Source: a virus
Direction: 5' to 3' (one strand)
Virus record (IMG/VR): IMGVR_UViG_3300046557_000579
Coordinates: 1-39,844 of that record
DNA: 39,844 nt
The notes under the pieces: model-generated
Told to the model about the DNA's origin: nothing
Database searches by the model: none
What the model saw: only the letters and a program-made list of their open reading frames with translations
Position numbers and translations under genes: made by a program
Shown here: in pieces, positions 1 through 39,844 of the stretch
Position numbering within the stretch: the stretch's first letter is position 1
Layout: every line of letters starts with the position of its first letter

Positions 1-159
1 GGCATCCTCCCCGCGCCCGTCGCCAACACGGTGCGCGGCAAGACCCGGCGGCCGGCCCGGCCGCGCGACTTCATCCCGCAGTGGGCCGGCAAGTTGGCAC
101 AGGACTGGACCGAGATGCTCGCCGCGGTGCGGCAGGCCAACCGTCAGCTCGGCGGCACC
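1..159. repeat. Terminal overlap, left copy (circular join)
   Basis: Bases 1-159 match 39686-39844 with three mismatches, at 10, 16 and 44. Bases 45-159 are identical. The overlap places the interrupted tail chaperone gene back in frame, so it marks a circular or circularly permuted molecule rather than two separate repeats. Confidence 0.9.
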
Positions 160-252
160 GATCAAACGGAGGGGGGTACCGATGGGCAACGTGCTGGAGG
201 AGCTCCTCGTAGCGATCGGGATGGACAGTTCAGGCGTCGCCGAAGGCGCTGA
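1..252 (+). CDS. C-terminal end of tail assembly chaperone GT (-1 frameshift product)
   Basis: This open frame has no start of its own. Read from base 1 it gives GILPAPVANTVRGKTRR and continues to TGA at 250-252. The same sequence lies at 39686-39844 downstream of the G-type chaperone in its -1 frame, so across the circular join this is the tail of the longer chaperone, which would be about 261 residues in all. GT-type proteins coat the tape measure during tail assembly. The frame overlaps the tape measure start by 71 nt and ends in an arginine-rich stretch, which is unusual but leaves no earlier stop. Confidence 0.75.
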   Translation, partial: GILPAPVANTVRGKTRRPARPRDFIPQWAGKLAQDWTEMLAAVRQANRQLGGTDQTEGGTDGQRAGGAPRSDRDGQFRRRRRR

Positions 253-2161
253 CGAGGCCGCCGGGTCCGTCGAGAAGAGCTTCGCCGGGATCAGCACGGC
301 GGCGGCCGGCGCCGCGGTCGGCGGCCTGTTCATCGCAGGACTCGACTCGGCGATGGACCTGTCCGCCGTCGAGGCGACCATGCAGCGCCAACTCGGCCTG
401 ACCGCCGAGGAGGCGGACCGGGCCGGACAGATCGCCGGCGACGTCTACTCGGCGGGCTTCGGCGACAGCATGGAGGGCGTCGGCGAGGCCGTCTCGCAGG
501 TCGTCTCCCAGCTCGGCTCCTTCTCGGACATGACCAACGCGGACCTGATCGCCGTCACCGAGCAGGCCCAGGCGCTGTCCGACACCTTCGAGTTCGACGT
601 CGGCGACAGCGCGAAGATGGCCTCGCAGATGGTCGCGCAGGGCCTCGCGGGGGATGCCACCGAGGCGTTCGACGTGCTGACCAAGGCCGCGCAGACGTTG
701 CCGAAAGCGATGCTGGACGACCTGCCCAGCATCGTGTCCGAGTACGGCACGCACTTCCAGCGCATCGGCCTGGACGGCAAGACCGCGTTCGGCATGATGA
801 GCCAGTTCGTGCAGGCCGGTGGCAAGGACCTCGACCAGGCCGGCGACGTCCTGCACGAGTTCGCGCGCATCACCACCGAAGAAACCGATCGGGCGAAGGA
901 CGGCTTCAAGGGCCTGGGCCTGAACGGCGCCAAGATGCTCGCCGAGATCCACAAGGGCGGGCCCGAGGCGGCCGCCGCGCTGGGCACCACCATCACCGCC
1001 CTGCGCGGTGTGGAGGACCCCGCCAAGCGGGCACAGCTGGAGGTCGCGCTCTTCGGCGACATGGCCGGCGAGTCGGCCGACGCCCTGCTCGCGATGAACC
1101 CCCAGACCGCGTTGGCCGCGACCGGGATGGACGACACCGCCGGGGCCGCGCAGGGCCTGGTCGACTCCATGAAGGCGTCCCCCGCGCAGCAGTGGGACTC
1201 CGTCATGCGGACCCTGACGACGACGCTCGGCGAGGCGCTGCTGCCCGTCCTGGACGCCGTCTCCAGCTTCCTGAAGGACAACCCCGGGCTGATCTCCGCC
1301 GTGACCCCGGTGGTGCTGGTGCTCGCCGCGGCGCTCGCCGTGTGGGCCGCCGTGCAGTGGGTCCTCAACAGCGCGCTGCTGGCGAACCCGATCACGTGGA
1401 TCATCCTCGGCGTGGTCGCCCTGATCGCGATCATCGTCCTGATCGCCACCAAGACCACCTGGTTCCAGACCGCGTGGCACGCCATGTCCGACGCGATCGT
1501 GACCGCCTGGAACTGGGTGTGGACCAAGCTGCAGCAGGGGTTCGCCCTGCTCACGGACCTGTTCCTCAACTTCACCGGCCCCGGGCTGATCATCAAGCAC
1601 TGGGACACCATCAAGTCGGCGGTCGGCTCGGCGATGACCTGGGTCTCCAACACCGTCCACTCCGGCATCGATGCGGTGTCGCACTGGATCGACACCCTCG
1701 CCTCGATCCCCGGCAAGGTCGGCCGCTGGTTCTCCGACATCGGCGGGAAGATCGCCGCCCCGTTCAAGATCGGATTTGCCAGCGTCGCGAACTTCTGGAA
1801 CCGCTCGATCGGCGGGTTCAGCTTCAGCATCCCGTCCTGGGTGCCGGTGGTCGGCGGGAAGAGCTGGTCGATCCCGAACATCCCGATGCTCGCGGACGGC
1901 GGCATCATCCCGGCCACGCCGGGCGGCATGCTCGCCCTCGTCGGGGAAGGCCGGCAGGACGAGGCCGTCATGCCACTCGACCGGCTCGACAGCATGATGC
2001 GCTCGGTCGCCGGGGCAGTGGCCCGCACCGGCGGCGACGGAGGCGTTACCACCCGGGTCGTCCTCGACGTCACCGGGGCCGACAGCGAGTTCAAGACCCT
2101 GATCAAGAACATGGTCAGGACCGCCGGCCGCGGCGACGTCCAGATCGCCTTCGGCCAGTAG
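182..2161 (+). CDS. Tail tape measure protein
   Basis: The 659-residue protein should set tail length and help DNA cross the cell envelope. It follows the tail chaperone pair and precedes the large tail tip protein, the standard siphovirus order. The N-terminal part is alanine/glycine-rich and helical, with TMP-like text (GVGEAVSQVVSQLGSF). A hydrophobic segment at about residues 375-430 contains probable membrane helices. The C-terminal part has repeated tryptophans and helical segments, ending in the common LVGEGRQDEAVMPLDRL motif. At roughly 1.5 angstrom per residue it predicts a tail near 100 nm, short for the group. ATG at 182 has a purine-rich SD at 168-176. Confidence 0.93.
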   Translation: MGNVLEELLVAIGMDSSGVAEGADEAAGSVEKSFAGISTAAAGAAVGGLFIAGLDSAMDLSAVEATMQRQLGLTAEEADRAGQIAGDVYSAGFGDSMEGVGEAVSQVVSQLGSFSDMTNADLIAVTEQAQALSDTFEFDVGDSAKMASQMVAQGLAGDATEAFDVLTKAAQTLPKAMLDDLPSIVSEYGTHFQRIGLDGKTAFGMMSQFVQAGGKDLDQAGDVLHEFARITTEETDRAKDGFKGLGLNGAKMLAEIHKGGPEAAAALGTTITALRGVEDPAKRAQLEVALFGDMAGESADALLAMNPQTALAATGMDDTAGAAQGLVDSMKASPAQQWDSVMRTLTTTLGEALLPVLDAVSSFLKDNPGLISAVTPVVLVLAAALAVWAAVQWVLNSALLANPITWIILGVVALIAIIVLIATKTTWFQTAWHAMSDAIVTAWNWVWTKLQQGFALLTDLFLNFTGPGLIIKHWDTIKSAVGSAMTWVSNTVHSGIDAVSHWIDTLASIPGKVGRWFSDIGGKIAAPFKIGFASVANFWNRSIGGFSFSIPSWVPVVGGKSWSIPNIPMLADGGIIPATPGGMLALVGEGRQDEAVMPLDRLDSMMRSVAGAVARTGGDGGVTTRVVLDVTGADSEFKTLIKNMVRTAGRGDVQIAFGQ

Positions 2162-2174
2162 GAGAGGAGACCCC

Positions 2175-5100
2175 GTGCCGGACCTCGTCCACCACCTCAA
2201 GCTGGCCGGCGTCTGGACGGAGATCACGTCCGACGTCTTCGACCGTGACCCCGTCAGCATCAGCCGCGGCCGCGGCAGCGAGGCCGTGCGCACCGAGGCC
2301 GGCGAGCTGTCCCTGACCCTCAACAACCGGGACGGGAAGTACACCCCGCGCAACCCGGTCAGCCCGCTCTACGGGCTGATCGGGCGCAACACCCCGATCC
2401 GCACGAGCGTGCGGGCCGGCCGGTATCTGGACGTCGACGGCGCCGGGCAGGCGAGCACACCGGACACCGCCGCCCTCGACATCACCGGCGACATCGACGT
2501 CCGCCTCGACCTGTCCTCGGCGACCCTGACGGACGCGTCGGCGCCCTCCACCGAGACCATCGGCAAATTCCTCGCGGCAGGCGAGCAGCGGTCCTGGCGC
2601 CTCAACCTCAACGCGGGCACGATCACCTTCTCCTGGTCCACGGACGGCACCGCAGCCACTTTCCTGGCAGCCGTGGGCAACGACTCCGTGTCCGTGCCGT
2701 CCTCCCGACGGCTGGCGGTGCGCGCCACGCTCGACGTCAACAACGGTGCGGGCGGCTGGACCTGCACCTTCTACACCGGCCCGACCATCTCGGGCCCGTG
2801 GACTCAGCTCGGCACACCGGTCACCGGCGCCGGCGTCACCTCGATCTTCAACAGCTCGGTGCCGCTCACCATCGGTGCGATCCCCGGCAGCGCCCCGGCC
2901 AAACCGGTGATGCACGTGTACGCGGCCGAGGTCCGCAACGGCATCGGCGGCAGCATCGTCGCGAACCCGGACTTCACCGCGCAGGTCCGCGGCGCCACCA
3001 CGTGGGCCGACAGCGCGGGCCGGACCTGGACCGTCACCGCCCCGGCCGCGGTCTCCGACGTGTGGCCGCGCATCACCGCCGAGGTGTCCGAGTGGCCGCC
3101 GCGCTGGGACCTGTCCGGGCAGAGCGTGTGGACGCCGGTCAAGGCCGCGGGCATCCTGCGGCGCCTAGGCCAGGGCAAGACGCCCCTGCAGTCGCCGATG
3201 CGCCGCGAGTTCTCCAGCCCGACCCGGACCCACATCGTGGCGTACTGGCCGATGGAGGACGGCAGCCGCGCCACCCGGTTCGCCTCGGCCCTGGCCAGCG
3301 GCACCCCGCTGGCCATCACCGGCACCGCTGCCCCGGCGGCCTACACCGGGTGGCCGGCGTCCGGCCCGCTGCCCACCCTGGGCACCGCCACCGCCACCGC
3401 GGCCCTGCCCGTCTACACCGCCACCGGCCAGACCAGCTGCCGGTTCTGGCTCAAGCCCCCCGCGGCCGGTGTCGCCACCGAACAGCGCCTGGTCACCATG
3501 ACCGGCACCGGCAGCGCCGCCCGCTGGACGCTGAGCCTGCTGCCCGCCGGTACCCTGCGGCTGCGCGTGTACAGCAGCACGGGCGCGTCGCTGTACGACA
3601 GCGGCGCCCTCGGCACCAGCGTCAACGGCCTCGACACCAGCGTCGTCGTCGAGCTCACCGAGACCGCGGGCACTGTCGACTGGAACGTCCGTGCCCAGCA
3701 GTACAACCGGGACTCGCTGTTCGGGCCGATCACCCAGTGGGGCATCGGCAGCAACCTCGCTGCGGCGACCGTCGGCCGGATCACCACCCTCGCGGTGGGC
3801 GAGGACCAGGCGCTCGGCGACACCGTCGTCGGCCACCTCGCCGTAGCGGACGACCTCACCGCCTACGCCAACACCGCGTCCGCGTCGGCCGGGTGGGCGG
3901 GCGAGAGCGCACAGGCCCGCATCGCCCGGCTCTGCCAGGAGAACGGGATCTCCTTCCTCGGCTACAGCGCGGCAGGCTCCTCCGCACTGGTCGGGCCTCA
4001 GCCGATGGACACCCTGCTCGCCGTGCTGGAGAAGGCGGCCGAGGCCGACGGCGGCATCCTCGGCGAGCGCATCGACGAGCTCGGCCTGACCTACCGCAGC
4101 CGCGCCACCCTCTACAACCAGCCCGCCGCGATCGAGCTCAGCTTCGAGGCGGAGGGCGAGGTCCCGGCCGGTCTCGCCCCGGCCGTCGACGACCAGGGCG
4201 TCCGCAACGACGTGACGGTCAAGCGCCTCGACGGCAGCTCGGCCAGAGCCGTGCTGGAGAGCGGTCCCATGTCCGTGCAGGACCCGCCGTTGGGGGTCAG
4301 CCGGGTGGACTCCGCGCCCGAGCTCAACCTCTACTCGGACACGCAGCTGGCCGACGTGGCCGGCTGGCTCCTGCACGTGGGCACGACGGACGCCGCCCGC
4401 TACCCGAAGGTCCCCCTGGACCTCGTCGCCGGTCCGCACCTGATCGCACAGGTCCTCGTCGTCGACTCCGGTGACCGCCTCGTCGTCGACGACCCGCCGC
4501 CGTGGCTGCCACCCGACGCGATCGACCAGATGGTGCAGGGCTCACGCGAGACCCTGAGTCTGGCCACCTGGCGGATCGAGTACGCGTGCAGCCCGTACGA
4601 GCCGTGGCGCGTCGGCGTCCTCGACGACACCTTCCTCGGCCGGGCCGACACCGAGGGCAGCACGCTGGCCGCCGCGGCCACCTCGACCGCGACCGCGCTG
4701 TCCGTCGCCACCGGCACCGGCCCGACCTGGATCACCGACCTGTCGGAGGCCCCCTTCGACCTGACCGTCGCCGGGGAGGTCGTCACCGTCGTCGCCGCGG
4801 GCACCCAGCTCGCCGTCAACCCCCTGCTCCTGACCGACAGTTCCGGCTGGTCCGGGATGAACTCGACGGTGGTCCGGTCGACGGCGGTCGTCCACACGGC
4901 CCGGGACGGGGAAGCGTCCCTCCTCATCACCCCGAACGGCGTCTCCGCCTCGGGCGGTGCGAGCGGCACACCCACCGGCGTCGGCACCGTCACACCCGGC
5001 GCCTCCTACCGGGTGTGCCTGTGGGCCTACAGCCCCGGCGGTCACGCCGACCTGCGACCCGCCGTCGACTGGGCCGACGCTGCCGGCACTTTCCTGTCGA

Positions 5101-5390
5101 GCGGCCTCGGCTCCGGGACCGCCGCCCCGGCCGGCGTGTGGACGTACATCGAACAGACCCTGGTCGCCCCGGCCCTGGCCAGCCAGGCCACCCCGCGGGC
5201 CCGCCACGGCGGCACCCCCGCGGCCGGCGCCATCTGGTACGCGTGGGCGATCCGGCTCGTCCCCGTCGCCACCATCACCACCGCCAGCCCACAGACCCTG
5301 AGCGTCGTCCGCTCCCGCAACGGCGTCGTCAAGGCCCAGTCGTCCGGGGCCGACGTGCGGCTCACCACCCCCATGATCCTCAGCCTGTAG
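2175..5390 (+). CDS. Large minor tail / tail tip protein with carbohydrate-binding-like domains
   Basis: This 1071-residue protein follows the tape measure by 13 bp and is probably the distal tail and host-contact protein. It opens with a tail-type domain (about 1-80, with LSLTLNNRDGKYTPRNP), a motif I know from Streptomyces phage minor tail proteins. Two beta-rich LamG-like stretches follow, at about 85-280 and 350-520 (the second begins YWPMEDGS). A baseplate-hub-like middle runs to about 830, and a carbohydrate-binding-like domain sits at about 880-1010. Start is GTG 2175 with GGAGAGGAG upstream. It likely recognises cell-wall sugars; the domain names are by eye. Confidence 0.82.
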   Translation: MPDLVHHLKLAGVWTEITSDVFDRDPVSISRGRGSEAVRTEAGELSLTLNNRDGKYTPRNPVSPLYGLIGRNTPIRTSVRAGRYLDVDGAGQASTPDTAALDITGDIDVRLDLSSATLTDASAPSTETIGKFLAAGEQRSWRLNLNAGTITFSWSTDGTAATFLAAVGNDSVSVPSSRRLAVRATLDVNNGAGGWTCTFYTGPTISGPWTQLGTPVTGAGVTSIFNSSVPLTIGAIPGSAPAKPVMHVYAAEVRNGIGGSIVANPDFTAQVRGATTWADSAGRTWTVTAPAAVSDVWPRITAEVSEWPPRWDLSGQSVWTPVKAAGILRRLGQGKTPLQSPMRREFSSPTRTHIVAYWPMEDGSRATRFASALASGTPLAITGTAAPAAYTGWPASGPLPTLGTATATAALPVYTATGQTSCRFWLKPPAAGVATEQRLVTMTGTGSAARWTLSLLPAGTLRLRVYSSTGASLYDSGALGTSVNGLDTSVVVELTETAGTVDWNVRAQQYNRDSLFGPITQWGIGSNLAAATVGRITTLAVGEDQALGDTVVGHLAVADDLTAYANTASASAGWAGESAQARIARLCQENGISFLGYSAAGSSALVGPQPMDTLLAVLEKAAEADGGILGERIDELGLTYRSRATLYNQPAAIELSFEAEGEVPAGLAPAVDDQGVRNDVTVKRLDGSSARAVLESGPMSVQDPPLGVSRVDSAPELNLYSDTQLADVAGWLLHVGTTDAARYPKVPLDLVAGPHLIAQVLVVDSGDRLVVDDPPPWLPPDAIDQMVQGSRETLSLATWRIEYACSPYEPWRVGVLDDTFLGRADTEGSTLAAAATSTATALSVATGTGPTWITDLSEAPFDLTVAGEVVTVVAAGTQLAVNPLLLTDSSGWSGMNSTVVRSTAVVHTARDGEASLLITPNGVSASGGASGTPTGVGTVTPGASYRVCLWAYSPGGHADLRPAVDWADAAGTFLSSGLGSGTAAPAGVWTYIEQTLVAPALASQATPRARHGGTPAAGAIWYAWAIRLVPVATITTASPQTLSVVRSRNGVVKAQSSGADVRLTTPMILSL

Positions 5391-5398
5391 GGAGACAC

Positions 5399-5911
5399 AT
5401 GGCCACCACGTATCCCGACTGGCGGGCTGGGCAGCGGGTCACCGCCGCCCAGCTCCTCGCCGCCCAGCCCCTGCACGTCGTCCGCGGCAGCGACTCGGCC
5501 GGCCGCGTCAACAACACCCTGGCGAATGACGACGTCCTCACCCTCGCCGTCGAGGCGAACGCGGTCTACAACCTGCACGCCTGGCTCGGCTTCACCGCGC
5601 TGGCCGCCGCCGACTTCCGCGCGGGCTGGTCCGTGCCGGCCGGGTCCACGCTGCAGTGGACGCCCTACACGCAGAACGGTGGCGCCGCGAGCACCGTCGG
5701 CGGGGTCATCACCGACCGGTCCAGCGCCGCCACCGCGCAGACCAGCGGCGGCATCGGCGCCGGCAACATCATGACGATGTTGATCTTCGGCACGCTGAGG
5801 ATCGGTGCGACCGCCGGATCGATCATCCTGCAGTGGGCCCAGGACACCACCAACGCCACCGGCACCGTCCTCAAGGCCGACTCCTCGCTGACGCTCAAGC
5901 GCACCGCCTGA
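5399..5911 (+). CDS. Small tail/fibre-associated protein, unknown function
   Basis: The protein has 170 residues and begins MATTYPDWRAGQRVTAAQLL, a beginning seen in many Streptomyces phage and prophage tail-end proteins. The remainder is small-residue-rich with alternating hydrophobics, consistent with a beta-sandwich fibre tip or a head-fibre-like domain, and it ends LTLKRTA. The open frame extends much further upstream, but that part lies in the coding frame of the large tail protein. ATG 5399 is chosen because GGGAGA lies just before it, in the 8 bp after the previous stop. The role is inferred from position. Confidence 0.75.
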   Translation: MATTYPDWRAGQRVTAAQLLAAQPLHVVRGSDSAGRVNNTLANDDVLTLAVEANAVYNLHAWLGFTALAAADFRAGWSVPAGSTLQWTPYTQNGGAASTVGGVITDRSSAATAQTSGGIGAGNIMTMLIFGTLRIGATAGSIILQWAQDTTNATGTVLKADSSLTLKRTA

Positions 5912-5928
5912 CCACCCCTCAACCGCCC

Positions 5929-5956
5929 GCCCCCGTGCCGACCGGCCGGGGGCTTT
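5929..5956 (+). terminator. Hairpin terminator between tail genes and lysis cassette
   Basis: GCCCCCG (5929-5935) pairs with CGGGGGC (5947-5953), followed by TTT. It sits 18 bp after the tail gene and before the endolysin SD (GGAGG, 5967-5971), so it could lower or separate lysis gene expression from structural expression. Confidence 0.55.
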
Positions 5957-5976
5957 CCCATGCCCGGAGGACACCC

Positions 5977-6795
5977 GTGCAGCTCCTCACCCGCGCGCAG
6001 CTCGGCTTCCCGCCGACCGCGGCCGCCACCATGACCACCGCCCGCGGCGTCAAGGTCCACTACGAGGGATCGCCCGTCCCCGTCACCCTGCTCGGCGACC
6101 ACACCCAGTGCGTCGAGCTGTGGCAGACAATCCGCCGCGTCCACCTCGCCAACCCCACCGAGCACTGGGTCGACATCGCGTACAACCACGGCGTGTGCCC
6201 GCACGGCGTCGTCCTGGAGGGCCGCGGTACCGGCCGCCGCTCCGGGGCCAACGGCTCCGAGGCCCTCAACACGGGGCACTACGCGGTGTGCGCGCTCCTT
6301 GGCGCCTCCGGCCTCACCTTGCCCACCGACGCCATGCTGCACGGCCTGCGCGATGCCATCGAGCACCTCCAGGCGCACGGCGCCGGCAGCGAGATCCGCG
6401 GGCACCGGGACGGCTACGCGACCAGCTGCCCGGGCGGCCCGCTGTACGCGTGGGTCCAGGCAGGCGCACCGCGGCCCGGCGGCACCACGCCCGCCCCGAA
6501 GCCGACCCCGGCACCGCCCGCCAAGAGCACCCCGCCCCCGCCCGCGTACGCGACGTACGACGGACGCCCGCTGCGGAACTTCACCCAGACCGCCCGGGTC
6601 CTGGTCTGGCAGACCTACATGGCGTGGCGCGGCTGGCGCATCACCCGCGACGGCAAGTACGGCGAACAGTCCGAAGCCGTGTGCCGCGCGTTCCAGACCG
6701 AGTGCAACGCCCAGGGCTACCCGGTCGGGGCGGTCGACGGTGTCGTCGGCACCCGCACCTGGGGCGCCACCAAGTCCAAGCCCGTCACCAGGTAG
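5977..6795 (+). CDS. Endolysin: N-acetylmuramoyl-L-alanine amidase with peptidoglycan-binding domain
   Basis: The 272-residue enzyme should cut the amide bond between muramic acid and the stem peptide to lyse the host. The N-terminal amidase_2/PGRP domain (about 20-163) shows the zinc-ligand pattern H28 (VHYEG), H143 (RGHRDGY) and C151 (TSCPGG), with a YNHG stretch at 69-72. A proline/threonine linker at 165-192 leads to a PG_binding_1-type domain (about 198-270, ending AVDGVVGTRTWGATK). No signal peptide is visible, so export would depend on the adjacent holin. GTG 5977 is chosen for GGAGG at 5967; the upstream open frame has no SD. Confidence 0.93.
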   Translation: MQLLTRAQLGFPPTAAATMTTARGVKVHYEGSPVPVTLLGDHTQCVELWQTIRRVHLANPTEHWVDIAYNHGVCPHGVVLEGRGTGRRSGANGSEALNTGHYAVCALLGASGLTLPTDAMLHGLRDAIEHLQAHGAGSEIRGHRDGYATSCPGGPLYAWVQAGAPRPGGTTPAPKPTPAPPAKSTPPPPAYATYDGRPLRNFTQTARVLVWQTYMAWRGWRITRDGKYGEQSEAVCRAFQTECNAQGYPVGAVDGVVGTRTWGATKSKPVTR

Positions 6796-6807
6796 GAGAA
6801 CCCCACC

Positions 6808-7062
6808 ATGACCGAAGGCCGCCGCCGCACCATCCGTACGGCACTCGCGTTCACGATCAGCGCCGCCGCCAGCGCGCCGCTTCTCGTCCACACCGCCGGC
6901 CTGCCCGACACACTGCCGGGCCTGAGCACCGGCCTGGCCGTGTGCGCATCCGTGACCCGCCTCATGGCGCTGCCGGTGGTCAACGGCTGGCTGCCCGGCT
7001 GGCTGAAGATGACGCCGGCCAAGGCGGAGCTGCCGCCGTTCGACCCTGCGAGCCGCGAATGA
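6808..7062 (+). CDS. Holin-like membrane protein
   Basis: This is an 84-residue protein with a basic N terminus (MTEGRRRTIR) and two hydrophobic segments, at about 12-30 and 36-60, before a polar C-terminal tail. Size, topology and position 12 bp after the endolysin fit a class II holin that forms lesions in the membrane and releases the endolysin. The stop overlaps the start of the next gene (ATGA), so the two are translationally coupled. SD is TAGGAGAA. There is no direct catalytic or sequence signature, so the call rests on context. Confidence 0.75.
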   Translation: MTEGRRRTIRTALAFTISAAASAPLLVHTAGLPDTLPGLSTGLAVCASVTRLMALPVVNGWLPGWLKMTPAKAELPPFDPASRE

Positions 7063-7421
7063 GCGACTCCACAGGCATCGCCCCCGTCGACCTGGCCGTG
7101 ACCTGGTCGGTCGCGGCGGCCGCCATCGTCGGCCTGGCCGCGATGATCTGGCGCGGCGCCCGGGGGATCGCCCGCAAGCTCGACCACATCCTCGACGACT
7201 GGGCAGGCGAGGAAGCCCGGCCCGGCGTCCCAGCCCGGCCCGGGATCGTCGAGCGGATCAGCCGGATGGAGGAGCGCCAGGTGCTGGCGGGTGAGCGCCT
7301 CGACCGGATCGAGCATGAACTCCAGCCCAACTCGGGCTCGTCGCTGCGCGACGCCGTCGACCGCGTCGAGCGGTCGGTGCGCCCACCCGCGCCCGAGGAC
7401 TCACCGTTACCCGCCCGGTAG
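7059..7421 (+). CDS. DUF2746-like membrane/coiled-coil protein of the lysis cassette
   Basis: The 120-residue protein has one N-terminal membrane helix (about 15-35, VTWSVAAAAIVGLAAMIW). A charged, probably coiled-coil region follows, with ISRMEERQVLAGERLDRIEHEL. This layout matches the DUF2746 family of actinophages, found next to holins. It may be a second holin-like or spanin-like component, or a holin modulator. It overlaps the holin by 4 nt and is the last gene of the late transcript, with a strong hairpin right after it. Confidence 0.7.
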   Translation: MSDSTGIAPVDLAVTWSVAAAAIVGLAAMIWRGARGIARKLDHILDDWAGEEARPGVPARPGIVERISRMEERQVLAGERLDRIEHELQPNSGSSLRDAVDRVERSVRPPAPEDSPLPAR

Positions 7422-7425
7422 GACA

Positions 7426-7460
7426 GCGCCCCCGCTCGGCCTCTGGCCGGACGGGGGCGC
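7426..7460. terminator. Bidirectional terminator between convergent operons
   Basis: GCGCCCCCG (7426-7434) pairs perfectly with CGGGGGCGC (7452-7460). A second inner stem, CGGCC (7437-7441) with GGCCG (7445-7449), fills most of the loop. It lies between the last late gene (ends 7421) and the end of the leftward transfer module (7493), so it can stop both transcripts. Confidence 0.75.
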
Positions 7461-7492
7461 TTCGTCGTTTCCATCACGTTCCGTAGCCGCTC

Positions 7493-8713
7493 TCAGCTCT
7501 CGCCGCGCGAGTCCTTGACGTGCCGGGTAAGGCGGGACAAGTAGTCGTTCTCGCCGCCGCCGAGCAGTTCCCCGACCTTGCGGACGGAGATCGTCTGGCG
7601 CCCCTCGGCGAGCAGGTCCGCGTACGCCCGGACCCGATCGATATCGGCGTCGTCGAGGGGGCGCCGGGTACGTTCCCGGCGGCCACCAGTGGCACGCTCC
7701 TTGCCTTTCCCCCCAAGCGATTCCGCCGCCCGCGCGGGGCCCGACGAGGGGCCCTTCGGGGTGGCGAGGGGAACGCTCCTGCCGCCCTCTCCGTCGTCGC
7801 CGTCGGGGCGTCCGACCGGCGAGCGGTACATGCTGCCGACGGGGCCGGTGAACGCGGCGAGCAGGTCGTCGGGGACGGTGTCGGGGAACAGCGGCTCGGC
7901 GTCCCGCTGGGCGGCCAGCGCGTCGGCCATGCGCCGCGTGGACTGTGCACGCAGAGCGACCATGGCGGGGGTGAGGCCGACCTCGCGGGTGCCGTGGTGG
8001 ACCTCCCACGCGTCGGTGAAAGCCTGCTCGAACTCGGCCTCGCCGAAGGTGGCGGCGGCGACGATCCGCTCGGCGGTGCGCTGGACGTCCCGGTGCGCGG
8101 CCGCCCGGTTCTTGGCGTGCACGCGGCGGGCCTTCTCCGTGGCGCGTTCCTCCTTCGTGCGACGGGATGTCCCGTGCCGGCCGACGCACCGCAGTTCCCA
8201 GAACGCGACGCCGGCGAGGGAGGCCGCGCCCATGACGAGGGCGAACCAGTCGGTGAGGCCGCCGTTGTGGGCGACGTTGATGGCGGCCGCGATGGCCGCG
8301 CATCCCCACATTGCCACCCGGTAGGGGGTGACCGGGCGGCCGTCCTTCATGGCCCGGGATGCGCCGACGGTGGCGGACCAGGCGCCGAGCTCCAGCATCA
8401 GCGCCAGGGCGGTGGCCGAGCCGGGGTCGGTCTTGCCGGTCAGCGCGCCCACCTGGGAGCTGATCGCCGGGATCACGGCCAGCAGGATGAGGGCGACGGA
8501 GAACGCGGTGTCGGCCTCGGCGGCCAGCCAGCCCCGGGCGGCGGCGGCCTGGGCCGTACGGCGCTGGGCCCGGTCGGCCTGCTCGCGCCGGCGGCGCTGG
8601 TGCTCGGCGGCCTGGTCCTTGCGGGCCTGCTCCGCCTGGGCCTCGCGCTCCTGACGGCGGAGCTGTGCCTCAAGCCGCTTGTCCTCGCGGCGCTCCTTGT
8701 AGAACTCGCTCAC
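7493..8713 (-). CDS. DUF2637 membrane protein of the transfer module (Spd-like), with C-terminal DNA-binding-like domain
   Basis: The 406-residue protein has a highly charged N-terminal coiled coil (about 1-60, rich in R, E, Q), then several membrane helices at about 65-190 in the pattern of DUF2637 proteins. These are encoded beside tra genes on Streptomyces plasmids and integrative elements, where Spd proteins help plasmid spread through mycelium. The C-terminal about 60 residues (VRKVGELLGGGENDYLSRLTRHV) look like a helix-turn-helix. It is the last gene of the leftward operon and lies just beyond the octamer array at 8739-8862, which its C-terminal domain could also contact. Start is GTG 8713 with SD AGGAGGAA. 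The Spd role is from context. Confidence 0.8.
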   Translation of the reverse strand: MSEFYKERREDKRLEAQLRRQEREAQAEQARKDQAAEHQRRRREQADRAQRRTAQAAAARGWLAAEADTAFSVALILLAVIPAISSQVGALTGKTDPGSATALALMLELGAWSATVGASRAMKDGRPVTPYRVAMWGCAAIAAAINVAHNGGLTDWFALVMGAASLAGVAFWELRCVGRHGTSRRTKEERATEKARRVHAKNRAAAHRDVQRTAERIVAAATFGEAEFEQAFTDAWEVHHGTREVGLTPAMVALRAQSTRRMADALAAQRDAEPLFPDTVPDDLLAAFTGPVGSMYRSPVGRPDGDDGEGGRSVPLATPKGPSSGPARAAESLGGKGKERATGGRRERTRRPLDDADIDRVRAYADLLAEGRQTISVRKVGELLGGGENDYLSRLTRHVKDSRGES

Positions 8714-8738
8714 TGCTCGGTTCCTCCTGGTATCGGTG

Positions 8739-8862
8739 CTGGTCAGGGCGGTGTCAGGGGTCAGGTGTCAGAGGGTGTCAGGCGGGGCGTCACGGGCGTC
8801 TGACACCGCGTCTACCTAGGGAGATGGGTGTCAGGGCGCCCGTGACTGTCAGGGGGCGTCAG
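8739..8862. repeat. Octamer repeat array, candidate clt / TraB recognition locus
   Basis: GTCAG, on either strand, occurs nine times in about 120 bp. The full octamer GGTGTCAG is at 8750, 8764, 8774 and 8827, and inverted at 8800-8807. Near matches are CTGGTCAG (8739), GGGGTCAG (8757), GGCGTCAC (8786), ACTGTCAG (8845) and GGCGTCAG (8855). The array fills the gap behind the TraB-like gene and its last copy covers that gene's stop codon. In Streptomyces conjugative plasmids TraB binds 8-bp direct repeats (TRS) in the clt locus next to traB, so length and place both fit. Confidence 0.75.
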
Positions 8863-10850
8863 GCGTCCGCGAGGGCGGGCACGATGCGCCAGCGGCCCGC
8901 CTTGCCGGTGGTCTGCAGGCGCCCGGTGGAGGCCGCTTCCTTGAGGCGCTCGGACACCCAGGGGCGGCTGTAACCGTTGGCGTCGCACCAGTCGACGAAG
9001 TCTTTCGGGCCGACGACGAGCTGCCCGCGGTGCTCGAAGTCGGCGAGGGCCTCGCCGAACAGGTAGCGGGCCTCCTCGGGGCTGGGCCGGTGGCCGCCGT
9101 CCGGGGCGAACAGGGGGGTGGCGTCCGCGTCGGGGAGCTCGGCCTCGGGGTCGATGTCCATGTCCTCGGGGTCGACCAGGGCGGCGGTCATCTCCTCGTC
9201 CTCCTCGGCTGCGGGGGCGGTGGTCTGCCGGTCGGCGGCCCGGTCGGTGTACGCCTTCCCGGCCACGGACGCGGCGGCGGCCGCGGTGACCGGGTCGACG
9301 CCCATCCGGTACGGGGCGAACTCGCGGGTGACCCACTCCAGGACGACGGGGTCGTTGCGGAAGGTCCGCGAGGGGGTCGCCCACAGCGGCTCCGCGACGC
9401 CCTTCTGTACGAGGTAGCAGTAGCCCGGCTTCTTGTTGCCCCACCCGCCGGGGTTGGCTCCGGCGTCGAGGACATCGGACGGCAGGGCGAACCCGGCATC
9501 GCGCTCGTCCACGCCGAAGCACAGCGCCGAGGGCAGGCTGGCCCGGGTGTCGGTGCTGACCTGGTATCCGGACGCGCGCTGCATGGAGACCACCAGCGAG
9601 CATCCGGCGGACCGAGCCTCCTGCGCGATGCCGGTGAACGCGTCGTCGTCGACGGCGCGCAGGGTGTGCGCGGCCTCCTCGAACCAGGCGACCAGGTACG
9701 GCATGCCAGGGCACGCGCAGGCATGGCCGTCGGGGCGGCAGGTGTGGGCCGGGTCGTCCTGCACCGCGGCGGCGTCCGGCGTCCACTCCCGGTAGCGGTG
9801 CCGGCCGAGCCACTGCTGACGGGCCGGGACGGCGGCCTTGAGCGCCTCAATCATGATCTCGGCGCCGGGCCCGTCCTCGACGACCCAGTCGCATCCGGGG
9901 AACAGCGGGCCGAGATCCTGGCCGCGCTTGGGGTCGGACAGCCACACGATGACGTCGCGCCGGGTCTGGACCTCGGTGAGGACGTCCATCGCGCCCTCGG
10001 TCTTGCCGGACCCGGTGACGCCCATGATCAGCAGGTGGATCGCCTGGGGGAGGGTGAGCTGCAGCTCGTCGCCGTTGTCGTAGACGCCGACGACGAGGGG
10101 CTCGGCGATCGACCCGCCGGGGGAGGACGGGCCCGGGTACCAGAGCACGTCCTTGAGGACGTCGATGGGCACGACGGTGAGGGTGCCGCGACGGGCGGAG
10201 TCCGGGTCGGGGGAGTACCGCACCGCGGTGGTCGGCACGTCGAGGGCCGAGGCGATCCGCGGCAGGGACTTCGTGACGTCCTCGTTGGTGGCCTCCCCGG
10301 CCGGCAGGGCGACCGGCACCGTGAGCCGGTTCGGGGCGATCTCGGCCTTGCCGAGCTTGGCCTTGGCAAGGCCGACCTTCGCGAGGAGACCGGCGTCGGT
10401 CTGCTCGCCCGAGGTGGTGGCGCCGTCCGGGTTGAGGCGCATCATCTGCCGGATGTTCCAGGACAGGGCGCCGACCACGCCGCCCATCAGGTACAGGTCG
10501 GGGAGCGGCCCGGCGAGGGGGGAGGCCAGGGACGCGGCGGTGACCCACGCCGAGGCGGCGGCGACGGTGATGGCGGAGTGCAGGCGCCGGGCCGCGTTGG
10601 TCTTCCGCCCGGCCCACCAGGTCGCGCCGGTCAGGGCGACGGACGACAGGGTCAGGCCGGTGGCGCCGGCCGCCGAGTCGGCCCACATCAGGTGGCCGCC
10701 GACGCCGGCGATGCCGACCGCGGCCACCCCGGCCCACGCCGGGGCGTGGGGCTTGGCCCGGTGCCAGAGGTACGCCTTCAGGCCGGAGCCGCTCGACGCG
10801 CCCTGGAGCTGCTCGTTGTGCCGGTCGTCGGCAGTCTTCTTCTCGCTCAT
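8859..10850 (-). CDS. FtsK/SpoIIIE-type DNA translocase, TraB-like plasmid transfer protein
   Basis: This 663-residue ATPase resembles the single-protein pumps that move double-stranded DNA between Streptomyces hyphae. Membrane helices lie at about 37-55, 62-80, 92-112 and 118-130. The motor domain carries Walker A GVTGSGKT (277-284), a WLSDPKRG stretch (303-310) and a Walker B-like PYLVAWFEEA (383-392). A short insert just before it holds C371, H376, C378 and C380. The C-terminal about 65 residues (from PSPEEARYLFGEAL) form a probable winged helix like the TraB domain that reads clt octamers. ATG 10850 has SD GGAAGGGG, 15 bp after the upstream gene. A chromosomal-type FtsK is less likely given its neighbours. 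Confidence 0.9.
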   Translation of the reverse strand: MSEKKTADDRHNEQLQGASSGSGLKAYLWHRAKPHAPAWAGVAAVGIAGVGGHLMWADSAAGATGLTLSSVALTGATWWAGRKTNAARRLHSAITVAAASAWVTAASLASPLAGPLPDLYLMGGVVGALSWNIRQMMRLNPDGATTSGEQTDAGLLAKVGLAKAKLGKAEIAPNRLTVPVALPAGEATNEDVTKSLPRIASALDVPTTAVRYSPDPDSARRGTLTVVPIDVLKDVLWYPGPSSPGGSIAEPLVVGVYDNGDELQLTLPQAIHLLIMGVTGSGKTEGAMDVLTEVQTRRDVIVWLSDPKRGQDLGPLFPGCDWVVEDGPGAEIMIEALKAAVPARQQWLGRHRYREWTPDAAAVQDDPAHTCRPDGHACACPGMPYLVAWFEEAAHTLRAVDDDAFTGIAQEARSAGCSLVVSMQRASGYQVSTDTRASLPSALCFGVDERDAGFALPSDVLDAGANPGGWGNKKPGYCYLVQKGVAEPLWATPSRTFRNDPVVLEWVTREFAPYRMGVDPVTAAAAASVAGKAYTDRAADRQTTAPAAEEDEEMTAALVDPEDMDIDPEAELPDADATPLFAPDGGHRPSPEEARYLFGEALADFEHRGQLVVGPKDFVDWCDANGYSRPWVSERLKEAASTGRLQTTGKAGRWRIVPALADA

Positions 10851-10865
10851 GTCGGTGCCCCTTCC

Positions 10866-11399
10866 TTACTGGTTGGTCCAGTTGATGCGCTGCCCGCCGC
10901 TGGGCCGGGCGTGGTGGCGCTGGCGGCCCATCTCCTCCTGGTACTCCTGCTGGAACGAGGAGTACGTGGCGGCGGCGTTGGTCGCCGCGTCCTTGAGTGC
11001 GTCGCCGGCCTTGCGGAGCTTGCGGGCGACGCGGCGGGCCCGGAGCTTGCTGCCGAACGGCTGGCCCTGCGGGTCGGGGACGTTGGCGAGGACGGCGGTC
11101 AGGATCTCCGCGGCCATCGACACCTCGAAGTGCAGGCCGACGGCCAGGGCCCGCAGGCTGTTGCAGTAGTTCCGGACGTCGGCCGGGCTGAGGAACTCCG
11201 GCACCGGCAGGGCCGTGCCGACGGCGTTCCCGGCCGGCGCGGCCTGGCCGCCACCCTGCGGGGTGAAGCCCTGCCCGCCCGCCTTGTTGACGTTGATATT
11301 GAAGCCCGGCGAGAACGTGGCGCCGGAGCCGAAGCCGTTCCGGGTGCCGCCGTTGGCGGTGCCACGGGTCTGCCGCGGCGGGGTGTTCGAGGTCGTCAC
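10866..11399 (-). CDS. Transfer-module protein of unknown function
   Basis: The product is about 177 residues. Its N-terminal third is glycine/asparagine/proline-rich and likely disordered (MTTSNTPPRQTRGTANGGTR). A helical region (about 65-165) follows, with LSPADVRNYCNSLRALAVGLHFEVSMAAEILTAV broken by basic stretches (LRARRVARKLRK). I do not recognise a named family. Streptomyces integrative elements often carry a protein of this size, annotated TraA, directly upstream of the FtsK-like gene, and position agrees. GTG 11399 is chosen over GTG 11426 because GAGAGGAA lies at the right spacing upstream; the longer start has no SD. Confidence 0.7.
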   Translation of the reverse strand: MTTSNTPPRQTRGTANGGTRNGFGSGATFSPGFNINVNKAGGQGFTPQGGGQAAPAGNAVGTALPVPEFLSPADVRNYCNSLRALAVGLHFEVSMAAEILTAVLANVPDPQGQPFGSKLRARRVARKLRKAGDALKDAATNAAATYSSFQQEYQEEMGRQRHHARPSGGQRINWTNQ

Positions 11400-11455
11400 G
11401 GGGGAGGTTCCTCTCGGGTCGGACACGGGTCGGGACTGCCCCGGCTCCCCGCCCC

Positions 11456-11473
11456 GCCCGGCCGTGGCCGGGC
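11456..11473. terminator. Compact GC-rich palindrome in the transfer operon
   Basis: GCCCGGCC (11456-11463) and GGCCGGGC (11466-11473) form a perfect 8-bp stem around GT. It lies between two genes of the leftward operon and could be an intercistronic attenuator or RNA-stability hairpin. Confidence 0.4.
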
Positions 11474-11487
11474 AGGACGGGCAGCCG

Positions 11488-11802
11488 TCAGCCCCGGCGC
11501 ATGTCCCGGATGATCCAGCGAATGACGAGGGCGGCGACGGCCAGGGCGAGGGCGCCCGTGCCTGCGGCGATCAGGGCCGCGGTGGTGGCGAGCAGGACCG
11601 GCAGCAGGACGGCCGCGCCGCCGGCAGCAAGGGCGAGGTACTGGCCGTACGGGCGGGCGGGCGCCGGGGCGTCGGGCTGCCGGACGGGGACGAGCGCCCC
11701 GGGGTTGGCCTGGAGCTGGGCGAGGACCAGGGCGGTCAGGTGGTCGAGGTCGACGGCGGCCGGCTGGTCGGGCTCGTCGGGGACGGCGGCGAGGTGCGGC
11801 AT
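11488..11802 (-). CDS. SpdB-like small membrane protein of the transfer module
   Basis: The 104-residue protein has a cytoplasmic N-terminal half (MPHLAAVPDEPDQ, LDHLTALVLAQLQANPGA) and two close hydrophobic segments at about 53-72 and 75-95, ending IRWIIRDMRRG. This plan matches the mobile element transfer protein SpdB of Streptomyces plasmids and integrative elements, which supports intramycelial spreading. ATG 11802 has SD AAGGAG. It sits 15 bp after the DUF3307-like gene in the same leftward operon. The family call is by size, topology and neighbours. Confidence 0.65.
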   Translation of the reverse strand: MPHLAAVPDEPDQPAAVDLDHLTALVLAQLQANPGALVPVRQPDAPAPARPYGQYLALAAGGAAVLLPVLLATTAALIAAGTGALALAVAALVIRWIIRDMRRG

Positions 11803-11817
11803 CGGGGGCTCCTTCGA

Positions 11818-12231
11818 TCAGAGGGCGGCGAGGGCCAGGGCGGCGGGCAGCAGGCCGAGGGTGATGTGCGCGGTCTGGTCGACGTGCGCGGCGCCGCCGT
11901 GCTCGATGAAGCTGGCGGAGCCGGTACGGCGCATCCACCAGAGGACCGGCGACCGCAGGTCGATCAGTGCGTGCGAGGCGGCCAGCCACAGCGGGGTGAC
12001 GGTCCGTCCGGCCAGCGACGGGTCAAGGTCGAGCAGCCAGCCGCCAAGGGCGAGCAGGCCGATCGAGGTGAGGACGTGCACGGCGGCGTGCTCGGCGAGG
12101 GCCAACCGGCCGGCCCGGGTGCGCTGCATCTTGTGGGCGGCCTGGTGGTCGGTCTGCAGGGCGTAGTCGGCGACCAGGTGCGCGACGTACAGCAGGATGA
12201 AGAACGCGGCGAACGCGGCGGCAGGGGACAC
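11818..12231 (-). CDS. DUF3307-family membrane protein
   Basis: The 137-residue protein has four probable membrane helices. Its conserved polar residues are typical of DUF3307: HLVADYALQTDHQAAHK near the N terminus, AEHAAVHVL and SHALIDLRSPVLWW in the middle, and DQTAHITLGL near the C terminus. The His/Asp pattern inside membrane segments suggests a metal- or substrate-binding membrane protein, but the family's function is unknown. Members occur in actinobacterial plasmids and phages. GTG 12231 has SD GGAGG. It is the second gene of the leftward operon. Confidence 0.8.
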   Translation of the reverse strand: MSPAAAFAAFFILLYVAHLVADYALQTDHQAAHKMQRTRAGRLALAEHAAVHVLTSIGLLALGGWLLDLDPSLAGRTVTPLWLAASHALIDLRSPVLWWMRRTGSASFIEHGGAAHVDQTAHITLGLLPAALALAAL

Positions 12232-12274
12232 GGGGTACCTCCGGCGGTGTCGGGTGGTGCAGGACGGGGGTCGG

Positions 12275-12571
12275 TCAGCCCCGGGTGGGGATGGCCCGGC
12301 GGAAGAGGACGTTGTTGCGCTCGGCGGCGGTCAGGCCGCCCCACACGCCGTACGGCTCGCGCCTGTCGAGAGCTCCGTCGAGGCAGGCGGCCTGTATCGG
12401 GCACACCTGGCAGATGCTCTTGGCGACGTCCTCGCGGGCGTTCCTCGCCGCGGTGGGCTCGCCCTCGTAGCTGTAGAAGGTCCCCGGGTGCACACCGGCG
12501 CAGGCCGGGCGCTGAGATTCGCTCTGGTGGGCGGCAGCCGCCCGGGTGGTTTTCGTTGTACGGTTCCGCAT
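12275..12571 (-). CDS. WhiB-family iron-sulfur transcription factor
   Basis: The 98-residue protein carries the four WhiB cysteines C24, C54, C57 and C63 (PACAG ... CQVCPIQAAC), which hold a [4Fe-4S] cluster, and the turn GVWGG (75-79) followed by L-x-x-x-E-R. The C terminus is short and basic (LFRRAIPTRG). WhiB proteins act with the main sigma factor. Phage examples such as WhiBTM4 alter host division and superinfection. It heads the transfer operon and is divergent from the GntR-like gene, so it may tune transfer or host differentiation. ATG 12571 has SD GGAAGG. Confidence 0.92.
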   Translation of the reverse strand: MRNRTTKTTRAAAAHQSESQRPACAGVHPGTFYSYEGEPTAARNAREDVAKSICQVCPIQAACLDGALDRREPYGVWGGLTAAERNNVLFRRAIPTRG

Positions 12572-12608
12572 GTGAGTCGCGCCTTCCTACGGGTGTGGCG
12601 ACTTGCTG

Positions 12609-12633
12609 GGGGCCCGCCTCGCACGCGGGCCCC
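12609..12633 (-). terminator. Hairpin in the WhiB leader, possible attenuator
   Basis: GGGGCCCGC (12609-12617) pairs perfectly with GCGGGCCCC (12625-12633) around a 7-nt loop. It lies about 38 bp upstream of the WhiB start, within its likely leader. Read rightward it is followed by TTCTT, so it may also end a rightward transcript. Confidence 0.45.
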
Positions 12634-12727
12634 TTCTTGCTGTCCGGCCGCCCGAGGGCATGCCGAGTAAGCCCTGTTCCGGCCCGCAGGGACCATCCGA
12701 GGAGCGTTTAGGCGCTGGCGTCTATCC

Positions 12728-12743
12728 GCTGTACCGATATTGC
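12728..12743 (+). promoter_or_regulatory. Operator-like motif, copy 1
   Basis: GCTGTACCGATATTGC lies between the divergent WhiB and GntR-like genes. It differs at only two positions from 13959-13974 before the replication operon; a third, inverted copy is at 14088-14103. A shared operator for the GntR/KorSA-like repressor is the simplest reading. Confidence 0.55.
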
Positions 12744-12766
12744 ACGGCACCCTCGGCGTGTGTCAA
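12737..12766 (-). promoter_or_regulatory. Candidate promoter of the leftward transfer operon
   Basis: On the minus strand TTGACA (12766-12761) is a consensus -35. CAATAT (12742-12737) follows after 18 bp as a weak -10. The -10 overlaps the operator-like motif at 12728-12743, so a repressor there would block it. This would give the WhiB transcript a leader of about 150 nt. Confidence 0.45.
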
Positions 12767-12816
12767 GCTTTAGCCGCTAGCCCTTATCAACGAACCACGG
12801 AGAGGGAGGAGGCGGC

Positions 12817-13641
12817 ATGGCCGGCAAGGCGGAGGATGCAGCCGCGGCGATCCGCGCAAAGATCGACAGCGGCGAGATGCCCCCCGGGACGAAGCTCCCG
12901 ACGACGGCCGACCTGGCCGCCGAGTACGACTTCGACGTGAACACCGCGCGCCGGGTGATGACCCTGCTCAAGGGGCAGGGGCTCGTCGAGTACCGCCCCG
13001 GCCGCGGGGGCAAGGGCGGCGGTGGCGGAACGTACGTCCGCGAGCGGCCGGCCGACCGGATCATCCGGGCCAGGAAGATGGAGCGGGACCACCTCGGTTA
13101 CTACTCCGGCAAGGCCGTGCAGCACTGGCGCATTGTCGAGGGCACGCGCACTGAGGTCGGCACCGACGCCGCACCTCCGGACATCGCGGCCCTGCTCGGC
13201 GTCGAGCCGGGGACGCAGGTCGTCGTCCGGCGCCGCCTCAACGGGGATCCGGGGGTGCCCGCCCACCGTCAGATCACCGACAGTTGGCTGCACCCGGACA
13301 TCGTCGAGGCGCTACCGGTGCTCGCCGGCGACACGGGACTCGGCGGGATGTACGACCGGATCGAGGGGTGGACCAGGTCGCCGATTGCCTGGGAGGAAAC
13401 CGTCACGGCTGCGATGCCCAGCCCGGCCGAGGCCGAGGCTCTGCTCCTGCCGCCGACCGGCGTGCCCATGCTCCGGATACTCCGGACGTCGACAATCCGA
13501 GTGGGGCGACGGCGAGTTGTTGCCGAGGTCAACGACATCAGGATGTCGGCGGAGCTGTTCGCCGTGCGGTATCAGGTGGCGCGCGCGGGCGAGGCGCGCT
13601 GGCCGGTTCGACCGGCCACGGCGGACTTCTACTCGGGGTAA
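12817..13641 (+). CDS. GntR/HutC-family repressor, KorSA-like
   Basis: The 274-residue regulator has an N-terminal winged helix (about 5-70) with the GntR pattern PPGTKLPTTADLAAEYDFDVNTARRVMTLLKGQGLVEYRPGRG, then a glycine run. A UTRA-type effector domain follows (about 120-250, with DIAALLGVEPGTQVVVRRR). On Streptomyces plasmids and pSAM2, KorA/KorSA proteins of this family repress tra genes, which are lethal when unregulated, and also repress themselves. Divergent placement beside the transfer operon fits that role. ATG 12817 has SD GGAGGAGG. Expression is probably autoregulated through sites in 12707-12782. Confidence 0.88.
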   Translation: MAGKAEDAAAAIRAKIDSGEMPPGTKLPTTADLAAEYDFDVNTARRVMTLLKGQGLVEYRPGRGGKGGGGGTYVRERPADRIIRARKMERDHLGYYSGKAVQHWRIVEGTRTEVGTDAAPPDIAALLGVEPGTQVVVRRRLNGDPGVPAHRQITDSWLHPDIVEALPVLAGDTGLGGMYDRIEGWTRSPIAWEETVTAAMPSPAEAEALLLPPTGVPMLRILRTSTIRVGRRRVVAEVNDIRMSAELFAVRYQVARAGEARWPVRPATADFYSG

Positions 13642-13667
13642 CCCTCGGCGTATTGCCGTAAGGGCAA

Positions 13668-13729
13668 GTTCAGGTAAAGCGGACAGGGTTGCCTAACCCG
13701 CAATAACGGTTCCGCTTCAATACCTGAAC
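13668..13729 (+). other. Interrupted long inverted repeat, structured RNA or DNA site
   Basis: GTTCAGGTAAAGCGGA (13668-13683) pairs with 13711-13729, which reads TCCGCTT, a CAA bulge, then TACCTGAAC. The loop contains a second hairpin, GGGTT (13686-13690) with AACCC (13695-13699). It could be a structured 3' end of the regulator mRNA, a small RNA, a recombination site or a replication element. Confidence 0.5.
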
Positions 13730-13897
13730 GCTCCACCAGAGAGCCGCTGACCTGCGAAAACGAGTCCCTGCCGGGATGCGGTGAGTAGGTGTACGCTGCT
13801 GTCCGTGACGCGCGCCGGTGCCGTACAGGCATTCACGCGCGCCCCCTGCAGCATGACCGTATGAGCGGGACTTCTTGAATGGTCCCGGACAACCTAA

Positions 13898-13931
13898 AGC
13901 CCCCCGGTGTTTTCGCCGACGCAGGGGGGCT
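13898..13931 (+). terminator. Terminator-like hairpin after the GntR-like gene
   Basis: AGCCCCCC (13898-13905) pairs with GGGGGGCT (13924-13931) around an 18-nt loop. It separates the regulator transcript from the replication operon. Confidence 0.55.
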
Positions 13932-13957
13932 CAGGTTCGCAGCACAGCTGAATAGTG

Positions 13958-14104
13958 AGCTGTACGGATACTGCCAGGTGGTTGGCGCCACCTACGCAGG
14001 CTTCTACAGACCGCGCAAGGGCTACGGTACTGGACACCTCGTCCAGCGACAACGTGGGCCCGCGCAACGGCGTAGATCCGCCCCTCTGGCGTATCCGTAT
14101 AGCT
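13958..14104. promoter_or_regulatory. Inverted operator pair before the replication operon
   Basis: AGCTGTACGGATAC (13958-13971) and GTATCCGTATAGCT (14091-14104) are inverted copies with one mismatch in 14, 119 bp apart. Both resemble the motif at 12728-12743. Wide spacing of inverted sites suggests looping control over the promoter of the operon that starts at 14128, whose SD is AGGAG. Confidence 0.55.
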
Positions 14105-14127
14105 CCTGACCTGCACAGGAGCGGTAC

Positions 14128-14400
14128 ATGACGATCTCAATCGGGCGCAATTCCGCCACCGCCGCCGGGGAGAACCGCCCGGCCCGCCCCCCCGCGAGGG
14201 CCATTCAGGTCAACGTCCCCCTCGCCCTGCTCCACGACAAGACCCTCTCGCCGGCCGACATCGGCGCGGGCGTGCTGCTGCTCGCACTGACCCGCCACCG
14301 CGGGGTGCCGACCCCCGACGACCTCGCCGAGCGGGGCGTCGACCGCGGCCACCTCGACCACCTGCTCGCCGCCGGCCTGGGCCTGGGCGGTGCACTGTGA
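14128..14400 (+). CDS. Small protein at the head of the replication operon, unknown function
   Basis: The 90-residue protein starts at ATG 14128 after SD AGGAG. It contains VNVPLALLHDKTLSPADIGAGVLLLALTR and a following helix-rich tail (DDLAERGVDRGHLDHLLAAG). That layout resembles the short helical or winged-helix start of replication regulators, but I cannot assign a family. Its TGA overlaps the GTG of the initiator gene, so it is translationally coupled and probably works with it, for example as an initiation accessory or regulator. Confidence 0.65.
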   Translation: MTISIGRNSATAAGENRPARPPARAIQVNVPLALLHDKTLSPADIGAGVLLLALTRHRGVPTPDDLAERGVDRGHLDHLLAAGLGLGGAL

Positions 14401-15695
14401 GCCGCCGCCCGACGCGTCGCCCGCCCGTCGAGACCACCGACGAGGCCATGCTCTTCGAGGGCGACATCACCGACTACTGGTCGCCCGCCGTCGTACGGCA
14501 CTGGGTCCTGCACCTGGCCGTCCTCAACGGCACTCCCATCGGACCCACCGCCCGGAAGCTGTACCTCCTCCTGCGGGCGATGCTCACCTCAAGCCCCCGC
14601 GGCCTGCGACGCATGACGCACGACCAGCTCGGTTACCTGCTCAGCGAGTACGGCGAGAAGCCCGTCGCCGAGAGCACCGTACGCGCCGCCGTCGCCCAGC
14701 TCCGCGACTCCGGACTCGTCTCCAACCCGGACGGCGAGCGCCTCGTCACCTCGACCGGACGCGGCACCATCCAGACCATCGCCCGGCGCTTCAAGGTCAA
14801 CGACCTGCCGCCCGACGACTTCGTCGGCTGGTCGAACACCTGGCAGAAGCTCGACGCCTACCGGCCCGACTGGCGCACCAACCCGGTCGAGCCCCCGCGG
14901 CACATCAGGACCCCGGAAGGGATCGTCCGCTCGTTTTCTAGCGCTCGATCTGACCAGCAGGAACAGGCCGCCCCGGACGCCCCGCAGGACGAAACCCCAG
15001 GTCAGATCGACCGCTCGATTTCTAGCAGCGCCTGCTGGATTTCTAGCAACGGCCGCTCGATTTCTGCGGCGGCGGGGGGTCTGACCAGCGACAACGGGCC
15101 CCTTATTAAGGGTGATACTCCGTTCTCTCTCTCTGCCGGGACGTCCGACGAGCAGGTCGACGACCTGTCTGCCGAGGACGGAAAGGCAGAGAGAGAGAAC
15201 GCTGCGCAGGACCCCGACCCCACCCCGGCCGCTCCTGGTGCCGTGGTTCCTGCCCAGCAGGACCCGCACCGACGGGACGCCCTCAAGGTGCTCGCGGCCT
15301 ACGAGGACGCCCTCGGGGCCCCGGCGCTCAACCGGGCCCGGTTCCTCGCCCAGGCCGCCGAACTCCTCGCGGCCCGGCCGCTGCCCTGGGTGATCGACCG
15401 GGCCCGTGAGCTGCCCCGCTGGGGGAACGACCTCAAGCGGCACGCCGAGATGTCCAAGGCGCCGATCACCCGCAAGAGCGCCCCGACCGGGACCGCCACG
15501 GTCATGTGCCCGACCCACCCGGACGTGGAATCGGTGCACTGCACGCCGTGCGCCAACGAGGAACTCGACCGCATCACCCGCCGGGCCGCCAAGGCCGCGA
15601 GCCAGCGGCCGGCCGCCGAGGCCACCCAGGTCGGCGGCAGCCTCGCCGCCATCCTCGCCCGCAAGACCGCCGGGCCTGTCCCGGCCAACTCCTGA
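14397..15695 (+). CDS. Replication initiator-like protein with embedded origin
   Basis: The 432-residue protein has an N-terminal winged-helix region (about 25-140: ARKLYLLLRAMLTSS, MTHDQLGYLLSE, STVRAAVAQLRDSGLV). A low-complexity serine-rich linker (about 178-265) corresponds to the iteron DNA at 14927-15200. A C-terminal part follows (about 285-432), with a possible zinc site MCPTHP...CTPCANEE. Initiator, embedded iterons and DnaB helicase next in line mirror lambda O/P replication. It should bind the iterons and load the downstream helicase. It could also be called a DnaD/helicase-loader protein. GTG 14397 overlaps the previous stop. Confidence 0.78.
   Translation: MSRRPTRRPPVETTDEAMLFEGDITDYWSPAVVRHWVLHLAVLNGTPIGPTARKLYLLLRAMLTSSPRGLRRMTHDQLGYLLSEYGEKPVAESTVRAAVAQLRDSGLVSNPDGERLVTSTGRGTIQTIARRFKVNDLPPDDFVGWSNTWQKLDAYRPDWRTNPVEPPRHIRTPEGIVRSFSSARSDQQEQAAPDAPQDETPGQIDRSISSSACWISSNGRSISAAAGGLTSDNGPLIKGDTPFSLSAGTSDEQVDDLSAEDGKAERENAAQDPDPTPAAPGAVVPAQQDPHRRDALKVLAAYEDALGAPALNRARFLAQAAELLAARPLPWVIDRARELPRWGNDLKRHAEMSKAPITRKSAPTGTATVMCPTHPDVESVHCTPCANEELDRITRRAAKAASQRPAAEATQVGGSLAAILARKTAGPVPANS
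14927..15200. other. Candidate replication origin with 21-bp-phased iterons inside the initiator gene
   Basis: Four copies of CCGCTCGATTTCTAGCA or near variants start at 14927, 15011, 15032 and 15053. Steps are 84, 21 and 21 bp, all multiples of two DNA turns. An 11-bp inverted repeat TCGATCTGACC/GGTCAGATCGA (14945-14955, 15000-15010) lies between. AT-rich palindrome CCCTTATTAAGGG (15100-15112) follows as a likely unwinding site. A perfect 16-bp inverted repeat GTTCTCTCTCTCTGCC (15122-15137) with 15185-15200 closes the region. This is the arrangement of lambda ori within gene O. Confidence 0.75.
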
Positions 15696-15766
15696 CCCCG
15701 GAAACGACAGCGGCCGCCGGGTAACCGTGCCTGGCCCCGGCGGCCTCGATCCTTTGGAGATCACCG

Positions 15767-17227
15767 ATGAGCGTACCCCGACAGACCGGCAGGGCCCAGG
15801 GCCCGACCGCCCCCGACATGGTGTGGGACGGCACCGCCGAGCCCGTCGAGCCTGCCGAGGCCCCGGCGGCCGCCCGCCTCGCCCCGGACTTCGAGCGGAC
15901 CCCGCCGTCCGACCCCGAGGCCGAAGCCCTCGTGCTCAGCGGCATGCTGCAGTCCAAGGACGCCATCGCCGAGGTCATCACGGCGATGCGCTCGCACGAT
16001 CACTACCGGCCCGTCCACGAGACGATCCACGACGCGATCCTCGCCCTCTACACCCTCGGCGAGCCGGCCGACGTGATCTCGGTCGCCAACTACCTGCGCA
16101 AGGCCGGCGACCTGGAACGGATCGGCGGCCCCGGCTACCTGCACGACCTGTACGACAAGGCGGCGTCCGGCGAGAACGCCGACTACTACGCCGAGATCGT
16201 CCACGAGAAGGCCGTGCTGCGGCGGCTCACCGAGGCCGGCGGCCGCATCCGGGCCATGGGCTTTGCAGGCGAGGGCGAGCTGTCCGACGTCGTCACCGCC
16301 GCGCACGCCGAGCTCGCCACCGTCGAGGACGCCCGCACCGAGGAGCAGGCCACCCCCCTCTCGGACAGCATGGAAGCCACTATCGCCCTGCTGGAGTCCC
16401 TGGAGACCCGCGGCACCGGGCCGTTCGGCATCCCCACCGGCTTCGCCGACTTCGACGCCCTCACCAACGGACTGCAGGCCGGGCAGATGATCGTCATCGC
16501 CGCCCGGCCCGCCATGGGCAAGTCCACTCTCGCCCTGGACATCGCCCGCGCCGCCTCGATCCACCACGACATCCCCGGCGCGTTCTTCTCTCTGGAGATG
16601 AGCCGCCCCGAGATCGACATGCGCATCCTCTCCGCCGAGGCCCGGGTCAGCCTGCACCACATGCGCAGCGGCAACATGACGAAGGACGACTGGGAGCGCG
16701 TCGCCCGCCGCCTGCCCGACGTCATGGCCGCCCCCCTCTACATCGACGACTCGCCAAACCTGTCGATGGCCGAGATCCGGACCAAGGCCCGGCGTCTGGT
16801 CACCAAGAAGGGCATCCGGTTCCTCGTCGTCGACTACCTGCAGCTCATGCAGGCCGGGGCGCTGGGCTCTGGCCGCCGCAGCGAGAACCGGCAGACCGAG
16901 GTGTCGGACATGAGTCGCAACCTCAAGCTCCTCGCCAAGGAGCTCGGCATCCCGATCGTTGCCCTGTCGCAGCTCAACCGCGGGCCCGAGCAGCGTGTCG
17001 ACAAGAAGCCGATGATGTCGGACCTGCGCGAGTCCGGGTCGATCGAGCAGGACGCCGACATGGTGATCCTGCTGCACCGCGAGGACGCCTACGACAAGGA
17101 GTCCGCGCGCGCCGGCGAGGCCGACCTCGTCGTCGCGAAGCACCGCAACGGCCCCACGTCGACCATCACCGTCGCGTTCCAGGGCCACTACTCCCGCTTC
17201 GTCGACATGAACGGGGACGTCACCTGA
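15767..17227 (+). CDS. dnaB: Replicative DNA helicase, DnaB family
   Basis: The 486-residue hexameric helicase unwinds DNA at the fork. The DnaB N-terminal domain (about 45-150, PPSDPEAEALVLSGMLQSKDAI) is followed by the RecA-like motor: Walker A ARPAMGKST (246-254), Walker B VVDYLQLM (354-361), LSQLNRGPE and DLRESGSIEQDADMV. Length is close to bacterial DnaB. ATG 15767 follows SD TTGGAGA, 71 bp after the initiator gene. With no primase or polymerase seen in the window, it probably works with host DnaG and Pol III, loaded by the initiator at 14397. Confidence 0.95.
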   Translation: MSVPRQTGRAQGPTAPDMVWDGTAEPVEPAEAPAAARLAPDFERTPPSDPEAEALVLSGMLQSKDAIAEVITAMRSHDHYRPVHETIHDAILALYTLGEPADVISVANYLRKAGDLERIGGPGYLHDLYDKAASGENADYYAEIVHEKAVLRRLTEAGGRIRAMGFAGEGELSDVVTAAHAELATVEDARTEEQATPLSDSMEATIALLESLETRGTGPFGIPTGFADFDALTNGLQAGQMIVIAARPAMGKSTLALDIARAASIHHDIPGAFFSLEMSRPEIDMRILSAEARVSLHHMRSGNMTKDDWERVARRLPDVMAAPLYIDDSPNLSMAEIRTKARRLVTKKGIRFLVVDYLQLMQAGALGSGRRSENRQTEVSDMSRNLKLLAKELGIPIVALSQLNRGPEQRVDKKPMMSDLRESGSIEQDADMVILLHREDAYDKESARAGEADLVVAKHRNGPTSTITVAFQGHYSRFVDMNGDVT

Positions 17228-17243
17228 CGTCATGTACACGTCA
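17217..17243. repeat. Three ACGTCA repeats at helical spacing
   Basis: ACGTCA occurs at 17217, 17227 and 17238, steps of 10 and 11 bp, spanning the helicase stop codon. The 6-bp units lie on one face of the helix and could form an operator for the next gene. The set is short, so chance is possible. Confidence 0.3.
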
Positions 17244-17290
17244 AAATGCTCGAGTGTTTCCACCCTCCCCGATCCCTCACCGGAGGTCCC

Positions 17291-17959
17291 GTGAATTCCA
17301 TCCCGCAGCAGGAGGCCGGACCCGGCCGCTGCACGAGCTGCCGCGCTGCCCTCGGCCCCGGGCTCGCGTACCGGCAGGGCTGCGAGGACTGCCAGCAGGG
17401 CGCCGACCGGCTCCTCGCCGACCTCCCCGGTCTCTACGCCGGGCTCGGCGGCGCCCTGCAGCCCGGCGGCGGCGCCGGCGGCCCCCGGGTCTCCGGCAGC
17501 CGCGAGCGCTCCCTCGGCGTGCGCCTCGGCGTCCTCGACCTGATGTCCACCGGCAGCGGCATCCCCGCGATGCTGCGGGCCTGGCTCGTCGACTGGTACC
17601 AGGGCATGCGCCTGCCCGCCCCGGCGCCCCGTGGCGTGAGTGTCGAGGAGCGGCTCGACGGGACGTGCTGGCACCTGCGCGCGCACCTCGACTGGGCGGC
17701 CCAGACGCACGGGGCGTGGGGCGAGTTCCACGCCGAGCTGTCGGCCGCGGTCCTCGACTGCCGGCGGGCCCTGGGCCGGGACGGCGCCGACGAGCGCCGC
17801 CCGTCCGTCGGCCGCTGCCGGGAGCAGGCCGCCGACGGGCGGCCGTGCGGCGGCAGCCTGCGCTACCAGGCCGCCGAGCGCCGCACGCTGTGCGGGGCGT
17901 GCGGGACGGCGGCCGCCCCCGACTGGCGGGAGATCCGCCGGGCCGTGGCGGCCGCGTGA
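17291..17959 (+). CDS. Zinc-finger-like protein, unknown function
   Basis: The 222-residue protein has paired cysteines at both ends: CTSC ... CEDC near residues 14-33, and a C-terminal rubredoxin-like set in the stretches SVGRCREQAADGRPCGG and RRTLCGACG. The middle is helical (RSLGVRLGVLDLMS, MLRAWLVDWYQGMRLP). Proteins of this plan are common in Streptomyces phages and prophages, but their role is not known; nucleic-acid or protein binding is likely. GTG 17291 is preferred over ATG 17246 because GGAGG lies at 17282-17286. It ends the replication operon before a strong terminator. Confidence 0.75.
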   Translation: MNSIPQQEAGPGRCTSCRAALGPGLAYRQGCEDCQQGADRLLADLPGLYAGLGGALQPGGGAGGPRVSGSRERSLGVRLGVLDLMSTGSGIPAMLRAWLVDWYQGMRLPAPAPRGVSVEERLDGTCWHLRAHLDWAAQTHGAWGEFHAELSAAVLDCRRALGRDGADERRPSVGRCREQAADGRPCGGSLRYQAAERRTLCGACGTAAAPDWREIRRAVAAA

Positions 17960-17963
17960 ACGA

Positions 17964-17996
17964 CGAAGGCCCCGCCCGGGATGGGCGGGGCCTTCG
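17964..17996. terminator. Bidirectional terminator
   Basis: CGAAGGCCCCGCCC (17964-17977) pairs perfectly over 14 bp with GGGCGGGGCCTTCG (17983-17996) around GGGAT. It lies between the convergent replication operon and the antitoxin gene. Confidence 0.8.
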
Positions 17997-18012
17997 GTCC
18001 TCGGCGGGCGGG

Positions 18013-18228
18013 TCAGCCGCCCCCGTCGAGGGCCTTGCGGGCGCGCTCGTACCACTCGGGGGTGACCAGGAGAACCCGGCGCCGGCCGCGCACCGTGAGG
18101 GCGCTCACGACGCCCCCCTCGCGGGCCTGCTCGATCAGCCGGGACAGCACGGCGCGGGCCAGGGTGAGGGGCACCTCCTGGACGCCGTCGGGGGCGGTGC
18201 GGATCTCGGGGCTGGTAGTGGTGGCCAT
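18013..18228 (-). CDS. Phd/YefM-like antitoxin or small repressor, without visible toxin
   Basis: The 71-residue protein has the Phd-type N-terminal DNA-binding plan: VPLTLARAVLSRLIEQAREGG, then the strand-turn-strand VVSALTVRGRRRVLLVTPEWYERARKAL. Such proteins repress their own promoter and usually neutralise a toxin encoded just downstream, but here a terminator follows and no toxin is visible. ATG 18228 is favoured because TACAGT (18240-18235, minus strand) would place transcription at that codon as a leaderless mRNA; ATG 18246 would add six residues. Three 18-bp repeats cover the start region. Confidence 0.72.
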   Translation of the reverse strand: MATTTSPEIRTAPDGVQEVPLTLARAVLSRLIEQAREGGVVSALTVRGRRRVLLVTPEWYERARKALDGGG

Positions 18229-18280
18229 GGCAAGACTGTAACGCATGGTCAGACTTTAAGCACTTGCCAAACTTTAAAGA
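18227..18280. repeat. Three tandem 18-bp repeats over the antitoxin start
   Basis: The core AGACTGTAA, AGACTTTAA, AAACTTTAA starts at 18233, 18251 and 18269, exactly 18 bp apart. The units lie between the antitoxin and the rightward gene at 18320. They look like an operator array for the antitoxin; iteron or centromere function is possible. Confidence 0.6.
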
Positions 18281-18319
18281 ATGGGGCAGGATGAGACCAC
18301 CGCACCGAGGAGGACCGGG

Positions 18320-18502
18320 ATGGACGCCAAGCCGACCAACCCCCGGCCCTACGAGTGCGGCCAGTGGATCCCCGCGCAGACCAGGCACTGCCTGACCCGC
18401 GCCCGGCTCTACCCCGCCGGATGGCTCTGTGAGGACCACTCACCGGCCACCCGGCGTGCACGAGACGAAGCAGTCACCGGCAAGACGGGAGAACCCGCAT
18501 GA
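18320..18502 (+). CDS. Small cysteine/histidine-containing protein, unknown function
   Basis: The 60-residue protein reads MDAKPTNPRPYECGQWIPAQ and contains C13, C29, C37 and histidines (RHCLTRARL, LCEDHSPATRRA), consistent with a single zinc-bound fold. ATG 18320 is chosen over 18281 because GAGGAGG lies just upstream. It overlaps the next gene by 4 nt (ATGA). It starts a rightward operon that continues into the sliding clamp gene. No family is recognised. Confidence 0.65.
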   Translation: MDAKPTNPRPYECGQWIPAQTRHCLTRARLYPAGWLCEDHSPATRRARDEAVTGKTGEPA

Positions 18503-18780
18503 GCGCCACCACCGAGACCAGGATCGTCGCGGTCGACGGCACCGACGCCCTCGCCTACGTCATCATCAGGCCCAACCCCGGCAACCCGACCAAGCCCATC
18601 GTGGTCGAGGCCGCCGCGAGCGGCCTGTCGCACAAGGCCGCCGCCTACGTCCTGCGCGACGTCGCCGACCGGTTCGACCCCGAGGGCGCCCCGAAGCGCA
18701 CCGCCACCCCGACCGCCGAGCCCGCCACGGCGGACGCGGTCCCCGGCCAGCTCGCCCTGTTCGAGGTCGACGCCCGGTGA
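18499..18780 (+). CDS. Conserved-looking small actinophage protein, unknown function
   Basis: The 93-residue protein has a compact N-terminal part (VDGTDALAYVIIRPNPGNPTKPIVVEAAASGLSHKAAAYVLRDVADRF). A proline/alanine/threonine tail ends in GQLALFEVDAR. QLALF is a good match to the clamp-binding QLxLF pentapeptide of beta-clamp partners, and the next, overlapping gene is a DnaN clamp. It may therefore bind the phage clamp, which is inference. Start ATG 18499 overlaps the previous stop, and its stop overlaps the clamp start. Confidence 0.72.
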   Translation: MSATTETRIVAVDGTDALAYVIIRPNPGNPTKPIVVEAAASGLSHKAAAYVLRDVADRFDPEGAPKRTATPTAEPATADAVPGQLALFEVDAR

Positions 18781-19898
18781 AGCTCCGCATCCCGCACCGG
18801 ACCCTGGCGGCCGCCACCCGCGCGGCCGCCTCGGTCCTGCCCACCCGCTCCCTCGTCCCCGCCCTCGCCGGCCTCCTCGTCGAGGCCGACGGCGAGCACC
18901 TCACCCTCTCCGGATCCGACCTCGACACCACGGTTCGCCAGACGGTCGCCGCAGACGTCGCCGAGCCCGGACGGGCCGTCGTGCCCGGCCGGGTCCTCGC
19001 CGACATCTGCGGCGCCCTCCCGGCCGGCGACGTCGAGCTCGTCCTCGACGGGGCCGAGCTGCACCTCACCGGCGGCCCCGCCTCGTTCACCATCGCCACC
19101 GTCCCGGTCGCCGAGTACCCGAAGCTGCCCGCCCTCCCGGCCGCGTCCGGCACCGCCCCGGGCGACCTCCTCGCCCAGGCCGTCACGCACGCCGCCGCCA
19201 CCGCGGACCCCACCGCCGTCGGCAGCATGGCCGCCCTCGCCGGCGTCCACCTGCAGCCCGACGGCGACCGACTGCGGGTCACCGCCACCGACCGCTACTG
19301 CGTCGCCCAGCACTGGGTGCCGTGGGACGCGGCCGGCCCGGCCGAAGCCGCCACCTTCCCCGCCCGGTCCATCACCGCCGCCGTGAAGGCCCTCGCCGAC
19401 ACCGACGTCACCCTGTCGCTGCCGCCCGGCGCCACCGGCGGCCTCGCCGGCCCCGGCCACCAGGTCGTCATCCGGGGCATCGACGCGGTGTTCCCCCCGA
19501 TCGACAAGCTCATCCCCACCGAGTTCGCCGCCGTCGCCGCCCTCGACGCCGCCGAGCTGACCGCCACCGTGAAGCGCCTCGCCCTCGTCCTCGACGACAA
19601 GAGCCCCCTCCTCCTGGAGTTCCAGGACGACCGCCTCACCGTCGCCACCGGCGCCGGCGCGACTGCCCGCGGCGCCGAGCGCATCCCCGCCGCCCTCGAC
19701 GGCGCCGAGCGCTTCCGCATCGCCTACCGCCCGGCCTACCTCCTGGCCGCCCTCGCCCCGCTCACCGGCCAGGCGCACATCAACCTCGTCACCCCGACCC
19801 GGTCCTCGCTGATCCATGACAGCGGCGACGCGTCCGCGTACCGGGCGCTCGTCATGCCCGTCAAGAACGAGTGGGCTCGCCACCAGCCGAGAGGATGA
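18777..19898 (+). CDS. dnaN: DNA polymerase III beta sliding clamp
   Basis: The 373-residue protein has the three-domain DnaN layout and length. It opens MKLRIPHRTLAAATRAAASVLP with LAGLLVEADGEHLTLSGSDLD. A middle domain has LAGVHLQPDGDRLRVTATDRYCVA, and the C terminus ends AYRALVMPVKNEWA, the typical VMPV peptide near the partner-binding cleft. It tethers polymerase to DNA. No polymerase gene is visible, so it probably recruits or competes for host Pol III. GTG 18777 overlaps the previous TGA. Confidence 0.93.
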   Translation: MKLRIPHRTLAAATRAAASVLPTRSLVPALAGLLVEADGEHLTLSGSDLDTTVRQTVAADVAEPGRAVVPGRVLADICGALPAGDVELVLDGAELHLTGGPASFTIATVPVAEYPKLPALPAASGTAPGDLLAQAVTHAAATADPTAVGSMAALAGVHLQPDGDRLRVTATDRYCVAQHWVPWDAAGPAEAATFPARSITAAVKALADTDVTLSLPPGATGGLAGPGHQVVIRGIDAVFPPIDKLIPTEFAAVAALDAAELTATVKRLALVLDDKSPLLLEFQDDRLTVATGAGATARGAERIPAALDGAERFRIAYRPAYLLAALAPLTGQAHINLVTPTRSSLIHDSGDASAYRALVMPVKNEWARHQPRG

Positions 19899-19904
19899 CT
19901 CGCC

Positions 19905-20987
19905 ATGACCCGCGCACCCAGCACGCTCGACTTGGGCGCCGGCCCCGGCGGCTGGTCCGAGGGCCTTCGCCGCTGGCACGGCATCCGTACCATCGGTGTC
20001 GAGTGGGACACCGCCGCCTGTGCCACCCGTGCCGCCGCCGGCCACTGCACGGTGCGCGCCGACATGGCCCAGCTCTCCACCGCCCCGATGCGCGGCCGCG
20101 TCCGCCGCCTCATCGCGTCCCCGCCCTGCCAGGCATGGTCCCGCGCCGGCAAGCGACTGGGCCTCGTCGACCAGCCCCTCGTCCACCAGGCTGTCTACGA
20201 CCTCGCCCACGGCCGCGACACCCGCACCGCTCTGCTCGTCGCGTGCAAGGACCCGCGCTCCCTTCTCGCCGCCGAACCCATGCGCTACCTCCACGATCTC
20301 CGCCCCCAGGACGTCGTCCTGGAGGAGGTCCCCGACGTGCTGCCGCTGTTCCGCCAGTACGCCGCCGTCCTGCGCGGCTGGGGCTACAGCGTGTGGGTGG
20401 GCGAGCTGAACGCCGCCGACTACGGGGCGCCGCAGACCCGACGCCGAGCCATCCTCATCGCGTCCCTGGTACGCGCCGTCCAGGCCCCGGACCCGACACA
20501 CGACCAGCACGGCGGGCAGGTCGACCTGTTCGGTTCGACCCGGGCCCGTTGGGTCACGATGGCGGACGCCCTCGGCTGGCAGGCGGACGGGATAGCGCTC
20601 CGCAACGGCAACCAGGCTGGCGCTGCCGTCCGCGGCTTGGACGAGCCTGCCCCGACGATCGCGTTCGGCAACAACGCGGCGCGGGTCGAGTGGGTCCGCT
20701 CCAGACCGGCAACCACCGTGTGTGCCACCGGCCGCATCGCACCGCCCGGTCACCGGAACCGCGCCCCGGGCGGCGAGTCGCAGTTCGCCAGCCTGGACAC
20801 GGTGCGCATCACCGCACAGGAGGCCGGGGTACTGCAGTCGTTCCCTGCCGACTACCCATGGCGGGGGTCGCAGACCAAGCAGTTCGAGCAGATCGGCAAC
20901 GCGGTGCCGCCGCTGCTGGCCGCGCACGTCTGCGCTGCCGCGTTCGGTCTGCCGCAGCCCGTCCCCGCCCGTGCGGTTGCCGCCTGA
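19905..20987 (+). CDS. DNA (cytosine-5) methyltransferase
   Basis: The 360-residue enzyme transfers a methyl group from SAM to cytosine C5. Motif I is DLGAGPGG (9-16), motif IV PPCQAWS with catalytic C75, motif VI LEEVP (139-143, where ENV is usual), motif VIII QTRRR (177-181), and motif X QIGNAVPPLLA near the C terminus. The region between about 195 and 300 is the likely target-recognition domain. No restriction enzyme lies nearby, so it probably protects phage DNA from host restriction. ATG 19905 lies 6 bp after the clamp gene, preceded by GAGAGGATG. Confidence 0.93.
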   Translation: MTRAPSTLDLGAGPGGWSEGLRRWHGIRTIGVEWDTAACATRAAAGHCTVRADMAQLSTAPMRGRVRRLIASPPCQAWSRAGKRLGLVDQPLVHQAVYDLAHGRDTRTALLVACKDPRSLLAAEPMRYLHDLRPQDVVLEEVPDVLPLFRQYAAVLRGWGYSVWVGELNAADYGAPQTRRRAILIASLVRAVQAPDPTHDQHGGQVDLFGSTRARWVTMADALGWQADGIALRNGNQAGAAVRGLDEPAPTIAFGNNAARVEWVRSRPATTVCATGRIAPPGHRNRAPGGESQFASLDTVRITAQEAGVLQSFPADYPWRGSQTKQFEQIGNAVPPLLAAHVCAAAFGLPQPVPARAVAA

Positions 20988-20994
20988 TCCATCC

Positions 20995-21021
20995 GGCCGG
21001 GCGGTCACCCGCCGCCCGGCC
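20995..21021 (+). terminator. GC-rich hairpin after the methyltransferase
   Basis: GGCCGGGCGG (20995-21004) pairs with CCGCCCGGCC (21012-21021) around 7 nt. No T run follows; it may be a weak terminator or an mRNA end. Confidence 0.4.
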
Positions 21022-21043
21022 CGTCCCACCCGAGGAGCATGCG

Positions 21044-21652
21044 ATGCCTCACCCTGACATCCGGATCGCCTACACCGACGAGGGGCTCGACCCCCGAACC
21101 GCGCCTGCGGGCCGCCCGACCGCGACCGAGTCGCTCCCCGACATCGGCCAGTACGAGGCCCCACCCGCCGCCGACCCGTTCGACCCGGCCGAGCTCGCCG
21201 CCGAGCTCGCCGCCGAGGAACTCCTCTACGCCGTCGGCCTCCGCCGCCGCATCGGGAACGCACCCCTCGCCCCGCACGGCACCCCGGCCGCCTTCAAGCG
21301 CCACCTGCGCCACGGTGAGAAGCCGTGCCCGCCCTGCCGCGAGGCGAACAACGCCGCCCGCCGGGTCCAGCACCCCCAGGGCATATCCCTCGCCCCGCAC
21401 GGTACGACGTCCGCCTACAAGCGGCACCTGCGCCACGGTGAGAAGCCGTGCCCGCCCTGCCGCGAGGCGAACACCCGCGACAAGCGGCCGCGCCGCGCCT
21501 GCGCCGACCGCCCTCACAAGCCCATCGCCCACGGCACCGCGGCCGGCTACAAGGCCCACCGCTACCGCGACGAGGCGCCGTGCCCGGCCTGCTACGAGGC
21601 CCACCTCGCCGACAACCGCACCCGGCACGCGGCCCGCCGCCGCACCGCCTGA
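21044..21652 (+). CDS. Repeat protein with three HGT...C..C zinc-knuckle-like motifs
   Basis: The 202-residue protein has an acidic N-terminal part (about 1-65), then three repeats with the pattern A/PHGT-x3-5-K-x-H-x4-GE/DExPCPxC-x2-A-N/H. The repeats are APHGTPAAFKRHLRHGEKPC, APHGTTSAYKRHLRHGEKPC and AHGTAAGYKAHRYRDEAPC, each followed by a second cysteine. Such motifs recur in actinophage genomes and probably bind zinc, with a role in DNA or protein binding unknown. The first two repeats share 49 identical bases. ATG 21044 is in frame after CGAGGAG. Confidence 0.72.
   Translation: MPHPDIRIAYTDEGLDPRTAPAGRPTATESLPDIGQYEAPPAADPFDPAELAAELAAEELLYAVGLRRRIGNAPLAPHGTPAAFKRHLRHGEKPCPPCREANNAARRVQHPQGISLAPHGTTSAYKRHLRHGEKPCPPCREANTRDKRPRRACADRPHKPIAHGTAAGYKAHRYRDEAPCPACYEAHLADNRTRHAARRRTA
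21302..21473 (+). repeat. Perfect 49-bp direct repeat inside the zinc-knuckle gene
   Basis: 21302-21350 and 21425-21473 are identical, 123 bp (41 codons) apart, which keeps the frame. This looks like a recent internal duplication or gene conversion, since even silent positions match. Confidence 0.85.
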
Positions 21653-21692
21653 CCGACCACCCAGCGCCGCCTACCTCCCCAGGAGAGTCCCC

Positions 21693-22493
21693 GTGCCCGA
21701 GATCAAGCCCGACCGCGGCGACGCCAGCCGCTGCATCAGCGTCCACTGGACCCTGCCCGTCCAGTGCGTCCTGCCCCGCGGCCACCGTGAGAACTGGCAC
21801 GAGACGTGGAGCCCCGAGACCGGCAACCGGCTGCGCTACCGGTACGCCGTGCACGCCACCCAGGAGCTCCGCGACGCCGAGTGGCACGACCTGCAGATCC
21901 TCCCGCCGGGCGACATCTGCGGCGAGCCCCGCCCGGGCAAGCCGACCGTCCACTGCCAGGCCCCGCGGACCCACAACGCGGCCTCCTGGACGCACCACGC
22001 CGTCGTGGACGGATGCACGCACACCTGGAACACGGTCCGCCGGGCCCTGACGGCGGAGCAGGAGCGGCAGGACATGGTCGCCTTCCGGCGCCGGGTCGCC
22101 GAGCAGGACGCTGAGATCACCCGGCTCACTGCCAAGCTCGCCGACGAGAGCGCCGTCAACAAGCACCTTGTCGAGAAGCACACCGCGACCCTCGCCGCCA
22201 CCGACGAGTGGATGGACGAGCGCGAACAGCTCCTCGCCGACAACCTGCGGCTCACCAACGAGCTCGGCATCCTGCGCAAGATGGTCGCCGAGCACATCAC
22301 CGCCGCCACCGCCATCGGCGACAAGGCCGACGCCCAGTCCGCCGCGGCCTCGCTGGCGGAACAGCTCGACATCCACGGCATCGGCCTGGCCGCCGAGTAC
22401 GCCGCTCAGGCAGCCAGCGACGGCCACCCCGACTGCGACGGCATCCACCGCACCGGCGACGGCTACGCAGACTGCGACGGCCGACCCATCTGA
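21693..22493 (+). CDS. Coiled-coil protein with N-terminal Cys/His region, unknown function
   Basis: The 266-residue protein has a Cys/His-rich N-terminal part: RCISVHWTLPVQCVLPRGH, then ICGEPRPGKPTVHCQAPRTH and VDGCTHTW. A long coiled coil follows (about 110-215, AEQDAEITRLTAKLADES and EREQLLADNLRLTNELGILR). The tail holds a short DCDG repeat (HPDCDGIHRTGDGYADCDG). It may be a zinc-dependent binding protein that dimerises through the coil. GTG 21693 follows SD AGGAGAG. No family is recognised. Confidence 0.68.
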   Translation: MPEIKPDRGDASRCISVHWTLPVQCVLPRGHRENWHETWSPETGNRLRYRYAVHATQELRDAEWHDLQILPPGDICGEPRPGKPTVHCQAPRTHNAASWTHHAVVDGCTHTWNTVRRALTAEQERQDMVAFRRRVAEQDAEITRLTAKLADESAVNKHLVEKHTATLAATDEWMDEREQLLADNLRLTNELGILRKMVAEHITAATAIGDKADAQSAAASLAEQLDIHGIGLAAEYAAQAASDGHPDCDGIHRTGDGYADCDGRPI

Positions 22494-22494
22494 G

Positions 22495-22547
22495 CCCGGA
22501 CATGCCGCTGCCCCCGACCTCGCGCCGGGGGCAGCAGCATGTCCGGG
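22495..22547 (+). terminator. Long hairpin before the partition genes
   Basis: The 22-bp arms at 22495-22516 and 22526-22547 pair with one mismatch around 9 nt. It should end the upstream transcript and isolate the ParA-led operon. Confidence 0.65.
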
Positions 22548-22555
22548 TCGGTGCC

Positions 22556-22604
22556 GGTCGCGGCCGGGTCCGCCCGCTACGCTCACCCGGGTACGGCCGC
22601 GACC
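22556..22604. promoter_or_regulatory. Inverted repeat at the parA promoter, candidate operator or parS
   Basis: GGTCGCGGCCG (22556-22566) and CGGCCGCGACC (22594-22604) are perfect 11-bp inverted arms separated by 27 bp. TACGCT (22576-22581) between them fits a TANNNT -10. The site ends 16 bp before the parA start and could be a partition-protein operator or centromere. Confidence 0.5.
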
Positions 22605-22620
22605 ACACCAGGGGCATGAC

Positions 22621-23289
22621 ATGACAGACCTGCCAGCAGAGGGCCGCCGCGTCGGCTTCGTCGGCAAGGGCGGCGACGGGAAGTCCACCACCATCGGGCA
22701 CCTGCTCGCCTGGTGGGAGCGCCTCGGCGTGCCGTCCGCCGGCCTCGACACCGACGTGCCGGGCACCAGCGAGCCCGGCAGCCTCTACGCCTGGTCGGAC
22801 GGCACCGACCTCGGCGGCCCGGTCTACCCGGCGCCGGCCGCCTCGCGCCTCGCCGCCGAGGCCCGCCGCCTCACCCCCGGCAAGGGCATCCTCGCGATCG
22901 ACACCGGGGCGTGGGAGCGGAAGGCGGGCAGCGCGCACCTCGCCACCGTCGCGGCTTCCGACCTGGTGGTGTTCGCGATCCAGCCCACCCCGATGTCGCA
23001 GGAGCGCGGCGGGTCCGTCCTCGCCGGCGTCGAGCAGGTCGAGGCGATGACCGGCCGCCCGATCCCCCTGGCCATACTCCTGACGATGACGAACGCCTCG
23101 GCCGCCGCGGCCGCCGCGACCCGCGCGGACCTGACCGCGAACGGCTTCAACGTGCTGGAGACGTCCATCCCCCGCAGCGACGGCCGCGACGGGTACGGGC
23201 AGGCTTTCGGCCGCCCCCCACGCCTCGTCGAGGGCGACCCCATGCACCGCCTCGCCGTCGAGCTGCACACCCTGCTGGCGGCCCAGTGA
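22621..23289 (+). CDS. parA: ParA-family partition ATPase
   Basis: The 222-residue ATPase has the deviant Walker A of ParA/MinD proteins, GKGGDGKST at 15-23 (signature K16), a switch region IDTGAW, and VVFAIQPTPMSQ. ParA proteins position DNA by forming ATP-dependent patches on the nucleoid. Length is typical of small plasmid type Ib ParA. ATG 22621 is used; an ATG 5 bp earlier stops after two codons. GTGA couples it to the next gene. It implies maintenance as a low-copy plasmid, though some phages use ParA-like proteins otherwise. Confidence 0.87.
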   Translation: MTDLPAEGRRVGFVGKGGDGKSTTIGHLLAWWERLGVPSAGLDTDVPGTSEPGSLYAWSDGTDLGGPVYPAPAASRLAAEARRLTPGKGILAIDTGAWERKAGSAHLATVAASDLVVFAIQPTPMSQERGGSVLAGVEQVEAMTGRPIPLAILLTMTNASAAAAAATRADLTANGFNVLETSIPRSDGRDGYGQAFGRPPRLVEGDPMHRLAVELHTLLAAQ

Positions 23290-24152
23290 CCGCCCCGGCC
23301 CAGCCGGGCGCCGCAGCCATGATGATGCGCGGCAAGGCGATCCGCAGCACGGCACTCGACCCGTCCGCCGCCCCGCTGTCCACCCCGGCGACCCTGGCCA
23401 CCGTGCCCGACCCGTACGAGGGCGTCGGCGCCGGCGACCTGACGCCGAGCGAGCGCGCGCACCTCGCGGTGTGCGAGGACGCGGTGCGCGGACTGCAGTC
23501 GGCCTTCTGGGTGGCGGGCAAGGCCCTCGCGCTGATCAGCAAGGCCCGCCTCTATCGGGAGACGCACGAGACTTTCGCCGCCTACCTCGACGGCGTCTGG
23601 GCGATGAGCACCAGCGCCGCCTACCGGCTGATCGAGCAGTGGCCGCTGGCCGAGCGAATGTCCCCAATCGGGGACACCGGCAGTGGCGGCCCGTTGGAGA
23701 GTCACGTGCGGGTCCTCCTGCCCGCGGCCAAGGCACACGGCGCCGACGCCGCCCTCGCGCTGTACGACGAGGCGCGGGCCGTCCTGCCGAAGGTCACCGC
23801 GGCCGGGATCCGCGCCGCGGTGCAGAGCCTCCCCGCCCGGCTGCCCGAGGGTGAGGACCAGGCCGCGGCCGTCCGCGAGCACACCCGGCGCACCCTCGTC
23901 CGGCGCTCCTCCGGTGAGCCGGCCGCGGCGCCGGAGGCCGAGGACGGGCCCGAGCAGGCCGCGCAGGTGGTGCGCGCCGAGCAGGCCCTCGCCGCGCTGC
24001 GGATCGCGGGCCGTCAGCTCCGTGGCACGGTGCTGGCCGACGCCCTCGCCGCCGACCCGGTGCGCGGCGCCGAGCTCGCCGAGGAGGCCGGCCGGATCGC
24101 CGGTGAGATCACCGGCCGGGTCGAGCGGGTCCGGAAGGCTGTTCGGGACTGA
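23286..24152 (+). CDS. Probable ParA partner, DNA-binding protein
   Basis: The 288-residue protein overlaps parA by 4 nt. The central stretch (about 55-130: VCEDAVRGLQSAFWVAGKALALI, KARLYRETHETFAAYLDGVWAMSTSAAYRLIEQ) matches a helix-turn-helix pattern of plasmid and phage DNA-binding proteins. The rest is helical and charged, with a long alanine/glutamate-rich C-terminal part that could dimerise. It is not a canonical chromosomal ParB (no GERR box seen). By position it is the centromere-binding partner of ParA, but transcription regulator is an alternative. Confidence 0.7.
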   Translation: MTAPAQPGAAAMMMRGKAIRSTALDPSAAPLSTPATLATVPDPYEGVGAGDLTPSERAHLAVCEDAVRGLQSAFWVAGKALALISKARLYRETHETFAAYLDGVWAMSTSAAYRLIEQWPLAERMSPIGDTGSGGPLESHVRVLLPAAKAHGADAALALYDEARAVLPKVTAAGIRAAVQSLPARLPEGEDQAAAVREHTRRTLVRRSSGEPAAAPEAEDGPEQAAQVVRAEQALAALRIAGRQLRGTVLADALAADPVRGAELAEEAGRIAGEITGRVERVRKAVRD

Positions 24153-24223
24153 GTGTCGGCCCGTGCGGGTACGGTGCGATCATCGGCCCGCGGGGAACCC
24201 GCAGCACCCCGGTCCGGCGTCGA

Positions 24224-24268
24224 GCAGCAGGAAGCCCCCCGTGTGAGGTCCGGGGGGCTTCCTGCTGC
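24224..24268. terminator. Strong bidirectional terminator
   Basis: The 17-bp perfect arms GCAGCAGGAAGCCCCCC (24224-24240) and GGGGGGCTTCCTGCTGC (24252-24268) flank 11 nt. It lies between the convergent partition operon and the leftward unknown operon. Confidence 0.85.
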
Positions 24269-24275
24269 CGGTCGG

Positions 24276-24683
24276 TCAGTCGTCCTCGTCGTCCTCGGTC
24301 CACGGGGCGCTCATGTTGTACAGCAGGCTCGCGGCGTTGTGCACGGCCGCGCCGAGTGGCCCGGCCGGGGCCCCGTATGTGGCGTAGTTGGCCGGCGCGA
24401 CCAGCTTGGCGGCGCTGTCGAGACTGCCGATCACCTCGATGACGTACGGGCGCGCCGGCATCCCGTTCTCCATCCGCACCAGGCCATCGGTTTCCCGCTT
24501 GCCGAGCTGCCGGGCGAGCTGCTCGAACGTCTGCGGCAGGCGGTCGAGCAGCTCGGCGAGGCCCTGCACGATGCTGCTGATCGCGGGCGCGGACAGGTCG
24601 GTCTGGTTGAGCGTGAGGTGGTTCAGGGTGCGGATCGCCTCGGCGGCCTGGTTGGCGACCTGGGCGGGCGTGGGCTTCGGCAT
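24276..24683 (-). CDS. Unknown protein, second gene of leftward operon
   Basis: The 135-residue protein is mostly helical (VANQAAEAIRTLNHLTLNQTDLSAPAISSIVQGLAELLDRLPQTFEQLARQLGKRE). It has a glycine/alanine-rich second half and an acidic end (WTEDDEDD). No catalytic motif or membrane segment is seen. Start ATG 24683 follows SD AGAGAGA, 46 bp after the HTH gene at 24730, so the two are likely cotranscribed. A small partner or effector of the upstream HTH protein is possible, but this is only context. Confidence 0.65.
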   Translation of the reverse strand: MPKPTPAQVANQAAEAIRTLNHLTLNQTDLSAPAISSIVQGLAELLDRLPQTFEQLARQLGKRETDGLVRMENGMPARPYVIEVIGSLDSAAKLVAPANYATYGAPAGPLGAAVHNAASLLYNMSAPWTEDDEDD

Positions 24684-24729
24684 GGTCTCTCTCTTCTCTG
24701 CGGTGGCGGTCGGTTGGGAGTTCCCGCGG

Positions 24730-25506
24730 TCAGGCCGGGCTGGCCGCGGGCTCGTCGGCGAGGCCGGCGATCCGGTTGATGGTGGTGCGGGCGATGCCGG
24801 TGATGTCTTGGACGGCAGTACGGGTGAAGCCGTTGGCGAGGGCCCAGTTGACCAGGGGGTCTCGCTGGTCGCGGGCAGCAGTCCAACCGGCCAGCAGGTG
24901 TCGGCCGAGGTGTCCGACGAGGGCGCTCGGTTCGGCGTGGAGCCCGATACGCGGGATCTCCCAGTCGCCGGGCAGCGGTGCGCCCAGGGGGGCGGCGGCC
25001 AGCGCGGCCATCTGCGCGGTGCGCAGCTCTCCCTGCAGCCGGGTGACGATCAGGGCGCCGAGCGCCGCGCCGCGGGCCTGCGCGGCCTCGGCCGGGGTGG
25101 CGTCGGCGTGCAGCCGGGCGGCGGCTTCGTCGGCGTAGGTGTCGTCGTACAGGTCCTGCATCGCCTCCGCGACGGTTTGGGTGTCGTAGCGGGCGTTCTC
25201 GATGCGGTGCTCCAGGTGGCGGGCTGCGGCGAGGATGCGCACGACGCGGGCCCACGGCTCGATCTCGGCGGCGCATGCCGCCACCACGCCCGCCCACTGC
25301 TCCTGCGAGCACACCGACTCGTAGTAGCCGACCGTCCTCCGGCCGTCCATGAGCCACAGCTTCCCGCCGCGCTCCTGCCAGTACGCTCCGGCCTGGTGCT
25401 CGTCGGGCCAGGTCACCCATCCCCATCGGCCGGCCGCGATGTACATGCCTTCCGGCCGTGCTGCTCGCTCGTCGGCCTTGTCGATCTCGATGACGTCCAG
25501 TGCCAT
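24730..25506 (-). CDS. Protein with C-terminal helix-turn-helix, possible repressor, unknown family
   Basis: The 258-residue protein has an unrecognised N-terminal domain (MYIAAGRWGWVTWPDEHQAG), helical middle parts and a C-terminal helix-turn-helix: LANGFTRTAVQDITGIARTTINRIAGL (about 224-250). ATG 25506 follows SD GAGTGAGGAG. Two palindromic operators (25549-25585) sit just upstream, so it may be autoregulated. Position beside the integrase makes it a candidate for immunity or integration control. A host-take-over or defence role cannot be excluded. Confidence 0.65.
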   Translation of the reverse strand: MALDVIEIDKADERAARPEGMYIAAGRWGWVTWPDEHQAGAYWQERGGKLWLMDGRRTVGYYESVCSQEQWAGVVAACAAEIEPWARVVRILAAARHLEHRIENARYDTQTVAEAMQDLYDDTYADEAAARLHADATPAEAAQARGAALGALIVTRLQGELRTAQMAALAAAPLGAPLPGDWEIPRIGLHAEPSALVGHLGRHLLAGWTAARDQRDPLVNWALANGFTRTAVQDITGIARTTINRIAGLADEPAASPA

Positions 25507-25548
25507 GACTGCTCCTCACTCCGGGGCGGCTTCCCCAACACGAGAAGC

Positions 25549-25585
25549 GTAGCACTCGCTACGCTAAATGTGTAGCGTTCGCTAC
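25549..25585. promoter_or_regulatory. Two palindromic operators before the HTH operon
   Basis: GTAGCACTCGCTAC (25549-25562) and GTAGCGTTCGCTAC (25572-25585) are 14-bp palindromes 23 bp apart, consensus GTAGCRYTCGCTAC. The second covers the stop codon of the recombinase gene. They are likely targets of a dimeric repressor. Confidence 0.75.
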
Positions 25586-26712
25586 GAGTGGGGCGGGGTT
25601 GGGCTGTCCGGCCCCGAGGGCGGGGGCGGCAGCCGGGCGAACAGCCTGGCGCCACCGGCGGCGAGGCGCTCGTTGCGCTGGGCGGCGAGGCGGCGCTCCC
25701 GGTAGCCGACGGTGGTGGCCGGATCGTCGTGGTCGGCGTACGCCTGCACCTCCGCCAGCGGCACGCGGTCGTCGAGCATGTGCGTGATCCGGGAGGCCCG
25801 CAGCACGTGTGGGGTCACCGCGCGGCCGGGCAGCACGCCGGCGTGCCGGCCGAGGCGGCCGACGAGGCGCTTCACGTCGTACCGGTCGAGCGGGTCGCCT
25901 GCGGCGTCGAGCAGGATCGGGCCCTCGGTGCGGCCGGCGGTGTGGCGGCGCAGGAGGTCGGCGGCCACCGGCGGCAGCACCAGGAGCCGTTTCTTGTCCT
26001 CCTTGCGGGTGAGGTCGAGGGCGAGCACGCCGGTGGCGGTGGCCTTCATCGCGCCGATGTCCGCCGCGCACATCTCGCCGACCCGGCCGGCCAGGATGTA
26101 GAGCAGCACGACGACCAGGCGCTCGCGGTCGTCGCGGGCGTGCTCGGCCAGCGCCGTGATGTGCTCCTTCTCCAGCACCGGGGTGCTGCGCGAGCTGTGG
26201 CCGCGGGGAACCTTCGGCACGTCGTCCTCGGTGACGGGATTCGGCGGCAGGCCCTCGGTGCGGCCGGCGGCGTAGGCGTGCAGCGAGGACAGCGCCGACA
26301 GGCGGCGCCGCAGCGTGCTCTTGGCGGGCGGCGGGGTGCGGGCCTCCTGGGCGATCCGCCATACCCGCACCTGGTCGCGGGTCAGGCAGCCCACCCGGAA
26401 CGGGCCGGCGCCGACCTCGTCGGCGAACGCCGCCCACGCCCGGATGTCGTCCACGTAGGCCCGCCGGGTGTGCACCGAGGCCCGCCGGGCGCTGGACACC
26501 CAGTCGAGCACCATGCCGAACGCCTCGGGGGCGACCGCGCGGGCCAGCAGCTCGGCCCGCGGGGTGTAGAAGCGCTGCTGCCCCGTCCGGCCGGTCTGCA
26601 CCTGCCCGAGGTCGGCGAGCAGCTTCGCACGGACGATGTCGGCGAGCGATCCGGAGGGCAGGGCGGGCGCCTGCGGGGCGGCGCGAGGGGCGGGTGAGTG
26701 ATCGTCATACAC
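25582..26712 (-). CDS. int: Tyrosine recombinase / integrase
   Basis: The 376-residue recombinase has an N-terminal core-binding domain (about 60-160) and catalytic residues R210 (AGRVGEM), K240 region (KEDKKRL), H302-V-L-R305, H328 (ADHDD) and nucleophile Y337 (TTVGY). These enzymes integrate phages or resolve plasmid dimers. The excisionase-like gene at 26881 is divergent from it. GTG 26712 starts the longest frame but its SD is too close, so an internal start is possible. A 9-6-9 inverted repeat lies 12 bp upstream. No tRNA end was seen that would mark attP. Confidence 0.93.
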   Translation of the reverse strand: MYDDHSPAPRAAPQAPALPSGSLADIVRAKLLADLGQVQTGRTGQQRFYTPRAELLARAVAPEAFGMVLDWVSSARRASVHTRRAYVDDIRAWAAFADEVGAGPFRVGCLTRDQVRVWRIAQEARTPPPAKSTLRRRLSALSSLHAYAAGRTEGLPPNPVTEDDVPKVPRGHSSRSTPVLEKEHITALAEHARDDRERLVVVLLYILAGRVGEMCAADIGAMKATATGVLALDLTRKEDKKRLLVLPPVAADLLRRHTAGRTEGPILLDAAGDPLDRYDVKRLVGRLGRHAGVLPGRAVTPHVLRASRITHMLDDRVPLAEVQAYADHDDPATTVGYRERRLAAQRNERLAAGGARLFARLPPPPSGPDSPTPPHS

Positions 26713-26723
26713 CCTTCGAAGCT

Positions 26724-26747
26724 AGCCCATAAATCAAGTTATGGGCT
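26724..26747. repeat. Perfect 9-6-9 inverted repeat, candidate recombinase core or operator
   Basis: AGCCCATAA (26724-26732), spacer ATCAAG, TTATGGGCT (26739-26747). Two inverted arms around 6 bp is the geometry of tyrosine recombinase crossover sites, and it abuts the recombinase gene. It could equally be an int operator or a hairpin that hides the int start. Confidence 0.55.
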
Positions 26748-26795
26748 CCACGCTCGGCGGGTTAACTTCCTGGTGGCGCCGGGAATGACCACCAA

Positions 26796-26813
26796 GGGGG
26801 CGCACGCGCCCCC
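26796..26813. terminator. GC-rich palindrome between int and xis
   Basis: GGGGGCGC (26796-26803) and GCGCCCCC (26806-26813) form a perfect stem around AC. It lies in the divergent int/xis leader region, where it may shape promoter access or RNA. Confidence 0.4.
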
Positions 26814-26880
26814 GGGAACCGTGGGGCCCGCTCGGGCACCCTGGCCCCCGTCAGATGATCACCCCGGGGGAAGGACCGCC

Positions 26881-27075
26881 ATGCACCCTCTCTACCCGTC
26901 CGGCTCCGCCGACGCCCAGGCCGTCGCCGAGTACGCCGGCGTCGACCCCGGCACCGTCCGCCAGTGGCGCCGCCGCGGCCACCTCACCCCCGTCGGCGGC
27001 ACCGAGCGCCACCCGCTCTACGCCCTCGACGAGGTCGACGCGTACCTCGCAGCCCGCGAGAGCGCCGCAGCCTGA
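26881..27075 (+). CDS. xis: Excisionase-like helix-turn-helix protein
   Basis: The 64-residue protein is nearly all a MerR/AlpA-type winged helix: DAQAVAEYAGVDPGTVRQWRRRGHLTPVGGTERHPLYALDEVDAYLAARESA. Such small proteins act as recombination directionality factors that bend DNA for excision, or as regulators. Divergent placement to the integrase fits. ATG 26881 follows GGGGAAGGA; the upstream open frame lacks an SD. A role in control of the int promoter is also possible. Confidence 0.82.
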   Translation: MHPLYPSGSADAQAVAEYAGVDPGTVRQWRRRGHLTPVGGTERHPLYALDEVDAYLAARESAAA

Positions 27076-27097
27076 CGGGGTCTTGACAGGACGCTAC

Positions 27098-27126
27098 TTG
27101 ACGCACCGAAACCGGAGTGTCACGAT
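27098..27126 (+). promoter_or_regulatory. Candidate promoter upstream of the late region
   Basis: TTGACG (27098-27103), 17 bp, CACGAT (27121-27126). A second TTGACA is at 27083-27088. Initiation would be near 27133, just ahead of a hairpin and a strong terminator. Confidence 0.5.
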
Positions 27127-27131
27127 AGGCC

Positions 27132-27205
27132 GCACGGCACAGGTGTGCCCACAGACCACAGAAGCCCCCGGACGGCCCATCAGGCCCCGGGGGCTTCTGC
27201 GTGCC
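27132..27205 (+). ncRNA. Candidate short RNA between promoter and terminator
   Basis: From the predicted start near 27133 the RNA would form GGCAC/GTGCC (27136-27140, 27145-27149) and then the 12-bp terminator stem at 27160-27198, giving about 70 nt. There is no coding frame. It may be a by-product of a late-promoter attenuator, like the 6S RNA of lambda. Confidence 0.4.
27160..27198. terminator. Strong terminator hairpin
   Basis: AGAAGCCCCCGG (27160-27171) pairs perfectly with CCGGGGGCTTCT (27187-27198) around 15 nt. It also serves to end the xis transcript. Confidence 0.75.
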
Positions 27206-27389
27206 CGGCGGTCACCCGTCGGGCGTCCACTCCGGCCCGCGCTGCGCCTTGACCGCAGACGACGGACCGGATTGCAGCAGGCACCGTCCGGGGAGGGCGT
27301 GAGCCGCTGCACCTCGGTGTCCCCGTGCCCGGTCGCATCGCCGACCGGCCGCGGCACGGGGACACCCAGACCGTCACCTGGAGGCTCGC
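27199..27389 (+). other. Leader region of the late operon with large hairpin
   Basis: No gene seen. GGTGTCCCCGTGCC (27316-27329) pairs perfectly with GGCACGGGGACACC (27353-27366). Directly inside, CGGTCG (27330-27335) pairs with CGACCG (27342-27347). The structure ends 13 bp before the GGAGG of the 16-codon gene, so it may gate late expression. Confidence 0.55.
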
Positions 27390-27440
27390 ATGCCGCAGAA
27401 GACCCTGCCCGGCACCTGGGCATGGCAGGCCCGCACCTGA
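27390..27440 (+). CDS. 16-residue peptide gene
   Basis: ATG at 27390 follows a perfect GGAGG (27380-27384) and encodes MPQKTLPGTWAWQART, stopping at 27438-27440. The stop shares its A with the ATG of the next gene (TGATG). The SD belongs to this frame, so the next gene is probably translated by coupling. It may be a leader peptide or a real small protein; two tryptophans in 16 residues are notable. Confidence 0.55.
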   Translation: MPQKTLPGTWAWQART

Positions 27441-27598
27441 TGCCCGGCCTGACCATCACCCTTCGCGTCGGGGATGGGCCCGAGCAGGACATCGGCACCG
27501 TCGACCCCGACGACAGCACCAGCGTGTGGGCGGCTGTCGCCGACGCACTCCAGGCCGCCGCCGCCATCGTGCGCGAGCGCCGACCCGCCATGGACTGA
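27440..27598 (+). CDS. Small protein at the start of the late operon, unknown function
   Basis: The 52-residue protein starts MPGLTITLRVGDGPEQDIGT and ends with a helix (WAAVADALQAAAAIVRERRPAMD). It looks like a compact beta-hairpin plus helix. ATG 27440 is chosen because it is coupled to the preceding stop; ATG 27422 in the same frame is an alternative with no SD. It lies 10 bp before the fibre-like gene. No family is recognised. Confidence 0.6.
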   Translation: MPGLTITLRVGDGPEQDIGTVDPDDSTSVWAAVADALQAAAAIVRERRPAMD

Positions 27599-27608
27599 GG
27601 AGGACGAC

Positions 27609-28241
27609 GTGCCCCTGCCCGACGGCCTCCAGGTCGTGACCGTCACCGACCTGGCCCTGCTCCCCGACGGCACCCCCGACAGCGGCACCGTACGCTTCAC
27701 GCCCTCACCGGCCCGCATCGTCAGCGCCAGCACCGGCGCCATCATCGACGGCACCGTCACCGCGACGTACGACGCCGACGGCCGCATCACCGTCGCCCTG
27801 CTCGCCACCGACAGCACCGGCATCAGCCCCACCGGCTGGACCTACACCGTCACCCGCACCCTCACCGGCGGCGGCCGCGACTCCTACCCGATCAGCCTCC
27901 CCGCCGCGGCCCCGGCCGTCGACCTCGCCGACCTCACCCCCGTCGCCACCGCGGGCGGCACCCCGGTCACCGTCGGGCACACCGGACCGCAGGGCGAGCA
28001 GGGCCCGGCAGGACCGGCCGGGGCCGACGGCTGGGGGACACAGGCCGAGTACGACGCCCTCGCCGGCCGCACCACCGCCATCGAGGGCGGCTTCACCACC
28101 GTCAACGGCTACATCACCGACGCCCTCACCAGGACCGCCGCACTGGAGGGGCGCCTCACCCCCGACGAGGCGTACATCACCGACGCCCTCAACCGCATCG
28201 CCTCCCTGGAGGCCCGCGTCACCGCACTGGAGAACCCGTGA
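27609..28241 (+). CDS. Fibre-like virion protein with collagen-like segment
   Basis: The 210-residue protein has an N-terminal beta-rich domain (about 1-115, LQVVTVTDLALLPDGTPDSG). A short collagen-like run GPQGEQGPAGPAGADG (about 125-140) follows. The trimer-type helical end has two related units (VNGYITDALTRTAALEGRL and DEAYITDALNRIASLEARV), ending VTALENP. This is a typical phage fibre architecture. It lies upstream of the terminase, far from the tail tip genes, so it may decorate the head or the neck, or be a separate receptor-binding fibre. GTG 27609 follows SD GAGGAGGA. Confidence 0.75.
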   Translation: MPLPDGLQVVTVTDLALLPDGTPDSGTVRFTPSPARIVSASTGAIIDGTVTATYDADGRITVALLATDSTGISPTGWTYTVTRTLTGGGRDSYPISLPAAAPAVDLADLTPVATAGGTPVTVGHTGPQGEQGPAGPAGADGWGTQAEYDALAGRTTAIEGGFTTVNGYITDALTRTAALEGRLTPDEAYITDALNRIASLEARVTALENP

Positions 28242-28789
28242 CCGACGGCACCTACGACGGCCGGGCAACCGGACCGCGCTACCACGTCAGCAGCTTCATC
28301 GGCGACCAGGCCGTCGCCTTCCAGCACCCGATCGCTGACCCGTTCGTGCGGCACACCGTCTTCGTCCACTGGTGGGACCTGGTCCGCGCCCTGCTGCACG
28401 GCGGCATGAAGGTGACCGTGCAGGTGGGCGGCGACCGGGACATCGTCGACACCGTCCTCAACCTCGACACCAACGTCCGGCCGAGGCGCCCCCGAGCCAC
28501 CCCCCAGGAACGCCGCGGCCTCTGCGAGTGCTGCGCGCGCATCGTCGGCCGCACCCCTGGCCCGGCCGTCGCACGGTGGGAAGGCCGCAACGGCTCGGTC
28601 ACCCATCTCTGCCGCCCCTGCCTCGACCACTGGCGGCAAGGCGCGCAGGAGGACGGCGACCTGGCCCCTGCCTCCTGGCAGTGGCTCCCGCGCTCGCACC
28701 GCATCGAGATGTGCCTCGGGGGAAGCGCCGACGAGGACCTGTCCGAGTACCTGCGCAAGCGCGTACGCCTCGGGCCCGAGGACATCTGA
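28238..28789 (+). CDS. Unknown late protein with zinc-site-like cysteines
   Basis: The 183-residue protein begins MTDGTYDGRATGPRYHVSSF and has a central region with VFVHWWDLVRALLHGGMKVTV. A probable zinc site follows: CECCARI, then LCRPCLDHW about 35 residues later. The last part is polar, with a helix SEYLRKRVRLG. It overlaps both neighbours by 4 or 1 nt, so it is coexpressed with the fibre protein and the HNH endonuclease. Function unknown. Confidence 0.7.
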   Translation: MTDGTYDGRATGPRYHVSSFIGDQAVAFQHPIADPFVRHTVFVHWWDLVRALLHGGMKVTVQVGGDRDIVDTVLNLDTNVRPRRPRATPQERRGLCECCARIVGRTPGPAVARWEGRNGSVTHLCRPCLDHWRQGAQEDGDLAPASWQWLPRSHRIEMCLGGSADEDLSEYLRKRVRLGPEDI

Positions 28790-29169
28790 TGCCCAGCCGC
28801 GCACCGCGCAGGTGCACCACGCCAGGGTGCCCGGGCGACGTCGTCCTCGGCACGCGCACGGGCAAGTGCCCTCCCTGCACCGAGGCACGCGTCCGGCCCC
28901 GCCCGTCGTCCGCCGCGCAGGGCTACGGCGCTGGGCACCGCGACCGCTTCCGCCCTGGCGTCCTCGCCCGTGACCGCGTGTGCGTGGTGTGCAAGAAGCG
29001 GCCAGCCACCGAGGCCGACCACTACCCGCTGTCCCGCCGCGAGCTCGTAGCCCAGGGCCTCGACGCGGACGACCCCGCGCGCGGCCGCGGCCTGTGCAAG
29101 CCCTGCCACGGCTCGGAGACCGGCCGCAACCAGCCCGCAGGCTGGGCAGCGGAACCTCCGCCTTTTTGA
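28789..29169 (+). CDS. HNH endonuclease
   Basis: The 126-residue protein has two zinc cysteine pairs, CVVCKKRP and CKPCHG, framing the HNH core ATEADHYPLSRREL ... GRGLCKPCHGSETGRNQ. HNH enzymes beside the terminase are needed for genome cutting at cos in HK97-type phages, where they stimulate the large terminase. Its position just before the small terminase fits. ATG 28789 shares its A with the previous TGA. Confidence 0.93.
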   Translation: MPSRAPRRCTTPGCPGDVVLGTRTGKCPPCTEARVRPRPSSAAQGYGAGHRDRFRPGVLARDRVCVVCKKRPATEADHYPLSRRELVAQGLDADDPARGRGLCKPCHGSETGRNQPAGWAAEPPPF

Positions 29170-29321
29170 TCTTCGGTCACCCGAGGTGACCGGGGAGGGG
29201 CGGGTCAAATCTCTGGGCCGGGGCCCCTCCGAACGCGGGGGGGAGCCTGGCCTCACGTCCACGGGTTTCGGGATCCGCCGTACCCGGATGATCTTGGTAG
29301 CTGTCCGTCACGAATCTGGGG
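29170..29321 (+). other. Probable cos region
   Basis: The 152 bp between HNH and small terminase hold CGGTCACC (29174-29181) and GGTGACCG (29185-29192), a perfect hairpin. A GGGGCCCC palindrome follows, then a C-rich/G-rich pair CCCCTCCG ... CGGGGGGGAG. In HNH/P27-type phages cos lies here. The exact cut cannot be read from sequence, and an RBS-leader function is also possible. Confidence 0.45.
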
Positions 29322-29819
29322 GTGGCCATGGGCAGGAGGGGACCGGCGCCGCGGCCGACCGCGCTGAAGCTGCTGCACGGCGTCGACAAGCACAACCCGG
29401 GCCGGGTCAACCGGGACGAGCCGCGGCCGGACGAGGCCGACATCGCGCCGCCGGCCTGGCTGTCGCCGTCCGCGCTGGAGGTCTGGGACACCGTCGCCGA
29501 CGACCTGATCGCCAAGGGCGTGCTCACCGCGTGGGACGTCGAGGCGCTGGCGAACTGGTGCGACGCGGTGGCCCGCCGCCGGGACGCCGCCGCGCACGTC
29601 GAGGACGAGGGCGCGGTCATCGAGCAGGACGTGTTCAACAAGAACGGCGACGTGTCCGGCAGCCGGCTGGCGAAGTCGCCCTGGCTGCTGGCGCTGGACG
29701 CCGCCGATGCCCAGGTCCGCTACTACGGCGCACGGTTCGGGCTGACGCCGTCCGACCGGTCGCAGCTGTCGATCGGCGGGGCGGATACCGGGCTGGGGGC
29801 CGAGCGTCTGCTGTCCTGA
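29322..29819 (+). CDS. terS: Terminase small subunit, P27 family
   Basis: The 165-residue protein has P27-family features: GRRGPAPRPTALKLLHG near the start, PPAWLSPSALEVWDTVADDLIAKGVLTAWD, ALANWCDAVARRRDA, then a C-terminal KSPWLLALDAADAQVRYYGARFGLTPSDRSQL. It binds the packaging site and brings the large subunit to DNA. GTG 29322 is given; ATG 29328 two codons later is equally plausible. It is followed 15 bp later by the large subunit. Confidence 0.93.
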   Translation: MAMGRRGPAPRPTALKLLHGVDKHNPGRVNRDEPRPDEADIAPPAWLSPSALEVWDTVADDLIAKGVLTAWDVEALANWCDAVARRRDAAAHVEDEGAVIEQDVFNKNGDVSGSRLAKSPWLLALDAADAQVRYYGARFGLTPSDRSQLSIGGADTGLGAERLLS

Positions 29820-29834
29820 CCAGGGGGAGGGGTG

Positions 29835-31661
29835 ATGGCCGCGCCGACCACCGCCCGCACCGCACCGGCCCGTCGTACCGCGGCCGCCCGCCCGCCGGGC
29901 AGCGCCCGGCCGCGGCGACGGGCCGTCAAGCTCGACCCGCACAAGCGGTGGCGGCCGGTCTCCCGCAAGGGCGGGCAGTGCGGCTACACCCTCGACGGCA
30001 AGACGTGCACCCGGTCCGGCGCGCACTACTGCGAGCCGCGCGCCGACCGGGTCGTGAAGTTCTTCGCAGAGCTCCTCGTCCACCCGATGGGCGCCCTCGC
30101 CGGGCAGCGGTTCATCCTCGCGCCGTGGCAGGAATGGGAGATCATCCGCCCGTTGTTCGGCGAGGTGATCTGGTCCGAGCAGTGGGGCCGGTACGTCCGC
30201 CGCTACACCCGCGCCACGATCGTCATGGCGAGGAAGAACGGCAAGTCGGCGATCCTGTCGGGCATCCTGCTGTACCTGCTGGTCGGTGACGGCGAGGAGA
30301 GCGCCGAGGTCTACGGCGCGGCCGCCACGACCCGCCAGGCGTCGAAGGTGTTCGGCCCCGCGGTCAAGATGGCGAAGAAGTCGCCGCTGCTGGCCCGCCG
30401 GCTGGAGGAGCGGAAGGCCGAGCGGCGCCTGGTCGACGAGACGTCCGGCAGCTTCTACGAGGTCATCCCGGCGGACGCCGACAACGAGCTCGGCCACAAC
30501 CCGCACGGCTTCGTCCTGGACGAGGTCCTCAGCCAGCCGGACGGGTCGCTGTGGGAGGCGATGCGTACCGCGGCCGGCGCCCGGTGCCAGCCGCTCATGC
30601 TGGCGATCACGACCGAGACGAAGGACGGCGTCAGCTTCGGCGCCGAGATGATCGACGAAGCGGACCGGGTCATGGAGGACCCGGCCCGCGCGGGCCACCA
30701 CTTCGTCTTCGTGCGGAAGCTGCCGCGCAACCAGGACGAGCTGGACCGGCTGCACCGGATCTTCCCCGGCCGCCCCGACCTTCCCGTCTCCCTCGACCCG
30801 TGGGACGAGGCGAACTGGTACTGGCCCAACCCCGGCCTCGGCGTTTTCCTCAGCATTCAGGCGCTGCGCGAGGAGGCCGAGGAGGCCCGCAACGAGCCGA
30901 AGCTCAAGAACGGGTTCCTCCAGTTCCGGCTCAACCAGCGCGTCTCGGCGGTCTCCCGCTGGATCGCGATGGACCTGTGGGACGCCAACCTGGGGGAGAA
31001 GATCGAGGACCCGCAGGAGATCGCCGAGCGCCTCGCCGGGCAGCGCTGCTGGGGCGGCCTGGACCTGTCCTCGAAGCTGGACCTCACCGCGTGGTCGCTC
31101 TACTTCCCCTCCGGCGAGGTGCTGTGGCGGCTGTGGGTACCGGAGTCCGTGGTGCCCGTCCTCGACGGCCACACCGGCGACGTCTTCGGGCAGTGGGTCC
31201 GTGCCGGATGGATCACCGCCACCGACGGCGACACCATCGACTACGACCGGATCTACGACGACATCGAGGCCGACCACCGCCGCTACTCGATCATCGACAT
31301 CACCTACGACAAGTGGTCGGGGGAGCCGGTCCGGCAGGAGATCGAGAAGCGCACCCGCCTGAAGATGTACGAGGGCGACACCACGTACATGCGGATGACG
31401 CCGCCGATGACCGAGCTGATGCGCGCGCTGAAGGCCCGCGAGGTCACGCACTTCGGCAACCCGGTCGCCCGGTGGATGGCCGACAACATCGAGTGCAAGA
31501 GCCCCGTCGACGACCCGGACCGCATCCGGCCGGTGAAGCCGGCGCGCGACAAGAGCGGTAAGAGGATCGACGGCGTCGCGGCCCTGCTCTTCTCCCTGGA
31601 CGGCAAGCTCCGTGGCCTGCCGCCCCCGTCCGTCTACGAGACGAGAGGCATGACCGGATGA
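29835..31661 (+). CDS. terL: Terminase large subunit
   Basis: The 608-residue packaging motor has ATPase motif RKNGKS (133-138, Walker A-like), GFVLDE (225-230, Walker B with D229/E230) and a C-terminal nuclease with GLDLSSKLDLTAW, IDITYDK and WMADNIE. The N-terminal region has C49, C58, H64, C66, a possible zinc knuckle. It translocates DNA into the prohead and cuts it. ATG 29835 follows GGGGAGGGG; the GTG at 29832 adds only one residue. Length fits the HK97/P27-linked terminase_1 group. Confidence 0.95.
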   Translation: MAAPTTARTAPARRTAAARPPGSARPRRRAVKLDPHKRWRPVSRKGGQCGYTLDGKTCTRSGAHYCEPRADRVVKFFAELLVHPMGALAGQRFILAPWQEWEIIRPLFGEVIWSEQWGRYVRRYTRATIVMARKNGKSAILSGILLYLLVGDGEESAEVYGAAATTRQASKVFGPAVKMAKKSPLLARRLEERKAERRLVDETSGSFYEVIPADADNELGHNPHGFVLDEVLSQPDGSLWEAMRTAAGARCQPLMLAITTETKDGVSFGAEMIDEADRVMEDPARAGHHFVFVRKLPRNQDELDRLHRIFPGRPDLPVSLDPWDEANWYWPNPGLGVFLSIQALREEAEEARNEPKLKNGFLQFRLNQRVSAVSRWIAMDLWDANLGEKIEDPQEIAERLAGQRCWGGLDLSSKLDLTAWSLYFPSGEVLWRLWVPESVVPVLDGHTGDVFGQWVRAGWITATDGDTIDYDRIYDDIEADHRRYSIIDITYDKWSGEPVRQEIEKRTRLKMYEGDTTYMRMTPPMTELMRALKAREVTHFGNPVARWMADNIECKSPVDDPDRIRPVKPARDKSGKRIDGVAALLFSLDGKLRGLPPPSVYETRGMTG

Positions 31662-31867
31662 CCACGCCCGAGCCACCCCTTGACCGGTGGGACGTCCTCG
31701 TCCTCACCGGTATCGCCATGCTCGGCACCGGCCTGGCGCTGCTCGCCCTGTGGCTGGGCATCGCCGTGGCCGGCGCCCTGCTCCTGGCCCTCGGCGTGTA
31801 CGGCGGGATCCAGGCCGGCCGGGCCGACGCCGCCCGGCCCGGCATCCCGCACCAGAGAGGAGGCTGA
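31658..31867 (+). CDS. Small membrane protein in the packaging operon
   Basis: The 69-residue protein has two adjacent hydrophobic helices (VLVLTGIAMLGTGLALLALW and IAVAGALLLALGVYGGI) and short polar ends. It overlaps the terminase stop by 4 nt and precedes the portal. Small membrane proteins occur here in other actinophages. A role in prohead anchoring or superinfection exclusion is only speculation. Confidence 0.65.
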   Translation: MTTPEPPLDRWDVLVLTGIAMLGTGLALLALWLGIAVAGALLLALGVYGGIQAGRADAARPGIPHQRGG

Positions 31868-31869
31868 CC

Positions 31870-33882
31870 GTGGGTCTGATCCGCTCCGCCGCCCGCGCGT
31901 TCGCCCGCGCCTCGGCCGGCCCCACCTCCGGACTCGCGACACCGGAGCGGTGGGTGGAGGACTGGTTCTCCGGCGGGACCTCCAACAGCGCCGGGGTCCG
32001 GGTCGACCATGACACCGCGCTCACCTACAGCCCGTTCTTCGCCGGGGTCCGGGTCATCAGCGAGGACGTCGGGTCGCTGCCGTTCCCGCTGTACGAGCGC
32101 GTCGGCGAGCGGGGCAAGAAGCGCGCCGACGGGCACCCGCTCTTCAACGTGCTCCGCAACGAGGCGAACCCGATGATGAGTTCGCAGCAGCTGCGCGAGA
32201 CCCTCCAGGGCCACGCGCTGATGTGGGGCAACGGCGTCGCCCAGGTCGTCACCCACCCGCGCACCGGCGTCGTCGAGGAGCTGTGGCCGCTCCGCCCCGA
32301 CCGGCTGCGGATCTGCGTGAAGTGGCTGCCCGGCGGCCGGTTCACGAAGGTGTTCCAGTACCGCGACGACGTCAACGGCATCTACGCCACGCTCCTGCCC
32401 GACGAGGTGCTGCACATCGCCGGCCTCGGGTACGACGGGGTGCGCGGCTACCCGATCGTCGAGTACGCCGCGCACTCGATCGGCCTGGGCCTGGCCACCG
32501 AGATGCACGGCGCGAAGGTCTTCTCCAACGGGTCGGCGCCGGGCGGCGCGCTCACCCACCCCGGCGTGCTGTCCCCGGAGGCCCGCGGCCGGATGGCCGC
32601 GGACTGGGAGAACATCCACCGCTCGATCAACAACGCCCACCGGGTCGCGATCCTGGAGGAGGGCGTCACCTGGCAGGCCGTCGGCATGCCCAACGACAGC
32701 GCGCAGTTCCTGGAGACCCGCAAGCTGCAGGTGACCGAGGCTGCCCGCTGGCTCCGCCTGCCGCCCCACAAGATCGGCGACCTCGACCGCGCCACGTTCT
32801 CGAACATCGAGAGCCAGCAGATCGACTACGTCGCCTCCGCCCTGCGGACCTGGCTGGTCCGCTGGGAGCAGGCCGTGCACACCCAGCTCCTCACCACCGA
32901 GGAGAAGGGCCGGTACTACGCCGAGCACCTGCTCGACGCGCTCCTGCGCGGCGACACCCTCAGCCGCTACCAGGCGTACGCCATCGGCCGGCAGTGGGGC
33001 TGGCTCAGCACGAACGACGTCCGGGCGCCGGAGAACCTCAACCCGGTCGAGGGCGGAGACACCTACCTCGTGCCGATGAACATGGTGCCCGCCGACGCCC
33101 CGGTCCCGGCAGCGGAACCGGCGCGCACCGCGGCCCGGGCCGTCCGGTCCGCCGCGAAGCGCCGCCGGATCGCCGCGGCGTACGCGCCGAAAATCGCCGC
33201 GGCGGACGAGGAACTCCTCGCCCTGGAGGCCGAGAAGCTCTCGGCCCTGGCCGCGAAGCACCTGCCGAAGCCCGACGACGAGGAGCCCGCCCGGGCCCGC
33301 TCGCTCGCCACGTTCATGTCCGCGGTCACCACCCTCTACGAGGGCCTGATCCAGGACGAGACCGTCGCCCGCTGGCTGCCCATCTTCGGCCTGCTCGCCG
33401 CGGACATCGCCACCGACGCGGCCGAGGACGTCGCGCACGACGGCGACATCGACCTGTCCACCTGGGTCCACGCCTACACCCTGTCCCACGCCGCGTACCG
33501 GGCGGCGACCTCGATCGGCCAGCTCCGCAACGCCGCCGAGGGCGCCGTCGACGACCCGGCCGCCGCGGTCCTCGCCCGCCTGCAGAAGTGGTCCGAGGAC
33601 AGGCCCGAGCAGACCGCGACGTGGCAGACCTCCCAGCTGCCCAACGCGGCCGCCCGGGAGGCGTGGCGGGACGCCGGGGTGAAGCGCCTGAAGTGGGTCA
33701 CCACCGGGTCGTCCGACTGCCCGTTCTGCAAGCGGATGGACGGCAAGACCGTCGCCATCGACAAGCCCTTCGTCCACGAGGGCGGCGAGGTCACCGGCCT
33801 GGAGGCATCGCTGAAGATCGACCGCGACACCCACCACCCGCCGCTGCACCCCGGGTGCGACTGCCAGGTCGTACCGGAATGA
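31870..33882 (+). CDS. Portal protein fused to MuF-like head morphogenesis domain
   Basis: The 670-residue protein has an HK97-type portal in the first about 410 residues (YSPFFAGVRVISEDVGSLPFPLYE, MSSQQLRETLQGHALMWGN, RWLRLPPHKIGDLDRATFSNIESQ). A connecting charged segment follows. The C-terminal MuF-like domain (about 590-670) reads KWVTTGSSDCPFCKRMDGK and HPPLHPGCDCQVVPE. The portal forms the dodecameric DNA gate, and MuF proteins assist head assembly. One frame covers both parts. GTG 31870 follows SD GAGAGGAGG. Confidence 0.9.
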   Translation: MGLIRSAARAFARASAGPTSGLATPERWVEDWFSGGTSNSAGVRVDHDTALTYSPFFAGVRVISEDVGSLPFPLYERVGERGKKRADGHPLFNVLRNEANPMMSSQQLRETLQGHALMWGNGVAQVVTHPRTGVVEELWPLRPDRLRICVKWLPGGRFTKVFQYRDDVNGIYATLLPDEVLHIAGLGYDGVRGYPIVEYAAHSIGLGLATEMHGAKVFSNGSAPGGALTHPGVLSPEARGRMAADWENIHRSINNAHRVAILEEGVTWQAVGMPNDSAQFLETRKLQVTEAARWLRLPPHKIGDLDRATFSNIESQQIDYVASALRTWLVRWEQAVHTQLLTTEEKGRYYAEHLLDALLRGDTLSRYQAYAIGRQWGWLSTNDVRAPENLNPVEGGDTYLVPMNMVPADAPVPAAEPARTAARAVRSAAKRRRIAAAYAPKIAAADEELLALEAEKLSALAAKHLPKPDDEEPARARSLATFMSAVTTLYEGLIQDETVARWLPIFGLLAADIATDAAEDVAHDGDIDLSTWVHAYTLSHAAYRAATSIGQLRNAAEGAVDDPAAAVLARLQKWSEDRPEQTATWQTSQLPNAAAREAWRDAGVKRLKWVTTGSSDCPFCKRMDGKTVAIDKPFVHEGGEVTGLEASLKIDRDTHHPPLHPGCDCQVVPE

Positions 33883-33900
33883 GACCCCGAGAGGAGACCC

Positions 33901-34554
33901 ATGACCGTCGTCTACATGCGCGGCTTCGCGATCCGCGCCGCCGACGCCGAGGCCCCCGCGGACGGGCCCATCCCGTTCGTCCTGGCGACCGAGGGCCGCA
34001 AGGCCGACGGCCTCGACCTGCGGATGGCCGGCCTCGACCTCGCCCGCTACCAGGCCAACCCGGTGCTCGGCTACGGCCACTCCTACTGGGGCCGCGACGG
34101 CCTGCCGATCGGCCGCGTGGAGAACGCCCGGCCGGACGGCACCCGCCTCCTGGGCGACCTCGTCTTCGACCAGGCCGACGACTTCGCGCGGACCGTCGAG
34201 CGCAAGATCCGAGACGGCTACCTCAGCGCCGTCTCGGTCGGCTTCGACGCGCACGACATCGACCAGGCCGGAGTGCCCCGACGGTGGGAGCTCTTCGAGA
34301 CCAGCGTCGTCCCGCTGCCGATGGACCCGGACGCCGTCGCCGAGGGCGAACGTAGCGACCTCGTCCGGGCGCTCGGCGGCATGCGCGCCGGCAAGGTCCT
34401 CAGCTCGAAGAACAAGGGCCTGGTCCAGTCCGCGATCGAGGCCCTGTCCGCCCTGATGGACTCCGCCGCCGAGGAAGAGCAGGCGGCCGACGACGACCCG
34501 CTCCGCGGCGCTGAGGCCGCGCTCGCCCGCCGCCTCGCCCGACTGCGGCTCTGA
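33901..34554 (+). CDS. Prohead maturation protease, HK97/S78 type
   Basis: The 217-residue serine protease has H60 (GYGHSYWG) and S109 in YLSAVSVGFD, the likely catalytic pair. The stretch RRWELFETSVVPLPMDPDA is typical of the family. It cleaves scaffold parts of the capsid during maturation. The C-terminal 50 residues are acidic and helical, possibly a scaffold-like tail. ATG 33901 follows GAGAGGAGACC, 18 bp after the portal. Confidence 0.92.
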   Translation: MTVVYMRGFAIRAADAEAPADGPIPFVLATEGRKADGLDLRMAGLDLARYQANPVLGYGHSYWGRDGLPIGRVENARPDGTRLLGDLVFDQADDFARTVERKIRDGYLSAVSVGFDAHDIDQAGVPRRWELFETSVVPLPMDPDAVAEGERSDLVRALGGMRAGKVLSSKNKGLVQSAIEALSALMDSAAEEEQAADDDPLRGAEAALARRLARLRL

Positions 34555-34601
34555 CCGCCCGCCCCGCCCACACCGACCCCGTACACCCCGAGGGAGACCC
34601 C

Positions 34602-35840
34602 GTGCCCATCACCATCCGCGACCTGCGGCAGCAGCGCACCAAGCTCGGCGCCGACGCGCAGGCCATCCTCGACGGCGCGAACACCGCCAACCGCTCCATG
34701 AGCCCGGAGGAGGAGCAGTCCTTCGACCGGCTCCTCGACGAGCGCGACCAGCTCGACACCACCATCACCCGCATGGAGCGCCTGCGCGACGACGACCGCG
34801 CGGCCGCCGACGGCGACGACCAGCTCGACGACGGCACCGGCAACCGCGGCCGCGCCGACGGCGGCACCGACGCCGAGCGCGAGGAGGCGGCGTTCCGCGC
34901 CTACATCCTCAACGGCCGCGGCGCCCTGAGCCCCGAGCAGGCCCGCGCGCTGAACATGGCGTCGGACCCCGAGGGCGGCTTCCTGATGGCGCCGCAGCAG
35001 TTCGTCACCCAGCTGCTGCAGAACGTCGACGACATGGTGTTCATCCGCAGCCTGGCCACGGTGCAGCAGATCACCACCGCCGAGAGCCTCGGCGTGCCGA
35101 CCCTGGACACCGACCTCGCCGACGCCGAGTGGACCTCCGAGATCGGCACCGGATCCCAGGACGACGCCCTGCGGTTCGGCAAGCGCGAGCTCCGCCCGAA
35201 CCCGCTGGCCAAGCGCGTCAAGGTCTCCCGCACCCTGCTGCGGCGCGCCGCGCTCAACCCGGAGACCATCGTCCGCGAGCGCATGGCCTACAAGTTCGGC
35301 GTCACCGCCGAGAAGGCGTACATGACGGGCGACGGCAACAAGAAGCCGCTCGGCCTGTTCACCGCCAGCCCCGACGGCATCCCCACCACGCGGGACGTGC
35401 AGACCGGCAGCGCGACCGGCTTCACGGGCGATGGCCTGATCGAGGCCAAGTACACGCTCAAGGGCCAGTACTGGAACAACGCGCGGTGGCTGTTCCACCG
35501 CGACGCCATCAAGCTCATCCGCAAGCTGCGCGACGACACCGGCGGCGCGGGCGTCGGCAACTACATCTGGCAGCCCGGCCTGGCCAACGACCGCCCGGAC
35601 ACCATCCTCGACCTGCCGTACCTCGTCAGCGAGTTCGCCCCGAACACGTTCACCACCGGCCTGTACGCCGGCATGCTCGCCGACTTCTCCTTCTACTGGA
35701 TCGCCGACGCGCTCTCCATGGAGGTGCAGCGCCTGGTCGAGCTGTACGCCGAGACGAACCAGGTCGGCTTCATCGGCAGGCTGGAGACCGACGGCATGCC
35801 CGTCAAGCCCGAGGCGTTCATCCGCCTCAAGACCAACTGA
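34602..35840 (+). CDS. Major capsid protein, HK97 fold
   Basis: The 412-residue protein has an N-terminal helical delta domain (about 1-85, MPITIRDLRQQRTKLGADAQ) that probably serves as scaffold and is removed by the protease. The HK97-type shell follows, with MASDPEGGFLMAPQQFVTQLLQNVDDMVFIRSLATVQ, EKAYMTGDGNKKPLGLF, and LVELYAETNQVGFIGRLETDG near the end. GTG 34602 follows AGGGAGA. Order protease-capsid-connectors is classical. Confidence 0.95.
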   Translation: MPITIRDLRQQRTKLGADAQAILDGANTANRSMSPEEEQSFDRLLDERDQLDTTITRMERLRDDDRAAADGDDQLDDGTGNRGRADGGTDAEREEAAFRAYILNGRGALSPEQARALNMASDPEGGFLMAPQQFVTQLLQNVDDMVFIRSLATVQQITTAESLGVPTLDTDLADAEWTSEIGTGSQDDALRFGKRELRPNPLAKRVKVSRTLLRRAALNPETIVRERMAYKFGVTAEKAYMTGDGNKKPLGLFTASPDGIPTTRDVQTGSATGFTGDGLIEAKYTLKGQYWNNARWLFHRDAIKLIRKLRDDTGGAGVGNYIWQPGLANDRPDTILDLPYLVSEFAPNTFTTGLYAGMLADFSFYWIADALSMEVQRLVELYAETNQVGFIGRLETDGMPVKPEAFIRLKTN

Positions 35841-35877
35841 CCCCGGGCCCCGGCCCCACCCGAGACAAGGAGAGACG

Positions 35878-36267
35878 ATGCGCACCGACCTCGTCCACCA
35901 CATCGACCCGGCGGTCACCCTCGCTCCGGCCGCCAAGACCGCGTCCGCCAACGGCACCGGCGTCGACCTCGCGAACTACGACGCCGCGGTCGTCGAGATC
36001 CACGCCGGCGCGTGGACCGACGGCACCCACATCTTCGAGGTGCAGGAGTCCGACGCGTCCGCGTCCGGCTACACCGCGGTCGCCGACGCCTACCTCGACG
36101 GCGCCGAGCCGACCGTGTCCAGCGGCGGCACCGCCGCGCAGATCTACACGGTCGGCTACAAGGGCATCAAGCGGTACATCCGCGTGATCACCACCGTGTC
36201 CGGCACCACCACCGGCGCCGTCTACGGCGTGACCGTCCTGCGCGGCAAGGCCCGCGTCAAGCCGTAA
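35878..36267 (+). CDS. Small head protein, possible decoration protein
   Basis: The 129-residue protein starts MRTDLVHHIDPAVTLAPAAK and is beta-rich, with LANYDAAVVEIHAGAWTDGTHIFEVQESDAS and KRYIRVITTVSGTTTGAVYGVTVL. Similar proteins follow the capsid gene in many actinophages and may decorate the capsid, but no signature proves it. ATG 35878 follows AAGGAGAG. Confidence 0.7.
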   Translation: MRTDLVHHIDPAVTLAPAAKTASANGTGVDLANYDAAVVEIHAGAWTDGTHIFEVQESDASASGYTAVADAYLDGAEPTVSSGGTAAQIYTVGYKGIKRYIRVITTVSGTTTGAVYGVTVLRGKARVKP

Positions 36268-36277
36268 GGAGCCCGCG

Positions 36278-36604
36278 GTGCAGATCACCATGCTGACCCT
36301 GGCGGCCGGCCCCGAGCGCACGCTTGAGGCCGGCCGCACGTACGACGTCCCCGGCGACGTGCCGCGCGACGTCGCCGAGCAGCTGCTCGACGGCGGATAC
36401 GCGGTGCCCGTCGGCGGCCGGGCCAAGCCCGCGGCCAAGACGCCCAAGACCCCGCCCGGGGGCGAGGCCGCCGGGCCGCTCGACAAGCTCAAGGTCGAGG
36501 AGCTCAAGGCGTACGCCGCCGAGAACGAGCTCGACCTCGGCGGCGCGACGAAGCGCGACGACATCCTCGCCGCCATCAAGGCGGCGGAGACCGGGGGCGA
36601 CTGA
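36278..36604 (+). CDS. Small head-region protein with SAP/HeH-like C-terminal helix motif
   Basis: The 108-residue protein has an N-terminal beta part (LTLAAGPERTLEAGRTYDVPGDVPRDVAEQLLDGGYAVPV) and a proline/lysine linker. A helix-extended-loop-helix follows (LDKLKVEELKAYAAENELDLGGATKRDDILAAIKAAE), typical of SAP/HeH or Rho-N domains, which bind nucleic acids. It may sit at the portal-connector region. GTG 36278 follows AAGGAG. Overlaps the next gene by one base. Confidence 0.75.
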   Translation: MQITMLTLAAGPERTLEAGRTYDVPGDVPRDVAEQLLDGGYAVPVGGRAKPAAKTPKTPPGGEAAGPLDKLKVEELKAYAAENELDLGGATKRDDILAAIKAAETGGD

Positions 36605-37164
36605 TGGCGTACGCCACCACCGAGGAGTTCCGGCTGTACGTCAAGCACGACGATCCGTTCACCACCCAGGAGCAGGACACGGCGGCGCTGCTGCTCGACC
36701 TGGCCACCGGCGCGGTCGACGACGAGATCGGCCAGAGCCTGGAGTTGTCCACGGACCCGGTGCTGCTGGACGGCTCCGGCACCCGCAAGCTCGTGCTGCC
36801 GCGGTGGCCGGTCACCGCGGTCTCGGAGGTGACCCTCGCCGACACCGGCGAGGTCCTCGTCCACGGCAAGGGCGAGGGCTACACGTGGTCGGCGGCCGGC
36901 CTGCTGTTCCGGCAGGGCGGCTGCTGGCCGTGCGACCCGCAGGCCGTCAGCCTCATGCTCACGGCCGGGCACGCCACCGCCCCGGCCGGAGTAAAGCGCA
37001 TCGTGCTCCGCCTCGCCGGCGGGTCCTGGCTCAACACCGCGGGGGCCCTGTCGGCGGAAACCCTGGGGGACCACTCCGCCACCTACGCCACCCCGGCCGA
37101 CGCAGGGATCGAGCTGTCCGAGACGGACAAGCGGGCCCTGGGTGTGTACCGGGCCCGCACGTGA
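36604..37164 (+). CDS. Head-tail connector (adaptor) protein
   Basis: The 186-residue protein resembles gp6/gp15-like adaptors. It starts MAYATTEEFRLYVKHDDPFT with a helix ALLLDLATGAVDDEIGQSLE. The middle is a beta-rich part with VTAVSEVTLADTGEVLV, and the last stretch has VKRIVLRLAGGSW. Such adaptors form the ring under the portal. It overlaps neighbours by 1 and 4 nt. Confidence 0.82.
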   Translation: MAYATTEEFRLYVKHDDPFTTQEQDTAALLLDLATGAVDDEIGQSLELSTDPVLLDGSGTRKLVLPRWPVTAVSEVTLADTGEVLVHGKGEGYTWSAAGLLFRQGGCWPCDPQAVSLMLTAGHATAPAGVKRIVLRLAGGSWLNTAGALSAETLGDHSATYATPADAGIELSETDKRALGVYRART

Positions 37165-37496
37165 TCGGCATCGGCCACCAGCTCAGCCGCACGCTGGAGG
37201 TGTGGCGGCCGTCCACCTCGCCGGACGGCCTCGGCGGCCGCACCACCACTCTCGTCCTGGTCGGCACCGTCCGCGCGAAGGTCGACCAGCCCTCGACCGC
37301 GGACCGGCTGCTCGCCGCGCAGACGAGCTCCCTGCACACCCACACCGTCTACCTGCTCCCGACCGCGGACGTCGTCCGCGGCGACGAGCTGCGCGGCGAC
37401 GGCCAGCGCCTGCGCGTCCACCACGTCACCGAGCCGTCCACGCCGAACTACCGCAAGGCCGAGGCCGAGCTCACCCAGACCGAAGGAGGGCCCTGA
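37161..37496 (+). CDS. Head closure / stopper protein
   Basis: The 111-residue protein is mainly beta, with VWRPSTSPDGLGGRTTTLVLVGTVRAKVD and DELRGDGQRLRVHHVTEP, the plan of SPP1 gp16-like head completion proteins that plug the portal channel. GTG 37161 overlaps the previous TGA, and its stop shares one base with the next ATG. Confidence 0.75.
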   Translation: MIGIGHQLSRTLEVWRPSTSPDGLGGRTTTLVLVGTVRAKVDQPSTADRLLAAQTSSLHTHTVYLLPTADVVRGDELRGDGQRLRVHHVTEPSTPNYRKAEAELTQTEGGP

Positions 37497-37831
37497 TGGC
37501 CCAGCTCGCCACCACCCTGCTGCCCGTCTCCGGCGGCGCGTCCATCTCCGACAACCTCGTCGCCGCGACCGCGGGCGGCGACACCGCCGCGATCGGCGCG
37601 AACCGGTTCCTCGTCATCAAGAACGGCGACGCCGGCTCGCACACCGCGACCCTCACCACGCCGGGCACCGTCTCAGGCGTGGCGGTCGCCGAGGTCGCCG
37701 TCGTCGTCCCGGCCGGGAAGATCAGCGCGATCCCGCTCGACTCCATCTTCAAGACCTCGATCGGCCGCGCGCAGATCACCTACGACGCCGTCACCTCCGT
37801 GACCGTCGGGGTGTTCGAGCTCGGCACCTGA
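37496..37831 (+). CDS. Small virion protein, unknown function
   Basis: The 111-residue protein is beta-rich and poor in charged residues (MAQLATTLLPVSGGASISDN, NRFLVIKNGDAGSHTATLTT, VSGVAVAEVAVVVPAG). This composition suggests an immunoglobulin-like or decoration-type fold. Its place between connector genes implies a neck or head role. It is joined to neighbours by TGATG-type overlaps on both sides. Confidence 0.7.
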   Translation: MAQLATTLLPVSGGASISDNLVAATAGGDTAAIGANRFLVIKNGDAGSHTATLTTPGTVSGVAVAEVAVVVPAGKISAIPLDSIFKTSIGRAQITYDAVTSVTVGVFELGT

Positions 37832-38232
37832 TGGCCCGCGGCCGGCGGCACGCCAGCGGCCGCTCCGACATCACCGTCCGCATCGAGGGCCTGGACCGGC
37901 TGCGCGACCGGCTGGCCGAACTCGCCCCCGAGGTCCAGGCCGCCCTCCTGCGGGCCGTGAAGGAGTCGGCCGAGGACGTGCAGCGCGAGACCCTCCTCAA
38001 CGTCCGCAAGGACAGCGGCAACCTGCAGCGCAAGCTCGACATCCGCTACGAGCAGGGCGGCCTGCGCGCCGAGGTCGGATGGTTCGACCGCGACGCCTAC
38101 TACGCGCGCTTCCAGGAGTTCGGCACCAAGAGCATCCCGGCCCGGCCGGCGCTCACCCCCGCGATCGAGGCCGAGCGGAACCGGATCCGCGAGCGGATCT
38201 CCGTCGAGATCCGGCGGGAGCTCGGCCTGTGA
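37831..38232 (+). CDS. HK97 gp10-like neck/tail completion protein
   Basis: The 133-residue protein has the gp10-like stretches ITVRIEGLDRLRDRLAELAP, LLRAVKESAEDVQRETLLNV, and YYARFQEFGTKSIPARPALTPAIEAE, the last being the family hallmark (EFGT...ARP). It probably helps join the head to the tail. ATG 37831 shares a base with the previous stop, and its stop overlaps the next GTG. Confidence 0.87.
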   Translation: MARGRRHASGRSDITVRIEGLDRLRDRLAELAPEVQAALLRAVKESAEDVQRETLLNVRKDSGNLQRKLDIRYEQGGLRAEVGWFDRDAYYARFQEFGTKSIPARPALTPAIEAERNRIRERISVEIRRELGL

Positions 38233-38648
38233 GCGCCATCGCCCCGATGGAGGCGCTCCAGGCCGCGCTGTTCGAGCTGCTGACCGCGGACGAGGACCTC
38301 GCGGCGATGGTCACCGGCGTGTTCGACCACGTGCCGGAGGGCCAGGGCTACCCGTACGTCGTCCTCGGCGAGTGGATCGAGACGCCCGCCAACCGGCACG
38401 ACGGCTTCGGCCGGGACAGCGTGCTGATGCTGCACGTCTGGTCGCAGTACCGCGGCTTCGGCGAGGCGTACCGGATCGGCGCCCGGGTGATGGCCCTGCT
38501 CGATCAGCAGCCCCTCGCCGTCCAGGGCCTGGAGCACGTCTCCACCCGCTACGAGATGGGCCAGACCATGACCGACCCGGAGCCCCCGGGCGACATCCGG
38601 CACCTGGTCCAGCGCTACCGCATCACCACCGAGCAGGCCGGCCGCTGA
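38229..38648 (+). CDS. Tail terminator protein, DUF3168-like
   Basis: The 139-residue protein starts with MEALQAALFELLTADEDLAA, then YPYVVLGEWIETPAN, VLMLHVWSQYRGFGEAYRI and RHLVQRYRITTEQA, matching DUF3168/gp11-like tail terminators that cap the tail tube and bind the head. GTG 38229 overlaps the previous TGA. It precedes the tube gene, the expected order. Confidence 0.87.
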   Translation: MSAIAPMEALQAALFELLTADEDLAAMVTGVFDHVPEGQGYPYVVLGEWIETPANRHDGFGRDSVLMLHVWSQYRGFGEAYRIGARVMALLDQQPLAVQGLEHVSTRYEMGQTMTDPEPPGDIRHLVQRYRITTEQAGR

Positions 38649-38682
38649 CCCGTCCTCTGCTCCGACCCCGAAGGAGATCACC

Positions 38683-39096
38683 ATGGCCGGACTCGACGGC
38701 TTCGGCACCCTGCTCAAGCGGGGCGACGGCGGCACCCCGCAGGTGTACACCGCCATCGCGAACCCGACCAGCATCACCCCTCCCGGCATCGACCGGGACA
38801 CCTACGACACCACCACGCACGGATCCCCGAACCGGTACAGGACGTTCATCGGCGGCCTGGTCGACGGCGGCGAGGTGTCGACCGACATCAACTACGAGCC
38901 CGCCGAACACGATGCGCTCCTGGACGACTTCGAGGACACCCAGCCCCGCTCCTGGCAGATCGTCTTCCCCGACGACCTGTCGACCACGTGGACCTTCGAC
39001 GCCGTGCTCACCGGCTTCGAGGCGGACGCCCCTCACGACGACCTGCTCACCGCGACGATCACCCTCAAGGTGTCCGGCAAGCCCGTCCTGTCCTGA
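38683..39096 (+). CDS. Major tail tube protein
   Basis: The 137-residue protein has tail-tube features: FGTLLKRGDGGTPQVYTAIANPTSITPPGIDRDTYDTTTH, EVSTDINYEPAEHDALLDDFED, and SWQIVFPDDLSTTWTFDAVLTGFE. It is the lambda gpV-like protein that stacks into the tube, whose length the tape measure sets. ATG 38683 follows GAAGGAGA. Confidence 0.9.
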   Translation: MAGLDGFGTLLKRGDGGTPQVYTAIANPTSITPPGIDRDTYDTTTHGSPNRYRTFIGGLVDGGEVSTDINYEPAEHDALLDDFEDTQPRSWQIVFPDDLSTTWTFDAVLTGFEADAPHDDLLTATITLKVSGKPVLS

Positions 39097-39152
39097 CCCG
39101 GCGTCCGGCCGGACTCGAGTAATTCGCCGTACGCAAACGAAAGGGGGCGGCC

Positions 39153-39560
39153 GTGGCGCTGCTCAGCAAGGCCCAGATCGACGCCGTGGACGACACCCGG
39201 TGGAGGGACGTGCCCGTCCCGGAGTGGGGCGAGGACGCAGAGGTCCGGGTGCGGGCCCTGACCGGGTCCGAGCGTGACCGCTACGAGGCGCTGTCGATCG
39301 TCACCGGACCCAACGGGTCGATCCAGCGCCGGCTGCCCGCCGACGCCCGCTCGCAGCTCCTGGTCATGTGCCTGGTCGACGCCGAGGGCGAGCGCCTCTA
39401 CGCCGACAGGGACGTCAAGGCGCTGGCGAAGAAGGACAGCGTCGTGATCTCCCGGCTGTTCGAGGTCGCCAAGGACCTCTCGGCCCTCGGCAAGGAGAGC
39501 GTGGAGGAGAAGAAGGGAAACTCCGACGCCGCCCAGAGCGGCTCTTCTACCTCCGACTAG
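39153..39560 (+). CDS. Tail assembly chaperone G
   Basis: The 135-residue protein starts MALLSKAQIDAVDDTRWRDV, with RVRALTGSERDRYEAL and KALAKKDSVVISRLFEVAKDLSALG, typical of G-type chaperones. It lies between tube and tape measure. A slippery heptamer at 39515-39521 lets some ribosomes move to the -1 frame and make the longer GT form. GTG 39153 follows AAAGGGGGCGG. Confidence 0.9.
   Translation: MALLSKAQIDAVDDTRWRDVPVPEWGEDAEVRVRALTGSERDRYEALSIVTGPNGSIQRRLPADARSQLLVMCLVDAEGERLYADRDVKALAKKDSVVISRLFEVAKDLSALGKESVEEKKGNSDAAQSGSSTSD
39515..39521 (+). other. -1 frameshift slippery heptamer
   Basis: G GGA AAC in the reading frame of G (codons GGA 39516-39518, AAC 39519-39521) fits X XXY YYZ. After slipping, reading resumes at CTC 39521. 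It closely resembles the lambda GGGAAAG site in the same gene pair. Confidence 0.88.
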
Positions 39561-39844
39561 CGCTCGCTCTGGGCCGGACCGTGCCCGAGCTCCTCGCCTC
39601 CACCACCTCGGAGGAGTTGACGGAGTGGATGGCCTACGAGCAGCTCACCGGGACCATCGGTCCGGAGCGCGGCGACGTGCTGCACGGCATCCTCACCGCG
39701 ACCGTCGCCAACACGGTGCGCGGCAAGAACCGGCGGCCGGCCCGGCCGCGCGACTTCATCCCGCAGTGGGCCGGCAAGTTGGCACAGGACTGGACCGAGA
39801 TGCTCGCCGCGGTGCGGCAGGCCAACCGTCAGCTCGGCGGCACC
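39521..39844 (+). CDS. Tail chaperone GT extension, N-terminal part
   Basis: The -1 frame after the slip encodes LRRRPERLFYLRLALALGRT, then VPELLASTTSEELTEWMAYEQL and EMLAAVRQANRQLGG, with no stop up to the window end. LxALALGxTVxEL...TSxELxEWxAYxxL is a familiar extension signature of chaperone T domains. It continues at 160-252 after the circular join. Confidence 0.87.
39686..39844. repeat. Terminal overlap, right copy (circular join)
   Basis: Matches 1-159 except for A here where the left copy has C, at 39695, 39701 and 39729. Each A is followed by CC. The right copy gives ILTATVANTVRGKNRR, the left ILPAPVANTVRGKTRR. Confidence 0.9.

Follow-up and report, generated by a model that had tools for sequence, protein, structure and literature searches.

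The window, i.e. the whole 39,844-bp stretch of DNA that was analysed, carries a set of transfer genes and, immediately behind one of them, a dense array of short repeats (Table 1). The original prediction of a TraB-like gene was confirmed by the NCBIfam profile NF041214.1 (plasmid_TraB), which the deduced product matches over positions 1–638 of 639 and above the curated cut-off (842.9 bits, cut-off 800; E-value 1.7e-253), and by the presence of a TraA gene (NF041213) upstream. This product also weakly matches the FtsK motor structures 2iuu/2iut and is 51–67% identical to the TraB proteins of Streptomyces plasmids, its best plasmid relatives; a Pfam search named neither TraB nor its C-terminal domain. 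The product of the gene on the other side of the array shows a match to DUF2637 just below the cut-off (PF10935, E=2e-4) and is 61% identical to a DUF2637 protein of the Kitasatospora plasmid NZ_CP108486. Together, the TraB, TraA, DUF2637, WhiB and GntR genes make up the tra operon that is commonly found in Streptomyces elements. TraB itself was found above the family cut-off in 54 of the 393 genomes drawn from the genus and, in a second draw from the family, in 14 of 150.

Table 1. Features in and around the repeat array (positions in the window). The assignments to TRS, core and clt are predictions.
Feature	Position	Strand	Remarks
Putative membrane spread gene, DUF2637, SpdB-like	7493..8713	-	directly downstream of clt
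Partial TRS CTGACC	8741..8746	-	
TRS CTGACACC, direct, downstream group	8750..8757	-	
Degenerate TRS CTGACCCC	8757..8764	-	
TRS CTGACACC, direct, downstream group	8764..8771	-	
TRS CTGACACC, direct, downstream group	8774..8781	-	
Inverted TRS, CTGACACC on + strand	8800..8807	+	
clt core CATCTCCCTAGGTAGACGC	8808..8826	-	CCTAGG at 8815-8820; aligned position conserved across TG, TA, TC classes
17-bp core segment AAACCCCTAGGCAGGAG			
TRS CTGACACC, direct, upstream group	8827..8834	-	
Partial TRS CTGACA	8847..8852	-	
Degenerate TRS CTGACGCC	8855..8862	-	overlaps traB stop codon
traB, FtsK/SpoIIIE-type DNA translocase, 663 aa	8859..10850	-	stop codon 8859-8861; ORF intact
TraB C-terminal domain, predicted; recognition helix contains YSRPWVSERLKEAA	8862..9100	-	AlphaFold2 model
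traA, plasmid transfer protein TraA	10866..11426	-	NF041213.1, 214.7 bits, cut-off 80; upstream of traB
WhiB-family regulator	12275..12571	-	PF02467
GntR/UTRA repressor	12817..13641	+	PF00392, PF07702; divergent from tra operon

The array adjoins traB, beginning at its stop codon, and comprises nine GTCAG/CTGAC cores within positions 8742–8862, eight of them in + orientation (core starts at 8742, 8753, 8760, 8767, 8777, 8830, 8848 and 8858) and one inverted (8800). Five cores are part of a full octamer, GGTGTCAG, which occurs on the + strand at 8750, 8764, 8774 and 8827 and on the − strand at 8800–8807; in the orientation of traB this octamer reads CTGACACC and contains TGACACC. The last core, in GGCGTCAG at 8855–8862, has one mismatch to the octamer and overlaps the stop codon at 8859–8861. 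Every countable detail of the original prediction is thereby confirmed, namely nine cores and five full octamers in about 120 bp behind the translocase stop, with the last copy overlapping that codon. It had stressed neither that one of the five copies is inverted nor the palindrome CCTAGG at 8815–8820, between the inverted octamer and the copy at 8827.

Counting of the octamer across the record and in shuffled sequences indicated that it is not equally common elsewhere: all five copies of the record lie inside an 85-bp segment (8750–8834). The total as such is only mildly unusual, because the mean of whole-record shuffles was 1.78 and 4 out of 100 reached five copies. By contrast, when the 149-bp intergenic region was shuffled 5000 times with its dinucleotides preserved, no 8-mer occurred more than three times, and the record contains no further 150-bp stretch in which any 8-mer occurs five times. 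It is thus the clustering, and not the record-wide total, that goes beyond all 5000 local shuffles and indicates that the array did not arise by chance. The region accordingly has the short direct repeats in excess of chance (five octamers in 85 bp) by which a clt is recognized. Elsewhere in the record, which is otherwise G+C-rich, GCTAGAAA occurs three times in a short stretch from position 14935, and these copies are possibly iterons.

We predict, with a probability of about 0.92, that the repeat cluster behind traB is the clt, or docking site, of the TraB protein encoded in the window. The strongest support comes from pWTY27 (NC_013667), a theta plasmid of Streptomyces whose published clt occupies 175 bp, with 16 bp inside the transfer gene and the other 159 bp beyond it, and contains four copies of TGACACC as direct repeat DC1 (PMC3583192). 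The candidate clt of the window thus shares its repeat and its position with a published clt whose transfer protein is 56% identical to the TraB of the window. The statement that the octamer is not one recognized from described plasmids was consequently wrong, since the heptamer within it had been published as DC1 (PMC3583192). Both loci have direct copies of the unit, an array start overlapping the end of the transfer gene, a CCTAGG core, one inverted copy and TraA upstream; they differ in that the candidate of the window is located on a phage-plasmid (see below). Binding, footprints and the dependence of transfer on clt were established by others for pWTY27, and the mode of action that we propose for the element in the window is carried over from this homolog.

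More generally, the region aligns in part, at 71–81% identity, with the clt regions of plasmids. The clt loci of pJV1 and pSN22 also lie directly behind traB and consist of direct repeats, with an inverted element seen in pSN22, but their unit is CCGCACA(C/G) instead of CTGACACC, their TraB helix is [D/E]RSWVS[K/R], and the pSN22 core, AATCCCCACGTCAC, differs from that of the window. For pSVH1 and pIJ101, papers citing Vogelmann et al. (2011) describe TRS/clt of 8-bp repeats that TraB reads with alpha-3, a helix of its winged-helix domain; the likeness of these 8-bp repeats to those of the window is one of description.

A comparable recognition helix might exist in the TraB of the window. An AlphaFold2 model of its last 95 amino acids, built from three sequences only (pLDDT 74), shows the expected order of elements, H-E-H-H-E-E, with most of the segment SRPWVSERL in the third helix. 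Foldseek matches to this model were largely to winged-helix domains, none of them below an E-value of 0.03, and FtsK gamma was absent among the top 50; no Pfam HTH family exceeded its cut-off in the C-terminal domain. A PDB sequence search with this domain retrieved only calmodulin-like matches, judged to be due to chance. At its middling confidence, the model is consistent with the winged helix that has been published for TraB, without amounting to proof of one.

The repeat varies among relatives as NNACACC, and we compared these variants with the helix, written as a-R-b-W-V-S-X, in 65 TraB loci. Helices SRPWVS[A/E] (S/P/A or S/P/E for a, b and X) pair with TGACACC in 33 loci, SRSWVSL (S/S/L) with TAACACC in nine, plus two more with mixed TA/TC repeats, [G/T]RSWVSK with TCACACC in three and [D/E]RSWVS[K/R] with GCACACC in five, the pJV1/pSN22 type. 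The helix of the window, YSRPWVSERL, belongs to the TGACACC class and its array is made of TGACACC, an indirect match in specificity. A rule deriving the first two bases of the repeat from the three helix residues fits 61 of the 65 loci, the same ones to which it was fitted; the exceptions are L029 and L070, with mixed TA/TC repeats, and two RGRSWVSG loci with AG, while L043 is exceptional in combining P with K in its helix and keeping a TG repeat. Among 21 further loci, the ten that reach 45% identity and contain three or more NNACACC repeats have the predicted TG, all of them being of the TG class. The distant loci L131, L133 and L138, with S plus R, have GC repeats, in which the second base is C as predicted but the first is G and not T; behind their stop codons we observed GTGCGCACACC repeats and alternating CG stretches. 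Another type of repeat, a CGGAACA 7-mer in about ten copies, is found behind traB in L085, whose distant TraB has the helix KTSSWVRREL.

Non-TG repeats and helices with S plus L, K or R change together. On a tree of TraB built without its last 75 residues, seven of nine independent pairs on well-supported branches change in the same direction, none in the opposite direction and two are undifferentiated (p=0.0156). Since the sequences for helix and clt lie next to each other, a single recombination could have moved both. However, in 55 close pairs with different TRS, which are not mutually independent, identity falls in the helix (78.5%) and in the clt (75.8%) compared with the segment between them (83.5%) and the upstream sequence (81.9%), whereas 92 pairs of the same class, likewise not mutually independent, show no such fall (83.4, 83.7, 84.7 and 85.2%). 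Transfer of helix and clt in one recombination is counted against because identity stays high between them. These comparisons suggest that helix residues set the first two bases of the TRS, although, since the rule was found in these same data, we regard it as a hypothesis with internal support and not as a proven code.

The joint change of repeat and helix also bears on what protein the array would bind. Readings of the array as an operator, an iteron or a packaging site were considered and are less likely than a clt. In the first two, a GntR or WhiB repressor or a replication initiator, and not TraB, would bind the repeats; units of 7–8 bp are typical of operators and iterons alike, a GntR gene lies 4 kb away, and pWTY27 has 8-bp iterons elsewhere in its sequence (PMC3583192). 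Nevertheless, a repeat that changes with the TraB helix, the footprint of the TraB homolog on TGACACC in pWTY27 (PMC3583192) and the absence of the octamer from the GntR/tra promoter and from the surroundings of the replication genes in the window make such a role very improbable.

Besides the repeats, the putative clt loci share an overall architecture. In dozens of Streptomyces loci, the traB stop codon is followed by direct TRS, a core, one inverted TRS, which is exact in many loci and mismatched in others, and further direct TRS. Alignment of the regions behind the stop codon gave the core consensus CAAACCCCTAGGCAGxxGC, and the conserved core CAAACCCCTAGGCAG, between the direct repeats and the inverted copy, is the same in loci with TGACACC, TAACACC and TCACACC. 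The strict core pattern was found in 54 of the 73 loci that reach 45% identity; some of the others have one-base variants (CTCTAGG) or are truncated at a contig end, and different cores are present in the pJV1 group and in a group near 50% identity. Not a single CCYTAGG was found in the 249 kb of sense-strand sequence that precede the clt in these loci.

In pWTY27 (L001), the core placed from the traB stop at 9818 corresponds to positions 9849–9868 and fills the unprotected gap, 9850–9866, between the two published DNase I footprints of the transfer protein, at 9797–9849 and 9867–9897 (PMC3583192). The published clt deletions (PMC3583192) can be read against this map: one of 10 bp within the gene lowered transfer about 1000-fold, whereas deletions of 88 and 129 bp caused losses of about 10-fold and 1000-fold, respectively. 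If it extends inwards from the distal end, which is how the published text reads, the 129-bp deletion would begin at 9849, keeping the four direct repeats and removing the core and the inverted copy; likewise, the 88-bp deletion, with its lower cost, would spare both of them. This suggests that the core has a function of its own. We tentatively combine both results in a proposal to which we give somewhat less than even odds: residues b and X would choose the second base of NNACACC (G by default, A with S plus L, C with S plus K or R), and D or E before R would go with a G in the first base, while the core CAAACCCCTAGGCAG, independent of the TRS and not protected by TraB, would be used by another factor, or through a property of the DNA itself, to start transfer.

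What our analysis shows is the array and its clustering, an intact traB, an architecture conserved among loci and the agreement of the helix class with the class of the repeat. In the mechanism that we propose, the C-terminal winged helix of TraB would contact the CTGACACC units through the recognition helix SRPWVSERL; direct TRS flanking the CCTAGG core, plus the inverted TRS beside it, would nucleate a TraB hexamer, which would then pump the circular double-stranded element into a neighbouring hypha. Alternatively, the locus might descend from a working clt and no longer function on the phage. In pWTY27 all four perfect direct copies precede the core, whereas the window has a single one between stop codon and core and three after it, and its first units are CTGACGCC and CTGACAG; moreover, the structural phage relatives lack TraB, so that the virus does not depend on transfer to complete its life cycle. 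We nevertheless consider such decay unlikely, because the 663-aa ORF is intact, four direct and one inverted perfect copies remain, the core and the order of elements are kept, and L003, whose TraB is 65% identical, is similarly sparse upstream of the core.

The carrier of this clt had gone unnoticed in the original prediction. The record is one of a virus, and its virion genes occupy positions 29322–39844 and 182–7421, encoding terminases, portal, protease, capsid, connectors, major tail and tape measure proteins, an endolysin and a holin-like protein, and the head genes show ca. 77% DNA identity to those of Streptomyces phage Chymera (NC_073457). The other half is plasmid-like, with DnaB, beta clamp, GntR, tra, a weak ParA-like gene and a tyrosine integrase, and with matches to plasmids; it also includes a gene for a cytosine-C5 DNA methyltransferase (19905–20987). 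The ends of the contig (1–159 and 39686–39844) overlap by 159 bp, 156 of them identical, which closes the map to about 39,685 bp; the record, classed as linear in the database, is thus probably a complete circular map. A virion gene set therefore coexists on one replicon with plasmid-type genes for replication, partition and transfer; such hybrids, or phage-plasmids, are known.

The closest counterpart in plan is pFP4 (NC_017833), a circular plasmid-phage of ca. 40 kb from a Streptomyces isolate (Chen et al. 2012, cited in PMC6950372). Its genes follow the same order, from structural genes, integrase, ParA, replication and GntR to divergent WhiB/DUF2637/TraB, but its TraB, of another subfamily, is only 32% identical, the repeat region is different and the terminase is 35% identical. 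Chymera shares the order of tail and lysis genes, and differs by having integrase, immunity repressor and excise in place of the plasmid backbone, with no TraB found and no clt. From the virion genes alongside a plasmid half, the overlapping ends and the plan of pFP4, we conclude that the clt sits on a pFP4-like phage-plasmid. Artificial joining of a plasmid module to phage genes during metagenome assembly could likewise explain why the structural genes match Chymera and the remainder matches plasmids; this is improbable, however, given that the gene order is that of pFP4, from an isolate, and that the map closes.

A phage-like record with terminase, portal and capsid genes also raises the question of whether the array could be a packaging or end site (pac/cos). 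The terminase genes begin some 20 kb away, though, while Chymera, the closest phage, has its terminase gene beside the genome end, and small plasmids, among other elements, have the same kind of array behind traB; a pac or cos site is thus very improbable. TraB was found neither in Chymera nor in the other nearest phage relatives (G002–G006). Scanning of viral contigs with TraB peptide patterns retrieved no relative, and the core pattern gave 11 matches, ten of them to one recurring low-G+C sequence and none in a contig encoding TraB; these scans hence lend no support to a clt on other viruses. Two plasmids of about 40 kb with a distant TraB, NZ_CP108511 and NZ_CP108429, were not counted as phage-plasmids because no virion genes are annotated in the stretches examined, 26.8 of 41.1 kb and 37.8 of 39.7 kb, respectively.

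In all, the repeat unit was already known from pWTY27, and what is new is the phage-plasmid that carries it, the proposed rule linking helix and repeat, and the conserved core. The position of this core between footprints points to a step at the start of transfer that is not described in the sources that we consulted. If the code is true, the TraB of the window would bind CTGACACC and not GTAACACC or GTCACACC. An open question posed earlier (PMC9513070) is whether one co-resident Streptomyces element can use the TraB of another, and a rule from residues to bases makes such cross-use checkable from helices and repeats. Streptomyces niveiscabiei B-24457 contains three elements with TraB helices of different classes: L008, SRSWVSL with TAACACC; L019, RDRSWVSK with GCACACC; and L009, SRPWVSE, whose contig ends before the clt. 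This trio would fit separate transfer systems that do not interfere with one another. Finally, the extension of a known type of clt to a phage-plasmid implies that one and the same element may spread in two ways, as a virus and through pumping by TraB.
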